Positions 1 to 64,000 of a stretch of DNA of 64,000 nucleotides are shown here, one piece after another. The DNA is from Tetraselmis striata (Eukaryota; Chlorophyta; Chlorodendrophyceae; Chlorodendrales; Chlorodendraceae): positions 107,427 to 171,426 of the forward strand of contig VCJN01003585.1 in the NCBI GenBank assembly GCA_006384855.1, in the 5' to 3' direction. A program made the position numbers and the translations under genes. The first letter of the stretch is position 1. Each line of letters starts with the position of its first letter. The notes under the pieces were generated by a model. The model was not told the origin of the DNA. It saw nothing but the letters and a program-made list of their open reading frames with translations, and did no database searches.

Positions 1-224
1 CTGCGATCGGTGCGTTGTGGCCATTTCGGCCAACCAGCCCGCCGCCTCCAAATTCTGCCGGTAGTGTGGCAAGTCAACCGCAGTAGTAGACGGACTAGCA
101 GTGTAAGGCGAGGAGGCTCCGGTCTCGGCGGTGACCGAGGCAAGCTGAAGGTAGTGAAGGGGACTCTGTACCTCCACACCGGAGTGGTGGCGGCGAAGGA
201 GGACACCGACCTGCAGCTACTCGG

Positions 225-975
225 TGGACCCAAGTGATGTAAAGGTATGGCCCGTCCTCCCTACCTTTGATGATCCCAAAGCACACGCAATGCGCGAGCT
301 GCATGCGCTGTGCGAGGCGCATTTCATGCACCTCGTGGGCCCGATGGAGGACAGCGACGCTTTGCGCCACATGTGTTGGGCTGGGATAGTGTATTTGAAT
401 AGCGCACCCACCCCGCCACCCCTTCCCGGACAGATAGGTGGCTCTATATTTCGGTGGTAGGGGCCACCGGGCGAGAGCGAGGCAGACGGGAGGCGTTCTG
501 GACTGTGCGCTTATGGGGAGCGCGCGAGCTGCGCGAGGGCGCTCGGAAGCTGCGCGCTAAGGAGCGGCAAGGGCGCATGGAGCGAGAGTCAGCGGGTACC
601 TCAGACAACACACCAGTGATCCAAAGGTATGGCCCTTCCTCCCTACCTTTGATGATCCCAAAGCACACGCAATGCGCGAGCTGCATGCGCTGTGCGAGGC
701 GCATTTCATGCACCACGCGGGACCGATGGACGACAGCGACGCTCTGCGCTCTGTGTTGGGTTGGGACTGATGTAGCGCACCCACCCCGCCACCCCTTTCC
801 GTATAGATAGGTGGCTCTGTATTCCGGTGGTAGGGGCCACCGGGCGAGAGCGAGGCAGACGGGAGGCGTTCTGGACTGTGCGCTTATGGGGAGCGCGCGA
901 GCTGCGTGATCGCGCTCGGAAGCTGCGCGCTAAGGAGCGGCAAGGGCGCACGGAGCGAGAGTCAGCGGGTACCTT
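225..975. repeat. Two-copy tandem repeat, period about 373-382 bp
   Basis: Two near-identical units lie head to tail. The block containing TGATCCCAAAGCACACGC occurs near 271 and again near 653. The block starting GATAGGTGGCTCT occurs at 433 and 806, and both units end in AGCGGGTACCT. The units differ by scattered substitutions and a 9-bp length change. Open frames run through both copies in several frames, but none has a recognisable domain. Positions 1-224 show nothing I can name. Confidence 0.85.
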
Positions 976-1216
976 AGTTAGACAATACCAACAGAGGTAA
1001 CTATTTAGCGCCAAGCAGCCCACATCGGCGCAGCCCTGAAAGCTACGACAAAATTGAGAGCCATGATGCGGCAAACTGTTGGCCAGATGTGAAGAAGTAC
1101 GACATGCAGAGGAAGGTGGAGCATGAAGCAGCGATGCAAGCGGGAGGCGAGGCGGACAACATCGGTGAGGAGGGGGGGCGGGGGCTGAGGGCGGGGGTGA
1201 GCCGAGCACCCGCCGC

Positions 1217-2850
1217 TCACGTTACATGGTTATCTATGGTAAATCCAGTAAGGGCGAGAAGGGGAAGGGGGAGGGACACGCTCACTAGATGTAAATAATG
1301 CATCCACATTTTCCTTCGCTTTGCTGCTTTCTGTGCCATCTCTGCCTTTATGGCATATGACTTTGTCTTGGACAGGTGGGGATGTGCATGATGGACTGGT
1401 CCGTGCATGTCATGGTGGTGCGCCGTCAAGGTGCTGCGCTTCATGACTTGGCCAGTCTTGCAGAGCGTCACCTTGCCGGTCTTGAGAAGGCGCTGAGGCT
1501 GGTGGTTGCTGCCCTTGCCGAAGCCCTCTTTGATCTTTATGTTGCATTGCTCCATGCACTGAGCGTGTCGAGATTGCCATGCAGTTCCATCCATCGGCGG
1601 AAGTGCCATGCAACTTCCATTCATGCATGTACGGAGTGGTGTCATTTGCTGTCGCGATGTCCGGGAAGGCTGTGAAGAACATCACCGTAGCTGTCTGCAT
1701 CTTCTTGGCTGCTGCCAGCCCGTCATCCGTGAGGCCCCAGGGTTTGCACTCAATGCTGCTGACATGCGTCGTACTGACTCCCACACCGCTAGAATCTTGA
1801 TTCTGCCAGCATGTGCCGCAGTGATCACGGCGTCAAGCAAAAGGTGGCGGCGGGCCTTCAGCATCTTTTGCACCTCATGCCCGCTGAGGGCAGGGGGATC
1901 TGCCTTGGTGATGGCCTTGCCCTTCCTACTCTGCACCTTCACCTCTCTGCTTGGTAGCCCGATGAGCACCATCGCATCCATTGCCGCATGCACTGTCTGC
2001 GTGTAGTCCTTGCACCGCTTGTGCACGGTGTGCCACGCCACATGCGGACATATCTGAATGCATGCATGCATGGTGTCCCCGGTCATGTCATCTGCCTCGA
2101 TGCATATTAAGCTAGCCGGCATTTGTGACGCTGGCCGAACCGCGCCAATTGATAGGTCTGCATTTCCTTTTTGCTCACACCACGCAATGGCCCGTAACAG
2201 CTTCCGCTCCTAATTGGCGGCCCGAGCTTTCGCTCCAACCCAAATCGAAGCCTCGCTGCCGCTGGTAAACTCTCTCGTTGCTCGCCGAACGGCTGCCTAG
2301 GCAGAGTTGCATTGAGTTACAGCCGTTGCGAGCTTTTCGCATGCGCAGCCTCTGCTTGCACGGCGGCCGCACGAATCTACTTAGAGCCTCTTTCTTGGCC
2401 CGGGAGCTTACCCGCTCCGCCTCAAGCCGGACTTGTAGCCGCTCGACGTTCTTGTCCATCTTGTCAACACGTTTGTTGAGCATGTCAACGTTGCTGCGAA
2501 GCGGAAGTTCAGTCTATGCTGCTATCCGATGTGTCGCCGCCGCCGCTCGATCGCTGGCATTTTGCGGATGAGCAACCGCAGCTTCCGCCGATGTCTGGCG
2601 CTGCTCCGCCGCCCTTCTCTGCTCGCCGACGGCTACCAAATCTACCCCGCTTCCATGCGCGTGCAGCTTTGCCGCCGCTAGAAGCGGCGGGCCGTTGTGG
2701 GTCTTGCTCGTCGCCGGGCATGGCGGGCTGCGATATGTACGCTGCTGGTACCGCCGTCGCCATGCCGCCACGTACGCCCACCCACATCATGTCCACCGAT
2801 CCACCCACACCGCCGCCTCCCGAGCGCCCCACACGCCACTTCGCCCGCAT
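1217..2850 (-). pseudogene. Degenerate transposon-like coding region
   Basis: Reading the minus strand from about 2850 down to 1217, overlapping open frames continue one another but shift frame repeatedly, as in a decayed gene. The order is an Ala/Arg-rich part, then a strong coiled-coil segment (near 2480-2370, beginning MLNKRVDKMDKNVERLQ), then a segment with TPYMHEWKLH near 1640 and MEQCNIKIKEGF near 1545. The last pair resembles a conserved block I associate with repeated, transposon-borne ORFs in algae and invertebrates, but I cannot name the family. Frameshifts and stops mean it is unlikely to make a full protein. A spliced gene is a less likely alternative. Confidence 0.35.
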
Positions 2851-3378
2851 GTGCTGGCGCGCATTAACCCGTACATGTCACATAAGAGATCCACAAGGGT
2901 TTTGGGTAGGCCATGAGATAGTGTGGTAGCCAAGCACCGTTGATAAGTGGTGTGGTGTTACAAGGACGTGCAAAAAGCGCGTTTTTTCGCGTTTCCGGAA
3001 CGCCGAGTCCCCGGCCGGGAGCGCGGGGCTCGCGGGCGATGGGGCAGCCCGTACCGAAACCCGATTGTACCAGTTACTTAACCGGTTGAAACGTACTAAC
3101 AGACCGTACGGGTCGCACTAGGATAGTTTTAATCCGTTAGCAAAGCCCATAAGCACGTTTAGATCATTACAGAGTACATGTACCGTACCATTGCGGTACG
3201 GGTAATGCGGGTTTCGGGGTTTATCGGCCCTTTTATTGTAATTCACACCAGTACGGGTGCGGGTACCTGGTACATCACATCTTACGCGTGTGATGACGAG
3301 AGCACTGGTGTGAAATAAAAAATGCCAGTAACAAATCTACGACCGTTAAAAGCAAGACAATCAATCACAGCAAGGCGT

Positions 3379-3890
3379 CTAAAAGCGACCCGCATCCCTC
3401 ACGAGGTGGATGGATGAGTGATGCGCGCACGGTTCAGAGTCCAGACCACGTGTGCATATGTGTGCGAGGGTGATCCACGGACGTGCTGTGCAGCTTCGGC
3501 AACGATATGGCGGACGAATCTGCGCCGTCCGATGAGGCAGCGAGCACACTATGGAGCCGCCACCAAGCTCAGTAGGACCCCGAGGAAATCTCTTGCGAGT
3601 AAGGCCTACGGTGATCCCGATTGCCCCGGGATGAGAGGGCACCCCGATTTGCGGCGCATGCATGCGACACCGCGCATAGTGCGGTGCACCCCCTTGCTCA
3701 CCTCACCCATTGTGCCGAAGACCATGCCCGTGTACTCCGACATATCCAGGATGTCTCGAAGAGGGCCCTTCTGTCTAGGCTTTGTGTTGCGCCACGCCGC
3801 ATCCCGCACTGCCAACCCCCGTTGTATGTCGCCAAGCAGGGAGCGCGCAAACCGACCCACAGCCGTGGTCCGGGGCGGAAATAACATATG
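3379..3890 (-). pseudogene. Possible retroelement C-terminal fragment
   Basis: Two minus-strand frames (3606-3887 and 3379-3663) overlap and together read like the end of a retrotransposon polyprotein. Near 3740-3690 the sequence SEYTGMVFGTMGEVSKGVHR resembles the 'F-x-P-x-V-x-x-T-x-G' block that follows reverse transcriptase in some eukaryotic retroelements. No catalytic residues are present and the frame breaks near 3606. This rests on pattern memory only. From 2900 to 3370 I see only AT-richer non-coding sequence. Confidence 0.22.
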
Positions 3891-4547
3891 CTGACGCGAA
3901 TTGATAGATTAAAAACATATTGCCCGTATGGTCCATGTAGCGATCAAATAGCGAGTAATTACATGGCAAATTGAAAATAGTATGTAAGGATCCTTAATCC
4001 TTCTTCATAAGGGCGACGAGAACTCGGGAACAGTTACAAGGGTGACTGCGTGCCCGCGAAGGCGCTCTGCTTGCCCCTGCTAACGTATCCCAGTCGCTCG
4101 TGGTACTAATCCTTACCTGACTGCCAGGACTCCAGGAAGGACTCCAGGAGCGAGTACACTCTACTCCTCGTAGTACTACAGGTACTATCACTGCTCATCC
4201 ACAGCTGCGCTATGGTCGCTATATACCACGGGCATACAGGAAAAGCCACGTAAGCGCTGCGCTGGAACGACGCTGCTGCGGCGGCGACGGTGACGACGAA
4301 GCGCGACGACCACCAACAGCGGCTGTCCAGCAAAACTCGAAAATGCCTGCATGCCCGCCTGAAAGGTGTTGGGACGGACGATGGGACGTCACTCGGCACC
4401 TTCACCTCCACGCACCGCCGCGCCGCACGAAGCTTCGGACCAAAGCTAGTTCCGGCGGCGCGGCAACCACACTCGCCGCCTGTGCGCTGTGCGAGGCCGT
4501 CGCCTGTGCGCTTACGTTTTTCAGCCGCACCAGCACGCGCGGCCACG

Positions 4548-5948
4548 ATGACACCTGCGCCCGCCGCCACGCCACCGCGCTGCTATCTGCAATCGGCGCG
4601 GGCGCTGCCCCGCGTGCGAACGGCGCTGACCGCCAACCGCGGGCGGTCAGGCCCTGCCAGGCGCCGCGCCCAGCTGCGCTGTCGTGCTTCCTCGCAGGTG
4701 AGCCGATAGTTCCACCGCATCTCGGCACCGCAGGCGCGCGCTGGCGTGGGTACGAGGAAGTGTCCCCTGGGACGGGACTACGACTCGCCGGGTCGTAGGA
4801 TAGGCCGACGTCCCCACCCCTGCAACCAGTTCGCGCGTCCTCCAATCTCCGGGATTCTGATTGCTTGCGGCGGGCGGCAGGAGGAGGACGGCTTCTCGGG
4901 CCCGGTGGCGGAGATGTTCGACGGGCTGTACAACCGGGAGGGCTACCGGATCAAGTACGGCGTGTTCAAGGAGAAGGTGGAGCCGGAGGGCGAGAATGGC
5001 TGCGGCAAGATGACGTTTGCGGAGTACATGGACGCGTCGTCGGACGAGCGAGCGGCGGCACAGGCACAGGCGGCAAAGGACCTTGTCAACATCGACAAGG
5101 TGCGCTAAGGAGCGGTATAACACCACCAACACCACCAGCAAAACACACACACAAACGTCGATAAAAAAAATCGCATCTCAACCGCCGAACGCGCAGGATG
5201 AGCGTGCCCGGCGTGACAAGGTGGGCACCGTGCTACTGTCGGGAACTGGGGTAGCCATGCTGGCGTTCTGGCTGCTGGGCGCCCCCGCCTCCACGCGCGC
5301 GCTGCTGTCACTGCCGCTGTTCTTCGGCGTCGGCTTCTTTGGTACCCCCCTTTCTCTCTCCCCCCCCAGGCCGCACTTCCCATCAGCCCTGGCATTGCAA
5401 ATGCGGATGAATGTGACAGTAGTGGTTGATAGTGATGCCAATCACGTGAAACGTTGGCTACAAGCTGAGGCGGCTGAGCATGCTGCTGCACCCCCCCCCC
5501 CCCCTCCCCTACCTCCCCTCTGGCCCCGTGGGACGGGTAGTCTCTGGCAAGATGGGCCTATGAAACATCGGCCAGGCTGGAATCTGGGACGTGGACGGAT
5601 CCGGCCTGGCCAAAATTGAGGACAAGGAGGTGGCGAAGAAGATCAAGGTCCCCCCCCCCCCCCCCCCCTCCCCCGCCTCCCAGCCAATTGACAGAGCCAG
5701 TGATGCGCATGACACCGTACCGCATGGCATGACATTGCGTGGCACGGCACGGCATGACATGATGCTCAGCGATCATCATTGGACGTACCACATGGCATGG
5801 CATGGCATGGCTCACCATCTGTCCAAGCGTCCCATACTAAAGCGCCCCTCCACCGCAGGACAAGGTGAACGCAATGAACATCGCGACCGCGGCAGGTGTG
5901 GCCGTGGTGACGGCGGTCTACTGCAGCCTGCCGCCCTTCGGGCAGTAG
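4548..5948 (+). CDS. Plastid-targeted small membrane protein, unrecognised family
   Basis: Five predicted exons: 4548-4697, 4881-5099, 5197-5328, 5576-5647 and 5859-5948, about 220 residues. Exon 1 is a transit-peptide-like stretch rich in Ala, Arg and Ser with few acids, starting MTPAPAATPPRCYLQ. Exon 2 encodes a soluble domain (EEDGFSGPVAEMFDGLYNRE). Exon 3 gives a hydrophobic span (LLSGTGVAMLAFWLLG), exon 4 has an EF-hand-like loop (DVDGSGLAKIED) and exon 5 a final hydrophobic stretch ending SLPPFGQ. The acceptors (GGCGGCAG, CGCGCAG, CCGCAG) are good. The end of exon 3 is uncertain: GT at 5329 keeps frame, whereas the stronger-looking GT at 5342 does not join exon 4. The donor of exon 4 runs straight into a C18 tract. 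A thylakoid or envelope location is inferred; I do not recognise the family. Confidence 0.72.
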
Positions 5949-8316
5949 GCGCTCGACAGCCGCGGGGCGCTCGACCTGCCCGTGGCGCCGGGCCATGACG
6001 GGGCTGCACCGCAAAGTGGCTATGCCATGCGGCGGTCCCTGAGGAAATCAGGCGTTACGAGGGCTGGCGAGAACCCCCCCTCCCCCCCCCCCCCCCCCCA
6101 CACACACACACCTCCACTCATCAACAAGTTTGTGTGTTGGGCAGTTGTTATACGCGGCCTACCATCATAGACCACTGGCATGTAAATATACACCAATAAC
6201 TTCGTAGACTGCTATATTATGTGGGGGCCTACGGTACGTAGATATTATCAAGAGAGAGAGAGAGAGAGAGAAACTTACATGTGGGCAGCCTCACACTGTG
6301 CAGAGGACACAAGGACACAAGGGGTCTCACCCCCTCCCAACTGCGTAGATGGCTACTGCCCCGTTTGCCAATTGAAATGTTGCCCCCGCGCCGTCTCTTC
6401 TAAGCGCCCTGTGAAGTAGTGCAGCCCAAGCCGCTGTCTCCGTCACAAGGTGGCGAACCGTTGCCACCCCCCTGCATGCGCCATCTATGCCTTATCGCTG
6501 TCAAGCTACCCTGACAGCCACAAGTCACAGTAGGCCCGCTACTCGGCCTTCAGGGGGCTGAACGCTGCGCGCTTCAATTAGCGGACCTTGTGCGGGTTCG
6601 TGCGGTCGGGCCGTAAGACCGCTGGCTTGGTTCGTCCGGGGGACAGTAGTCAGACATTCCATAATTTCATAGGCCCGCCGTTGGGGCGTCTGTGGGTCAC
6701 ACTTAACGCAGCATGCGGCGAAGGAGGCTGCGGCTGACAAGGCCAACCCAGCCGGCATGACACGACTGACATGACACACCGCCCAAGCTGCCAGACCTCA
6801 AAGACAAGAAAAACGTGGAAAAGAAGGCATCGACGCACGGCCGGCTGGCTGCAAGTTCTCCTGAAAGTATCCCGGCGAAGGTCGGCACCCTCCCGGAACA
6901 CACGCCCCGTCGTCACAACCGCCCCCGCAGCTGCAGCGCCATGCCAGCAGCCATCATCCGACGGATTCTTTTCTATCCGTGCTAAGCGCCATTAACCCAG
7001 CCACCCACCACTTGCTTGAGGGGGGGGCTCTCACTTGTTCGGTGGAGCGGAGGAAGGGAGGGGGAGGGGCGGTGCGGACAACCAGGAGACATCGGCCGGA
7101 GGATAGAAACACCAAGGGCAGCCGATAGAGGGCTGGAAGAGGCACTCGGTGTGGACAGCGGAGAGCGGGAAGTCGGCAGATAGTAAATCAGTTTCAATGT
7201 CGATCGAATAAACATGGGTTTCCTCGCCCAGCTAGGTGAGGGCGGTGTGGAAGTCGCTACGGCATGGGCCCGCCCGGGGGGTGCAGGCGGGGGCGCCGCC
7301 CTCCGCCTCGGCAATCATGTAGTCCAGGAACTTGATGACCTGGCGGCACCACGGGGACAAGTGGGGGGGGAGGGGGGGAGACCCTCAACAACCGCAGCCA
7401 TGGAAGATGCGCACGACTCGGCACACAGTGCGTGTGGGCATACGACTTGGGCGTGGCCTCTTCTGCTCTCCTCTCGGCACCAACATCAACAGTCACAGCG
7501 TAGGACATCACATATAGTGCGCGGCATTCGACTGGGTTTGAGGGTCAGAATAGTGATAAATTGTTCTGACACCGAGTCACCGGATATCCGTGTACATTTC
7601 GTGGTGTATCCTGATACGTTTCCAGATCTGTCCGAGTACTTTTTCCTCTCTTTGCGCCGCATGGGGGGGGGGGGGGGGGGGGGGCAACGGCGCCCCGCAC
7701 ACGGCGGTGCGGCTCCATGACAACGACGACGGAGTCCTACATTGCTACGGGCCCGACATTCAAGCCTCTCCTCCCCGCCCGCCAGCGGAATGGTACACGC
7801 AAACCATATATGGAATGCCAGGCAAGGCAAACATACGGGCTACTCACATAGAATATAAACACTAGGGGGGGGGGGGGGGGGGGACAACATTGGTGGGCGG
7901 TTGATGGGCTTTTCCCACCAACAAGAATGCAGCGGACCCAAAGCGTGGTTACAGCAGCAATCCAAAGTACCGACCAACGTCAGTTCATGTTCGTGTGGCT
8001 GTGTGCATGCATGCATGCATGCATGCGTGGGGGTGGGCATGGGGGCAGGGGTGTGGGTGGGGTAAGGGGGTGAGGGTGGGGATGGGGTAAGGGGGTGAGG
8101 GTGGGGATGGAAGTGTGGATGTAGGTGGGGGTGGGGGTGTGAGTGGTGGTGCGGATGAGGGTGGGGATGGAAGTGTGGATGTGGGTGAGGGTGGGGGTGG
8201 GGGTGCGTGGGGGTGGGGGTGGGGATGAGGGTGGGGGTGTGGATGGAAGTGTGGGTGGTGGTGGAGCTGTGTGTGATTTGTCTTGCGCGGTGCGGGAGGC
8301 ACCAGGGGCGCGGGAG
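5949..8316. other. Intergenic region with low-complexity DNA
   Basis: No gene is supported here. It holds a C-tract with CA repeat at 6066-6110, a GA repeat at 6251-6270, a G20 tract at 7664-7684, a G18 tract at 7866-7883, a GCAT repeat near 8006-8027, and a G-rich minisatellite of GGGGTG/GGGGAT-like units at 8030-8260. It lies between the 3' end of the plus-strand gene at 5948 and the 3' end of the minus-strand receptor kinase. The segment at 6540-6640 is one copy of a dispersed repeat also seen near 21760 and 22570. Confidence 0.7.
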
Positions 8317-11300
8317 TCAGAGGCGCCTCACCTCGTGGCAGCTAGGGCGCTTGAGGGGCTCCGTCGCCCAACACTTTTCGATGAGACGAGCGAGGTCAGG
8401 CGTGCAGTCCTGTGGGAGGGGCGGCCGCTCCCCGTTGACGCGCACCGCAAAGACGACCTGCGCCCCAGGAAGCCCCACGTCAACGGGGGATCGGGGATTC
8501 CGCCCAGCTACTACTAATTAGCTTATACCGGTTAAACCCATCGGCTTATACTAATTACGTGTTGTAACTGGTTAAATTACATGCGGTTACCAGCACCATA
8601 CATAATACATGGTACGGTGTACATTATTTGAGTACCCTGCCACGATGTCGAGTGTGGACATTAACAACAACGTTCCTAAGCAGTCACAACACATCGAAAT
8701 AACACACAACCCACTGCTGAGTGGGCATGTGGACATGCATGCCATGAGGTGCACCCAACTGTGGTATGCGCCCAGTGAGTTTGCTGCGGATAGAAATCAA
8801 CCAGAGCAAATGACGCTCTGTGAGGTGCACCGGGTTACCACCTGTACCACGCTGGCGCTCAGAGACTAAGGGGCACGCATAGATGTGTGGGTCGGAGGAC
8901 GGGTTTGGGACGGGGTTGGGATGGGATGAGGGTGAGGGTGAGGGTGGCCATGGGGATGCGGGTGTGGGGGTGGGTGGGGCTGGGGATGGGTGGGGTTGGG
9001 GGTTGGGGTGGTTGTCGGTGCGGGGATGAGATGGGAATGGGGTTGGGTATGCGGATGGGGACGGGAATGGGGGGGGGGGGGGGGGGTGAGTGTTGTTGTG
9101 GGGATAGAAGTGGGGGTGGGGATGGGAGTGGGGATGGGGTGGGAGTGGGGATGGGGGTGGGGATGGGATGGGAATGGGGCTTGGGGATGAGGATGTGGGG
9201 GTGGGTGGGGCTGGGGATGGGGATGGGAATGGGGGTGGGGATGGAGACGGGGATGGGGATGGGGGCGTGCTGCACCTGGACGGTCATGAAGCACTCGGGC
9301 CACGGGCGCTGCCGCGTGTAGCACTCGTACATGATCATGGCCAAGCTGTATACGTCCACCTGGAGGCCCGCCAGCATAATATCAGATTGCATGGCAGGAG
9401 GAGCGAGATGATCTCGCCGGATGGCATCATTGCTGGCGGATCGCCTAATCTTGCAGATCATGCCCTGTTATTACCGGGACCGATTTAATCGGCATTTACA
9501 CAGAAAATAGCTGACCGGCTACGAGGAACATGCACGTGCGTGCTCAAGGAGCCCTGGGCGGGCATCGTGGATAACAGGTCGTGGAGTACATAAACTACGG
9601 AGTAAAGCATCGTGATGCTTCCCCATATGTCCGGGTTTAAAGCACATTTGAAACCATTTCCACCCATGGCACGCCGAGTAAGCATTCACCGATGAACCGC
9701 CATGCAGTGGTTGCAGTGGATGCTGGGAGTCGGTCGCATGGTGGGGTGGCGCACACCTTCTCCGTCACTTTTGCGCCGCCATCAAACATCTCTGGAGCCT
9801 GTCATTGGTGGAGATCGCAGAGGTGAGTGAAACCCACATTGCCAGGGGCGGGGCAGGGCGGGGGATGGGGGATAGGGCGGGGGGGAGCAGGGGGTGAGCA
9901 GGGTAATGGGGGAGGGGGGGGGGGATGTGTGGGGGGCGGCCAGGCAGGTGGCGTGCCCATTTACACGCAACAACCAGACATGCTCTGGCAGCAATTGTAC
10001 CATGTAGAGCGGCGTGCCGCCGACCTCGGTGGTCAGGAGGTAGCTCCTCATGATGTCCTTATGGCGGCTCAGCCCAAAGTCGATGACTGCAGACCACAGC
10101 GCGCTGCGTCACGTGGAGCCGGCAATGTGTGAAGCGAAGAGAGGGGGGGAGGGAGGGGGGGGCATGCCAGGATTGTCGCTGGGGCAGGGAGCGGAGGCCC
10201 CTAGGGCAGGGGGGGGAGTGCTCACGCTTGGCGCGCCCGTCGGCGTCCAGGAGGATGTTGGCGGGCTTGAGGTCACGGTGGACGATGGTGGGGTGCAGGT
10301 ACGCCAGGCCCTCCGCGATGTCGCGCCCCAGGCGAAGGACCTGGAGGTAGCTCAGCGGCGCGGCGCCGCTGCGGGGGGCACGGGAAGGGGGATGACACAG
10401 GATGCGGGGATTGGCATGCCGGGCGCGAGGGCGACATCGCGCCGTTAAAGTAATAATGTGAGTGTGCTGACGCACCGACATTATTTAAAGCTTACATTGA
10501 AATTAATAAGATTATTAAGATTACAATTACTACGACTCTGTTCAGATTTTTGTAATTTTCGCTCAAGAACCCTAATTATTATCTTAAGCCTCCAGCTGGG
10601 TCTGCCTGCAATCTACGGGTGCCAACGCGCTGTTAAGGACTCTGCGAAAAAAGAACCTGCCCTGCCTGCCAGATGATAGTTGTGGACGAAAAAGTACCGG
10701 ACCTATGGCGAATGTTTGCATGGGTTGCATGCAAGCCCAACTCGAGGCTTATGATAAGGGTTCTTATAGGTGCGTTTGGGTTCTGTCGATGCAATAACTA
10801 AAGGGTTCCGACGCACCTATGATAAGAGGCGCCCGGGAAAATAAGCCTCCATCTGGGCTTGCATGCAACCCATAAGCACATTTGCTATAGTTCTGCTATA
10901 GTTTCGTCTATATAGTATACGAAGGCAAGCAGCAGATGGTCGTCTTACTTGCGGTGATTGCTGTACCGCGACGGTGCCGGTGCCGATATTGCATCATTAT
11001 CGACACACGCGCGATTTACTCTAGCACACCCCCCCACATAAGTACGGCTTTCGGGTCTTAAAACCAATACGTTTATAACTGATTAACGCTCTTGAATCCA
11101 GATTATGCGAAAAAGGGGGCTAGGATTTGTGTGGAGGGGTGTACTTGGCGCCCCACATTTGCAGAAGGGCAAGGGCGCCCGGCCGCGTGAAAGTGCTCCG
11201 AACCGCTGATGCGGCCTACCTGCCGTAAATGCGCGCCTCCAGGGAGCCGCCAGGGATGTACTCCTGCACGATGCAGCACTTGGGGGCGCGCAGGCGCGCA

Positions 11301-14300
11301 CCGTACCTGCCGGGCACACGGAGCATGTCAGCAACGCGGTGGACCCCCCAGTGACGGGCGCCTGAGCATACAGGCGCAGTGCGGTGTGGTTGGGGCCATG
11401 CCAGCCGCATGACACGCTCACTCACAGCTTGACAATGCGGTCGCAGCCGTCGCATCTCATCATCAGCTCGATCTCCTTCTGGAAGGATGCCCTGAGCGCC
11501 GCCCCCCCGCCCTGCAGGTGGGCACCGGAGGGCATCAGGCGGTGCGGGTAACCCCTCACAGTGTGTGCCTCCTCGCCGCGTGCCGGGCACCGCACCTTGA
11601 AGGTACTGTTCGGCACCTTCACCGCTGCGGCGCCCCACTTGGGGCTCTCAATCCTCAGCACGCTGCCAAAGGCACCTGCCGGCAGTCATTGAGGGGGGGG
11701 GCACAGCGAGTACGCGTGCCGACTCGATATTAATAAGCACACTTCGAGGAAGACCCCGCCCTGCTCACCAGCGGTCACATGTAGACGAAACTATATCGGT
11801 CCTCATGATTATTTGGAAGTGGGGGGGGGGGGGGGGGGGGCACCTTCGCCGAGGCGCTCCACCACGTACGGCTTCACGTCGGCCGCCCAGTCCACCTCGG
11901 GGCACCCCGCGATTCCGCCGCCCCGGGAAACGGACAGGCCGCGGCGGAGCGGCGCCAGTGGGGGCGAGGCCGGCAGCGGCAGCAGGGGCAAACCGCCTGC
12001 CTCTCCAAGGCCCTGCGGGGACAGCCGCCACGGCGGGCCGCTGCTGCGCGGGGCTTTTGCACCAGGTGGGGGGGTGGCCTTGCCGGGGGTGCCGGAGACG
12101 ACCAACGCGAGACGCGCCAGCTGCAGCGAGAGCGAGATGGAGGTCGCCGCAAGCAGGCCTGGGGGGCCGCGGCGTGCTCAGTATCGAATCGCGGGGCGAA
12201 CGTTCAGCTCGCCAGTCTATTAAGATGCAAGTGCGGCAATTAGAATAGAATAGAAAGAGAATGGAAAATGTCTTGATAGCATGCGTTTTTTGAAAGAAAT
12301 CTGACAGATACATTTTTCGATTGCAAATTGATGTCACATAGCACTATTAAGGACATTGCTTGATTGTGTATTTCCAGTTCAGTCAGGAAATGTTTACGCA
12401 CATGGTTTTAAATAGATAGCAATACAGGATGAATGCAGACCGATGTACGGCGACGAGACCACGATAACGATTCCTACATAGGCAGTGTTAGTACGATGAG
12501 TACAGCGCGCATATAATATATCGTCCCGTAGCAGTAGCAGTAGCAGTAGCTGTACTCGAGTATCAAGGTTCATTACAAGCGGTTTGGGTGGCAATGCTAG
12601 CGGAAGGGTGGCAAAATTTAAACACGGCCAGGCACCGCCGTTTAAATTCATTGCCACCTATACACGCGGTAGTCATCATTAATTCCAAGGCAGACTTCTC
12701 CACACTACAGAACGGCGCGCCCTATAGGAACCCTTCTTATCAGCCTCAAATTGGGCTTGCATGCTACCTGTAAGAGCATTTGCTATAGATAGTTCCGCTA
12801 TAGTTTCGTCTACATCTGACCTCTGGCATGCACGATGATCTCTCTTTTTCAGTGCTCTTATTACCGTGCTGGCACCCTATCTTGAAGTTGGCTGCCTTTT
12901 ATTACTCGAGTAGTATCATATATGGAGGCGTGATTTCAAAACCATTTCTGTGCCATGAATGTCAGAGATTATTTGGTTGTCTAGCTAGCAGATATCATCA
13001 TCATTTATCAGCAACGTCAAAACATCCCCAGGAACCCGGCAGTGGATATTGCCCCCCGCCCCCCCCCCCCACCCCCCCCACCCCCCCGCCTCCTCCCCCC
13101 CACACACCCCCGCCCGGCGCCAGCAAACCTGGTGCTGCAGCCCAACCGGGGGCGCCCGAAGTTGTCACAAACTCAACAAGTCGGCACCCGTTTGTTTGTC
13201 GTTGCGAAGATCGTTCCTATACTCCAAATTCTAAGTCGTGGAAGCGGTGCTCGCTCGGCTGCTGAGTGGACCCTGCTCTCTGCCAAGCCGCCCTTCACAT
13301 TGAGCGCCTCCAATCTGTCCCTCAAAGTGAGGAGATTGAAATTGCAGGCCGAGTGTTGGAAAGCCGACCTCGCGGATGGCATCACGCTCGCTTACCGTCA
13401 CGCTTAAGAGGGTGAAGCAGCGGTGGAGATCATCGAATTGGCCTATCCGGACATGCAAGCTCAGCCGTTGCACTTGAGCATGTGCGACCGTGTTGACACC
13501 GGCGTACCGTCCCCAAAGTTCGCAAACACCCTTTGGACACCAAAGTGTGGTCAAACACGCGCTGTGTACCGGTTTGCTGTGACTATGCATAGCGGGGAAC
13601 GTCTGTTAGGTGTGTCCAGCGCATACCGGCACAGCGGACTGTGCGGGCACAGCCAAGCAGTGCTGCGATGTCCCGTATCGTCCGCGGCATGCCGGCGGAG
13701 GCAGCAGGAAGCATCGGGCGAGTCGGGCCAACTATCGGAACCCGCCACCTTATCACCGATCCGCGTGTCCTATTGGACGACCGCTGTCTTTGACAACGCG
13801 TACCGGTGCTCACCCTCCAGGCCTGCGTAGAGGCTTTTTGACCATGGCCGGCTCCCTCATGACCGGACTGTCCCTGGTGTCTAAAAGCCACGACAAGGCA
13901 AGCCGGTCTATGCGAGCATCCAGAATGCGGGGGGGGGGGGTAGCAGTGAGGTGAGCTCACCTTGAACTTCTGGTGGCGACGTGCACGCTTTCACTTTGAG
14001 TGGCCCCGCCCCGCTTGGGGACGCGTTGCCTGCGCCACAGAGCCGACGACAACAACAGTAGTCGGTCAATCTGCGATCAACCCCAGCGCGGCTCGGCGTA
14101 CTTTTGACGCACAGCAGCTTACGGGGGGTGGCGGGGGGTGGTCAGCCTGGCACAGGGCGCGGCCAGACTGGCACCTGCGGAGGTGAAAGCGCTGGCGTCG
14201 CTCTGCCAGCTGGGCACCGCGCGGCTGCTGACAGACAGCGCCCGCCGCAGCCCCGGCGCTGACCCGTGCTGCCCCCCACCGGCGCCGCTCCGAGTTGCGC

Positions 14301-15046
14301 GGCGTCGACTGCGGACCCACAGCCCAAAAAGAAGCACCGCGAGCAGCGCTGCCACGCCGCCCAGGATGGCCGCCAGCAGCACCGCTAGATCTGGCGCGCC
14401 CTGCCCTGCGCTGCGCTGCCCTCCAAGGTGTGCTGGCAGTGGTGGCAGCTTTGCGTCATCGCCCTCCCTTTGCAAGGGCTTTCTCTCCCCGTTGATCTCG
14501 CCTGTGTGGTCCGCAGGAAGAACCGGCAGCCCGCCGTCCCCGCCTCCCACCCCGCTGTTGCCACCGCCGCCCACCTCCTCTCCCTCCTCTTCTTCCTCAC
14601 ACGGGGGCAGCTGCCCATGCAGCCGCTCCCCGGCGTTGCCGCAGCTGCGGCCGAGAAGGGTGTGGCCCACCTCGGCCAGGCAACCCCAGGCAAAGCCGTC
14701 ATAGCGACCGCAGAGCCCCGCATTTCCGGCCAGCGCCCTGGTGGGCGGCGGAAGCAGTGTTAGCCAGCCTTGGTACCGCTACGCCTGCAGCGGTAGGCCC
14801 ACCGCTTCCCCTGATGGAGGAGGTTCCGCTGCATATCACGCGAAAATACCGAAGCGCTGCGTGCTGGGATTCCGTGCTGGTTGTGTGCCTGTATGGTGTA
14901 ATAATGGTAGGATTAATGTGGGGAGCACCTGCCAATATGTATACACATGTATATATATGTATATATGTGTACATGTATATATATGTACATATTTGTATAT
15001 ACATATATACATGTACACACACACAGACACAGACACAGACACATAC

Positions 15047-15104
<58 letters not shown>

Positions 15105-17322
15105 TATATGTATGTATATGTACATGTAAATGCATGTACATATATGAATGTATATGTGCGTGTATGTATGTGCTCTTGCAGGGTGTTAATGTTTGTGAGT
15201 CTGCTTAAGTCACACAGAGCTGAAGCGAGGGCTAGATGGAAGGTCATGTTTCGGTGGTAAATGAACACCGACACGCTGCCCCAGAGGAAGCTACTTATAA
15301 GCTGTCTATTTAGGGTATTGGAATTCATTTATTGGCTATCGACAAGGTGCGCAACCATGATGGAAGATATACCCACGTGGTTGCAGCGCTCTTATCCTAT
15401 CTGAGTCTGCAGTCTTTGTCCCTGTCTTTGTATGACATTAAGCATCGGTATGTCTGCCGAGCATGCACGGCACTTATGGGGGCGTGGCAAGTGCGCAACA
15501 AGGCTGGCGTCCCAAGCTGCCTTGTTGTTTAGAACGTGGTTTATGCAGGTTGCTTATACATACGGTGTATCTATACACATTGCATGCATACTGTACATCC
15601 ACCGGTAGCAGACCGATGTGGACACAACACCAAGGAAGAGACTCCACGATAAGCCCTCAAGTGTAAAAGCAAGGTTGGGTAATGTGATCAGCGCATACAT
15701 GTTCAGGAAGAGATTCGTTATTCCCGATAACCCTCAGGTAGCAGTATTATGGGGCTCGATTGAAGTGGGGGCGGGGGGGGGGGGGGCGGGGGGAGCTCAC
15801 AGCTCTTCGAAGCGGATGCTGGCCCAGCTGGCAGGAATGGAGCCATCCAGGTTGTTTCTGTCCACGCTGAGGTGGACAGTTAGCCCCTCCCACCCGAGCG
15901 CCCACTCTGGCGGCAGCGTCCCTACTAGCTGGTTGCGTTCCAGCTTGCTGCGGGCCCCACAGAGGCGGAGGGAGGTTAGCTGCAGGACAGATAGGGGTCT
16001 CTGGGTGGGAAAGATGAATTCAGTGACCTCGCTCTCATCACCCGCTCGGATTGTTTGGGGGGGGGGGGGGCGGGCGTACAGATCAAGCTCGTCGACCCGG
16101 CTGCCTAGGCTGCTCCACTCGGGAGGGAGTGTCCCCGTGAAGTGGTTCTGTCGTAGGTATAGGTCCGTCGTGAAAAGGAGGCTGCTAAACGCCACCGGCA
16201 GCGTCCCCACCAGCCCCATGCCCCGCAGGTCACTGCGCAGCGTGCCGCCGCAGGTGGTCAGCCCCGGGGCGTGCTGGGCAGTAGCTGTCATGATCGGGGC
16301 ACACAGCAACACTCGTCAGGGCGGTCACATCTTCTCGGCGTGCTGCGGCCCCCGCTCGCAGCGCGTCACTCCGCGCGCGTCGTCGTATCCGATGTCCTCT
16401 TGCCAGTTGCAGATGTCCTCCGCGGCATCCCACCTGCATCACAAAACAGAATTAAACATTTGCCCATATTCAGACAGATAAGGTGCACAAAGTGCACATC
16501 TATCTGACATATCACAGCACCATCTCCGCTTCGATTATTTGAACCCTGCTTTCAGTCCTATCATCACAGATGTGCCGATAAAGACTGCATATTTAACATA
16601 ATACAACAATATAACTACACCAATATTAGACACTCCAGGAAGACCCGCCTCCCCAGCGGACCGACCATTGCCACTGCGCAATTACACGAGGGCGGTCGCC
16701 ACAGCATGTTCCATCCTGCGCATAACAAGATAGGGGGGGTTATCTCGCTGAGAACGGCGCCGCCATCCGATGCACACCAGATGGTAAGGCACAGAGGTGT
16801 GCTAATACGCGAAGCGTAAATGGTTGTGTGATGTGTCACTTTGTGCATGTTCTGCATGTATGAACAAGTGCAAATGATTTATATTGTTATGTGTTGAGTA
16901 TATCGCTTTAATACATCCCGGAGTCGTTCCCAAATCCCAGCAGATGCGCGAATCATTTGGATTGGGTGTTGTCAAATTAATACCCCGTTATATTTTATCA
17001 AAGTAAGCGTACACTTCCCTCAACTTACATCCCAAAATGTGGGCGGAGGAGGGCTGTGAGAGTGGTGCGCTTGGCGAGATGGGGCGTGCGGTGACGTTGG
17101 CGGGGCTCACTTCCGGAAGATGGGGCCATCTGCGCAGCCCAGGCTAGTGCAGTTCTGGGGGAGAGTGGCCTTGAAAGCTAGCAGGGTGTCCCGGTCAGTG
17201 TCTCGCGCTCCCGGCAGCCCGGCGCCCTGCAGCAGCTCGCGGCGCCCCCCCCAGCCTGAGCGCAGGGCGCCATTCCGCGGCAGGAACTGGAGAAGCATGA
17301 GCAGCCCTAGAAGCCGAGGCAT
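8317..17322 (-). CDS. Leucine-rich-repeat receptor-like protein kinase
   Basis: Thirteen exons, 5' to 3': 17322-17111, 16433-16370, 16273-16080, 15947-15801, 14737-14175, 12158-11844, 11675-11426, 11306-11220, 10368-10226, 10086-10001, 9798-9757, 9359-9276, 8457-8317. They sum to 2,328 nt (775 aa) and every intron phase agrees. Residues 1-20 form a signal peptide ([18 protein letters not shown]). Residues 45-92 look like a plant LRR N-terminal cap ([16 protein letters not shown]). LRRs follow ([40 protein letters not shown]), then the plant-type C-cap motif GNAGLCG...LPPC, one span near 322-346 and the stop-transfer VRSRRR. The TKL kinase has GEGAFGSV, Lys518, Glu566, HRDLKPAN (641-648), DFG (661-663) and APE (688-690). 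It should act at the cell surface; the ligand is unknown. The exon 2/3 junction is the weakest, since a GVTRC reading is possible instead. The last exon might splice at CHE/GTGAGG rather than stop at VRRL. Confidence 0.88.
8884..9275. repeat. G-rich hexamer minisatellite in kinase intron
   Basis: Imperfect GGGGAT, GGGGTG and GGGAAT units fill most of the intron between the last two exons of the LRR kinase, with a G19 run near 9069-9087. On the kinase sense strand this is C-rich. It is telomere-like only in being G-rich; the units do not match TTTAGGG or TTAGGG. Confidence 0.85.
10665..10935. mobile_element. Foldback (MITE-like) element with long inverted ends
   Basis: The two ends are imperfect inverted copies of about 90 bp. 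The left end carries GGTTGCATGCAAGCCCAACT followed by CGAGGCTTA (10714-10752). The right end carries the reverse complement, read as TAAGCCTCC...GGGCTTGCATGCAACCC (10845-10872). Outside these, both ends contain a match to GACGAAACTATAGC. There is no coding capacity. It sits in the intron between exons 8 and 9 of the LRR kinase. Related copies lie at 12690-12840 and 46600-46745. Confidence 0.75.
12215..12400 (-). repeat. Dispersed AT-rich repeat, copy 1
   Basis: Read on the minus strand it contains the words translating as [10 protein letters not shown]. The region 28480-28640 (plus strand) carries a related copy with NCPTCILIDW in the same frame and similar flanking sequence. It lies in the large intron between exons 5 and 6 of the LRR kinase. 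The function is unknown. Confidence 0.5.
12580..12840. mobile_element. MITE-like repeat and hairpin in kinase intron
   Basis: 12690-12840 shares TTGGGCTTGCATGC, TTTGCTATAG, TAGTTTCGTCTACAT and CTGGCATGCA with the foldback element at 10665-10935, and a truncated copy near 46600 holds the same words inverted. The adjacent 12607-12660 can fold by itself: GGTGGCAAAATTTAAAC is followed by GTTTAAATTCATTGCCACC. The copy is incomplete compared with the one at 10665. Confidence 0.6.
14939..15160. repeat. TA/TG microsatellite
   Basis: Runs of (TA)n, (TATG)n and (CA)n dominate, with the purest TA run at about 15048-15101. It lies in the intron between LRR exon 4 and the membrane-span exon of the receptor kinase. 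The open frames through it are simple-repeat translations and are not genes. Confidence 0.95.
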
Positions 17323-19220
17323 CAATCGGCGACGCGGGAGGCGGATCCGTTGGCGGCGATTGCTGGTCGTCCGCTGTGTTAGGTTTGGAAGGCGGCAGTT
17401 CGATCGCCCCGTAGCGTGTCGAGTCAGGGTGCGTCCGCCGGTTGGGACGCGCGACGACATTCCGAAACACGCCATCCGCTTGGTCGCGCACGGCAGCCGG
17501 TAGTCGCTACAGCTCCTCCTTTCGGGGAGGCGGAGTTCTGCTGCCGTCGATTGGCGGTCGTAGGGCAAAGATGCCCTGCGCTGAGCCCCCGTCGTGACGG
17601 TGTATTGCTCTTATTCCGACTCGCTAGCTACAGGTGGAGTCACCACTGCAGCAGGTAATGGTAGTGGGATGGCGACGAAATGGACTCGACGTATAATAAA
17701 CTCAGCACTACTGGTACTGTACCAACCGGTACTCGTCGCGTCGTTGCCGCCGCGATCGTCATCGTTCGCCGCGTTACATTATTCCCAGCAGACTCTGCAA
17801 TCGTACCCGTACCCGTAGCGCTACTGGTTTTCTTTCGTCATCGCGCCGCGCGCAGCCGCGCCAGCACGCCGACGGGCGGACGACCGCGAGCAGGTAAACC
17901 CTGCTACGATCGTACCGGTACAGGACTGTTGATGGCACGCACCGCCACTGAATAAACCTTGCAACACCAAAAGTATGCGGGTACTGACCGGGTACTCGTG
18001 TAAACTACATCAAATCAATCGCGATCTTGTTGTGTCAAATGTCACAGCTAAATCAGTTCATGTATTTAGATCAAGAACTACCATTATTTTGTCGCTTTAG
18101 GCCGAAATACGTAGCCAGCTAGAATACGATATCGATGCGAAAAGGATTAGTAAAAATACCCGGCACTGACCACGAAAGGCCCGCCCTACCCGTTTGGGCG
18201 TCGGCCCATTCGAGTAATGCGAGTTGGATTAAGGATGCGAAAAGGATTAAGGATTAGTAGTGGCCAAAAAACAGGAAATCAGGAGCACGGTTGTTTACTT
18301 TCCATGCGATAAGGATTAGTAGTGGCCAAAACATCAGATATACTATTATATATTATGGTTAGTGACTATTATATACAAAAAATGTAGTAGCCTCTACATA
18401 TGTACGGGTACCCTAAAACCATTAAGTACCTTTCACAGTTGAAGTTAGTTCTGTTTGTGGTGCGCTTTTGTGAAAGCCCTTATGTAATTAAGTAATTAAG
18501 TACCGTAAGGTCGAGCAGCATAAATCCGTAATTATACAAGTATTGACCCGGCTGCTCTCGTCATCAGGCAGCTTTGTGTTATTCATATTGGACATGCACG
18601 GTGAGGATGCCGTGCTAGTGTGCTGCGAGTGGCCATACAGTACTACTCGTAAATCCTAAACGCGTTGGAGAATAAATACGGTAGTACGACGACATATATG
18701 AATATAAAATCATAACTGCTCGCGGCACCGACACCTGTCGTAGGATTATTACATTCGTAAGGCAGTACAGTATACAGTACACATACTGGGGGAAGCGGGC
18801 ACGCAGGCGCCGCATGTCGGTATGTCACATGGATCTCCGCGGCCATGCATACAGACCACATGATTGAAGAAACATAACGAATCAATTACATCAAAATCCC
18901 TGGGGGAGGTACAACATGTGAACATGCCAGGATGTCTCATATCGAGCCGAATACCATCATGGTGGCATTCCATGACACGGTAGTTTTTTGTACAATCAAA
19001 CGAGCGACCCCTCAGCACACGCACCCACCCACGCCCAACACACCCACGTACCGTGCGGGGTAGCACCTACTTACTCATAATCACATAGGTACGATTGCAT
19101 GCCACACCGGTGCGCGTGTTGCCACTGATGTCGTGCCGTAGTTGTTTGCAGCGCGGCATCCCCTCCCCCTCGCCGCAAATAGTACGCAACGATGCAAGCA
19201 CCGGCAAATCTGGCCACATA
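17323..19220. other. Upstream region of the LRR kinase, no gene seen
   Basis: Upstream of the predicted start codon at 17322, GC-rich sequence runs to about 17950, where 5' UTR and promoter would lie. No promoter motif is clear enough to call. Beyond it the DNA becomes AT-rich, with short direct repeats containing AAGGATTAGTAGTGGCCAAAA near 18260 and 18310 and the related GCGAAAAGGATTAGTAAAAA near 18136. Small open frames here look like chance. Confidence 0.5.
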
Positions 19221-19237
19221 CTGCGCGCACACACTCT

Positions 19238-19251
19238 CACACGCACGCACG

Positions 19252-19299
<48 letters not shown>

Positions 19300-19315
19300 C
19301 ATACACATACACGCC
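19238..19315. repeat. CA microsatellite
   Basis: A (CA)n run with CACG and CATA interruptions. The open frames of His/Thr or Cys/Val repeats across it are translations of the repeat and have no coding support. Confidence 0.95.
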
Positions 19316-19329
19316 AACATGTATTGAAG

Positions 19330-21640
19330 CCAGCATGTCGGCGCCCGCCACTACCTGGCAACGGCCCAGCAGGAGCGGGGGGTCTTGGGTGCGGCAAGCC
19401 ATACGGCACCACCCCCACCTCCACGGGGTGATTGTTGTTAACCCCTAAAACCCGTGCCCGCCTGGGTGTGCTGGCACATGGCTGAGCGGGGTGGTCAGCT
19501 GTGGCGAGTCCTCGGATCGTGCGATAACCGGAGGCCTACGTCGGGCTTTTCAAATAATACTCGTGGTCCCGGTAGCGCATGTTGGCGCCGCTCGGCAGCG
19601 CCATGTACGGGGCTGCTAGAAATAATTCATGTACGACCTCGGATGTGCGTCAATCTCTCCGAGATCAGCCTACGGGTGGGAAAACGGGGTACGTACAACT
19701 CGACGGTCGGGGGCAGCCTATACTCGCGGGGGTTGTTCAAAATTGAAATTGATTACAACGTGCTAGTCTGCTGCTCTCCACCGCCCAGACTGAGTTGCTC
19801 AAGGCATGCCATCTCTAATCATAGTAGCGACCACATATAGTGTAATTACAGCTCAGGCTTCCACCCCATCCATCCTCTTTCGTTTCCAAGCCCCGGCTCC
19901 TTCCATCACGTGATCAATAGCTGTGCAATTTATTTTCGGATAGCTACGGGTAGTCGTCAGTACGAGCGACTACCGCTAATTGGCCGTACACGGATTACGA
20001 ATACATAACTCGCCCCACCCCCGAAGAGGGTTTCCCGTACATTTGCAATGCACCGGCACATCGCAATCTTCGGTCGTCGTGCGTTTTGGCTCCACCTACC
20101 GCCATCGCTGAAATATCCCGCAGGTCGCGGCAGTGATCGCCCCACAACGCTGGATGTGGCGGTCCGCCGGCCTCGGCCGCGGTCCGCCGATAATATCTCC
20201 ATCTCGCCCGCCTAAGCTCTTGCGGTAGGATCCCCAAGGGGTTTGGAGGGGGAAAGGCGGGCACCCCCCCCCCCCCCCCCCCCGCCCCCGTCCGCGTGTC
20301 GTCGCTCCGTGGTCGACAGGCCGGTCCTGCTCGCCCGCGCGCCGCTCGCCCCCGCAGCGCGCCTAATCGTTGTAGCCGCCCGTCCAAGGTCAGACCGAGC
20401 TGACCGCCAGCTGACAACTCCCGCTGCATGGCTGCGACTCCCTCAGGGCACCCCGGCTCCTGTCTCTTGGCCCCTGAGTCGCTGCCACGCCCGGCCTCTC
20501 CGGCCATGAACGCCCGCCCCGCCTTTACGTGCCGGGCTCTTGTCTCCTCGCACTCGCCGCCCTCGCCCGTTCTCACGGGACGGCTGAGGGCTTCCCAGGT
20601 GTTCCGAGCGGGTCGGCCGCAGGGCACCGCCGAACACTCCGCTATACTAGGCCGGGATTCGAGTGATTCACAGGTGGAACACATACGGGTGGGGGTCGCC
20701 AGATCTTATGCAGGTCGATCGCGGGTAGTACCGAGGTACGAGAACACGATTTCATTTCGAACATCCCTCGTGAGTAGGCTGCCCCCGTGAGAGTCGTACA
20801 TACTCCCCTCCCCACCCGTAGGCGGATCTCGGAGAGGCCGACAAGGCCCAGGTCGTACATGAATTGTTTTTAGCAGCCCCCCGTATTGGGCCGCTGCCCG
20901 GCGGCGCTAGCAGGCGCTACCGGGACTACGAGTATTATTTAAAACGCCCCCCGTAGGGCTCCCCGGTCGTCGCAGGATCCAAGGACCCGCCCCAACCGGC
21001 CACCTCGGCCCCCTGCCGCACCCAGCCGGGTACGGGTCTTTGGGGTTACCAGCGCCCATCACGTGGAGGTGGGGGTGGTGCCGCCGGGCATGCCGGACCC
21101 ATGATCCTCCGCTCCTGGTGGGCCGTTGCATGGCGGCGGGCGCCGAGGGTTGTTCAAAATAAATTGTGTTGTCGTAGTTTGGTGCGACCCGCCAAGTACG
21201 AGGGGCGTTACAACACTTGGCACAGCCTTACACGGCGGCGGTTGTAAGAAATACAATCGTGCGCGGGGCCCAAGAAGTCGCCCTTGGGCGGTGACCTCGG
21301 CCAAGAGCGTGGGCGGGTGACTGCCGCGTGTGGGACGACCCGGCACTGACTAGTGTGCGGCACAAGATCGGAGAGCATACGGACAGCGGTGCAAGGGGGG
21401 TGTTTTTCCCGCCTTCACCTCCGGACTCCGAGGACGTCCGGGGACACCGTATGCAGCACCTCGAGGCGGGGGCTGATTTCAGAAGCGAGACGGCCAAGCG
21501 GCCTCGCCGCTTGGCCGTGGCCGGTGGAGCGCAGCATTGGAGCAAGCTGCGACTTCCGGGGGAGAATAAACGGCGGAAGCATGCGCATATCCGGCGTGGT
21601 CACGCGTGATCACGGGTTTTCTCGGCCGGACTAGCGTGTA
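19330..21640. repeat. Complex repeat block with inverted copies
   Basis: The segment 19330-19760 is repeated in inverse orientation at about 20640-21140. Shared words include TACGGGTGGG, CTCCGAGATC, AATACTCGT, GGTCCCGGTAGCGC and CACCACCCCCACCTCCACG. The adjoining 21120-21640 has further copies in inverse orientation at about 24120-24500 and 49090-49430; GACTTCCGGGGGAGAATAAA near 21550 matches the reverse complement of GTTTATTATCCCCCGGAAGTC near 49164. No protein domain is visible in any copy. A poly-C tract sits at 20265-20283. I read the block as nested or rearranged non-autonomous elements. Confidence 0.6.
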
Positions 21641-21759
21641 CAGGCTGGCGCCCCTCAGCGAGCGCAGTAAACACCCGTATGACTCACGTGTAGTGCACCG
21701 TAACCCTGATGCAAATCAGTACATGTACCGCAATATAGCCACGTGGCCTAGATAGGCCC

Positions 21760-22680
21760 CGCCCTACGCGCTTCAATTACCGGACCCTATGCGGGTTGGT
21801 CCGGGCCGGGCCTTACATGATGATAGGTAAAGACAGCTTGTGAAGCAGACGAAAACTTGATTCGGTTGTAACAAATTTCAACTTCAAATCTAAAGCCATG
21901 TCGTGGCTTCATGTACATGCCTCTAGCACTCTTATTCCCACCGGTGCAGCAATGTGCACAGTAACCGGCACGTACATCAGTTATATTGGCGTCTAGACCA
22001 ACTTCATGAAACACATACATACCGTCATACCAAAGCTCAGTTGCAAGTCTGACGCTGCGTCCCCATGGGCCGAGTTTAGTAGGTAACATCCAGTTGGAAT
22101 AACACTGAATTGCACAGCAATTGCACAGTGTTTGCATGCAATTGTCCATAGGAATTAGCGCAACCCTGCCATGCATGCTTGATAAGATCATCGTACTTTG
22201 GCCCGGACTGCTGGGTGCGGCGCATTTCTTCCAATAACTCGCATTCTCCGTAGTGACTTGGCACCGAGGCGGTGTGTTATTATAAGTGCCGTTTATCAAT
22301 ATCGGTATCATCTTGCCCTCTGTCGGTAGACACGAAGGGGGACAGGGAGAGAGGGGGCGGTAGGGGGGCAGGGAGAGGGCGGGGGAGAGGGAGAGCTATC
22401 AAGAAGCGACCGCGGCGATATGCCGCGTCGGTTTGGAATGACGTTGCTACACTAGTAGAAGCATGAGGAATGTCCGCCAAAGAGTAATAGGGTACGGGTA
22501 GGTTCGGTAGGGGGATTGCAAAAAACAAGAAGGAAAATGCAAAGGACGCGGGTTCCGCCCATTAGATGAGGGGCCCGGCCTTCTGAGGGTTGCACGCTAC
22601 GCATTATTGAATATTCGTGGACCTTATGCGGGTTCGTGCCGCTGGGCCATAAGACAGCCAACATGTGAAGCATCAAAGAC
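21760..22680. repeat. Dispersed repeats, two families
   Basis: 21760-21820 and 22570-22660 share a block with GGACC..ATGCGGGTT(C/G)GT and GGGCC.TA, also present at 6560-6640 and inverted near 48530 and 50480. 21843-21900 holds the reverse complement of GAAATTTGTTACAACCGAATC, also found near 23876 and 48459. A minus-strand open frame of 174 codons (21787-22311) spans this block. It has no domain I recognise and its start is doubtful. Confidence 0.5.
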
Positions 22681-22835
22681 TACACGGGAACAAAGTTGTG
22701 GGATGAATTTCAATTTCAGTTTCAATTTCCTACCGGTCGTGGTAGGAGGCATGCTCTGCTACACCCCGCCCTTGAGACGGTGAAGCTGGTGGGGATGGTG
22801 AGCGGCGGCGGCGGCGAGGAGCCGCGAGCGGCCGC

Positions 22836-23102
22836 ATGACCGGCGGCGCATGCGGCGAAGGCTCGCCAGCCCAGACAATGCGCAGGGCAGTTGGCTGCGC
22901 GGTGTCGGGGTTAACTGGCCTCGGCACATATGATATAGAGGGGGAGGCGCCGGAGGGCCGACACTGGCCCTCCCCAACGGAGATACGGGTGGAGAGGGCG
23001 CTGGCTAGGAAGGAAGCCAAGGCGGCGAAGGCGGCGGCCAGCAAATTTTGTCCGTCTGGCCAGACACGGGCACTACAGGGGCTGGCAGATGCAGCCCGGT
23101 AG
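22836..23102 (+). CDS. Small GC-rich open frame, doubtful gene fragment
   Basis: An 88-codon frame with an ATG start lies in a GC-rich island within AT-rich repeats. Its second half (PSPTEIRVERALARKEAKAA) is helical and charged, unlike the simple-repeat frames nearby. There are no splice partners and no family match. It could be a stray exon, a captured gene fragment or chance. Confidence 0.15.
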   Translation: MTGGACGEGSPAQTMRRAVGCAVSGLTGLGTYDIEGEAPEGRHWPSPTEIRVERALARKEAKAAKAAASKFCPSGQTRALQGLADAAR

Positions 23103-23119
23103 AGGATGCGGGAGCTTAC

Positions 23120-23489
23120 TAAAAGGGGTTCATGATGATTGGTTCATGCCGGGTATATGCTGAGTATATCGTTGCTAGGTTGGATGTTGTCATGCAACGA
23201 AGAGCAAGGGCGGAGCGGATAGGACCCCTCCGCGCTAAGGGCCGTTATGTAGCAGATGTTGCATGTCGGGTTTGGTGGATGCTAGGTGAAGCTACAAGCG
23301 GGATTTAATTGCGACAGTCGTATCCGGCATGATGACATACACGGCGTATTTCGCGGAAGTTCAACGCACCAGAAAGATCCCTCGGGGGCAAGATCGGCTG
23401 CATTATCTCCTGACTTTCTCAAGGCATCCGTTACCGGCGGCCCACACCATCCCACCGCGCCCCACCCAGCCTACCCAACCATCTCCCAT

Positions 23490-23522
<33 letters not shown>

Positions 23523-26200
23523 CATGCTGTAGATGCTAGGTTCGGTTGGCACAGGATGTGGGTGGCCCGTCGCGCCAGCAAGTTCCCACCTTGTGCTCGT
23601 CGACGCAAGGGGCCGGCTGCCCCAACCGGCGTCATTTCGGGAGGCGCTTCGACCACCACCGCCCGCTCCGTACGCAGATCCGCCGACGCGAGTCTTGCCT
23701 GAAGCGGTTTGGACCACGAGTCGTCGACATTGGGCAAGCGAGTGCGGTGCCTTGCGTCGGTTGGGGTGGGTGTGTAAGTACGGGTCCCTCTACTCTGAGT
23801 TTGCGCTAGTGTATATTGGGGGTGTGTCAGCTGGTCAAGCACCGTGCGAGATACATGCTGCAAGAATTGAAAATGAGAAATTTGTTACAACCGAATCAAG
23901 CTCTTATTTCCCTTAACAAGTTGACGTTACCCAACATCGGGAACGGGTCCGCCCTAGGCAAACCCGCGTGGGGTCCACGATTTACCTCGCATAGGTGGGG
24001 CCTCTTATTTCCGTATGCCATGTGGCTATGTTGCAGTACAACGGTAATAATGTTTCGAGATGAATGGCACTGTCTGGTACATGTTTTGTGTTTCATGCGG
24101 GGGTTATTACGCGCGTAAAATAATGCTAGTCGGTACGCGCTAGCATTCGCTGTCGAGACCAGCTCATGCCTTGAAGTGTTGCCAGCGATGTCCCGAGATG
24201 CCTTGGGGGCTCGGAGGTGAAGCAGGGCGAAACATCCCCTGCACCGATGGCCGTATGATCGCGGCAGCATATACCGAGCCGATTTGCTCGGCGCGTTGCA
24301 AGAATATGCCGGCGCTCGTGGCCGAGGTCTCCGCCCGAGTAGGGCGGTTTCGTGGGCCCCGTTGACCGTTGGATGTAAAACAGCAATCACCGTGCAAGGA
24401 CGTGCAGAATATTGTCAAACCCCCGTATTGGGCGGGTCGCACCGAAGTATAACTACGCGGTTTTGCCTTCGCCTTAGCCGTAAATATCCCCTCCCCACTA
24501 CTCGCAAGTAAGCGGATCTCGGACAGGCCGCACTATGTTGGGGCACCCGCACATGAATTATTATGTGTAACAACCCCCCGTACATAGCGTCCGCCACCGG
24601 GACGACTCCGAGTCTTATTTCAAATAAAAGCCATCCGTAGTAGGGCCTAGTTCCCCTAGTCATCGCACGACCCGAGGATCAACGACAAGCAGCTACCCGC
24701 CCGCTCAGCCCTCTTCCGCACCCAACCAGTCACACGCGCATCCCAGGTGTTTCGAGCGCCCACTCCCAAGGAGAGGTAGGGCGGTGCCGCCTGGCCAGTA
24801 GCCGCACCCCTGCCCCTCCGCTCATGGCATGCCGCTTCCCGGTGGCGGGGGCTTACATGGAAGAGTATTCATGATACAATGCATGATACCAGGCGGTGAC
24901 CGGTTTCGAGCCACCGTTCGCCCGCGACATGTTGTGCCCGACGCATATGTAGAATGGTCATTGGACACATTTCCGTCGATTGATCGGACGGTCAAGATTT
25001 AGCGATCTTGTGCCAGTGTCGGGAAACACGGTCCGCAGATTATTCTCCCGAGATCCGCCAAATCCAACTTCCGACATCTTCTATATAACGAGCCTTAGCG
25101 GATTGAGGGGCGGTGCCCTTCATAACTTCCCTCACAAATTAGGAAGGATGGGTGCATGGGGATGGGACATGGTGTGTTGTGTGATGGGCTTCGCCCACGA
25201 CGATAAATTACTATGCCAACTGTTAGGAAGGGGATTAGGGACTTGGCCTTCATATGGTTGCATACTACGAGCTACGGCCGACCCTATAGCTTATGCGAGT
25301 TCATGCAGTTATGCCACAAGGCTGTGAGGCAGATGGCTTTACAAGTGGTGTGATAAATTGTCAGAAATATGATCTGCGGGATGCCTAAATGATCTGCGGG
25401 ATGTGTCTATGGTCTGAGCGCTACGCATGAGCCGACGGTTGGGGGGCCTTGTTTGCCGGGGCAAGCGCTGTGCAAGCGATGTTCATACATGACGTGTCGC
25501 TCGGCAGTTTTCGCTTGTCAAGTTTCCCGCAATGCCGACGGGGGGGGGGGGGGGGGGGGGAAGACTCGTCGCACATGGGCGCCTTATCCTTGGCTTTCTC
25601 CCCCATGCCGGTCTTTACCTGTTGCACCGCGCGCGAACGTGTGGGACGCGTGGCGGTGGAAAGAAAAAATCACGCTGTGTTAAATACCGACTCGGCGATT
25701 CGTTGTTCTCGGCTTAAGTATAGCGTCTAGCTCGAGTAGGGGTGCTCGGCGGGTGCTCTACACTTCTTTCCGAATTGTCGCTCCTCCTATCTCTTATTTT
25801 GTTCCCAATCCTTCGCCCCACTAAGCCCCATATGCGCCCATTGGTGCCCCCCTCGGACAGCGTTGCTTATTTCCGGTATCATTGCGGTATTGACCCCCAT
25901 CGTTCCACCTTTTTCCCATATTACAACAGCCCACAGAAGTCTTTGCATGTTTTATGGGTATGATTTGGGTTTGGTCGCTTCTAGTCGGTAAACCCACGCA
26001 TATACTCTACGCTGTCGCAGCCTTTGCGAGGATAACCATAAAAGAGCGGGCAACTGGTGTACTGGGCCAATGCGACGGCGCGCGTGATGCGCGCGCCGCC
26101 TGTTGTGCGGCACTACCAGTGTAACAAGTGCTGCACGGCCAGGCTGTGTACGGTTTGAGCGCACGGCACGCCGATATATGGACATAAAGAACCGTCTTTT
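23120..26200. other. Gene-poor repeat region
   Basis: No gene is supported. It contains a G31 tract at 23491-23521, a repeat copy at 23868-24060 (AAATTTGTTACAACCGAATC), an inverse copy of the 19.3-21.6 kb family at 24120-24850 and a G21 tract at 25540-25560. Open frames of up to about 160 codons occur on both strands, without domains, consistent splice signals or codon bias. Confidence 0.6.
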
Positions 26201-27290
26201 TCTCCCATGGTCGCCGAGATACATGTGTTGACCATCTACCCCATGCTGCGCGGCGCATGGTTTGGAGTCTATGGTCAGCTAGCGGGCTGTATGCGACATT
26301 CGCAAAGTGATTGTTCGCCCTGCAATAAGAAGTTGCAATATTGCAATCACGTTTTAATTCGCGACATTTCGGAGCTGTATCAGATTGGGCTGTGAATTAA
26401 TGCGTTGAAAAGCCCGTGACTTGCGCTTTCCCATACACTAATTTACAACCCAATCCAATAAAAAGTCGAAATGCTATGGCATGTCAAAGTTAACCCCCGT
26501 TTTCTGGTATCCCAGCCAGCCAGCCCACTGTGGGTGGGGGCGCATGATGGGGCATGTAATGTGCCCTTCCACGCAAGCTCCCAGTCGCGAGAACCTTTTG
26601 GATAGGTCTCCACGCCGCGCAGATCCGGTTATCATTTTGGCTTTTCCCCTTGGATGATGGTTGACATGTGTTCACAACATGCGCGCAGACTTGTGCGGCA
26701 GTAATGGCGACATTGTTGTCGAGGGGGCCAGCCCGCGCTTAGCCTACGGCGCGGGTGGTATAAGCATACACCTATGGAATCGAAGGCACTCTATGTGTGC
26801 AATTTTCACCCAGCGAGGCGCTGCCGGCGGCGCTTATCTTGCATCTTGGAAATTGTGGGATGGTTGGCCCCATCACGACGAGGGCATTTCTGGCACACTC
26901 GCATGGAAATGTCATGCATTGCATGGGTAGCGTGCATGGATTGGGCTCAAGCTCGGTCGTCTTACAACGAATGCATAAGGCCACCCACCACCGGCAGCGG
27001 CGCAGCGCACGGGCATATGCGACGGATGGTAGCTACGCCGCCAACAAGTTGCCCCCTAGTCATCACCCGTTTTTTTCTGTGGTTTTGGCCATGTGCGAAA
27101 CACTGCCATTGCCGAAGAACAATTCTAAGAGTGCGAAGTCCGGAAGAAACGGCTGCCTCCTTGGCGTAGGAGGCTTGCATGCATTGGATTACAAGGCTGC
27201 ATGGCCCCGTGGCCCCATGGTTTGGGCACCAAGGTTAGGCGAGAATACGCGCGGATTTCTATGTGCAAAGACTTTTGTGGGCTGCTGTAG
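26200..27290 (+). repeat. Dispersed repeat, copy A
   Basis: Three blocks match the 56.1-57.3 kb region: around 26281 (GCGGGCTGTATG.GACA), 26505-26960 (ATCCCAGCCAGCCA, CACTCGCATGGAAA) and 27060-27290 (GGCTTGCATGCATTGGAT). The last block is in inverse orientation at 57150-57335. Open frames cross it in all phases. It is probably a decayed element, but I see no transposase signature. Confidence 0.5.
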
Positions 27291-27479
27291 GTCGTTGTCT
27301 GTGAAGTCGTATTGCTTCTGAGTTTCAGTCACTAGCTAATCCTCTGCGAGCGTGCGTATCGACAACCTGTCCTTCGCTAATCCGAGTTGTCTCTCGCGGG
27401 TGTCCCCGCTTGCGACTCGTAATATATGTTGTTGTATTCTGATTTCCTGATATCTAGTTATTATTTATTTGGTTCACTA

Positions 27480-28290
27480 CGTCGCATGAATTAGGCAGGT
27501 CCGATTTAATGTTATGTTTTAGTACTCTACTTTCCGGAGAAACAGAGGGGGGGAGGGGGGGGGGTTCACTTTGTAAGTGGCCTCAACTTTATGTTTACGT
27601 ACTTAAGCAGTACTTGGCGGCTGGGAGCTGTGCATGAGCGGCTGGGGGCTCGGCCCCGCACCGCCGCCGTGAATATACAGTGTTGGGTACGTGGAGAGCG
27701 TCTAGAAAACGCACGGAAAGTCTTTGATATCTAGGCCATGCATACATCAGCTTAGCAGCGGCCCTATCCACCCTTCCATGAAGTGCTATGATGCTGCTAT
27801 GCTGCTGCTGTATGCATGCCACTGCTATGTGTTGCTACTCTCACCGCGCTGCTATGCCATGCTGCGCAATGCTGCCTGCCTATCAAGTTCTCGCATCTTC
27901 TCCGCATCATAGTTGGCCTTGGCGCCCCTCACGAGCACCTGATAGCCGGCACGCTCACAGGTTTTGCACAAAGGCAAAACAGTGGTGTAGACAGTGTATA
28001 ACACCTCATGTAATATGAGTCCTCCGTCAAGCCTGGCCAAGCGCCATCCAAGCAAGGAAATGCCTTGCCTGGATATTAACAACGGCGGCGGTGCGGGGCT
28101 GAGACCCCAGCCGCTCATGCACCGCTCCCAGCCGCCAAGTACTGCTTAACTACATGAACATACAGTTGAGGCTACTTACAAAGTGAGCTCCCCCCCCCCC
28201 CCCCCCCCCCCCTCTGTTTCTCCAGGAAGTAGAGTACTAAAACATGACATGAAATTGAACCGGCCTAATATCATACGCACAGGCGGATAT
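27480..28290. mobile_element. Large inverted repeat around a short unique core
   Basis: The arm at 27480-27690 is matched in reverse complement by 28070-28290. Both contain TTTTAGTACTCTACTT, a homopolymer tract (G-rich left, C22 right), CTTTGTAAGT(A/G)GCCTCAAC, AAGCAGTACTTGGCGGCTGGGA and CATGAGCGGCTGGG. The core is about 380 bp. It contains a degenerate GCTGCTATG repeat and, on the minus strand, a short coding-looking frame (NYDAEKMRELDRQAALRSMA) that may be a captured gene fragment. The structure resembles a foldback transposon. Confidence 0.65.
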
Positions 28291-28479
28291 TATCGAGACA
28301 ACTGACATTAGGCAGCTGATACGACCCAGGATAATTGCGTCGTTGATAATGTTTATATCATCGAATGCCTGATGATGATATTCGTAATTTCCTCGTTGTG
28401 TATCGGTATGCATTCCCCTTAACTTATCCACTGAACTTTGAATAAATATATGTGTACGTTCCATAGTATGGGCAGTACA

Positions 28480-28640
28480 GAATGCAAAATGTCATTGGTG
28501 GTATCCGTATACGATTCGCAATTAATACGCCTAAAACATCTGTCAGTTTCATTTCAGGAAAAAGGCAAATTATCAACATATCATTCATTCTACTTTAATT
28601 GCCCGACATGTATCCTAATAGACTGGTGAGTTTACAGTTA
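28480..28640 (+). repeat. Dispersed AT-rich repeat, copy 2
   Basis: Related to 12215-12400 on the opposite strand, sharing TG(C/T)ATC(T/C)TAATAGACTGG and the upstream CTGTCAG/CTGACAG-type sequence. From 28650 to 29950 I see only AT-rich DNA with small unsupported frames. Confidence 0.5.
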
Positions 28641-30088
28641 AATGAGCCACACAGTGGTGCATTGGGTCACACGAAAAACAATATCACTATTTAGCTGCTA
28701 TATTACAATATGGCTTCTCACTACGGGACCGCCTCCCGGGCCATTGGCGCTGCAAACCAGATACTAAATTATCGCCATTTATTGGCTGTCTCCTCAGGGG
28801 CAACTGATCTAAAGTATTGGTGACGAGTTATCTATCTGATGCATTCAAGATGTAGCCATCATACGCTCCACAGCATAAATCACTCCATCTATCTGCCTTG
28901 CTACCGCCTTCTGTGAGCTTACCTGGGATGCTAAGACGAGCGCGGTGTTGTACACAAGCAAAAAACGCTTGCATGTCAGACACATGCTCAAGGGCCTGAC
29001 GAGGCAAAAGAAGCACAGGAGGAGGTATGATCTCATCGCGGCCCTCCCGCCGCGGTGCACTACGCGGATCGGTCAGTACATAATGTGCCGAATATACCAC
29101 TGTAGTGCTGCTGCGCATGCGGCCGGGAGCCCTGAAGCATATCACTATGGGGCTATTATCACTTTATAAGGGATTATCACTGTAGCGCTACTCTCTACGG
29201 TGTTATAAAGATCGGAAGCAACAGTCCCATCACTATAGATCAGTTGTCACTTACCAACTACTTAAAACTGAGGTATGGCTCATGCAAATGTAATCGTACT
29301 GGTATTGTCAAGCGGCGGGCGGGTGCGAGGCATATACCCGATACGTGGGCGCGCGAGCCATGATGGTTTAAAAGTATAGCGACGTATATACATGTATACA
29401 TATATATAGCAACTATATAGTCACTACCTATGTGAATATCGCAAAATGCCACTGAGAATCCACCGCTATATACCGCGGAACCGTTCATTGGACCAGCGAG
29501 CACGTACTGGTACCGGCGCAGTAGGAAGTAGGAACCGAATGACACGTTGAAGCTGCTAGGTCTGGCGCCATGCCCTGGTGAAACAGGGCCGCAAGATGAA
29601 TACTGCGTACAGGAATATACTTCAGCTACCAGGTGAGTGATAGTTATTGCACCACTCTCATGTTGCATGATATGTTCCTTCGCAATGGGAGTGATGGGTG
29701 TGCATATGATACGGATGCCACAATCATGTCAGTGCAGCACCAACTTCGGAAAAGCAGCTGGAATGATGCGAAATCAAATTGTGGGCATGACTGGAAATTT
29801 GTTGGGCCGTCAACCCTTCGTACCAAACACTCAAGCAATGTAGGGTAGATATGATGCTGCCCTGCATACAATGCTATCCTGTTGCTCATCTTTTACCCTT
29901 GAAACGAGGCGCCAGCACACGCAGCACAAATACTGGCCTTGCTCTGCAAGCTTGTAACAGCAGTTCCGGCTCGTTACATCATCCATGATGCTCACATACC
30001 CATATGGATATCAAGGTTTGGAAACAAGCACGATCCTCGCTCACTGCAAAACTCGGTAAAGGTGCTGCTTCCGATGCTGGGTTGCATG

Positions 30089-30845
30089 CTACACAAAGTC
30101 GACAAATGCCACCTCAATCTCCACCGGCGTATCAGGTGGCACCTGTATCAGAGGCATGCAACGTCAGATGCCCATGCAATGACAATCGGTGCAACGCAAC
30201 CGTGCTGCGGGCACGAAAGCGGGTGTCACCTGGCACTGATCCTTCAACCCCAGGTAGCAGGAGTGCCCTTTGGAGCCAAACGCCAGCTCTGGCGGGATCC
30301 GGAGCACACGCTTCCCACCCATCTTCATTGGCTCGACACCATCTCCTCCGACAATGCCCAGATTAAGGCCCGGGATGATCTGATTGGGCAGAACAATGGT
30401 ATTATTGACACATTTCCCGTGCAGCTGACTGATGCGTGCAGGCTGCTCGCAGAGACAGGTGGCGGGCACGTACATCGCCGTTGACATTTCCGAGAGTAAG
30501 CTTGAAGCCATTGGCCATGGAGGAGCCCCCGCCCCCGTTGACGAAGGGATCAAAGGTTTTGATCTTTTTTCCTGTCTCCGTATCGTACGTGTGCGCCGTA
30601 AAAGTCACCTTGATGGTGTCGCCATCAAACGTGGTGTCTCCGCGTCCGACAGCCACGTCACAATACTCGATGCCGCCTGCCTGGACAAACTTCATCTCGC
30701 GCGCCTGGACCGATGCCGGGCTCGCCCATCCAGATACGGCCACACTTGCGCCTGCCACCGCTGCAAACAGCCCCCGCCTGGAGAAATCGCCATTAACGGC
30801 GGTATGTTGGCTGTCTACGGAAGAGTATGCCCTGAGGCGTGTCCC
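30089..30845 (-). CDS. FKBP-type peptidyl-prolyl isomerase, thylakoid-lumen type (5' exon not found)
   Basis: Three exons join in frame: 30845-30474, 30379-30230 and 30142-30089 (stop TAG). The first opens with the end of a transit region and a twin-arginine signal (FSRRGLFAAVAGASVAVSGW) with an alanine-rich cleavage area (SVQA/RE), pointing to Tat import into the thylakoid lumen. The FKBP fold follows: FVQAGGIEYCDVAVG, GDTIKVTFTAHTYDTETGK, IIPGLNLGIVGG, MGGKRVLRIPPELAFGSKG and the end strand TPVEIEVAFVDFV. It should catalyse proline cis-trans isomerisation or act as a folding factor. Junctions are phase 0 and use good acceptors. The start codon lies in an upstream exon, probably 30.9-31.5 kb, which I could not fix; exon 1 here begins after TTGGCATACAG. 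Some active-site aromatic residues of canonical FKBP12 seem absent, as is usual for lumenal members. Confidence 0.85.
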
Positions 30846-31974
30846 CTGTATGCCAAGAATGCAATACAAGTGCCGGTATTTCAGATCTGAAGTCGTGACA
30901 ATGATCTCATGAAATTCTTGGGGGACGCTTTGCTTTTTATTTATTGAGCAGTTTTCCAGGAGTGAACGTACTGCGTATAATATATTGTTTTACTTTTAAA
31001 TATTGTTTCTCGTGGGGCCAGGGCCATCATATAAGGCACCAGGCCCAGTTGGACCTGTCCCGGATCCCGAAGCGGTGGTCACCCACAACGAGCTCATTCC
31101 ACGGTTAAATGGGTTTGGTAGATAGGCAGGCCCGCACCTGTCCCCTGGGGCGGATACCCTGCGCTCTCGCTGGGCGAGGGCACCTTGATGGCCCGGCGGC
31201 CAGCGCGCCTCCAGCCACCAGAGGGCACCGACTGAGGGAGATCGCCGCCATCGCGTACGTGCCGATCGTACGTGGGCCCCACGGGTAGAGAAGGAGACAC
31301 TACCGCGTGTGACCTGGCAAGCGCTTCGACTGCGGGCCAGAAATAGTAATGACTGCTGTTGAGTGCCACTGGAGCAGTGAAGCACCTCCACAGCGGAACC
31401 GCACGGCACGAGCACACGCCTGTGGGGCACCCTTCTTACCGTACGCGGTACCCGCCCAACTCGCCGCGAGCAAAATACATCCGACGTGGCACGCTGAATG
31501 GATCAATATATTAGTCGCTGTACAGTTGGCATATCTCAACACAGTATAGCACGTAACGTACCCTGTCGCCTGGATAGTTAACACTTAACAGTAGGTCGTC
31601 ATCCGGGATAAAACAATTATTTCGCTTGGATAAAACGACGGGTGTAGCGAGTGTAGCGCTAGAGGGATTGAACGTTGCCATGCTGCGGTACATATTCGTA
31701 CAGATACGTAAGCGTACACTCGCGAACGTACCGCCGGCGCACCGACGCGCGGCGCGACCATCGTCGATTCGTCACACGCACAGCGCCCAGCGGCGGCTTT
31801 CTAGAGTACTCGCTCATCAGGATAGAGTGGGGCAGCCAGACGCCCCCTCACCTGGCCTGCTCAGTCTGAACCTTCGCTGACTGACTTGCCGTACACTACA
31901 ATACGCGTGCAGTTTAGCCTGACTTGCTGCACAGCGACAGCGTTTTTCAATTCAGCGGCGTTTCAGTACTGGAG

Positions 31975-32451
31975 ATGGCGCGCGTGGTGCTGAGCGCGGC
32001 CGGCTGCCGCCCGGCGGTCCCCTCTAGGGCCGCTCAGGCCCCCCGCCGCACTGCCGCGCTGCTCCTGCCGCTGCTGTCCCGACCGGGGACGCATTCCCAC
32101 TACGCATTCCGGCAGGCGAACGCGGTGGCGCTCGCTATCCCGGTCTCCGGTCCTGGGCAGCAGCCCGACGCTGGCGGCGACTCCGGCGGCGCGGACGGCC
32201 AGATGACGGCGGAGCTGATGGCGACGATGACGTCGAAGATCGGCGAGGCGCTGGAGACGGAGAGCGTCAACATCGTGGACGTGTATGGTGACGGCCGGCA
32301 CGTGAGCATCGACGTCGTGTCGGAGCTGTTCGAGGGCAAAAGCTCCATGCAGCGCCAGCGGCTGGTGTACAAAGCGATATGGTTCGAGCTGCAGGACGCG
32401 GTGCACGCGGTGGACAGCATGACCACCAAGACACCTACGGAGGTGGCCTAG
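31975..32451 (+). CDS. BolA-family protein, organelle-targeted
   Basis: A single uninterrupted frame of 158 codons from ATG to TAG. Residues 1 to about 75 form a basic, Ala/Arg-rich targeting region ([20 protein letters not shown]). The rest is a complete BolA domain: helix [15 protein letters not shown], loop [20 protein letters not shown], helix [15 protein letters not shown] and the conserved end [15 protein letters not shown]. The RH in the loop and the His of VHAVD fit residues that bind iron-sulfur clusters together with monothiol glutaredoxins. In plants this subtype occurs in plastids, alone or fused to SufE. The role is inferred as iron-sulfur cluster handling or redox regulation. 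It is the only intronless gene here. It is divergent from the FKBP gene and convergent with the next one. Confidence 0.92.
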
Positions 32452-32778
32452 GTCCCTGCCACGCGTGGCGGCTAGCCGTTCTAGACGCCGATGGCGCTTT
32501 TAATTCACTAGCTGCGTCTTTGAAAGAACCGAAGCCCGGGTACGGTGAGTGTTACACGGGGATTATGCCCCACAACCCTGCCCCGGATGGTCAGGGGGTG
32601 GGTGGGGGGGGGGGGGGGGGGGGGGGGGGATTCTACTATGCATGGCGGCGGTTTCTATTAAGCATGATATATCTACGGGTACCCATGCTGCCAAACTCAT
32701 CCATGCCTGCTTTTATAGCTGCCTTCTCTACGTGCGCCTTTCATTTTCGCCAGCACAAAAGCTGCGCACAATGAGGTC

Positions 32779-34637
32779 TCACTGCTGCGATTGACCGAAC
32801 TCCTGTGGGTGGCGCTTCTTGTATTCTTTGACGTCCACGTAGGTCGCCATGCTCAGCGCCACGATCGGGGAGGCCAGGTTGCCAGTGAGCCTCCACAAAA
32901 ATATCAAATACGCGATCTGTGAAGGGAATACGTGGGTGCAGACAGCGGAGGTTAGTTTGGGTAACAGCCGATGCCGCTTTCTCCCCGGTAAACACTGTCC
33001 CTCAGCACTGTCCCTCGGAAATGTATATCACAGAGATAAGAGGGCAGAGGGGAGGGTGGGAGGGGCACACACGTTGAACGCGTTGCTCCAGAACGCCCAG
33101 ACCTGCGCCTTCTTCTTCTGCTGGAACCACACAAAGGCTACTGTCTTGAAGGCGGCCGCCATCTCGCCCGCATTGTCCTTGTTGGCGTCCTGCGAGCGAG
33201 TAGCACGAAAAGCAAGGGCAAGGGTGAAGGGGAAGGGTGAAAGAGGGGGGGGGGGGGGGGGGGGGGGCGCAGTACAAGTACAGCATAGCTGCCGACCCAT
33301 CACTGTCACCGAGAACCTCTCTTAGCTTAGAGGGGGGGGGGGGATGGGGTGGGGGCAGTGCAAGTACAGCGTAGCTGCCGACCGGAATCACAGAAACCCA
33401 TATGCAGGGTCTTACTGTATTCTTGTCTGATTATTGTTGAGAACAGAGCATATACTACCGCTATGCAAAACGATGATACATATACCATATAGAATGAAAG
33501 TGAGGAATAAAAATAAAAATAACCGATGTGAGTGTGCCACAATGACGGTGGCTGGAGCTGCTGGACGCCAAGAGAAGCGCGGGCGCAGGTTTCAGGCGCC
33601 TGGGCCAGGTGGGCCTTCCTCACCCACGGAAACGACTCCTACATCCGACGGCCGAACGATATGTCCCCCACCAGCACCCTCCCATGTGATGCACAGAGCA
33701 ACTATGTCCGCCAACCTTACAAAGGGGGGGAATGCCTAGAGCGGAAAGGAGGGGGCGGGGGTCGCACCATGACGGTGTAGTACCGGTCGCAGTTCTCCAG
33801 CGCGTTGGATATGACCTGTATCTCCTCCGTCTCCGCCTCAAACGCCGCGGCCTCTGCCAGGCCGCGCACAAGAGTGCCCAGGACAAGCGCAGCGGCGACG
33901 GCAGCTTGCCGCACATCCTGCAGCTCTGTGCAGCCACAGCAGCGGGGTGGTGAGGCGACGGGGTGCAGAGGGGAAGGCCAATCGGGGTAGGTGAGCATGC
34001 CATAAAAGGGGAACCATGGGTGGAGTGAGGGCGAGGGCGGCGTACGGAGGTTAGCCAGGATGCCCGTGCCAAGCTGCTCCACTCCGCCCTGCAGGAGTGA
34101 GATCTCGAAGACGCATGCGGAGAAGGACGCGGTGAGGGTGATGGCTGCCAGCTGGGCATCTGTCATGCCTGAGTATAGCGATCCCTCTTCCTCTTCTTTG
34201 AGCTCGCGCAGCGAGGTGAGCGCGGGAAAGCGCTCGCTCACGCTCGGCGACCACTTCATGTATTGCGTGGCCATGGCGGGCGGCGCTAGGAGGAAGCCCC
34301 ACATCGCGGCCTCCAGGGTGCCCCGTGATAGGTCCATACCCCCTGCGGCACCAGGGCGCCGGCCTCAGCCGTCCCATCCCCATGATGCGATTCCGTCGCT
34401 TGGCCATCGCAGGAAGAGAACTGGGTGGCAGGGGCCGAGGCGGGCATGAGGGCAGCCGCGCACCGTAAGGGTCCAGCTCCAGTAGAGTGCACAGGAAGGT
34501 TGCCAGGCTGCCGACCACCCCGCCCGCCACACAGTATGCAGCCGTCTTCTGCACTGGCGCAACCTCCCGCATCGCGTTGTTCATCAATTCGTCTTCCCTG
34601 CGCAGCAGTCGCGGCAGCTTGAGCGCCCCCCCGAGGA

Positions 34638-34670
<33 letters not shown>

Positions 34671-34951
34671 GATGACGGCACGCACCCATCTCCCGTGCCA
34701 GCCAGCAGCGACTCCAGCCGCTGCGTAGCCAGCCGGATTGCCTTATCTGTTTCAATGTTGTCGCTGCTGGCGGTCTCGCGCGAGGGGTGCGTTTCCTCCG
34801 CTCGCACCACCCAGCCCGCGGTTCGACGGCGCGGCGGGGCGCCTCTCGTGAAGTTCCAGCCCCGGCCACCCTGGAGGGGGAGCTCACGGGCCGGCCAGTG
34901 ACTCCCCGCTGTGGTGCGTAGACATTCTCTCCACATATAGAAGCTCGACAT
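32779..34951 (-). CDS. Multi-pass plastid membrane protein, unrecognised family
   Basis: Seven exons: 34951-34686, 34597-34464, 34342-34046, 33925-33768, 33638-33624, 33189-33073 and 32916-32779. They total 1,125 nt (374 aa) with all phases agreeing. The first 60 residues are transit-peptide-like (MSSFYMWRECLRTTAG...). Hydrophobic segments follow: AAYCVAGGVVGSLATFLCTL, EAAMWGFLLAPPAMATQY, AAITLTASFSACVFEISLL, AAVAAALVLGTLVRGL, VAFVWF and AYLIFLWRLTG...VALSM. Exon 5 is a 15-nt microexon coding ESFPW; it has AG before it and GTGAGG after it and restores phase, but it is the least certain part. The intron after exon 1 holds a 29-nt poly-C tract on the sense strand. I do not recognise the family; an inner-envelope or thylakoid location is inferred. 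Confidence 0.8.
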
Positions 34952-35313
34952 GCCGCCTCCAGCAACAGTTCAGATGGGATTCCTCAGACGGGCAGGGCAG
35001 CCTGGCCTCTGGGCAGGGGTGGGGGGACGTCTTATGGGGGGGGGGGGGGGGGGGGGGTGAGGGGGGATTCCGGCTGTAGTGGTACCAGTAACAAGCACGT
35101 ACGGGTATTAACAAGCAATACTTCGTCTTGCGCGCTACTGCTTCCCGGCAGTACTCTCGCTGTCGGCGCTTATCAGGCGGCGGACACAAATTATAGAGAA
35201 ATAGTATTATAAAGTCCGTACACATCATTTATAATTAAAATCAGCGCCGCGACTACCGTATATCACCCCCCTCTCACGGTTGTAAATTTTGCTGCAAATC
35301 GCCGGCGGCTGTA

Positions 35314-35556
35314 AAGTAAAGTTCGCCCCGGGACATCGGCCGAAGCCGCCCCGGCACTTGACCTCGTGCGCCAAGTGCAGTCGTAGGTCTGGCATAGCCC
35401 GTAGACAATTGCCTCATTCGAACCCCGAAGGGCTAATGCATCAACCGGGTAAACCCGGGACACGCCGGGCCGATATTGCCGAAATACATCGGCCAGGAAT
35501 CGAACCCGGGTTTCTCGCATACGAGACGACCGCTCAACCGAGCGGACAAGGGAATA
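35314..35556 (-). mobile_element. tRNA-derived SINE with 12-bp target-site duplication
   Basis: The element is flanked by a perfect direct repeat, CCGGCGGCTGTA, at 35302-35313 and 35557-35568. On the minus strand its head resembles a tRNA: GCTCGGTTGAGCGG (D-arm region), a CTCGTATGCGAG stem and CCGGGTTCGATTCCTGG (T-arm with pol III box B, GGTTCGATTCC). The acceptor arms do not pair, so it is not a working tRNA gene. The body contains GTTGATGCATTAG, CTTCGGGGTTCGAATGAGGC and GGCTTCGGCCGATG, and the tail ends GAACTTTACTTTA. A second copy of head, body and tail lies at 63357-63605. Confidence 0.85.
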
Positions 35557-35642
35557 CCGGCGGCTGTATTTTACTATGCTGTTTACTAGTAAAATAGTAA
35601 AGTAGTTGGGGTAGTTGGGGTTTCCTTTCCCTCGTCGTCTAC

Positions 35643-36850
35643 TTAGCAGGCACGGTACGGCGCAATTACGGTGCTAGCGCTAATATGTCCGGTGCTAATA
35701 TGCCGTACCGCCTGAGGGGCTGCATCTACCCCGCAACACCTCGAGAAGTTGCATCGACATCGTACTGTCTCCCGCACGGCACCTCCGCGTGAAGTTCCCG
35801 ACACAACCATCCCGGGTAGCGTTGCTCCCGCATGCTGCTTCGTCGTGTGCTTAAAAGCACCAGGGGCTTGTCTGTCCCCACCTGCTTTTGTCACGGCGCA
35901 CCGACCATGGGGTCGCACCGCGACAAAGCTCGTGTCTTCGTAAGGTCTTTGGTCTTTGGTTTTACAAGCCACTCCGAAGTGATGCCCCGGGCTCAGCTGC
36001 AGGACAGGTCTGGTTGGCAGGGAGGCGGTCGACGATCGTTCAGAAGGCACCGTGAGCCGGATCTTTGCGCCGACAAGCAACCAGTGTCCCACTACACGGA
36101 CAACCGTTCGACTGATCGGGGGGCGCTCATCACAACTCGCGACACAAGAGTCCCCCACGCCGCCGGCCTTCGGCTCGCCTGTGAAGAAGGCCGCCATTTC
36201 CGGGCGGGAGTTTTGCGCCGGTGGAACTTGCGGCTTCAATGCGTTACTCCGCGCCACAAACGGGGTGCCCCTACCTCGCAACCCCAAGAACATGGATGGT
36301 CGGTGCCAACCGGCTACCACTGCATTCCACCTCTGGGCACCCGCGTTGTTCGGCGCCATCAGGCCGCCCGCCCTACACCATGTGCCTCCCGGTTGTGTCT
36401 TTTGTGTCTGTTGTTGTGCCTCCAGGTGCCCACGGGTCTCTTTCGCGGGGTGAGGTGTTGGCGACCGGCACTGGCATCGGTGCGGTGGGCGCTACTCACG
36501 TTGCTCGCCCCTGCCCGACGCTGCCCGTCGCTTGCTCCAAGGGAGGATGGGAAGCGTGCGCCGCCATTCCGCCGCACATAACCGGTTGGCGTTGGTCCCT
36601 CCGAGGGCACAGGAGGCATGCCGAACTCGGCGGGCGCCGCCGCTGTCGAATCCCGCTTGTTCTCGGGCACCGTACCCTCCATCACATGGTTGTATATGTG
36701 ATAGGCGTAGAAGGCGGACTGGTCCGCCATGGCTGCGGAGGTTGCACCTAGCACGTTGCGGGCCATCGTCGGGCGCCCGCTGGCACCCCGGTACACCCGG
36801 CTGCCCGACCACCGAAAACAACCGGGGCCGCCCGCTCATCGTAGCGGTCA
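35643..36850 (-). other. Adjacent minus-strand open frames of unknown origin
   Basis: Frames of 145 codons (36359-36796) and 238 codons (35643-36359) abut in different phases, GC-rich and without introns. Parts read smoothly (QSAFYAYHIYNHVMEGTVPE; VGHWLLVGAKIRLTVPSE), but I find no domain and the join requires a frameshift. A decayed element ORF or a chance GC-rich frame are both possible. Confidence 0.2.
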
Positions 36851-37739
36851 ACGCTACCCGTCACCGAGCAGGTGGGGGTCGACGCGGCTGGCAGTGAAGG
36901 ACAAGGAGATGGGGACGGAATAGTGATGCGCAGCCAGGCCGCCACACGGTGAGTGCCGCAGGACGACGTGCGTGCGCACATGACGCGGCGCGTGACGGGG
37001 GACCCGCGTCATGCTCGTCGCGTCGCGCCACCGCCACAATCCGGGGCATCGCTATCGAGCAAAAGCCGCAACCGCATGCACGTACCGTAGAGCATGTCAA
37101 AGGGAGTGGCAAAAACCTCCCGTACACGAAGAAAAAGAAACCGGACCGTTTAACGCTACGTGCGGCGCGCGCGAAATGCTTAACACCTCGGGCCGCTCGT
37201 ACTCGCAAAATACAGGCGGTCGCGCGCGTCTGGCGGTATTCGGGCGGGTATTTCATTATTATGGCGGGTTATGGCGGTATTATGGCGTAGACGAAAGTGC
37301 TAGCGATACGGGTCTTCCAGGTGGAGGAGAGGCGCAGTGTAGTGGAGATAGCCCGGCCTATGGGTCGGAGTTCACGGAGCATAGCGGAGTTGTGTGCCGT
37401 AAATTTTATTAAGTGTCATTGTGGTGGGCGGACCCCTAGGATTTTATACGGTTGGTCAGGGGGGAGGGGGTCTACGGATTCGAGATGGCCTAATACTCCG
37501 AGGAGGCGCAGGTGGGAAAATTGTTGGGAGAGGGCCGCCCGGTTGGTGGCTGGGGGAGAGGGGTTTTGGTCTATTCCATAGGGCTCCGGTGGCCTTGCAT
37601 TTGGAGGCTTCTACCGACATTTTTGTGTATTCGCTGATTCGGAGAGTTTTAAAGTTGGAGTTTTATGTCCGCTATTGTGGATGTGGTAATGCTTATGTCG
37701 TCCGCAAAGCGCGCAGTACATAAGGTCACTGTGCGGTTG

Positions 37740-38010
37740 TTAACTGTGTGCGATACTTAGTCACGCCGGCACCCGCGCCCGCATAGTATGCGCTAGGTCC
37801 GCGCCCGCCTCACTAAGAGGAAATATACCCACTGCGAGAATCGAGCATGCGCACGGGCGTGCGCGCGTACGCAGAGCGCCGCTCATGCCTCATCCCAAAA
37901 GTAACAATGACGCTTTGTTTTGCTACCCGGTACCGGACGGCTCGCTATACCGCGTGGGGCACCAATTTGAAGTTGAGTTGTCAAGCATGTTCATTATTTG
38001 TCACGCATGT
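37740..38010 (+). repeat. Dispersed repeat, inverted partner at 41290-41590
   Basis: This block recurs in reverse complement at 41290-41590. Shared words include GCACGGGCGTGCGCGC, GAGAGCGCCGCT/CAGAGCGCCGCT, CGTGGGGCACC and GAGTTGTCAA..CATGTTCATTA. The identity is partial. There is no coding signature. The pair encloses about 3.3 kb. Confidence 0.6.
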
Positions 38011-38189
38011 AGGATCACACGGTCCGTCCACAACTAGCCGAGTACAAGTACCGCTTATCCTTTTTTATATCGCACGGTACGAGTATCGATCACGGACAAC
38101 CGAGTATCGTTAAGAGTACATGTACCATGATGGCGGCCCGCCGTGCGCATCTGCGGATAGATGCACTCACCATGATATAAAAAATACCC

Positions 38190-40430
38190 TCCCCCCCCCC
38201 CCCCCCCCCCCCCCCACTGCCCGTGTTAGGGGAAATGAGGCCGGCTGGAACACAGCGCCCAGTTGAGGTTAGGATATGCCATACGGGCGGGACAAGTGGC
38301 CCCACGCCCCCACGGGTGCTGCCGCATCTGCCATTGGCGGCGTCAGATATGTTGACGTCCACGCGGCATCTATTATATGGTGCGTCCCTCCGGAACATAG
38401 TACATCGTACAAAATAGAACGCCACCCAATAGTACATTCGTACAGTGTCATCAACGCAACGCCTTTTGAACATGAAAATATTTCTCTTTGCAGTACATTC
38501 GTACATAATATACAAATGTCACTGGATATTATGACCATATTTAGCGCCGTAGTTTTGACCCTATAACAAGGGTATATTCCAAGTTGCGTAATTGGACCAT
38601 TTTCACTAGATATTGCACCAAGTGCCGTGGAACCCGTGGGTTCCAAAACTGTGGACGAGCGCTCGGACGTTCTTGAAACCGACGCCGGCTACACCTGTGC
38701 CTTGCGAGGATCCCGTGCCGGAATCCGAACCGGGTGAGTATACAGTTCCTGAGGTGGGCGACCACCCAAAAATATTCTCATCCGGTTTGTCCCCGCGCAG
38801 ACTGATGATGATGCGTCCTGATTGGGGTCCGATGAGTTGATATGATGAATTTGTAGTTCTTAGTCACTTTGTAATTTGAGCCTTGCGGATGCTTTTTTAA
38901 CTTTAACCACTTGACACTAACTCAACCGATCTTGCGGACACTCGGTTGCATCCTAAGTAGAATATACGTACTGGCGGTGTCTCAGTGTCTGCCGCCCATT
39001 TGCAGGCGGGCATGGCTCGGAAATTTGATCGTTTTGAATTGCCGTGGATGTAGCTGTACGCAACATGCGGAGTGCAGCTTGAGACTGGCATTAGAAAGGA
39101 GAGCCACGAAAGCGCGCCGCGATTCCAGCAAGGCGGCAAACAAGGCCTTCCTGCAAGGCACACGCTCAGAATAAGCGATGCACGAGTTAGGGGTTGAAGG
39201 GGGCCGGGGGGGGGGGGGGGGGGGGCACTGGTGCTGGTTTTCCGTGCTGTAGGTAGCCCGCCGCATATATCATGCGGCGGGTAGTGTCAGTATGATTGCT
39301 CATTTTCTCGTCACGCTTACCGGCGCTCTGATACGATTCCCCACCCGCCCTCCCTTGGAGTTAAATTTGTTTTTTTACGTACCAAGATATATATTGTGAA
39401 TGTATGATCAATTTAGTGCATTGTGGTTATGGTACTGTGGTACTAGTTGTAGGATTTGCTTATGCGTTGCTCTGACTAATTGTGCTTACTTAGTAATGTG
39501 CATTTTGGTTGAACTGACGTTGCTAGCATACGACCACTAGCTGGGAGTTGATGAATGATTACATAGAGGCAGCGGTTACCCGGCTCTCAGTTCAGGTAAC
39601 GAACATCCGTGTGACTATCGATCTGTATGGGTGGCAGAATGGGGCTACGTAATATCGAGTGTCTCAGTGTCTGCCGCCCATTTGCGGGCGGGCATGCCTC
39701 GGAAAATCGGATACTTTATACTGCCGTCGCGATTAAATCGGGGAGCCATGATCCCGCACTACTGATGGCGAACGTGATATCGTTGCAACGACACATATAT
39801 CGTCACGACCCCAGCCGTCGATCGGACGGGTATCCCACGGTGGTTGCTGATTTTCGGTCGATGTTCTTGGTGCACAAGACGACTGTGGGACAGCAGCGGG
39901 GCAGCGTTGATTCAACTACGCGGCCAAATAGTGTTGCATCGATGAAATTAATGGTAAAATATCGGTGCACCAATAAATTCCGGCACCTTAATGATTATCA
40001 TCCGGGCAGCAGTAGGTCCCACCACCTAAATACCAATGCACTACTGATAAGTAAATCCCACGCCTAAATACGGATTCGTGGTGACATTCATGATATGTTT
40101 GATGCACCGAGTTTTGATCTTGATGCGGGCGGGGCCTTAGCCGGGACGCCGTTGAACGCCACATGGACGGGCGTCCCAGTGTCGAGCGGCATTGCGCGTG
40201 TTCCATGGGGATGTGCCCGAATTGACGAGCAATGGTTCACCTGCCGCCGCCCTGCCGCCGCAAAACATTTGGCCGCCAACTTCTAACCAGCAACGGCGAC
40301 TGGTTTTGGCAATCAAATGCCATGCTGGCACGTCGAGAGATCGACAACTCAGGAGATTATTTTTAAGAATTCTAAGGAGTTGTACACGTGTACAGTTAGA
40401 TGTTCCCGCGTACAGCGCCCGTAGCATGAT
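38190..40430. other. Intergenic repeats, no gene seen
   Basis: It holds a C24 tract at 38192-38215 and a G21 tract at 39206-39226. A 50-bp direct repeat containing GTGTCTCAGTGTCTGCCGCC occurs at about 38977 and 39656. Open frames of up to 146 codons carry no domains. Confidence 0.5.
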
Positions 40431-40845
40431 TGTGAGGAGATATTCTCACGATACATATACGATACACTCTCGCAGTGAGTCATCCACGGATCCTCCGCGC
40501 TTGTGATAGAGCGCGCCTATCAAAAGCTACCTCCTGGCATTAAAGCGCGGAGTCCACGGATCGAATCCCGGTGTGGGTCGGTTCGCGGATGTCACGCATT
40601 ACAGACGATATGATATGACCAACTAGCCGTGTCATATCACGAAAATCCATGATATGACCCACTAACAATGTCATGTCATACCGTGGCCAACTAACAGTGC
40701 CAACCGCTACACCTACCTTTCTGGGGGATGGAATGTGAGGAGATATTCTCACGATATATATACGATACACTCTCGCAGTGTGCCATCCACGGATCCTCCG
40801 CACTTGTGATAGAGCGTGGCTATCAAAAGCTAACCTCCTGACAGT
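40430..40845 (+). repeat. Direct repeat of about 110 bp with hairpin, two copies
   Basis: Copies at about 40430-40540 and 40735-40845 share TGTGAGGAGATATTCTCACG (a small stem-loop), ATACGATACACTCTCGCAGT, CATCCACGGATCCTCCGC and CTTGTGATAGAGCG. The second copy is followed by AATGTGAGGAGAT again near 41057. Between the copies, 40556-40580 has a box-B-like GGATCGAATCCCGG, so a tRNA-related origin is possible. Confidence 0.6.
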
Positions 40846-41289
40846 GGTAGAAGCACAGTGGTAAAAGCTACCACTATTTGTCGTTGACAAACATTCACTC
40901 CGGAGTTTCAACCCTGAAAATCTGCCATGCTGATTTTCAGCGTAGTGTGACTATCACTTGACAATGGCATATGTTGCTGCTGCATATGATTACACACTGC
41001 ACTGCCATACACTTTTCCACATATATCACCGTCAATTGACACTTTATGGCGAGGAGGAATGTGAGGAGATCATGTTAGGGTAACAACCATAGACCTTGAC
41101 CTCACTAAATGCCCTCCTACGTAATCTCATTAGCACTGCTGACTAGATTACCAGACACGCTTGACAACGCCGGCGTGGCATCCCGCCGACTGCTGAATAT
41201 ATACCAAAGCGCAGACCACCTTGTAAATAATTCACTTTTCACCACCACCAACTATGGAGCCGACTATTTCGCCGCCATGCATGATGGAC

Positions 41290-41590
41290 AATGTATTACA
41301 TGAATCAAAAGTAATGAACATGTTTTGACAACTCAACCTCAAATCGGTGCCCCACGCGGGACAACGAGCCGTTCGATACCGGGTATATATAAGACAACAA
41401 AGCATCATTATTACTTCCGGACTGCGGCCTGAGCATATAAGCGGCGCTCTCCGTATGCGCGCACGCCCGTGCGAAGGTTCGATTATCGCAGTGAGCATAT
41501 TTCCTCGAAATAATGAGGCGGGCCCGCCTCACGCGAACCACGGCGGTGCGCGGACTTGGCGGGCGCAGGTGCCGGTGCGACTAATCGCCG
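41290..41590 (-). repeat. Dispersed repeat, partner of 37740-38010
   Basis: Reverse-complement relative of 37740-38010, with matching words in the same order. The downstream region to 43700 (41600-43700) shows only unsupported frames, GC-rich patches near 42780-42980 and no gene I can defend. Confidence 0.55.
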
Positions 41591-44045
41591 TCCTATCATA
41601 TATAACCAAATCACTGATTTGGAAACCCGCTTTCGCCCGTACGAGAATAGCATGCATGAATGCATCCTATCCTGACCAAATAGCGACCTTGTTTGTATGT
41701 CTCGCAATTTCAACTGATGACGCCATCCGCGCATGTAACGGTAGCCGCTCCTCCCCGCCGTTGTGGGTAGCGGCTCGGAGCCCCGCCCGTGCGCATTGTT
41801 ACCGTACTCAATGACGGTATCGCATTGCGCCACTTACATGTGGCACCCGCCTACCACCATGGCACCGCTCAAACTGGCGCACACACGGCGGGCGCGTCCG
41901 ACTGTTCGCCGCCCGCCATGTGTTCCTCGTCGTCATCGGTTGGGATGAGAGCGAAGAGATGGTCCTCTTTCTGTACGCTAGCTGTACGAAAGCTAGCTAG
42001 CTTTCTGTATGCCCCTAGGCGAGAAACGTTGACTGACTTTCGGGTTGGGGCGGTCGCCTCGACGTAGGCGGCCGAAGACGCAGTAGACGGGTAATGGCGG
42101 CCGGGTGGTGGGTGTGCCACCGGTGGAGCGCTGGCCGCAGGTGGGCCACCCGTGGGCGGCGGCGAGTTCGTTACACACGACAGCTGCGAGCCGCCGTGCG
42201 ATGAACGATGGGCGCATGTGCGCCGTCCATCCAGTCTCTTTTACGCACCGACCGTTACGCAACCAAATAGGAAACGCGAGTGATTTGGTCACTCGCTGAG
42301 GTCCGAATTACAGCAGGAGCCTCGCTCGTGATTTGACCACCAATCCAAACACTCGCCATGACCAAATGGCGATTTGGTTTCCCAAATCACTATGGGATCT
42401 GCACCGTACGATTAACGAGTACTGACGTCATCAAGGATCCTACGGCCACGATCTTTTTAATGTACGGGTTACCAAATTAGTCAGGATCGCTATTTTGTTA
42501 GGATAGGACGGGGGTAATAATAAGTACCGCACACAGTCTACAGCCGCACAGTGACCCTACACATGAACTGCGCGCTTATATTGCGCGGTGGATTTGTTAC
42601 TGCCCTTTTTGTATTTCACACCAAAAAGGACAGCTACAAAATAACGGTCAGCCCTGGGTCAGCAGGAAAAAACCCGCCCGCTGCTGGATATTTGAAATAT
42701 ACAAGTACACCCGTTGCATGAGTGTACACGTGGAATCCAGAGCCGCATGGATCAATCGTAGTAGTCGCTACAATGTACAGCCCCTGAGCCCCGCGTCCGC
42801 CGACCCGGGGCGAGGCATCCGTCGACGGACGGGTGGCGAGCCGGACGAACGACGGCGTCGGCGTCCGGTGACCGGTCCACGTGGCGGGCTCGGCGCTTCG
42901 CGCCATGCCCGCCCCGTATACCTGACGACCGACCTGACCGGCGGCGGCCGGGCGGCCGGGCGGGCGGCCGACCGGTACCCGTACCGGTAGTCAGCACTAA
43001 AGCCCAATCCCGCGTAATTTATTAGGCCTTCACGGGATTATTTATGACGGAATATATAACGGATAACTTTTCGTTCTGTCTATGCGGAACCGTTCCGAAA
43101 GTCGGCGACAGACAGACTCACGCACATACTCACCTCGTACAGGATAATTAATATGGCAGGATATAATCACGAGTCGGGATAATATACCGCCAGTCGTACG
43201 TAATGTAATCGTTTTTTTCGCCCTCTGGCGGAGTCATATTGCAACGGGGACAATGTACAGGGACGACGGGCACGGCGCCACCCTGCAAGTACCCGTGTTG
43301 CATCATATAACAGGGGGAAAAACGTTTTACATTTTGGCAGAAACAAACGGATAAATGGCGTTTTAAATACCCGTAATGGAAAAATACATGAGCATATGAA
43401 AAACATCTCCAGCGTCCTAACGTCCTGAGTGACTGAGGCCGTGCGCGTCGACGGTATGGATGTGGCACGGCCTACGATGCGCACGCCAGGTGATGTAAAA
43501 AGCAGCGCGGTAATGGGGGAGGGGGTGATTATGATGGGAGCGGAGATGCATATGACGTATGTGTGATGATATTGAGGTAGTGCTTTGGGCCGGCTGCCGG
43601 CGCCCCACAGGCCCGGGGGTTGGGTAGCCCTCATATCGAAAAGCGAAGAAAACAAAATGTTTAAAAAAACATTTGCAATAAAACATTGGAAACAGCGTTC
43701 TAAAATCTGGCCTGGATGATTTATACAACACTGCGCCCGGTACGCGTTACCCCCCACAGATGCGAGATTGCTACAGACAGGCGGCTAACTTCTTGCTGCT
43801 GGACAGCCGCTCCTGCGAGTCGAGCACCTGACTGCCCCCCCCCCCCCCCCCCCCCCCTTTCCCCCCGCCCCCGAGAGGTACTTTTCCGCCACCTTGAAAG
43901 GGTGCGCTGGAGGTTCCCAGTGGCCACGCCCCTGCTACACTGGCCCACGAGGCTGCTGTCGTGACCCTGGGGCAACGCCTTTTACTGCGCAGGCTAGTGC
44001 ATGTGGCACCCCCTGTACATCCGTATGTGTAGTGTAGCATGTAAG

Positions 44046-44081
<36 letters not shown>

Positions 44082-44131
44082 CCGTCGCTGCAGCAGTGTC
44101 CACGCGGCGTATCCAGCAAGGCATCACCTGG

Positions 44132-47100
44132 ATGAAGCGCATCAGAGCACCTGTGCCGGCGTTGCTGCTGGCCGTGCTCGTCGTTGAACACGCCGCGGGG
44201 CAGCAAGGGACGCCGCCGCCACCAGCCAACTGTACCACCCCGACCGGCGAGGCGCCGTGGTGCGCGTCGCTGGGAGGCGTGCTGTGCAGCGCAGAGGGGG
44301 CACCTAGCACTCGATACAGAATTTCGTGCCCATCCACCTGCCGAGCTTGCGAGGTGCGTTTGCGGCTGCTGTTCCCGCTTCAAAAGGACGGCGAGGGGAA
44401 ACTCGCATCGTTTGCTGCGCTATGGCGACAACTTGCTCCTTGGTTACGAGAGCGAAGTTGTGCCCGATGCGCGCCAAGCTTGACAATCATTTACATTATC
44501 TGGGGAAAATAGCGACATATCCGCTTGACCACCCATCTTGACGCGTATTTTGCCCGCTGCGCGTGTAGCCCTATGATGCAGCGGTGGCGGAAGCGTTAAA
44601 GACGGAGCTCACGTCGGAATTCCGCACCGGGTTCGTTCTGACTGCAAACCCGGACGAGGATGCGCTGGTGAGGTCCAGGCTGAGGGGCTGGGACACCTGG
44701 CTGCGGTACACCGGTGCCGACACCGTCGGCATCCCTGTCGGCAACGGGTTTGTACGGATTAATCACACGTCAGTGGTTGCAACCTCGGATGTTGGCGCGC
44801 CAGACTGTGCCGAGTACGCGCGCTTGGCACAGACCCTCATCGGCGACCACAAGGCGCGTAGCTGGCCCTCCCCGTCATTCCATGCCGCGCTCCTGGCCGA
44901 AATGCTGGTAGGATTGCTTCTTGATCTCTCACTAAGTTCTCGATATATATCAATGCCACTGCGCTGCGCTGCAGATCCAAGCCGCCGTCATCACGCACAA
45001 CAACTGCAAGACCCAGCTGTCGCAGACCTATCACGAAGGCGGGGTCCTCCACCTTATTCAGAGCGGGACACCCATGACCCTGCAAGATGGCAGCGAATAC
45101 CTGAACAAGCACTCTTGGTAGGTCGCTGCGCAAGCCTCTGCGTCTGGCCTCTCTGCAGCCACCTCCCTATGCGTCCCAGCGTAGTCTTGCTCACCCTGAG
45201 CATGCTTGTGGCTTTCCTTGCATTGGCCAGGTTCATGCACTTGGACTCCAATGAATACCCGCAACTCTTCCTGCAAAGCATGTCCCGCAAGGGACATCGC
45301 AAGGTCGCAGTGTTGTGGCGTGCATCGCACCCTTGGACGTCCTCCTCCTCCAAGTGCGCGGCTGCATGCTGCTCCCGCTGGCTTTGTGACGAGAGAGTGC
45401 ATGGGCCAGCGGCACGTGCCTTGTGCATTTTGGGCCGCTGACAGAGCTACCAAACGCCCAGGTACATCATCGACAACTACATCAGCAAGTACAACATGGA
45501 GCTCGCCTACGCGGACTCCTACGAGCAGGGCGCGGGCAGCATCTCAGGTGCAGATGACGAGTATCTGGAGCTGTACGACACAGGGGTGTGGGACGCCATG
45601 CTGCAGGTGGTTCCTGCTGGCCGTGGCACTTCTCTGCAATTGCAGGGACAGGGGGGGAGGGTGTGCGGTGGGGTCATTGGCTTGGGAGGGGGTGGATCAA
45701 ATGGATGTATACTCGCCTGCTACTGCGGATGCAAGTTACCAGCAGCAGCAGCAGCAGCAGCAGCGGGTTCCAGTGACCCTGCCTAGTGATCCATGAAACC
45801 CTGCCTTGGCATGTGTTTCTTCGACACGGCACAACCTGTGGAGCCCCTCACGCTACTGCCCCGTCTCCCCGCGCTTGCCTTCCCGCAGGAGGCTGCGGAC
45901 TCCGGCGCAGAGGTGCTCGTGGTGTACTGCATCGGCGAGGGCGCGTCGATCCTGAAGCGCATGAAAGCGCTGGGCATCAGCTTTGAGGGCGTCTTCATGA
46001 CAGTGTCTCCCACCTGGCCCACCTGGCCTGCTCTGATGGGCACAGACGGCGACTACGTGATCACTCCGGCGCAGTGGAGTGAGAAGGGGGTGACTCCCTG
46101 CGACGTGTTTGGCTCATCGACGGAGTATGCTGCTGTGTACGAGAAGTTCAACAACCTGGCCGCAGAGTACACTGCGGCGTCGTTTTCTGCCGCCGGCGTG
46201 ACCTTTCAGCTGGCGATTCAGGAACAGGGATCCACAGACCCGGAGAAGCTCCTGGCTGCTATCAAGGCCATGTCGCGCGATACAATGATTGGGCGCCTGC
46301 GCTTCTCGTTCGCGCAGCGCAACTTCGGGCGCCCTCCGGTTGGGCTGCAGCATCAGGTCCGCTGGCGCCAAAAGGGGGGGGGGGGGGGGGGGGATATTCA
46401 CTACCGGGTTCATAGGGATGTATTGACTTTGCTGATAAATGGCGAGGCTATTTGGTAGCCAGACAACCAAATTATCCTCTGAGATTCATGGCACAAAAAC
46501 CGGTTATGAAACCAACCCTATGTATATGATACTGCTAAGATAATAAAATCTAGCCACCTTCTAGTACGGGTGCCAGCACGGCAATAATAAAAACACTGCA
46601 AATGAGAACCGGCCCTGCATGCCAGAGGTCAGATGTAGACGAGACTATAGCGGAAACTATGGCGAAATGTTTTTATAGATCGTATGCAAGCACAATTTGA
46701 GGCTTATGAGAAAGGGTCTTTTAAGCGCCCCGGCACCACAGGTAAGGTGCTTTCGCATAATAGCCCGTAGCTCAAGGGTGTGAATGCTTCAAGTGCATAT
46801 GACAGACTGAAGTGCACACTATCCACCGGCTTCACCGCAAACACAGGAAATCCGCCATTGCGCACCGCATGACGCAAATCGTGCTGTGCTCCCATCGCCG
46901 CAGAACGGAGTGAGCTATGTGGTGTATCCTGAGGCTATGGCACAGACGTCCGTCCAGCCGTTTGTGGACTGGGGATGTCGCGAGTTCTTCAAAGCCCGTA
47001 GCCAGCAGTGCACGGACGATCAGCTGGCCACACTCCGGCGCTGCTCTGCCAAATACAGGGGGCTGCAGCTCATTGCTGACGACGCGTGCTCTATCAGTAC

Positions 47101-50100
47101 CGGCAGTGGTGCCTCCAAATTCCAGGTGAGCGCTCCTCCATTGCGCCACACACCTGTCCACATCCACATCCACATGCACGTCAACCGGGGGGGGGTGGGG
47201 GGGGGTTACCATACATGCTGAGTAAATAAACGCATGTACAGCACACTGTTGCTGCCATACCATCTGCTCAGCAAAGGCATTCAACTTCCGTCTCTTTTTC
47301 CTGTCATAATTTGTCGCTGTTGATGGCAGACTGCTGTCGAGGCACCATTTCAAAAACAGTCCATCCCTTATGCCATGCACGAGACTGATTTTATATTGGG
47401 TGGGGAAAGTTTCTATATAGCTCTAAGTAACAGGCGCTCCGGAGAGGCCCCCTTGGCGCGAGTCGTTTACTTGCTCCGACTGCTGATGCTGGACGTTGAC
47501 GATCTTGCTGTGCCCATGCCCCCCTCCCCCCTTTGGCCAACCGTGTGCTTGGCGGACTGCAGGAGGCAGATGTACCCCGGCCCGCGGGCTCACCGAGGCT
47601 ATCAGGTGGCATCGCAGTGGCGGCCTCAGTCGTGGTGGCAAGCCTGCTTGCAGGCGTTGTTTACTGGGGAGTGCGCAAGTGAGTGAACCCCTCCGCCTGC
47701 GTGAGATGCACTGTCTCCTGCGATCATGCGCATGCTGGTCAGATGGTGCCAATCCTGTCCAGTTCTGTCTCCATTGTCTCCTGTCCTCCATCCTGTCCTC
47801 ATCTGTCATTCTATCTGTCCGATTTCGTGTTTCTGCTGCATTGAATTTCAAATTGAGGCAGCCTTTTGGTTCCCCCTTCCGACCTGAATAGTTTGATTTA
47901 CGCACGTGCCGCAGACTCGGCACACGCTTCTGTCAGCACTCGTGCTGGTGTGAATTACACAAAGCGCGCGGCTAAGAACGAGAAAACTACCGCTAAGTAC
48001 CACATTACTCGTACTCGCAGTGTACTACACTGCCATTACCTAGATTAATGACATCAGGGCTTTCACAGAAGCGCACTACAACAGCGCACTGCCCTTACCT
48101 TCGACACCATTAGCGCTACCTGAGACACGGTTGGTGTGCGCGTCTCATAGTAATTACCGCGCACACGATGTAGTTTGTGCATCAGGCTGTGCGTCAGGCT
48201 GCGCACGGCGGCAGTACAGCAGTACATACCAAAGTACTTATCAGTATAATCAGTAATAATGATGATTAGTTCTAACTATAAGTATTTTTCTAACTCGCGT
48301 TTACGTAAGAAGTACTACAATCACTCCGCCATCAGGGTTATTTATCATCAGGGTTTGGTATATCGGGATTATTTGTCTGATTGTGTACCAGCAGCAGTAT
48401 GAGTCGTGGCGGTTCCCGTACTCATGCTCTCAATTAGTAATTAGTAATTTGAAATTTGTTACAACTAAATCAAGTTTTCGTCCTGACAAGCTGTCTTTAC
48501 CCAGCATCGAAGAAGGGCCGCTCCTGTCCGACCCGCTTAGGGTCCGCTATAATTAAAGCGCGTACGGCGGGGCGTCTGTTGGCCACGTGGCTATGTTGCA
48601 GTACATGTTCTAATTTTGCAGTGGTAGGTACGGGGCATGCGAATCCTTAAGGATACCGCGCAAAACGCACCAGGCACTGGGTACCCACATGGGGATTTGT
48701 GTGGTACATATCCTTACACTCCACCCCCCCCATAGGATGGAGGACCTCCTCCAGCAACGTTTCGGCTTGAATTCGGTGGCGATCCGTATTAGCCGGGTCG
48801 TCCAACATTGCGGGATATCATATTATTTTATATAGTCGCTATGTTTCTCCGCGGGATCGAACCCGGATCCCCGTGCGTAGAAGCACCAACTGTAAGGATA
48901 CCGCGCAAAACGCACCAGGCACGTACCCACATGGGGATTTGTGTCGTACATATCCTTACAGAATCATACGGGGGATTACACGCGTACAGGGACACCAGCT
49001 GTGGGGAGAAGGTGTGAGGGGCAGCAGGGTTCAGCAAGGCATAGCGACTGTATATCGCGAGGCTGTAAATCCTTTCGGGTACAGGTACCTGTACGCGATA
49101 GCAGGCCGCCCGCAGAAACCCTTGATCACGTGACCGCCCCGTTTATGTGTATGTTTACGCCGTTTATTATCCCCCGGAAGTCGCAGCCCGCCCCATGTTG
49201 CGCTCCACCGGCCACGGCCTAGCAGCGAAGCCGCTCGGCCGCCGCGCTGCTGTGATCAGCCCCCGCCTTGAGGCTCTACCGGTGGCGTCCCCGGACGCCT
49301 GGGAGTTCGGAGGTGAAGGCGGGGAACCCCCCCCCCCCCCCCCCCCCCCACCATATGCACCGCTGCTTGACGCGCTGCCGGCGGACTCCCTCTGTGTTAA
49401 AATATACTCGAAGCGGTAGTATAGGCGGGCTGTGTCGGGACAGTAGCGCTACTTACGGCCTTCGGGCCGGTTCAGGCCCGCGCGCCAATTTCCAGGAATA
49501 AGCATCTATAGAACCCGCAATTTGGCATCAAAGCCGAGCTGGCATCTTTTCTTTGCCGATGTCCATAATATCCCGACATGGTTTCGGAGCATGTTCGCGA
49601 GCTGAAGGTTTAGGGTCTTAGGGTTTTCTCGAATCCTCGTATCGAATCCTGCCAATAAGGCCATCTTTCGAGACTTCATCTCCTCCGTCTACTCATATAT
49701 CCGGTGTAGGACTGACTTCTGCCGTACTTTCCGGTGGTCGAGACATAAACTTCCCAACTCAAGGCGCAAGTGCGGATAATTCCAGTGATAGGTGTAACAA
49801 TTATATCCGAGTACGATATGCTACAAGTTAGTACCTGTGAGTAATAGTACAATGTGTACCTGTGCTTACGGGTATATGCACCGTATAATGCTGCCATGTG
49901 GGAAGCGTTGTGGTAACGAATCATTTTTGTATCGTCAAAACACTGAAGCCTCTCGTCCTTGCACCACCACTGCATACCACCTTTGTTTGTTTTGTTCCCC
50001 ACAGTCTCTAAGCGGTTGAGACTGCCGCATAGTGTTCAAGTCCATGTATCTCTACACGGACTTTCCGGTCCTCCCTCATCCCCTCGGAGCTAGGAGAGGT

Positions 50101-53100
50101 GTTGGGACAATACTTTGCACAGTCCTATGGTATGGTCCACGGGCCGGTTTAGGTAGTAAATTTCCGGGAATGAATATCAACAGAAACGGCGATGCGGCAC
50201 AATAAGTGCGACACATTTTCTCTGCTGATAGTTTGATAGTTCCCGTATTATGTATCATGATATAGCGACCTATATGCTCTATTATGTTCCTCGGTATTGT
50301 AAAAATTGCACTATGGGCGCACTTTTGGTACCATTATACTGCTTGGTATGACCATCTAAGCAATTATCAACAGCGCACCTAAATACAGATTACGGAAATT
50401 GCTTGAAATTTGAAATTTCTTGCAGCTTTGTTCCAGCTCAGTCTACGGTGCTAAACAGAAGGCAGCTGTCATACGGCCACACGAATCCGCACAGGGTCCA
50501 CTAATTAAAACGCGTAGCGTGCAGCCCACTGACATATGCCAGGTTTATGAAGGATTATGCTCGCGTAGCTGTAGCAACAACTAACTCATGACGACAGTAA
50601 AAGACTCGTCTAGTAGTGGTTCAAAGTCACCCCGTTTATATTAGGCAGCGCAGAATACAGACATGCATATGGGAACTGTCTCGCATCTAATTCGGAATAT
50701 TTTTTTGGCTTGGACTAGATTAGGTATATCATTGAACATTTTGTTATTGTAATGGAAATACGGAGATGGGTATTATATACGTGCTTACTATGCTGTGTTT
50801 ATAACGGCTGGCAATCCATCATACTTTTGTGCTTTGTGATGGGGCAATGCACGTGTGGCTTGGCCCGCGTGGCTCGGACTCTCAACCGGGCGCGCGTCAC
50901 TCATCCATCCCGCCTCATGTAGGATGCGCGCCGCTCTCAAGCGGCTTGTGTTTATCTTTTAATTCTGCTGTTAGCGCTGGATTCGTTATTGGCCTTTTGT
51001 AATTCACCACACCTGTACTGGCACCTGTGGCGCGATTTATTAGTACTTGGTATTCGCTGGCCGGGACAGGACTAGGGACAGGACGCGTCGTTATTCTGCT
51101 GCCCACACGGTGAACATGTACATTAATATACGGATTGGTACATTGTATGTGCCCAAATACGGGTAGGAAAAAGACATCACCTTAAAGGCACACTAAATAG
51201 AATGAGACTGTCTCGGAGTTGTGATCTGGGCGACGGACACGCGCACGCATGGAAGACGCACTAGTGAGTTTGCTATCACTAAATTTTTAATTTGATATGG
51301 AACATCAATATTCAAACATGTGTTGGCAGGGAAAATTAAACAGGGAGGTGATGCGGTGATTACCTGCTGAGAGAATTCACAGGCTGCTTTTCAACTCCTC
51401 TTGCCCTCCCTGTTAGGTCGCACACCATTTCTGATACTGCGTGATGTATAACTGTACACTAACCCCCGTCTCCTGCGTGCGTAGGAGGAGGCAACAGGAG
51501 CTGGCCAGGGATACCCCCATGGTATGACGTGCCAGCGCGTTCACTTAGGGGCTGGTGCTGAGGGGGGAGGACCTGTGTTGCCATCAGTCTGGTCACAATA
51601 TTGTTTGAGGTAGGGGCGTGCACGGGCAGCTCCCGGCACATTGCTGACATACTGCTGACCTGCCGTGCCGGATTGGTCACCAGTCTGATGGGCCGGACTT
51701 CAAGGCGGAAGGTACCATGGGAGGGGGTGCTGGCAAGGCCGTCGTGCGGGAAAGCAGAGCGGTTCAGAACCTCAATTCCAGATCCAGTTTCAAGGGCATC
51801 GCGTCCGACAGTGCTAAATCGGCTCAGGAGGGAATGGAAGTGGACGTTGAGGAACTCATCGGGAAGGGCGGCGGCGGAGTCGTCTACAAGGGTGCGCCCC
51901 TGCCTGGGACCCAGCGCATGAGAACCTATCCTATAACCCCGGTAGCTTGCTGTATCAAAAAGAAACAAATCAAGGCGGGTGCCAATGCACCTATGAGACC
52001 CTATATGCTGTGCCTGCAATCGGGGTCGCACCAAATCTACGGCTGCTGACCTAAGGCGTTTTCTTACAGGAAGTGACATTTATTCTGAAAGAATACGCCC
52101 TGCCCTGCATGGGTCCAGTCTGGACATATACATCGATGATAGATTATGTCAGTCAGTCATTTGACACGTCCTACCCAGAAACTTATATGGATGATATACA
52201 GGCCATGACAACACGGAATCTGGGGGGGGACTTTGGCAGAATATGTGTACCTTGTGATGGTGCTACAGCACATGAATACTATGGAAAGAAGTACAAGCAC
52301 CATCACTACGGGCGCGGCTATGCGGAATCGGTACGGAAGTGGGAACTGTTTGCCGGCACCCGAGACTGAGAGCAGGTTACGGTGGTCAAAACGCCACGCC
52401 GGCACCCGTGTAGGAACATTTGCTACGTAGTGTGTGTGCTGATGTGTGGCACCATACAGGTTTAATTGTATTTTGCGGTAGTCGGCAGTGGGACAGCGAA
52501 ATAGGCTTCATGAGGGCTCATTGGTCCTGTGTTGCCGCCTGCCTCCGCCTGCAGGGATGTGGCACGGCGTGCTGGTGGCCCTCAAGATCTGCCGCCTCCC
52601 GGTGAAGGACGAGGCGCAGGGCAGCGAGGCGCAGGAGCTGTTCACCATGGAGTCGGGCATCGGCGAAGCGCTGCGGCACCCAAATGTGGTGCAGCTCTTT
52701 GGCTCCTCCGTCGCCCCTGTCACGCGCCAAGCCTACAAGGAGGAGCAGCAACTGGAGGTGGCGGAGGACTCATACAATGACGTGAGTGTGCCACCACGGG
52801 GCAACATGCATGCGGCCAGGAATATCTGCAGCCTCGCCTCGCCTGTCAGCCCCTTCCGCATGCCCCTATCTGCGAGTCCTTTGAGTGGGGATTACCAATG
52901 CAGGACTTTTACGGTCTGTCCTAATGGGCATATTACGATTACCGATCGGGCGTTGAACAATCACATGCCCTCTCGCGGTAGGAGCATACTCTTTTAGTGC
53001 CCTTTGTACATGATCAATCAACCGTTGCTTTCTTGCGTTCAACACCTCTAATGGCACGGTAGATCACGTACAAGTCTGGTGCATTTTCGTTCACATTATC

Positions 53101-54652
53101 CCACTGGCTAGGTGTGCGTGTTAAGTTCCGCCTTTGGGGGATGCTACGGTGCACTGTGCATTTCTACTGATTTTCTCTGTTAATTTGATCAAAAACCGTC
53201 AGCACAGATGGCTGACGCCCCCCCCCCCCCCCCCCCCCCCCCCTTGGTCTGCCTGCAGGTGTCGTCACGGGGCCTGCCCAAGGATGAGACGGACGACGCA
53301 CGGGTCGTCCTGTGGGAGGCGCGCATCATCCAGGAGTATTGCTGCCACGGGGACCTGCGGTACGCGCTCAAGAAGGGCAAGCTGAAGGGGCAGAGGATCG
53401 GCGAGGACGGGAAGGCCTCCCCGCCGGACCGCGGCACAGCGCTCCGGTTGGCCCTGGATGCCGCGTCCGGCATGGCTTACATTCACACGAAGAAGGTACG
53501 CAGCGCGCTGGCTGCTGCCCTGTGGCACGGCAGCCGTCTCACGCCCTGAGCTGCTGCAGATTGCATCATTGCCTTTGCGTCACGAGCTGAGCGGTGAGCT
53601 GAGCTGCGCGGCGCCCGGCGCGTGACGCTGCAGGTCATCCACGGCGACCTCAAGGCGTCCAACATTCTGCTCTCCGACCGCCCCTCGGGGTCCTTGCTGG
53701 ACTGCCGCTGGATGGCCAAGGTCGGCGCGGCCGGAACTTGGCTGCTGATACATTGACGGCAGTGCCGATGGATTATCGTGGCGTGCTCTGGGCGAATGGC
53801 TTTCCCCCTCTTGTTGACTCTGCCTGGTCACCAAGCCCCCCCCCCCCCCCCCCCCCCCACCTCCCACTGCGCTGCAGGTGTCTGATTTTGGACTGGCGAT
53901 GGTGATGGACAACGACGTGAGCCACGTGTCCGGGGTTTTCGCGGGGACCATCACGCACAGCGCGCCGGAGTGCCTGCGCTCCGGCCGGCAGAGCCAGGCG
54001 GCGGACGTCTACGCCTTCGGCATCCTGCTCTACGAGCTGTTCACCGCCAGGTCGGCGTACCCCGGCAAGTCTACCGTGTGGATCATCAACAACGTGGTCA
54101 ACAAGCAAGCGCGGCCCGTTTTCCCGCCGGACACCCCGCTGCCCGTGCTGCAGCTCTTCAGCCGGTGCACGCACCACGACGCCAGCCTGCGGCCAACCAT
54201 GGACGACGTCTGGGTGTGCGTCGACGCTTTGCTCACCAAACACAGCGCGGACCCGATGGTGCGAGCTCCCTCCCCCCCTGACGCGCCGAGCGGCAGCCGT
54301 CACTGCTATCGCGACAGGGGAATGCGCAGTGAACGTTTTCCCTGCCTTTCGGCGCTTGAGAGCGCAATCTTTGCCGCCTCCGCAGATCCGCTGCGGCAGC
54401 GAGACCCGTCGGGGCCGGCGAGTCGTCTCATCCGCAAGCACCAGCAGCCTAGTAGCATCGCCAGGCAGTCGGCCGGGGTCGCAGCTGGGCGACGGTCCCA
54501 GTCGCGGAGCCCCACGGAGGAGCAGCACAGCGGTGCAGCTGGGATGTGGCACCTCGGGGAGGACCACGCTGCATGCGCCCCCTTCCCCTCTGTCTCTGGT
54601 GTCATCCAACGGCGCCCATGCGGTGAGCACCGCCAAAGCCAAGCAACCTTGA
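44132..54652 (+). CDS. Receptor kinase: ShK-like module, periplasmic-binding-like ectodomain, one span, TKL kinase
   Basis: Fourteen exons: 44132-44353, 44569-44907, 44975-45117, 45462-45606, 45889-46356, 46904-47125, 47563-47678, 51485-51521, 51684-51891, 52555-52781, 53259-53495, 53634-53720, 53878-54258, 54386-54652. They total 3,099 nt (1,032 aa) and every phase agrees. Residues 1-23 are a signal peptide. Cys34/44/52/66/70/73 form an ShK-like module (CPSTCRAC). Residues 75-500 resemble a branched-chain amino-acid-type periplasmic binding protein (type I fold), seen best in GAEVLVVYCIGEGASILKRM, MGTDGDYVITPAQW and DTMIGRLRFSF. The span is near 527-548, followed by KRRQQELARDTPM. The kinase has IGKGGGGVVYKG, VALK (Lys644), HGDLKASN (791-798, Arg replaced by Gly), DFG (820-822) and SAPE (845-848). 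A Ser-rich tail ends at TGA. Likely role: binding a small solute outside and signalling inside. The ligand is unknown. The 37-nt exon 8 is what links span and kinase. Confidence 0.86.
45736..45764. repeat. CAG trinucleotide microsatellite in intron
   Basis: About nine AGC/CAG units in the intron after exon 4 of the receptor kinase. Frames reading poly-Gln, poly-Ser or poly-Ala through it are not coding. Confidence 0.9.
46600..46745. mobile_element. MITE-like repeat, truncated copy
   Basis: It contains CTGCATGCCAGAGGTCAGAT, GTAGACGAGACTATAGCGGA and TATGCAAGCACAATTTGAGG followed by CTTATGAGAAAGGGTCTT, matching one arm of the foldback element at 10665-10935. It lies in the intron between exons 5 and 6 of the periplasmic-binding receptor kinase, so both receptor genes carry this family. 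Confidence 0.6.
48648..48718. mobile_element. Short terminal-inverted-repeat element, copy 1
   Basis: A 71-bp sequence starting TAAGGATACCGCGCAAAACG and ending GGTACATATCCTTACA, nearly identical to the copy at 48891-48960 apart from an insertion (GCACTGGGTACCC against GCACGTACCC). It lies in the 3.8-kb intron between the membrane-span exon and the 37-nt exon of the receptor kinase. Confidence 0.7.
48830..48890 (-). repeat. tRNA-like fragment
   Basis: On the minus strand GGTGCTTCTACGCACGGGGATC runs into CCGGGTTCGATCCCGCGG, a good pol III box B and T-arm. The tRNA 5' half and acceptor are missing. The short element at 48891-48960 abuts it at the position where the D-arm should be. It is not a working tRNA and its body differs from the SINE at 35314. 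Confidence 0.5.
48891..48960. mobile_element. Short terminal-inverted-repeat element, copy 2 (70 bp)
   Basis: Perfect 10-bp terminal inverted repeats, TGTAAGGATA and TATCCTTACA, bound a 50-bp interior identical in most positions to copy 1. No target duplication is obvious. The size suggests a very small MITE or a recombination site rather than an autonomous transposon. Confidence 0.75.
49090..49430 (-). repeat. Dispersed repeat with C22 tract
   Basis: Inverse relative of 21370-21640, sharing CGGAAGTCGCAG, TTGCGCTCCACCGGCCACGG, ATCAGCCCCCGCCT and TCGGAGGTGAAGGCGGG. A C22 tract follows at 49329-49350. It is intronic in the receptor kinase. The rest of this intron (49440-51480) is AT-rich with no exon I can support before 51485. 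Confidence 0.6.
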
Positions 54653-55259
54653 AAGACCCAACCACCGGGGTTGCGTAAGTACTCTTAGCTTGTGTTGCTC
54701 ATCTTAATATTAAAGCCGACGTAATTCGGGTAAGTGACCCTCAGAGTTCGAGTAACTTCTGTGGGTCACTTGAATGCAAAGATAGGTGAGGTGCCCTTTT
54801 AAAACTTAACCTACGAATGAAACTTAAACTACGCCAAATTAAGTTCGGTTTGGCATAGACACAGCATACCATAACCCAGCCACCAAATACATATGTGATG
54901 ACCGGGAAACCGGCGAAAGTTGACGTAAGTTGCCTGAAGTCTGTGCATGTTTGCCGCTCTATTCCAAACGAAACTTAACTATGGTTACGCGTTATAAAGC
55001 GGAACCCTAAAATCCCAAACTTTAAAAAACGCCGTTATTAAGTTAAGATGTCTGCTTCAAATGGACTACGCGCAACCCGGCCAACAACACCGATGAAAGT
55101 CCTAAATGAACTACAAGGGCTTTCAGGTAGTAGCGAGTATTTCTGTAGTTAGACTTTTGTCTTGACTTGATGATGCTCACCGGAGCAAACGACACATTGA
55201 ACTTGCTGGGACTGACCGGTGGTGCATGCTCTGTATGTGTGTGGCATCTTTCTGCACAG

Positions 55260-55455
55260 AACTCGTGCCTGTCCTTTACGGATCTCGGCAATGACAATGA
55301 CGACGGCAGCGACGACGATCCGGACGAACATGACGAGACCAACGATGAGACATTTGTCATACAGATTCCGAAGGCGAACGATGCGGACGCGGGCGACGAC
55401 GAGAATGACCGCGCTGGCTGGGCTGCTGCTGACGCGGATGCTGCCAACAGGGTAT
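55260..55455 (+). CDS. Possible acidic exon of an unidentified gene
   Basis: A strongly acidic stretch (FTDLGNDNDDGSDDDPDEHD, then NDADAGDDENDRAGW) is bounded by a credible acceptor (CTTTCTGCACAG, ending 55259) and a credible donor (AACAG/GGTATGAGT, near 55450). No neighbouring exon was found and no family recognised. The opposite strand is also open and rich in Ser and Val, so strand assignment is uncertain. Confidence 0.25.
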
Positions 55456-56129
55456 GAGTTTTGTGACTTGCCGTTTTGAGTATGAGACTACAAGGAGCCG
55501 GCATCTGCTGGCATACATCAGCAGAAGATGAGTCCCCACATGCAGACACCTCCGGGGAGTAAGGACAACTCTGCCGTTGAGGCGAGGGGATGGTACTAGT
55601 TATTTGTGCAAGGCTGTAGAAACAACCAGACAGTTCTATTTATCCTTTCCACAGTGGATGCGCGTGGTCTCACATCAATAAGGGCACTTGCTGGTGGAGA
55701 GTTTCGCTGTGATGGTGGAGCGTGAGGTGCCAACTGCAACCATTTGACATTGCCGATAATGAATGCTTTTTATCACACAGTAGTATAGCAGCCCAAAAAA
55801 GTTTGTGCATGCTGTTTATCTATGCGCAGTTGTGATTGAGCTGTTTGGAGTTCATCGTCTCACGTATAATCTGCACCGCTGCAACCATGACGAGGAATTT
55901 CACGCGAAGTTGGGCACATGGTGCGCAGGGGCAATTCAACATGTATGTATATCAGAGTGCCTGAGGCACATACTACGTAGTGAACACAGAAGTGCCTTAC
56001 GGGCGGTTGCAATTCAAAATAGCTCCGGATTTGGTTGATTATTTGAGCAGCCCACCAAGCCCAATAATCGACTCGGCACAAGGGGGCGCTGGTTTTCCCC
56101 GTGCCTGCCGCGAGATGTTTGAAGTGTCA

Positions 56130-57335
56130 ATCCGCCCAATGCTGCCCAGCACGTGGTGCGGGGTGTATGGTGAGCCAGCAGCGGGTTGCATGTCACAGTC
56201 AGGAGCAATGACTTGGTTGTCCCGCCCTGCAAGAACTGGAATGTCGCAATCACGCAAACACCGCGTATAATAAACTTTGCCTCAGCGCTGTCGTTCTCTT
56301 AATATCAATTACAATTAAATCACAATTGAAATGTGTTACTTGAGTGGTTGTTGTACTTCTGCAAGCCGGTAAGCACACGCATTAAGACTGCATTAGTAAT
56401 TAGATACTCAGATATTCGAATCCTCTAACCTAAGAATACAATAATGATCTAAATTGTTCGATAGAACCTTCTTTACATACAGCACCGGTTAAAAGCTTAC
56501 TGCCTATATAATCCCAGCCAGCCACATTATTGCAAATTGGGGCATGTCATGGTGCCATGTGATGGACCACTTCACGCATGCTTTTCGGGGGCTGATGTGC
56601 TACGATCTACATATTAAATGAAGCTAATTCACGCCGTGGCCGCGCCACCGTTTCGCCTTTGATCCTCGGGGCATGTACGTCGATCATGGCGCTGTTCCAC
56701 AACACGCGCTTCAACCTGCGAATTGGTTTCGGAGCTTAGGGCGAGGGGGCGAGCCAATGCTCAGCAGCCCAGCACGGTGCGTATGGTAATACAAAACGCA
56801 TGCTCCCTTATACTCGAAAGCACTTTATATGTGCGGCTTCCATCTGGCAGCGCATAGGAAACAACGCTCATTTTACACCCACATGGAAAACTACATGCTT
56901 ACACATCACACTACAAAAGACTGCATTTTCAATGTTGGTGTAATTGGTACGCCCCGATATAAACGCCTCAAATTGAAATAGCGACATGCGCCTGCCTTGC
57001 GGGGCTCGAATTCACGTGCCTTGTATACAGTCCGTAATAGAGAAAGAGGGAGGGAGAGAGACCTTACATTAAGATGTAGGTGGTTGGTCAATAATCCACA
57101 ACATATGTACGACTTGCTAACGGGAGCGCGCAAATATACCTGTCCACATAAGTCTCTTCCCATAGAAGTCTGCGCGTATCTTCGCCTGGGTGCCCAAGCC
57201 ATGGGGGCTACGAGGCCATGCAGCCTCGCGTTTCAGTGCATGCAAGCCTCCTATATGCCAGAGAGGCAGCCGTCGTTTTGTCGGGTTATCGCACTTGTAA
57301 AAACATTTTTTCGGCACTGTTTGGCACAAGGCTAG
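56130..57335. repeat. Dispersed repeat, copy B
   Basis: Blocks at 56130-56270 and 56505-56900 match 26200-26960 in direct orientation. The block 57150-57335 matches 27060-27290 in inverse orientation. The order is kept but the last block is flipped. Flanking 54700-56100 and 57340-58190 contain no supported gene; a C26 tract lies at 57491-57516. Confidence 0.5.
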
Positions 57336-58191
57336 AACCAGGTGCCGAAACACAACCCGCCGCCCACTGTGCGCCTCTCTAAGATGCTGACGGAAGTTCG
57401 TTCAGCGACAAGAGGGATCCTATTGTCTCGGTGGCGGCCGACTGCTGCCCGCCCCCACTCGCGCCTCACCCCCAAGGCCGCAACTGGGCACCCCCCCCCC
57501 CCCCCCCCCCCCCCCCTGTCGCCCAGCAGTGCACACAACCTGGCGCGCGCTTGCAGCAGCGTACGGTAGGGCGGATCATCTGTCCACCGCGATGTCACCT
57601 GCCACGAGTCTTGGCGAAGCTTTGATTGCTGCACCCGTCGTCGACTCGTCGCATCAGCAGACGGGCGGGGGTCGCAATGGGTACCCCGCCGGGCCGCCGA
57701 CCGTCTACACCCTGTTCTGCAATCTGCCAGCAAAGCCCGGTTTGCACCATGTGGCGACTATTGCGGCTACGCCATGTCTTGCGGTCTGCAATTGCGCGGC
57801 TTTGCGCCTTGTTCTGCATAAGCCGGGTTTGCCCCTCTTTCGCGAAAAAAATCGGATTTGCACCTGCCGCGGTTTGCAATTTCCGCGAAATTAAAAAACA
57901 ATATCATCGGTTATTCTTCATTCCTCGGACTAATCAATTAATGCATCATGGACGTGTTAATTACAGCACTGCATCACGGACACTCCAGGACAGTCCTAGC
58001 CTGGGGCTCCTTGGCAGAAATAACATTGCATCTCAATTTGTGATTATGTTACAGTCAAGTCATCGCCCTCCTCGGCTGCGCTGACGGCCTGGCGATGAGC
58101 TTCCTCGCCCGCGTCCCCCTCCCCCTCTCCCTTCCCCCGCCCCCCTCCTCTCCCTCCCCTCTCTCGTCCCGGCCTCCCTCCCCTCCCCAGG

Positions 58192-58764
58192 CTACGCTCG
58201 TAGGCCGCGCGCTCCGTCCACTGCGCGGGCGACGCCGCACGCAGGCTGCGCTCCGCCTCCCGCAGGTCCGCCTCCGTCAGCTCCTCCGCGCCCTCCCCCT
58301 CCGCAGCCCCCGGGCCAGCATCGCCCCGCCCGAACGGCGTCCCGCAGCGCCGCCATCTCTTCCCCATCCAGGTCGCACCATTGGCCGGGCCGGAGGCCCC
58401 GGAGCGTGATGGAGAGGACCCCCACACGGTGCAGCTCCACACCTGCCCGCGCCCATGGCCGCACTTCAGCCCCCCCCCCCCCCCCCCCCCTCCCCCCGCC
58501 CCCCCCCTCCCTGGCGCGGGCCCTCCATCCATCATGGTATATATCATGGTATGTATCCCTGGGGGACAGGCAGCAGGAGCGCAGCGGGGAAGCACCTCGT
58601 GGTCTATCGCCGCCAGCATTCGCCGGATCTGCCGGTTGCGCCCCTCCCTGCGTGGTCGGCACAGCAGGGCGGCGCCTCCGCGATGAGCAGCAGCCCGCAG
58701 GCACAGCGCGCCCAGCTCGGGGAGAGGCGCCGTTGGGGTGATGCGGGCGGCGGCAGGAGGGAGC

Positions 58765-58795
<31 letters not shown>

Positions 58796-58927
58796 GGGGC
58801 GATGGGCTCGCACGGGGCAGTCAACAGGGAAGACGCCGAATATAGAGTGCCATACTTTTGTGTCATGCAGGTCAATCACTTGATAATTTGATTCCCTTTT
58901 TGAACAATCAGAGGATATAGAGTGTAG

Positions 58928-58970
<43 letters not shown>

Positions 58971-60556
58971 TTTACTGCACGCCTGGTTTAGGATCGGACG
59001 ATCAAGAACCCCCCCCCCCCCCGCCATCCCCGGGTCCCCGGGAGGACAAGCCCTGGGCGGCAGGCAGGACAGAAAGCGGTGCTCACCGGAGGCTCATCTC
59101 GATCTCATAGGGCGTGCCGCCCGGGCGCCGCCGGACCTCGCATGGCCGCGTGCGCGCCGTGAGCGTCTTGCTGCCGCGGTCGCGCTGCGCGGTGGTGGTG
59201 ATCACGACGCCGGCGGCGAGGCGGCCGATCTCCGCGTCGCTCAGCGCTGCCGCGGTGCGCACCCAGTACGTCTTCGGGTGGCGCCCGCCGGAGCGGCCCA
59301 CCGCGTTGGGCACTCGGCCGTCCGAGGTGAGCAGCAGCAGGCCGGTGGTGTCCTTGTCCAGCCTGCCCACCGGGAAGACCCGCTCGCGGTGCCCGATTTC
59401 CGCAACGACGTTGCCCCTCACGCGCATGTCCGTGGTGCTTACCACCCCCGCCGGCTTCCAGTACTTTATGTACACAAAGCGCTCCTCGCCGGGCACGGTG
59501 CCGTCCCGCCCGTGTCGAGGCTGGCCCGGCGACTCGGCGGGCGGAGCGGCGGAGGTGGGCAGAGCGTGGGCCGCTCCCAGGACATTGAGCCGCTCCCAGT
59601 CCACGGCGCGCCCGTCCAGGGTGACCTCCGCGCCAAGTGCCACCTGAAGCGAGGGATCAGCGCAGGCCGTTTGCCTGTACATGTCATGCCACATCTATGA
59701 TATGGACTCCCTCATTTCGTTGCTTGTTTTGGGTCTATCAATGCATGTTTAGATGATTGTTGTGTATTGCCGGTGTTGCTCCTATGGGTAGGTGTGACAT
59801 CCACCATCTACGGTACGGAACTTTCTGCCCTCCAACGTTTACAGCGTGCAGGGCCATTAATACTGACTTCGGATCAGTGGCAGAGGTCAGGGTCAATAAG
59901 TACAGTCCCAGGCTCCGATTCAGCACAACGCGAGTTGCCCTTGCAATGCCAAGACGCCAATGCGCCCAACCTCGCCTCGTGTTAGCTGCTTGCAAGATGC
60001 TCGGCTGTCAAAGGACGACGCGCGACGGGCCTAGCCGAGCCTATGCTGATGCACGAAGTCTGGGTGCAAGGGAGCTAGCCTGCGGTGCTGCTCAGGAACA
60101 AGTTGGAACACAACACGACGTTTCAAATTTCCATTTATTTGGTTGCGCTAGCCGCTGGGTGGGGTTGCGGTCCATGGCGGGCATAGCCACCGCACGGACC
60201 TGTTCCCCCGGCTGCGCCACTCGGCCGTCCACCTTCACCCGCCCCTCCGCGACGAACCTGTCCGCCTCCCTCCGCGACGCGAAGTGGCGAAAGCACTTGT
60301 TAATCCGCACCGTCGGCGGGCCACTGCTCGCGCCGCCGCCATCACCGCTACCGCCGCCACCGCCGCCGCCGAGAGGCCAACCGGTCGCGAGCGCGGCTGT
60401 CACTCGTCTCGGTGCGCGCAGACGGATGCACCCCTCGCGCCGCAAGAACCTTATTGCTAGACTTCCATCGGCCCTTCGAGGTAGGATATGTTGGGAACGC
60501 GGCGGGGGAAGCAGCGAGGCCCGGACCCCGCTGCTGTGGAATGCCGCCGCCGACAT
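58192..60556 (-). CDS. Pseudouridine synthase of the RsuA/RluB family, organelle-targeted
   Basis: Four exons: 60556-60200, 59643-59087, 58647-58596 and 58434-58192, giving about 402 aa with phases agreeing. Residues 1 to about 80 are transit-like (MSAAAFHSSGVRASLLPPPR) with a Gly run. An S4 RNA-binding domain spans the first junction (VRINKCFRHFASRREADRF, VKVDGRVAQPGE, LDGRAVDW). The catalytic domain has IKYWKPAGVVSTTD and the active-site motif GRLDKDTTGLLLLT, whose first Asp (in RLD) is the nucleophile of the family. It continues with KTYWV and, over the short third exon, EGRNRQIRRM. The last exon gives LHRVGVLSITLRGLRPGQW. It should convert uridine to pseudouridine in organelle rRNA. The C-terminus is uncertain: an alternative frame in the last exon (EELTEADLREAERSL) looks more protein-like than the Gly-rich tail, so there may be an extra splice or a frameshift. 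Confidence 0.88.
58776..59025. repeat. Homopolymers and AC microsatellite in intron
   Basis: The intron between exons 2 and 3 of the pseudouridine synthase holds a GT run, a G19 tract at 58781-58799, an (AC)19 run at 58930-58968 and a C12 tract at 59011-59022. Confidence 0.9.
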
Positions 60557-60649
60557 CGCAGGCGTGGCTTTGTGCCTCGAAATGTGAACAAGTCGCACAT
60601 TTAATAACCCAGACGAGTAGCGCGACTCCGTCCGCCTGGCAGCGATGAG

Positions 60650-61720
60650 TGTGACTGTAGTAAAGCCCCAATTTGAATTGGTTTTAGATTGCTGCGCGGG
60701 TCATCACACTTTCTGCGGGATTGCCGATGGCGCGTCACTACGGGAATAATTTCCCAAATTCTCGTGAATCCTTTCTCCGTACCGGTATTGGTACGGCTAA
60801 TCTGCGACAAGCGATGATATCTGTGACGGGCCACTTTTTTGTTTTCGGCCGGGACAGGACTGGGAACAATGAAACCCTTGCAGGGCGGGTCTCTACGACG
60901 GCCGTTTATGCAGTAGTGAATTAGTGATCCAGTTGCGGAATTTAAAAGCGATGGGGAGGCGCACCAGAAAAGGCAATAGCGACTAATGATGTGGGGGAGG
61001 GCCCCACGCCATAATAACTGGAAAAATCCCCATCCAGTAAAATTGAGGGTGCCGTGAGGCGGTGAGAGGGACCCCGCCCATAACAAGGCAGTTAATAAGT
61101 CCTCAGGTGTTAACGCAACAACCTGACTGAATAAAATCCCTGAACTCCGGAACTAACAACCCCAAATTATGCTGGCGGTGATACCCCCACCGCGGGCACT
61201 CCACCAACATATGGTCGATATAGTCTCAGATGAACTTCCGCCACATGCAGGGCAGTGTAAAAGGAACCGCTCATGCATGGTTTTGAATCTGGGCAAATCG
61301 GCGGGCAGTGGGAAATACTCGGGCGCGTAGTTGTATCGTATTAATGTGCAGCCCAGCCACAACCCCCGCGGGGACACCCACACCGTACTGTGGCAACGGG
61401 TTATTTGACGCATATTCGGGCCAATATTCGAATAGAACACGGATCTCACCGAACACGGATGATACCGCTAGTCGCTACTCGTCATCAATGCGGCGACCCG
61501 CCGGATGGGCCGCCGCCAGTAGTCGCTAGTGGAACGGCGGACCAGACGACATATTCAACCACCTGTTTGAAGTGTTTTTCGGCAAGTGATGACACATTCC
61601 AGGTAGCACGAGATACCGCGTCAGAGGCCAGCAAAAAGGCGGTTCGAGTAGCACGTCGGATTCCGGCAAGGACCCGGCGAGTGACGTTGTGGCACTCGTG
61701 GCGTCGTTGCATGCGGTCGC
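60650..61720 (-). pseudogene. Degenerate LINE-type retrotransposon 3' end
   Basis: On the minus strand near 61275-61180 a frame reads FLLHCPACGGSSSETI and, after a one-base shift, DHMLVECPRWGYHRQH. Together these give C-x2-C...H-x4-C, the zinc-binding motif found after reverse transcriptase in many non-LTR elements. Upstream frames (61485-61712: RRATRTAFLLASDAVSRATW) are open but broken by stops at 61490 and beyond. The frameshift and stops show that it is dead. The reverse transcriptase core is not visible. Confidence 0.4.
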
Positions 61721-61918
61721 GCGAGTCGGCAGCGAGTAGTTGTCTGGGATATATCGAGCGAAGCCCCCTAGGTACGACCTCAGCAAAGAGAAGATGATAT
61801 ACCTAACATGCTGATTGCGGTGCATGCGAGAATGTCGTGAAGATCTTGCCTTCCAGGACGACACGTGCGCACTGCTGTTCCACACCCAAACCCGAAATAG
61901 ATGACGTTTTTGCGCCCG

Positions 61919-61919
61919 A

Positions 61920-61981
<62 letters not shown>
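61919..61981. repeat. CA microsatellite
   Basis: A pure (CA)n run of about 31 units. It sits beside the degenerate LINE-type end. Confidence 0.97.
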
Positions 61982-61983
<2 letters not shown>

Positions 61984-62367
61984 TCAAGTGGCTGTTACGA
62001 GTTCCCCATGTCGGTCTCCATCAAGCCGAGGAAACATAATCACCGGAAGGGGGGCTGTTTTCATTGGGGCTGAAATCATGCGGGGATACGGGCATGGCTT
62101 GTTCAACTAGCTGCACCTTTGGCTGCCTCAATGGCTACATTTCACTGCCAGCAGCATCCTCAGCTCCCACGGGCGCATTGTTGGCAGTGACACGGCGCAG
62201 CCCATGCAGACACTGCCCTAGCATGTCCCCCGCATAAACACACCCATCCCCTTTCGCTCCCATTTCCAACTCGGAATAGTGCACGCTCCAAGAATGCGAC
62301 CAGCAGCAGGGGGACAGGCGGCGCAGGTTCACAACAGCTTCATGCCGGGCCGACCAGCAGCTCGTCA

Positions 62368-62815
62368 TCATCGCCACCATACATTACATACGTAATCCCG
62401 TTGGCGTGCCTGAGCATCGGCGCTGCACACCTCCCATCTGCACGACGGTGGGCGCCCCGCTCAGGCACGCACGCCTCATCACTACATAGCTGCAGCACTG
62501 CAGCTTCAACTCAATGGTCCAAAAGCAAAGCACTTCTGTAATTTTGCCTACGTTTCTACGCGTAGCAGCAGCGGCAGCGGAAGGGCGGCCATCAGCCGGG
62601 GCCTTCCGCGGATGATGCGCATCAGTGCCACCTCAGTCCCGCCGCCGCCACTCACTCATTCTCCAAACGCGCATCCCCGCCTCCGCCTGCGTTGCCCGTG
62701 TCCGACGTCCGCAGCGCAAACCGCAGCGACTGGCCGCGCGTGATGGCCCTGCGCGGCTTCCCATGGGCTCCTATTTCCGCAGATGACCTGCGCCCTTTGG
62801 CACTCAGGTCATCCC
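62368..62815 (-). CDS. Last two exons of an unidentified gene (partial)
   Basis: The exon 62815-62656 follows a good acceptor (GTCGTGCACTGCAG) and ends at GAATGA/GTGAGTGG. It encodes a basic then polar stretch (LSAKGRRSSAEIGAHGKPRR, RGQSLRFALRTSDTG). Splicing to 62422-62368 keeps phase and ends VCNVWWR-stop. An alternative frame of the last exon (YVMYGGDDDELLVGPA-stop) is also open but does not match the phase. Upstream exons were not found before the window end. No family is recognised. Confidence 0.35.
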
Positions 62816-63356
62816 CTGCAGTGCACGACAGCGTCAGAAGGGAATCGCAGGCAGGGTAGGTGCGGCGACAGGCGCAGGAGCAGCGGGTACCGCGCAGGTC
62901 CGGATTTTGGTACGCGATGTGATGTTGGCCCCGTCTCCGTCTCCCGCGTTGGAGGGGGGAACTTGAAGGGGATGGAGGGGGGTGTGGGGGGGGGGGGGGG
63001 GGTAACTGTGTCATTAAATTGTGTCTGCGGGTGCGCAGAATAACGAATGATTGTGCGACATCACGTTTTAGAATTCCGTTTTGGTGACATTGTGGTGCAA
63101 TGTGGTATTATGTCGCAGGTACATGCAGCTTTGTTTTCTTTCTTTAGAAACGATACGCATGCGCGAGCCCGTACTCTATATAAATGTGCTTCCCAGCCCC
63201 GGAAAAGTCGGCACGCATGACACAGAGATTTTGGATGACAAACAGCTTTGAGCGCAGCGCATGGGGGGGGGCGGGCGGTGGCAACGCCGGTTGCTGCGCA
63301 TCCAAGGAAACACACATGTCGGCTCGCAACAGCTACGCAACACAGGCACAGAGCGT

Positions 63357-63605
63357 TGTCTGTCTGCTCGGAAGAGCGGAGGTCTCTAGTGCAAGAGGTT
63401 CCCGGTCGATCCCTGGTTCTCCCAGTCGAAGGCAATTTTGACCGGGCCGTGTTCCGGGTCTACCTAGTTGATGCATTATCTCTTCGGGCATCAAAATGAG
63501 GCAATGGTCTAAGGGTTTTAATGTCAGACTTGCTGCGACTGTGGTTGACGCAGTGCGGGGGGCTTTCGGCCGATGACCCGGGGCAAACTTAACTTTACTT
63601 TCAAC
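63357..63605 (+). mobile_element. tRNA-derived SINE, second copy
   Basis: It aligns along its whole length with the element at 35314-35556: head GCTCGGAAGAGCGG, degraded box B (GGTCGATCCC), TAGTTGATGCATTATC, CTTCGGGCATCAAAATGAGG, GGCTTTCGGCCGATGACCCG and tail AACTTAACTTTACTTT. The only flanking duplication I see is weak (AGCGT at 63352 and 63606), and the head is more mutated, so this copy looks older. The final 400 bp of the window contain nothing I can name. Confidence 0.75.
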
Positions 63606-64000
63606 AGCGTATTTGGGTTTGCGCCTTCACGGGTCAAACAATGAATCGTTCCGCGGCCGAGTACCCGTGCAGTGTTTGGGAGATAACTCATTTTCCGCCC
63701 CACAGGCAGTCCACCCGATTAGCAAGCAGGGCCACCCGGTACCGTACCCCTCCCCAAGCACTGCCAGCCTGGCGCACGACCATATCAACACTTTATCCTG
63801 CACTATAGCTTATAGACAGCGTATTGAGGCGCGTGTTACATACGGATTACTTAGTCGCGCCACTACCCAGATGACATGATGAATCAATCTCGCCCCTATC
63901 TTCAGTATGTCCCGGTAAAAGAGCCACGACGGTTTTCATGTGGACGTTACTTTATGGACAGTGCTTATTATTACGGGAGGGGTACCGGGGCCTCCCATGG

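What the first reader, a model, noticed from the sequence alone, without database searches (positions are those of the whole stretch)
44132..54652. Receptor kinase with a bacterial-type periplasmic-binding ectodomain
Seen: 14 exons whose phases all agree give one 1,032-residue frame with signal peptide, ShK-like cysteine module, a domain matching branched-chain amino-acid-type binding proteins, one span and a TKL kinase. Known: this fold serves as an ectodomain in animal natriuretic-peptide and glutamate receptors and in plant GLR channels. Inference: fusion to a plant-like TKL kinase is unusual and may be an undescribed algal nutrient or metabolite receptor class.
Basis: partly seen in the sequence, partly recalled or inferred. 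Interest (0 to 1): 0.88.

Follow-up and report, generated by a model that had tools for sequence, protein, structure and literature searches.

The report
Algal receptor kinase with bacterial-type sensor
A green alga carries a gene for a cell-surface protein that joins an outside domain of the kind bacteria use to catch amino acids to an inside signalling kinase, a layout like that of the Venus kinase receptors of invertebrate animals but built from different parts.

Summary
A deposited model, TSEL_044913.t1 (P0001, 1,111 aa; by its label from the green alga Tetraselmis striata), equals letter for letter the translation of 16 exons at 44132-55457. It encodes a signal peptide, a six-cysteine module, a type-I periplasmic-binding (Venus-flytrap) ectodomain, one membrane span and a TKL kinase with its catalytic motifs, HGD replacing HRD. 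Ectodomain: Pfam Peripla_BP_6 E 8.5e-11, above its cut-off; no ANF_receptor hit. Against a profile of 14 binding proteins it scores 97.9% over 352 columns; 10 controls reach at most 6.6%. Most likely mechanism (inferred): a small extracellular metabolite, perhaps an amino acid, closes the flytrap and changes kinase pairing. No second member showed among the hits of three word-limited protein searches; the own-genome search did not complete, so 'class' is untested. Weak points: no transcript evidence seen for junctions 8-10, an N lobe without its own significant match, and few LivJ ligand residues kept. New variant of a known kind.

The parts
44132..44200 (+). exon 1 start and signal peptide (aa 1-23, approximate)
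   Evidence: hydrophobic N-terminus, hydropathy 1.64 at aa 4-22; cleavage site inferred by eye
44231..44350 (+). six-cysteine ShK-like module (aa 34-73) in exon 1 (44132-44353)
   Evidence: Cys spacing pattern only; no Pfam match at E<=10
44569..46356 (+). exons 2-6 (44569-44853, 44975-45117, 45231-45353, 45462-45606, 45889-46356): most of the type-I periplasmic-binding ectodomain; Peripla_BP_6 match aa 155-446
   Evidence: Pfam PF13458 E 8.5e-11, 42.5 bits against a cut-off of 31.7; hhalign 97.9%
44854..44974 (+). GC-AG intron 2
   Evidence: deposited model P0001 reproduced exactly; higher and longer Pfam match when spliced
46904..47125 (+). exon 7: end of the binding domain and Cys-containing stalk (C487, C498, C509, C524)
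   Evidence: hhalign match runs to P0001 aa 475
47563..47678 (+). exon 8: stalk, single membrane span (about aa 551-571, 47605-47667) and basic stop-transfer residues
   Evidence: hydropathy up to 2.29
47679..51484 (+). intron 8, 3,806 bases, between span and kinase; carries repeats, two of which (48446-48616, 49088-49336) have a second copy in reverse at 21395-21884
   Evidence: leave-one-out donor and acceptor scores: about 2.5% and 1% of unused GT and AG sites of the window score as well
51485..51521 (+). exon 9, 37 bases, needed to keep the frame
   Evidence: intron 9 sites are weak (27% and 49% of unused sites score as well; intron 3, 21% and 56%, is similar)
51846..54210 (+). TKL kinase domain (aa 642-951) in exons 10-14 (51684-51891, 52555-52781, 53259-53495, 53634-53720, 53878-54258)
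   Evidence: PF07714 E 1.5e-40, PF00069 E 8.7e-34; motifs GKGGGG 647, VALK 664, HGDLKASN 814, DFG 843, APE 869
54386..55457 (+). exons 15-16 (54386-54622, 55260-55457): Ser-rich then acidic C-terminal tail, stop at 55457
   Evidence: P0001 reproduced exactly

Best explanation
TSEL_044913 is a single-span receptor Ser/Thr kinase of Tetraselmis striata. Shown by sequence: a domain related to the bacterial hydrophobic amino-acid (Liv/HAAT) binding proteins follows a signal peptide, one span follows it, and a TKL kinase with its catalytic residues comes after the span. Inferred: the binding domain faces outward; a small extracellular metabolite, most simply an amino acid or a related nitrogen compound, binds in the cleft and closes the two lobes; the closure changes how two receptors pair; and the juxtaposed kinases phosphorylate each other or start a MAP3K-like cascade. 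It would thus work like an animal Venus kinase receptor, assembled independently.
For: Deposited 16-exon model identical to the window's translation. Peripla_BP_6 above its gathering score, kinase E 1.5e-40. Profile comparison 97.9%, 352 columns, 10 controls at most 6.6%. Topology: signal peptide, one span. GC3 0.786 for the whole coding sequence and 0.754 for exons 1-8, with seven introns among those exons: a host-adapted eukaryotic gene, not bacterial contamination. Of the 61 loci of the nearest bacterial family I looked at the neighbours of 3: L001 and L004 have two Liv-type permease genes (L004 also a Liv-type ATPase), L041 at least one. Of 12 LivJ positions printed, 2 are identical, T102 (T201) and D121 (D222). 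VKRs show that this layout can transduce amino-acid binding (PMC2680970, passages).
Against: I know of no ligand, dimer or kinase assay. The N-terminal lobe alone gives no significant profile match (0.16%), only the C-terminal lobe does (97.9%). Ten of the 12 LivJ positions printed differ, among them S79 to N179 and E226 to T344, though the alignment is uncertain there. HRD is HGD. No spliced transcript and no second species' copy was seen.
Confidence: 0.6

Rival explanations
1. Two neighbouring genes were joined by the gene model: a membrane-anchored binding protein ending inside intron 8, and a separate soluble TKL kinase starting near 51717.
For: If intron 8 is not removed, exon 8 reads WGVRK and then a stop. 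An in-frame ATG in good context lies at 51717 (sequence). The intron is 3.8 kb and the others are 108-663 bases. Intron 9 sites are weak: 27% (donor) and 49% (acceptor) of unused sites score as well. The model joining them is a prediction whose evidence I could not see.
Against: Intron 8 sites are strong, phases agree, and the 37-base exon 9 supplies exactly the missing frame. Weak sites also flank intron 3 (21%, 56%), inside the ectodomain. The intron's length is partly due to repeats with a second copy in the window. Signal peptide - span - kinase is a sensible topology, and a deposited model makes the same join.
Confidence: 0.12
2. The fusion is real but the ectodomain no longer binds a small ligand; it serves as a dimerisation or peptide/partner-binding module, as flytrap domains do in natriuretic-peptide receptors and at the N-terminus of glutamate receptors (recalled).
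For: Ten of 12 printed LivJ positions differ; the N lobe is diverged; the alignment shows insertions in the second half of the domain.
Against: The C-terminal lobe is well kept, and 3 of 3 examined loci of the nearest bacterial family (of 61) hold Liv permease genes. The column of LivJ E226 has also changed in the Chloroflexota-type rows and in P0082 (P0085 has a Glu one column away; LivK keeps it), so its change does not prove loss of binding.
Confidence: 0.25
3. An ordinary orphan among the many lineage-specific receptor-like kinases of protists: a chance domain shuffle with no conserved role.
For: No other protein of this order among the hits of three protein searches, by the Pfam column as printed. 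Receptor-like kinases appeared several times in evolution (PMC3019232, passages). A second receptor-type gene with LRR and kinase pieces lies in the same window.
Against: An intact 16-exon frame with kept catalytic motifs suggests selection; the searches reach only relatives sharing exact 5-residue words.
Confidence: 0.3

Closest known systems
Venus kinase receptors (VKR) of invertebrates (PMC3703292, PMC2680970)
   Same: Extracellular type-I flytrap domain, one span, intracellular kinase, in that order.
   Different: VKRs carry an insulin-receptor-like tyrosine kinase and an ANF-receptor-type (PF01094) flytrap, in most with a conserved Ser66; here the kinase is TKL-like, the ectodomain matches Peripla_BP_6 and not PF01094, and the residue aligned with LivJ Ser79 is Asn179.
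Bacterial hydrophobic amino-acid ABC binding proteins (LivJ/LivK; Chloroflexota family of P0084)
   Same: Homologous binding domain, clearest in the C-terminal lobe (GSTDPEKLLAAIKAMSRDTMIGRLRF region).
   Different: In bacteria a separate partner of a transporter; here fused to a kinase. Few LivJ ligand residues kept.
Bacterial Ser/Thr kinase with C-terminal Peripla_BP_6 (P0046, metagenome)
   Same: A Peripla_BP_6 domain and a protein kinase domain in one protein.
   Different: Order reversed (kinase first) with a region matching DUF6923/DUF5074 in between.
Binding-protein-headed multi-span receptors of protists (P0082; diatom class C GPCR-like proteins, PMC3727952)
   Same: A bacterial-type binding domain used as ectodomain of a large membrane protein.
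   Different: Several membrane spans (P0082, by eye) or a 7TM domain (diatoms), and no kinase among the Pfam matches of P0082.
Plant GLR channels and animal glutamate/natriuretic-peptide receptors
   Same: Flytrap ectodomain (general knowledge).
   Different: Channel, G-protein or guanylate-cyclase output; no channel or cyclase family among the Pfam matches of P0001 at E<=10.

Membership tests
Venus kinase receptor | extracellular Venus-flytrap domain | tested here: met
   Peripla_BP_6 E 8.5e-11; hhalign 97.9% over 352 columns; by sequence only, no 3D model could be made
Venus kinase receptor | single membrane span between ectodomain and kinase | tested here: met
   one hydrophobic stretch after the signal peptide, about aa 551-571
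Venus kinase receptor | flytrap related to ANF_receptor PF01094 | tested here: not met
   no PF01094 match at E<=10 for P0001; criterion from PMC3703292 passages
Venus kinase receptor | insulin-receptor-like tyrosine kinase | tested here: not met
   best solved relatives are MLK4 and MAP3K9; no insulin receptor among the 60 rows shown of 1,108; loop HGDLKASN
Venus kinase receptor | ligand-site serine (VKR Ser66 / mGluR1 Ser165) | tested here: inconclusive
   Asn179 aligns with LivJ Ser79; that LivJ Ser79 equals VKR Ser66 is recalled; low identity
Liv/HAAT-type periplasmic-binding domain (PF13458) | score above the curated gathering cut-off | tested here: met
   42.5 bits against 31.7
Liv/HAAT-type periplasmic-binding domain (PF13458) | both lobes present | tested here: inconclusive
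   whole domain aligns over template columns 34-402 of 412, but the N lobe alone gives only 0.16%
Liv/HAAT-type periplasmic-binding domain (PF13458) | amino-acid ligand residues of LivJ | tested here: not met
   2 of 12 printed positions identical, T102 and D121; which positions touch the ligand is recalled
TKL kinase | kinase domain with catalytic residues, TKL-type similarity | tested here: met
   PF07714 139.6 bits over PF00069 117.5; G-loop, VALK, HGDLKASN, DFG, APE; top three solved hits MLK-type, though Src-type, BAK1 and EGFR rows follow closely; no kinase tree was made
ShK toxin-like domain | Pfam ShK match | tested here: not met
   no match at E<=10; only the cysteine spacing fits
Plant GLR / ionotropic glutamate receptor | ligand-gated channel domain | tested here: not met
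   no channel family among the 5 Pfam matches of P0001 at E<=10
An algal receptor class (several members) | paralogues or orthologues with the same order | tested here: inconclusive
   none among the hits (word-limited; candidate lists capped in 13 and 15; Pfam column cut in some rows); own-genome search not answered in 14 calls

The most novel reading that the evidence does not exclude
A green-algal lineage captured a bacterial amino-acid-binding protein domain and coupled it to a TKL kinase, making a one-span nutrient (organic nitrogen) receptor kinase that arose independently of animal Venus kinase receptors: direct sensing of dissolved amino acids, perhaps of bacterial partners, by a kinase in a phytoplankton cell.
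Probability: 0.25. Interest if true: 0.75.

Novelty: new variant of a known kind. Interest (0 to 1): 0.55.

Why it matters
How green algae sense dissolved organic nutrients at the cell surface is, to my knowledge (recalled), largely unknown. A receptor whose ectodomain belongs to a well-understood ligand-binding family makes that testable: the domain can be expressed and screened for ligands, and the kinase output measured. If it proves to be an amino-acid receptor it would be an independent invention of the flytrap-kinase layout outside animals and choanoflagellates, and a candidate for algal-bacterial communication.

Tried and rejected
Own-genome search for paralogues: the genome search did not answer in 14 tries, so copy number is unknown. 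Viral origin: no match to six short peptide patterns of P0001 in viral contigs and no megablast match of 44132-55457 in phage records. Tandem copy in the window: tblastn of P0001 against the window finds, apart from the gene itself and chance-level pieces (E 0.67 and above), only a kinase piece at 10248-10337, E 1.5e-4. Transcript proof through the protein collection: P0083 (94% identical over 15% of the query) looked like a relative but reads straight through introns as the genome does, so it is genomic DNA of the same gene or a near-identical strain and says nothing about splicing. Influenza haemagglutinin rows in the solved-structure search (E 0.41 and above) were taken as chance. The profile search of solved structures with alignment A3 is dominated by its 18 bacterial rows and was not used as evidence for the algal domain. 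PADLOC lists 27 defence-kinase families, the best mad6 at E 9.1e-59 over the kinase; NCBIfam's MAD6 model gives 68.7 bits against a cut-off of 460, so I read this as general kinase similarity and did not test it further. Papers: the listings (titles, starts of abstracts) showed nothing that I recognised as a binding-protein TKL receptor in algae; one search had 156 papers, 10 listed; the library holds only openly licensed PMC papers. Papers seen: PMC3703292 abstract, passages and section 8; PMC2680970, PMC3727952, PMC12716839 and PMC3019232 passages; all others, including those, search listings only.
Full report
What the sequence is. A search with residues 24-1073 of my first model returned one near-identical protein, P0001, labelled eukprot jgi/Tetstr1/458507/TSEL_044913.t1 (98% identity over 99%). 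I read Tetstr1 as Tetraselmis striata, a chlorophyte of the class Chlorodendrophyceae (lineage; the reading of the label is mine). Splicing 16 window exons gives exactly its 1,111 residues and a stop. My first 15-exon model kept 18 extra codons at that GC-AG intron; without them the Pfam match grows from 37.7 to 42.5 bits and from profile 143-323 to 55-323, which supports the deposited splice independently of its maker.

Parts. Residues 1-23 look like a signal peptide. Six cysteines at 34-73 have ShK-like spacing but no Pfam match at E<=10. One hydrophobic span lies near 551-571. The kinase, 642-951, has the glycine loop, VALK, HGDLKASN, DFG and APE; the arginine of HRD is glycine. It scores higher with PF07714 than with PF00069. 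Among solved structures (1,108 at E<=1e-10, 60 shown) MLK4 and two MAP3K9 entries come first, then a Src-Abl ancestor, BAK1, EGFR and many Src rows, so TKL fits, while 'plant-like' is not specially supported. No kinase tree was made.

The ectodomain. Pfam gives Peripla_BP_6 at E 8.5e-11, above its cut-off, and no ANF_receptor at E<=10. NCBIfam's branched-chain binding-protein model reaches only E 0.075, far below its cut-off. The single sequence against the PDB finds a Leu/Ile/Val-binding protein first, weakly, at E 0.0029. A profile of 14 binding proteins (LivJ, LivK, P0084, P0085, part of P0082, part of P0046 and eight of the 61 loci) aligns with residues 74-545 at 97.9% probability, E 5.3e-13, over 352 columns, template 34-402 of 412. 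The controls were the kinase region, the reversed ectodomain and eight shuffles: 10 of 10 stay at or below 6.6% (the highest, one shuffle, E 0.0055). The N lobe alone gives 0.16% and the C lobe alone 97.9%. So homology is secure for the domain and the C lobe; the N lobe is carried by its position in the alignment, not by its own score.

Relatives. With the region 40-600 scored inside the full-length protein, 2 proteins reach E<=1: P0001 itself and P0082 (E 0.022), a 1,748-residue protein with a Peripla_BP_6 head and, by eye, several spans. With the ectodomain alone, 3 proteins reach E<=10: P0083, unspliced DNA of the same gene; P0084 (E 0.0044); and P0085 (E 4.7, chance level by itself). P0084 led to 61 bacterial loci, by their titles mostly Chloroflexota with some Deltaproteobacteria-type and Sorangium records. 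I examined the neighbours of 3 of the 61, scanning 10 open reading frames: L004 has two Liv-type permeases and an ATPase with the BCA_ABC_TP_C tail, L001 two permeases, L041 at least one permease. In the full-length search 81 proteins reach E<=0.01; apart from P0001 the one row with Peripla_BP_6 in the Pfam column, as printed and in places cut, is P0046, a bacterial kinase with the domains in reverse order. These searches need shared five-residue words, and searches scored capped candidate lists, so a diverged orthologue could be missed.

Ligand. Of 12 LivJ positions printed (mature numbering), 2 are identical in the alga: T102 as T201 and D121 as D222. The positions I recall as the ligand site, 79, 100, 102, 121, 150, 202 and 226, align with N, S, T, D, W, C and T. 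The column of E226 is also changed in the Chloroflexota-type rows and in P0082; P0085 has a Glu one column away and LivK keeps it. An amino-acid ligand is therefore plausible by family and neighbourhood, not shown by residues.

One gene or two. For one gene: the deposited model; strong intron 8 sites (leave-one-out scores equalled by about 2.5% of unused GT and 1% of unused AG sites of the window); agreeing phases; exon 9 of 37 bases restores the frame. Intron 8 holds repeats whose second copy lies at 21395-21884, which helps explain its 3.8 kb. For two genes: intron 9 sites are poor (27% and 49%; intron 3 is similar, 21% and 56%); unspliced intron 8 stops at once after WGVRK; a well-placed in-frame ATG lies at 51717. 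I put two genes at 0.12.

Mechanism. Shown: domain order and kept motifs. Inferred: outward-facing flytrap, ligand closure, change in pairing, kinase activation. [quoted passage not shown] PMC3703292 passages and section 8). It is not a member: the ectodomain is not of the PF01094 type and the kinase is not insulin-receptor-like. Binding-protein heads on diatom class C GPCR-like proteins (PMC3727952 passages), GPCR-TKL fusions in choanoflagellates (PMC12716839 passages) and the repeated appearance of receptor-like kinases (PMC3019232 passages) show that such shuffling is not rare in protists.

Verdict. A real, intact and unusual receptor-kinase gene, most likely a small-metabolite receptor working like a Venus kinase receptor but independently assembled. 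New variant of a known kind; interest 0.55. It would rise with transcript proof, a ligand, or a set of paralogues.

Noticed in passing
window 8859-17610, minus strand: Pieces of a second receptor-type gene: a leucine-rich-repeat match (15797-16315, E 3.4e-7), a hydrophobic stretch (within 14119-14778, by eye) and kinase pieces (10059-10484, E 9.3e-8; 8859-9467, E 0.037), suggesting an LRR receptor kinase about 27 kb from the gene described here.
   Followed up: partly
window 47679-51484 and 21395-21884: Intron 8 shares 79-80% identical stretches with a reverse copy 26 kb upstream and has a 71-base, 94% identical direct repeat (48648-48718, 48893-48960): probable dispersed mobile element.
   Followed up: partly
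   Followed up: no
L004 47-2570 and L001 141-2153: A sensor histidine kinase (in L004 with a response regulator) lies upstream of the binding-protein and Liv permease genes, hinting that this bacterial binding-protein family may itself serve signalling.
   Followed up: no
P0046 (metagenome protein, 1,030 aa): A protein kinase ending in a Peripla_BP_6 domain after a repeat-like region: a bacterial-type counterpart with reversed domain order.
   Followed up: partly
window 31918-32451 (+), 59083-60700 (-): Ordinary neighbours: a BolA-like protein (E 2.7e-12) and pieces of a gene with S4 (E 1.8e-7) and pseudouridine-synthase (E 1.8e-11) matches.
   Followed up: no
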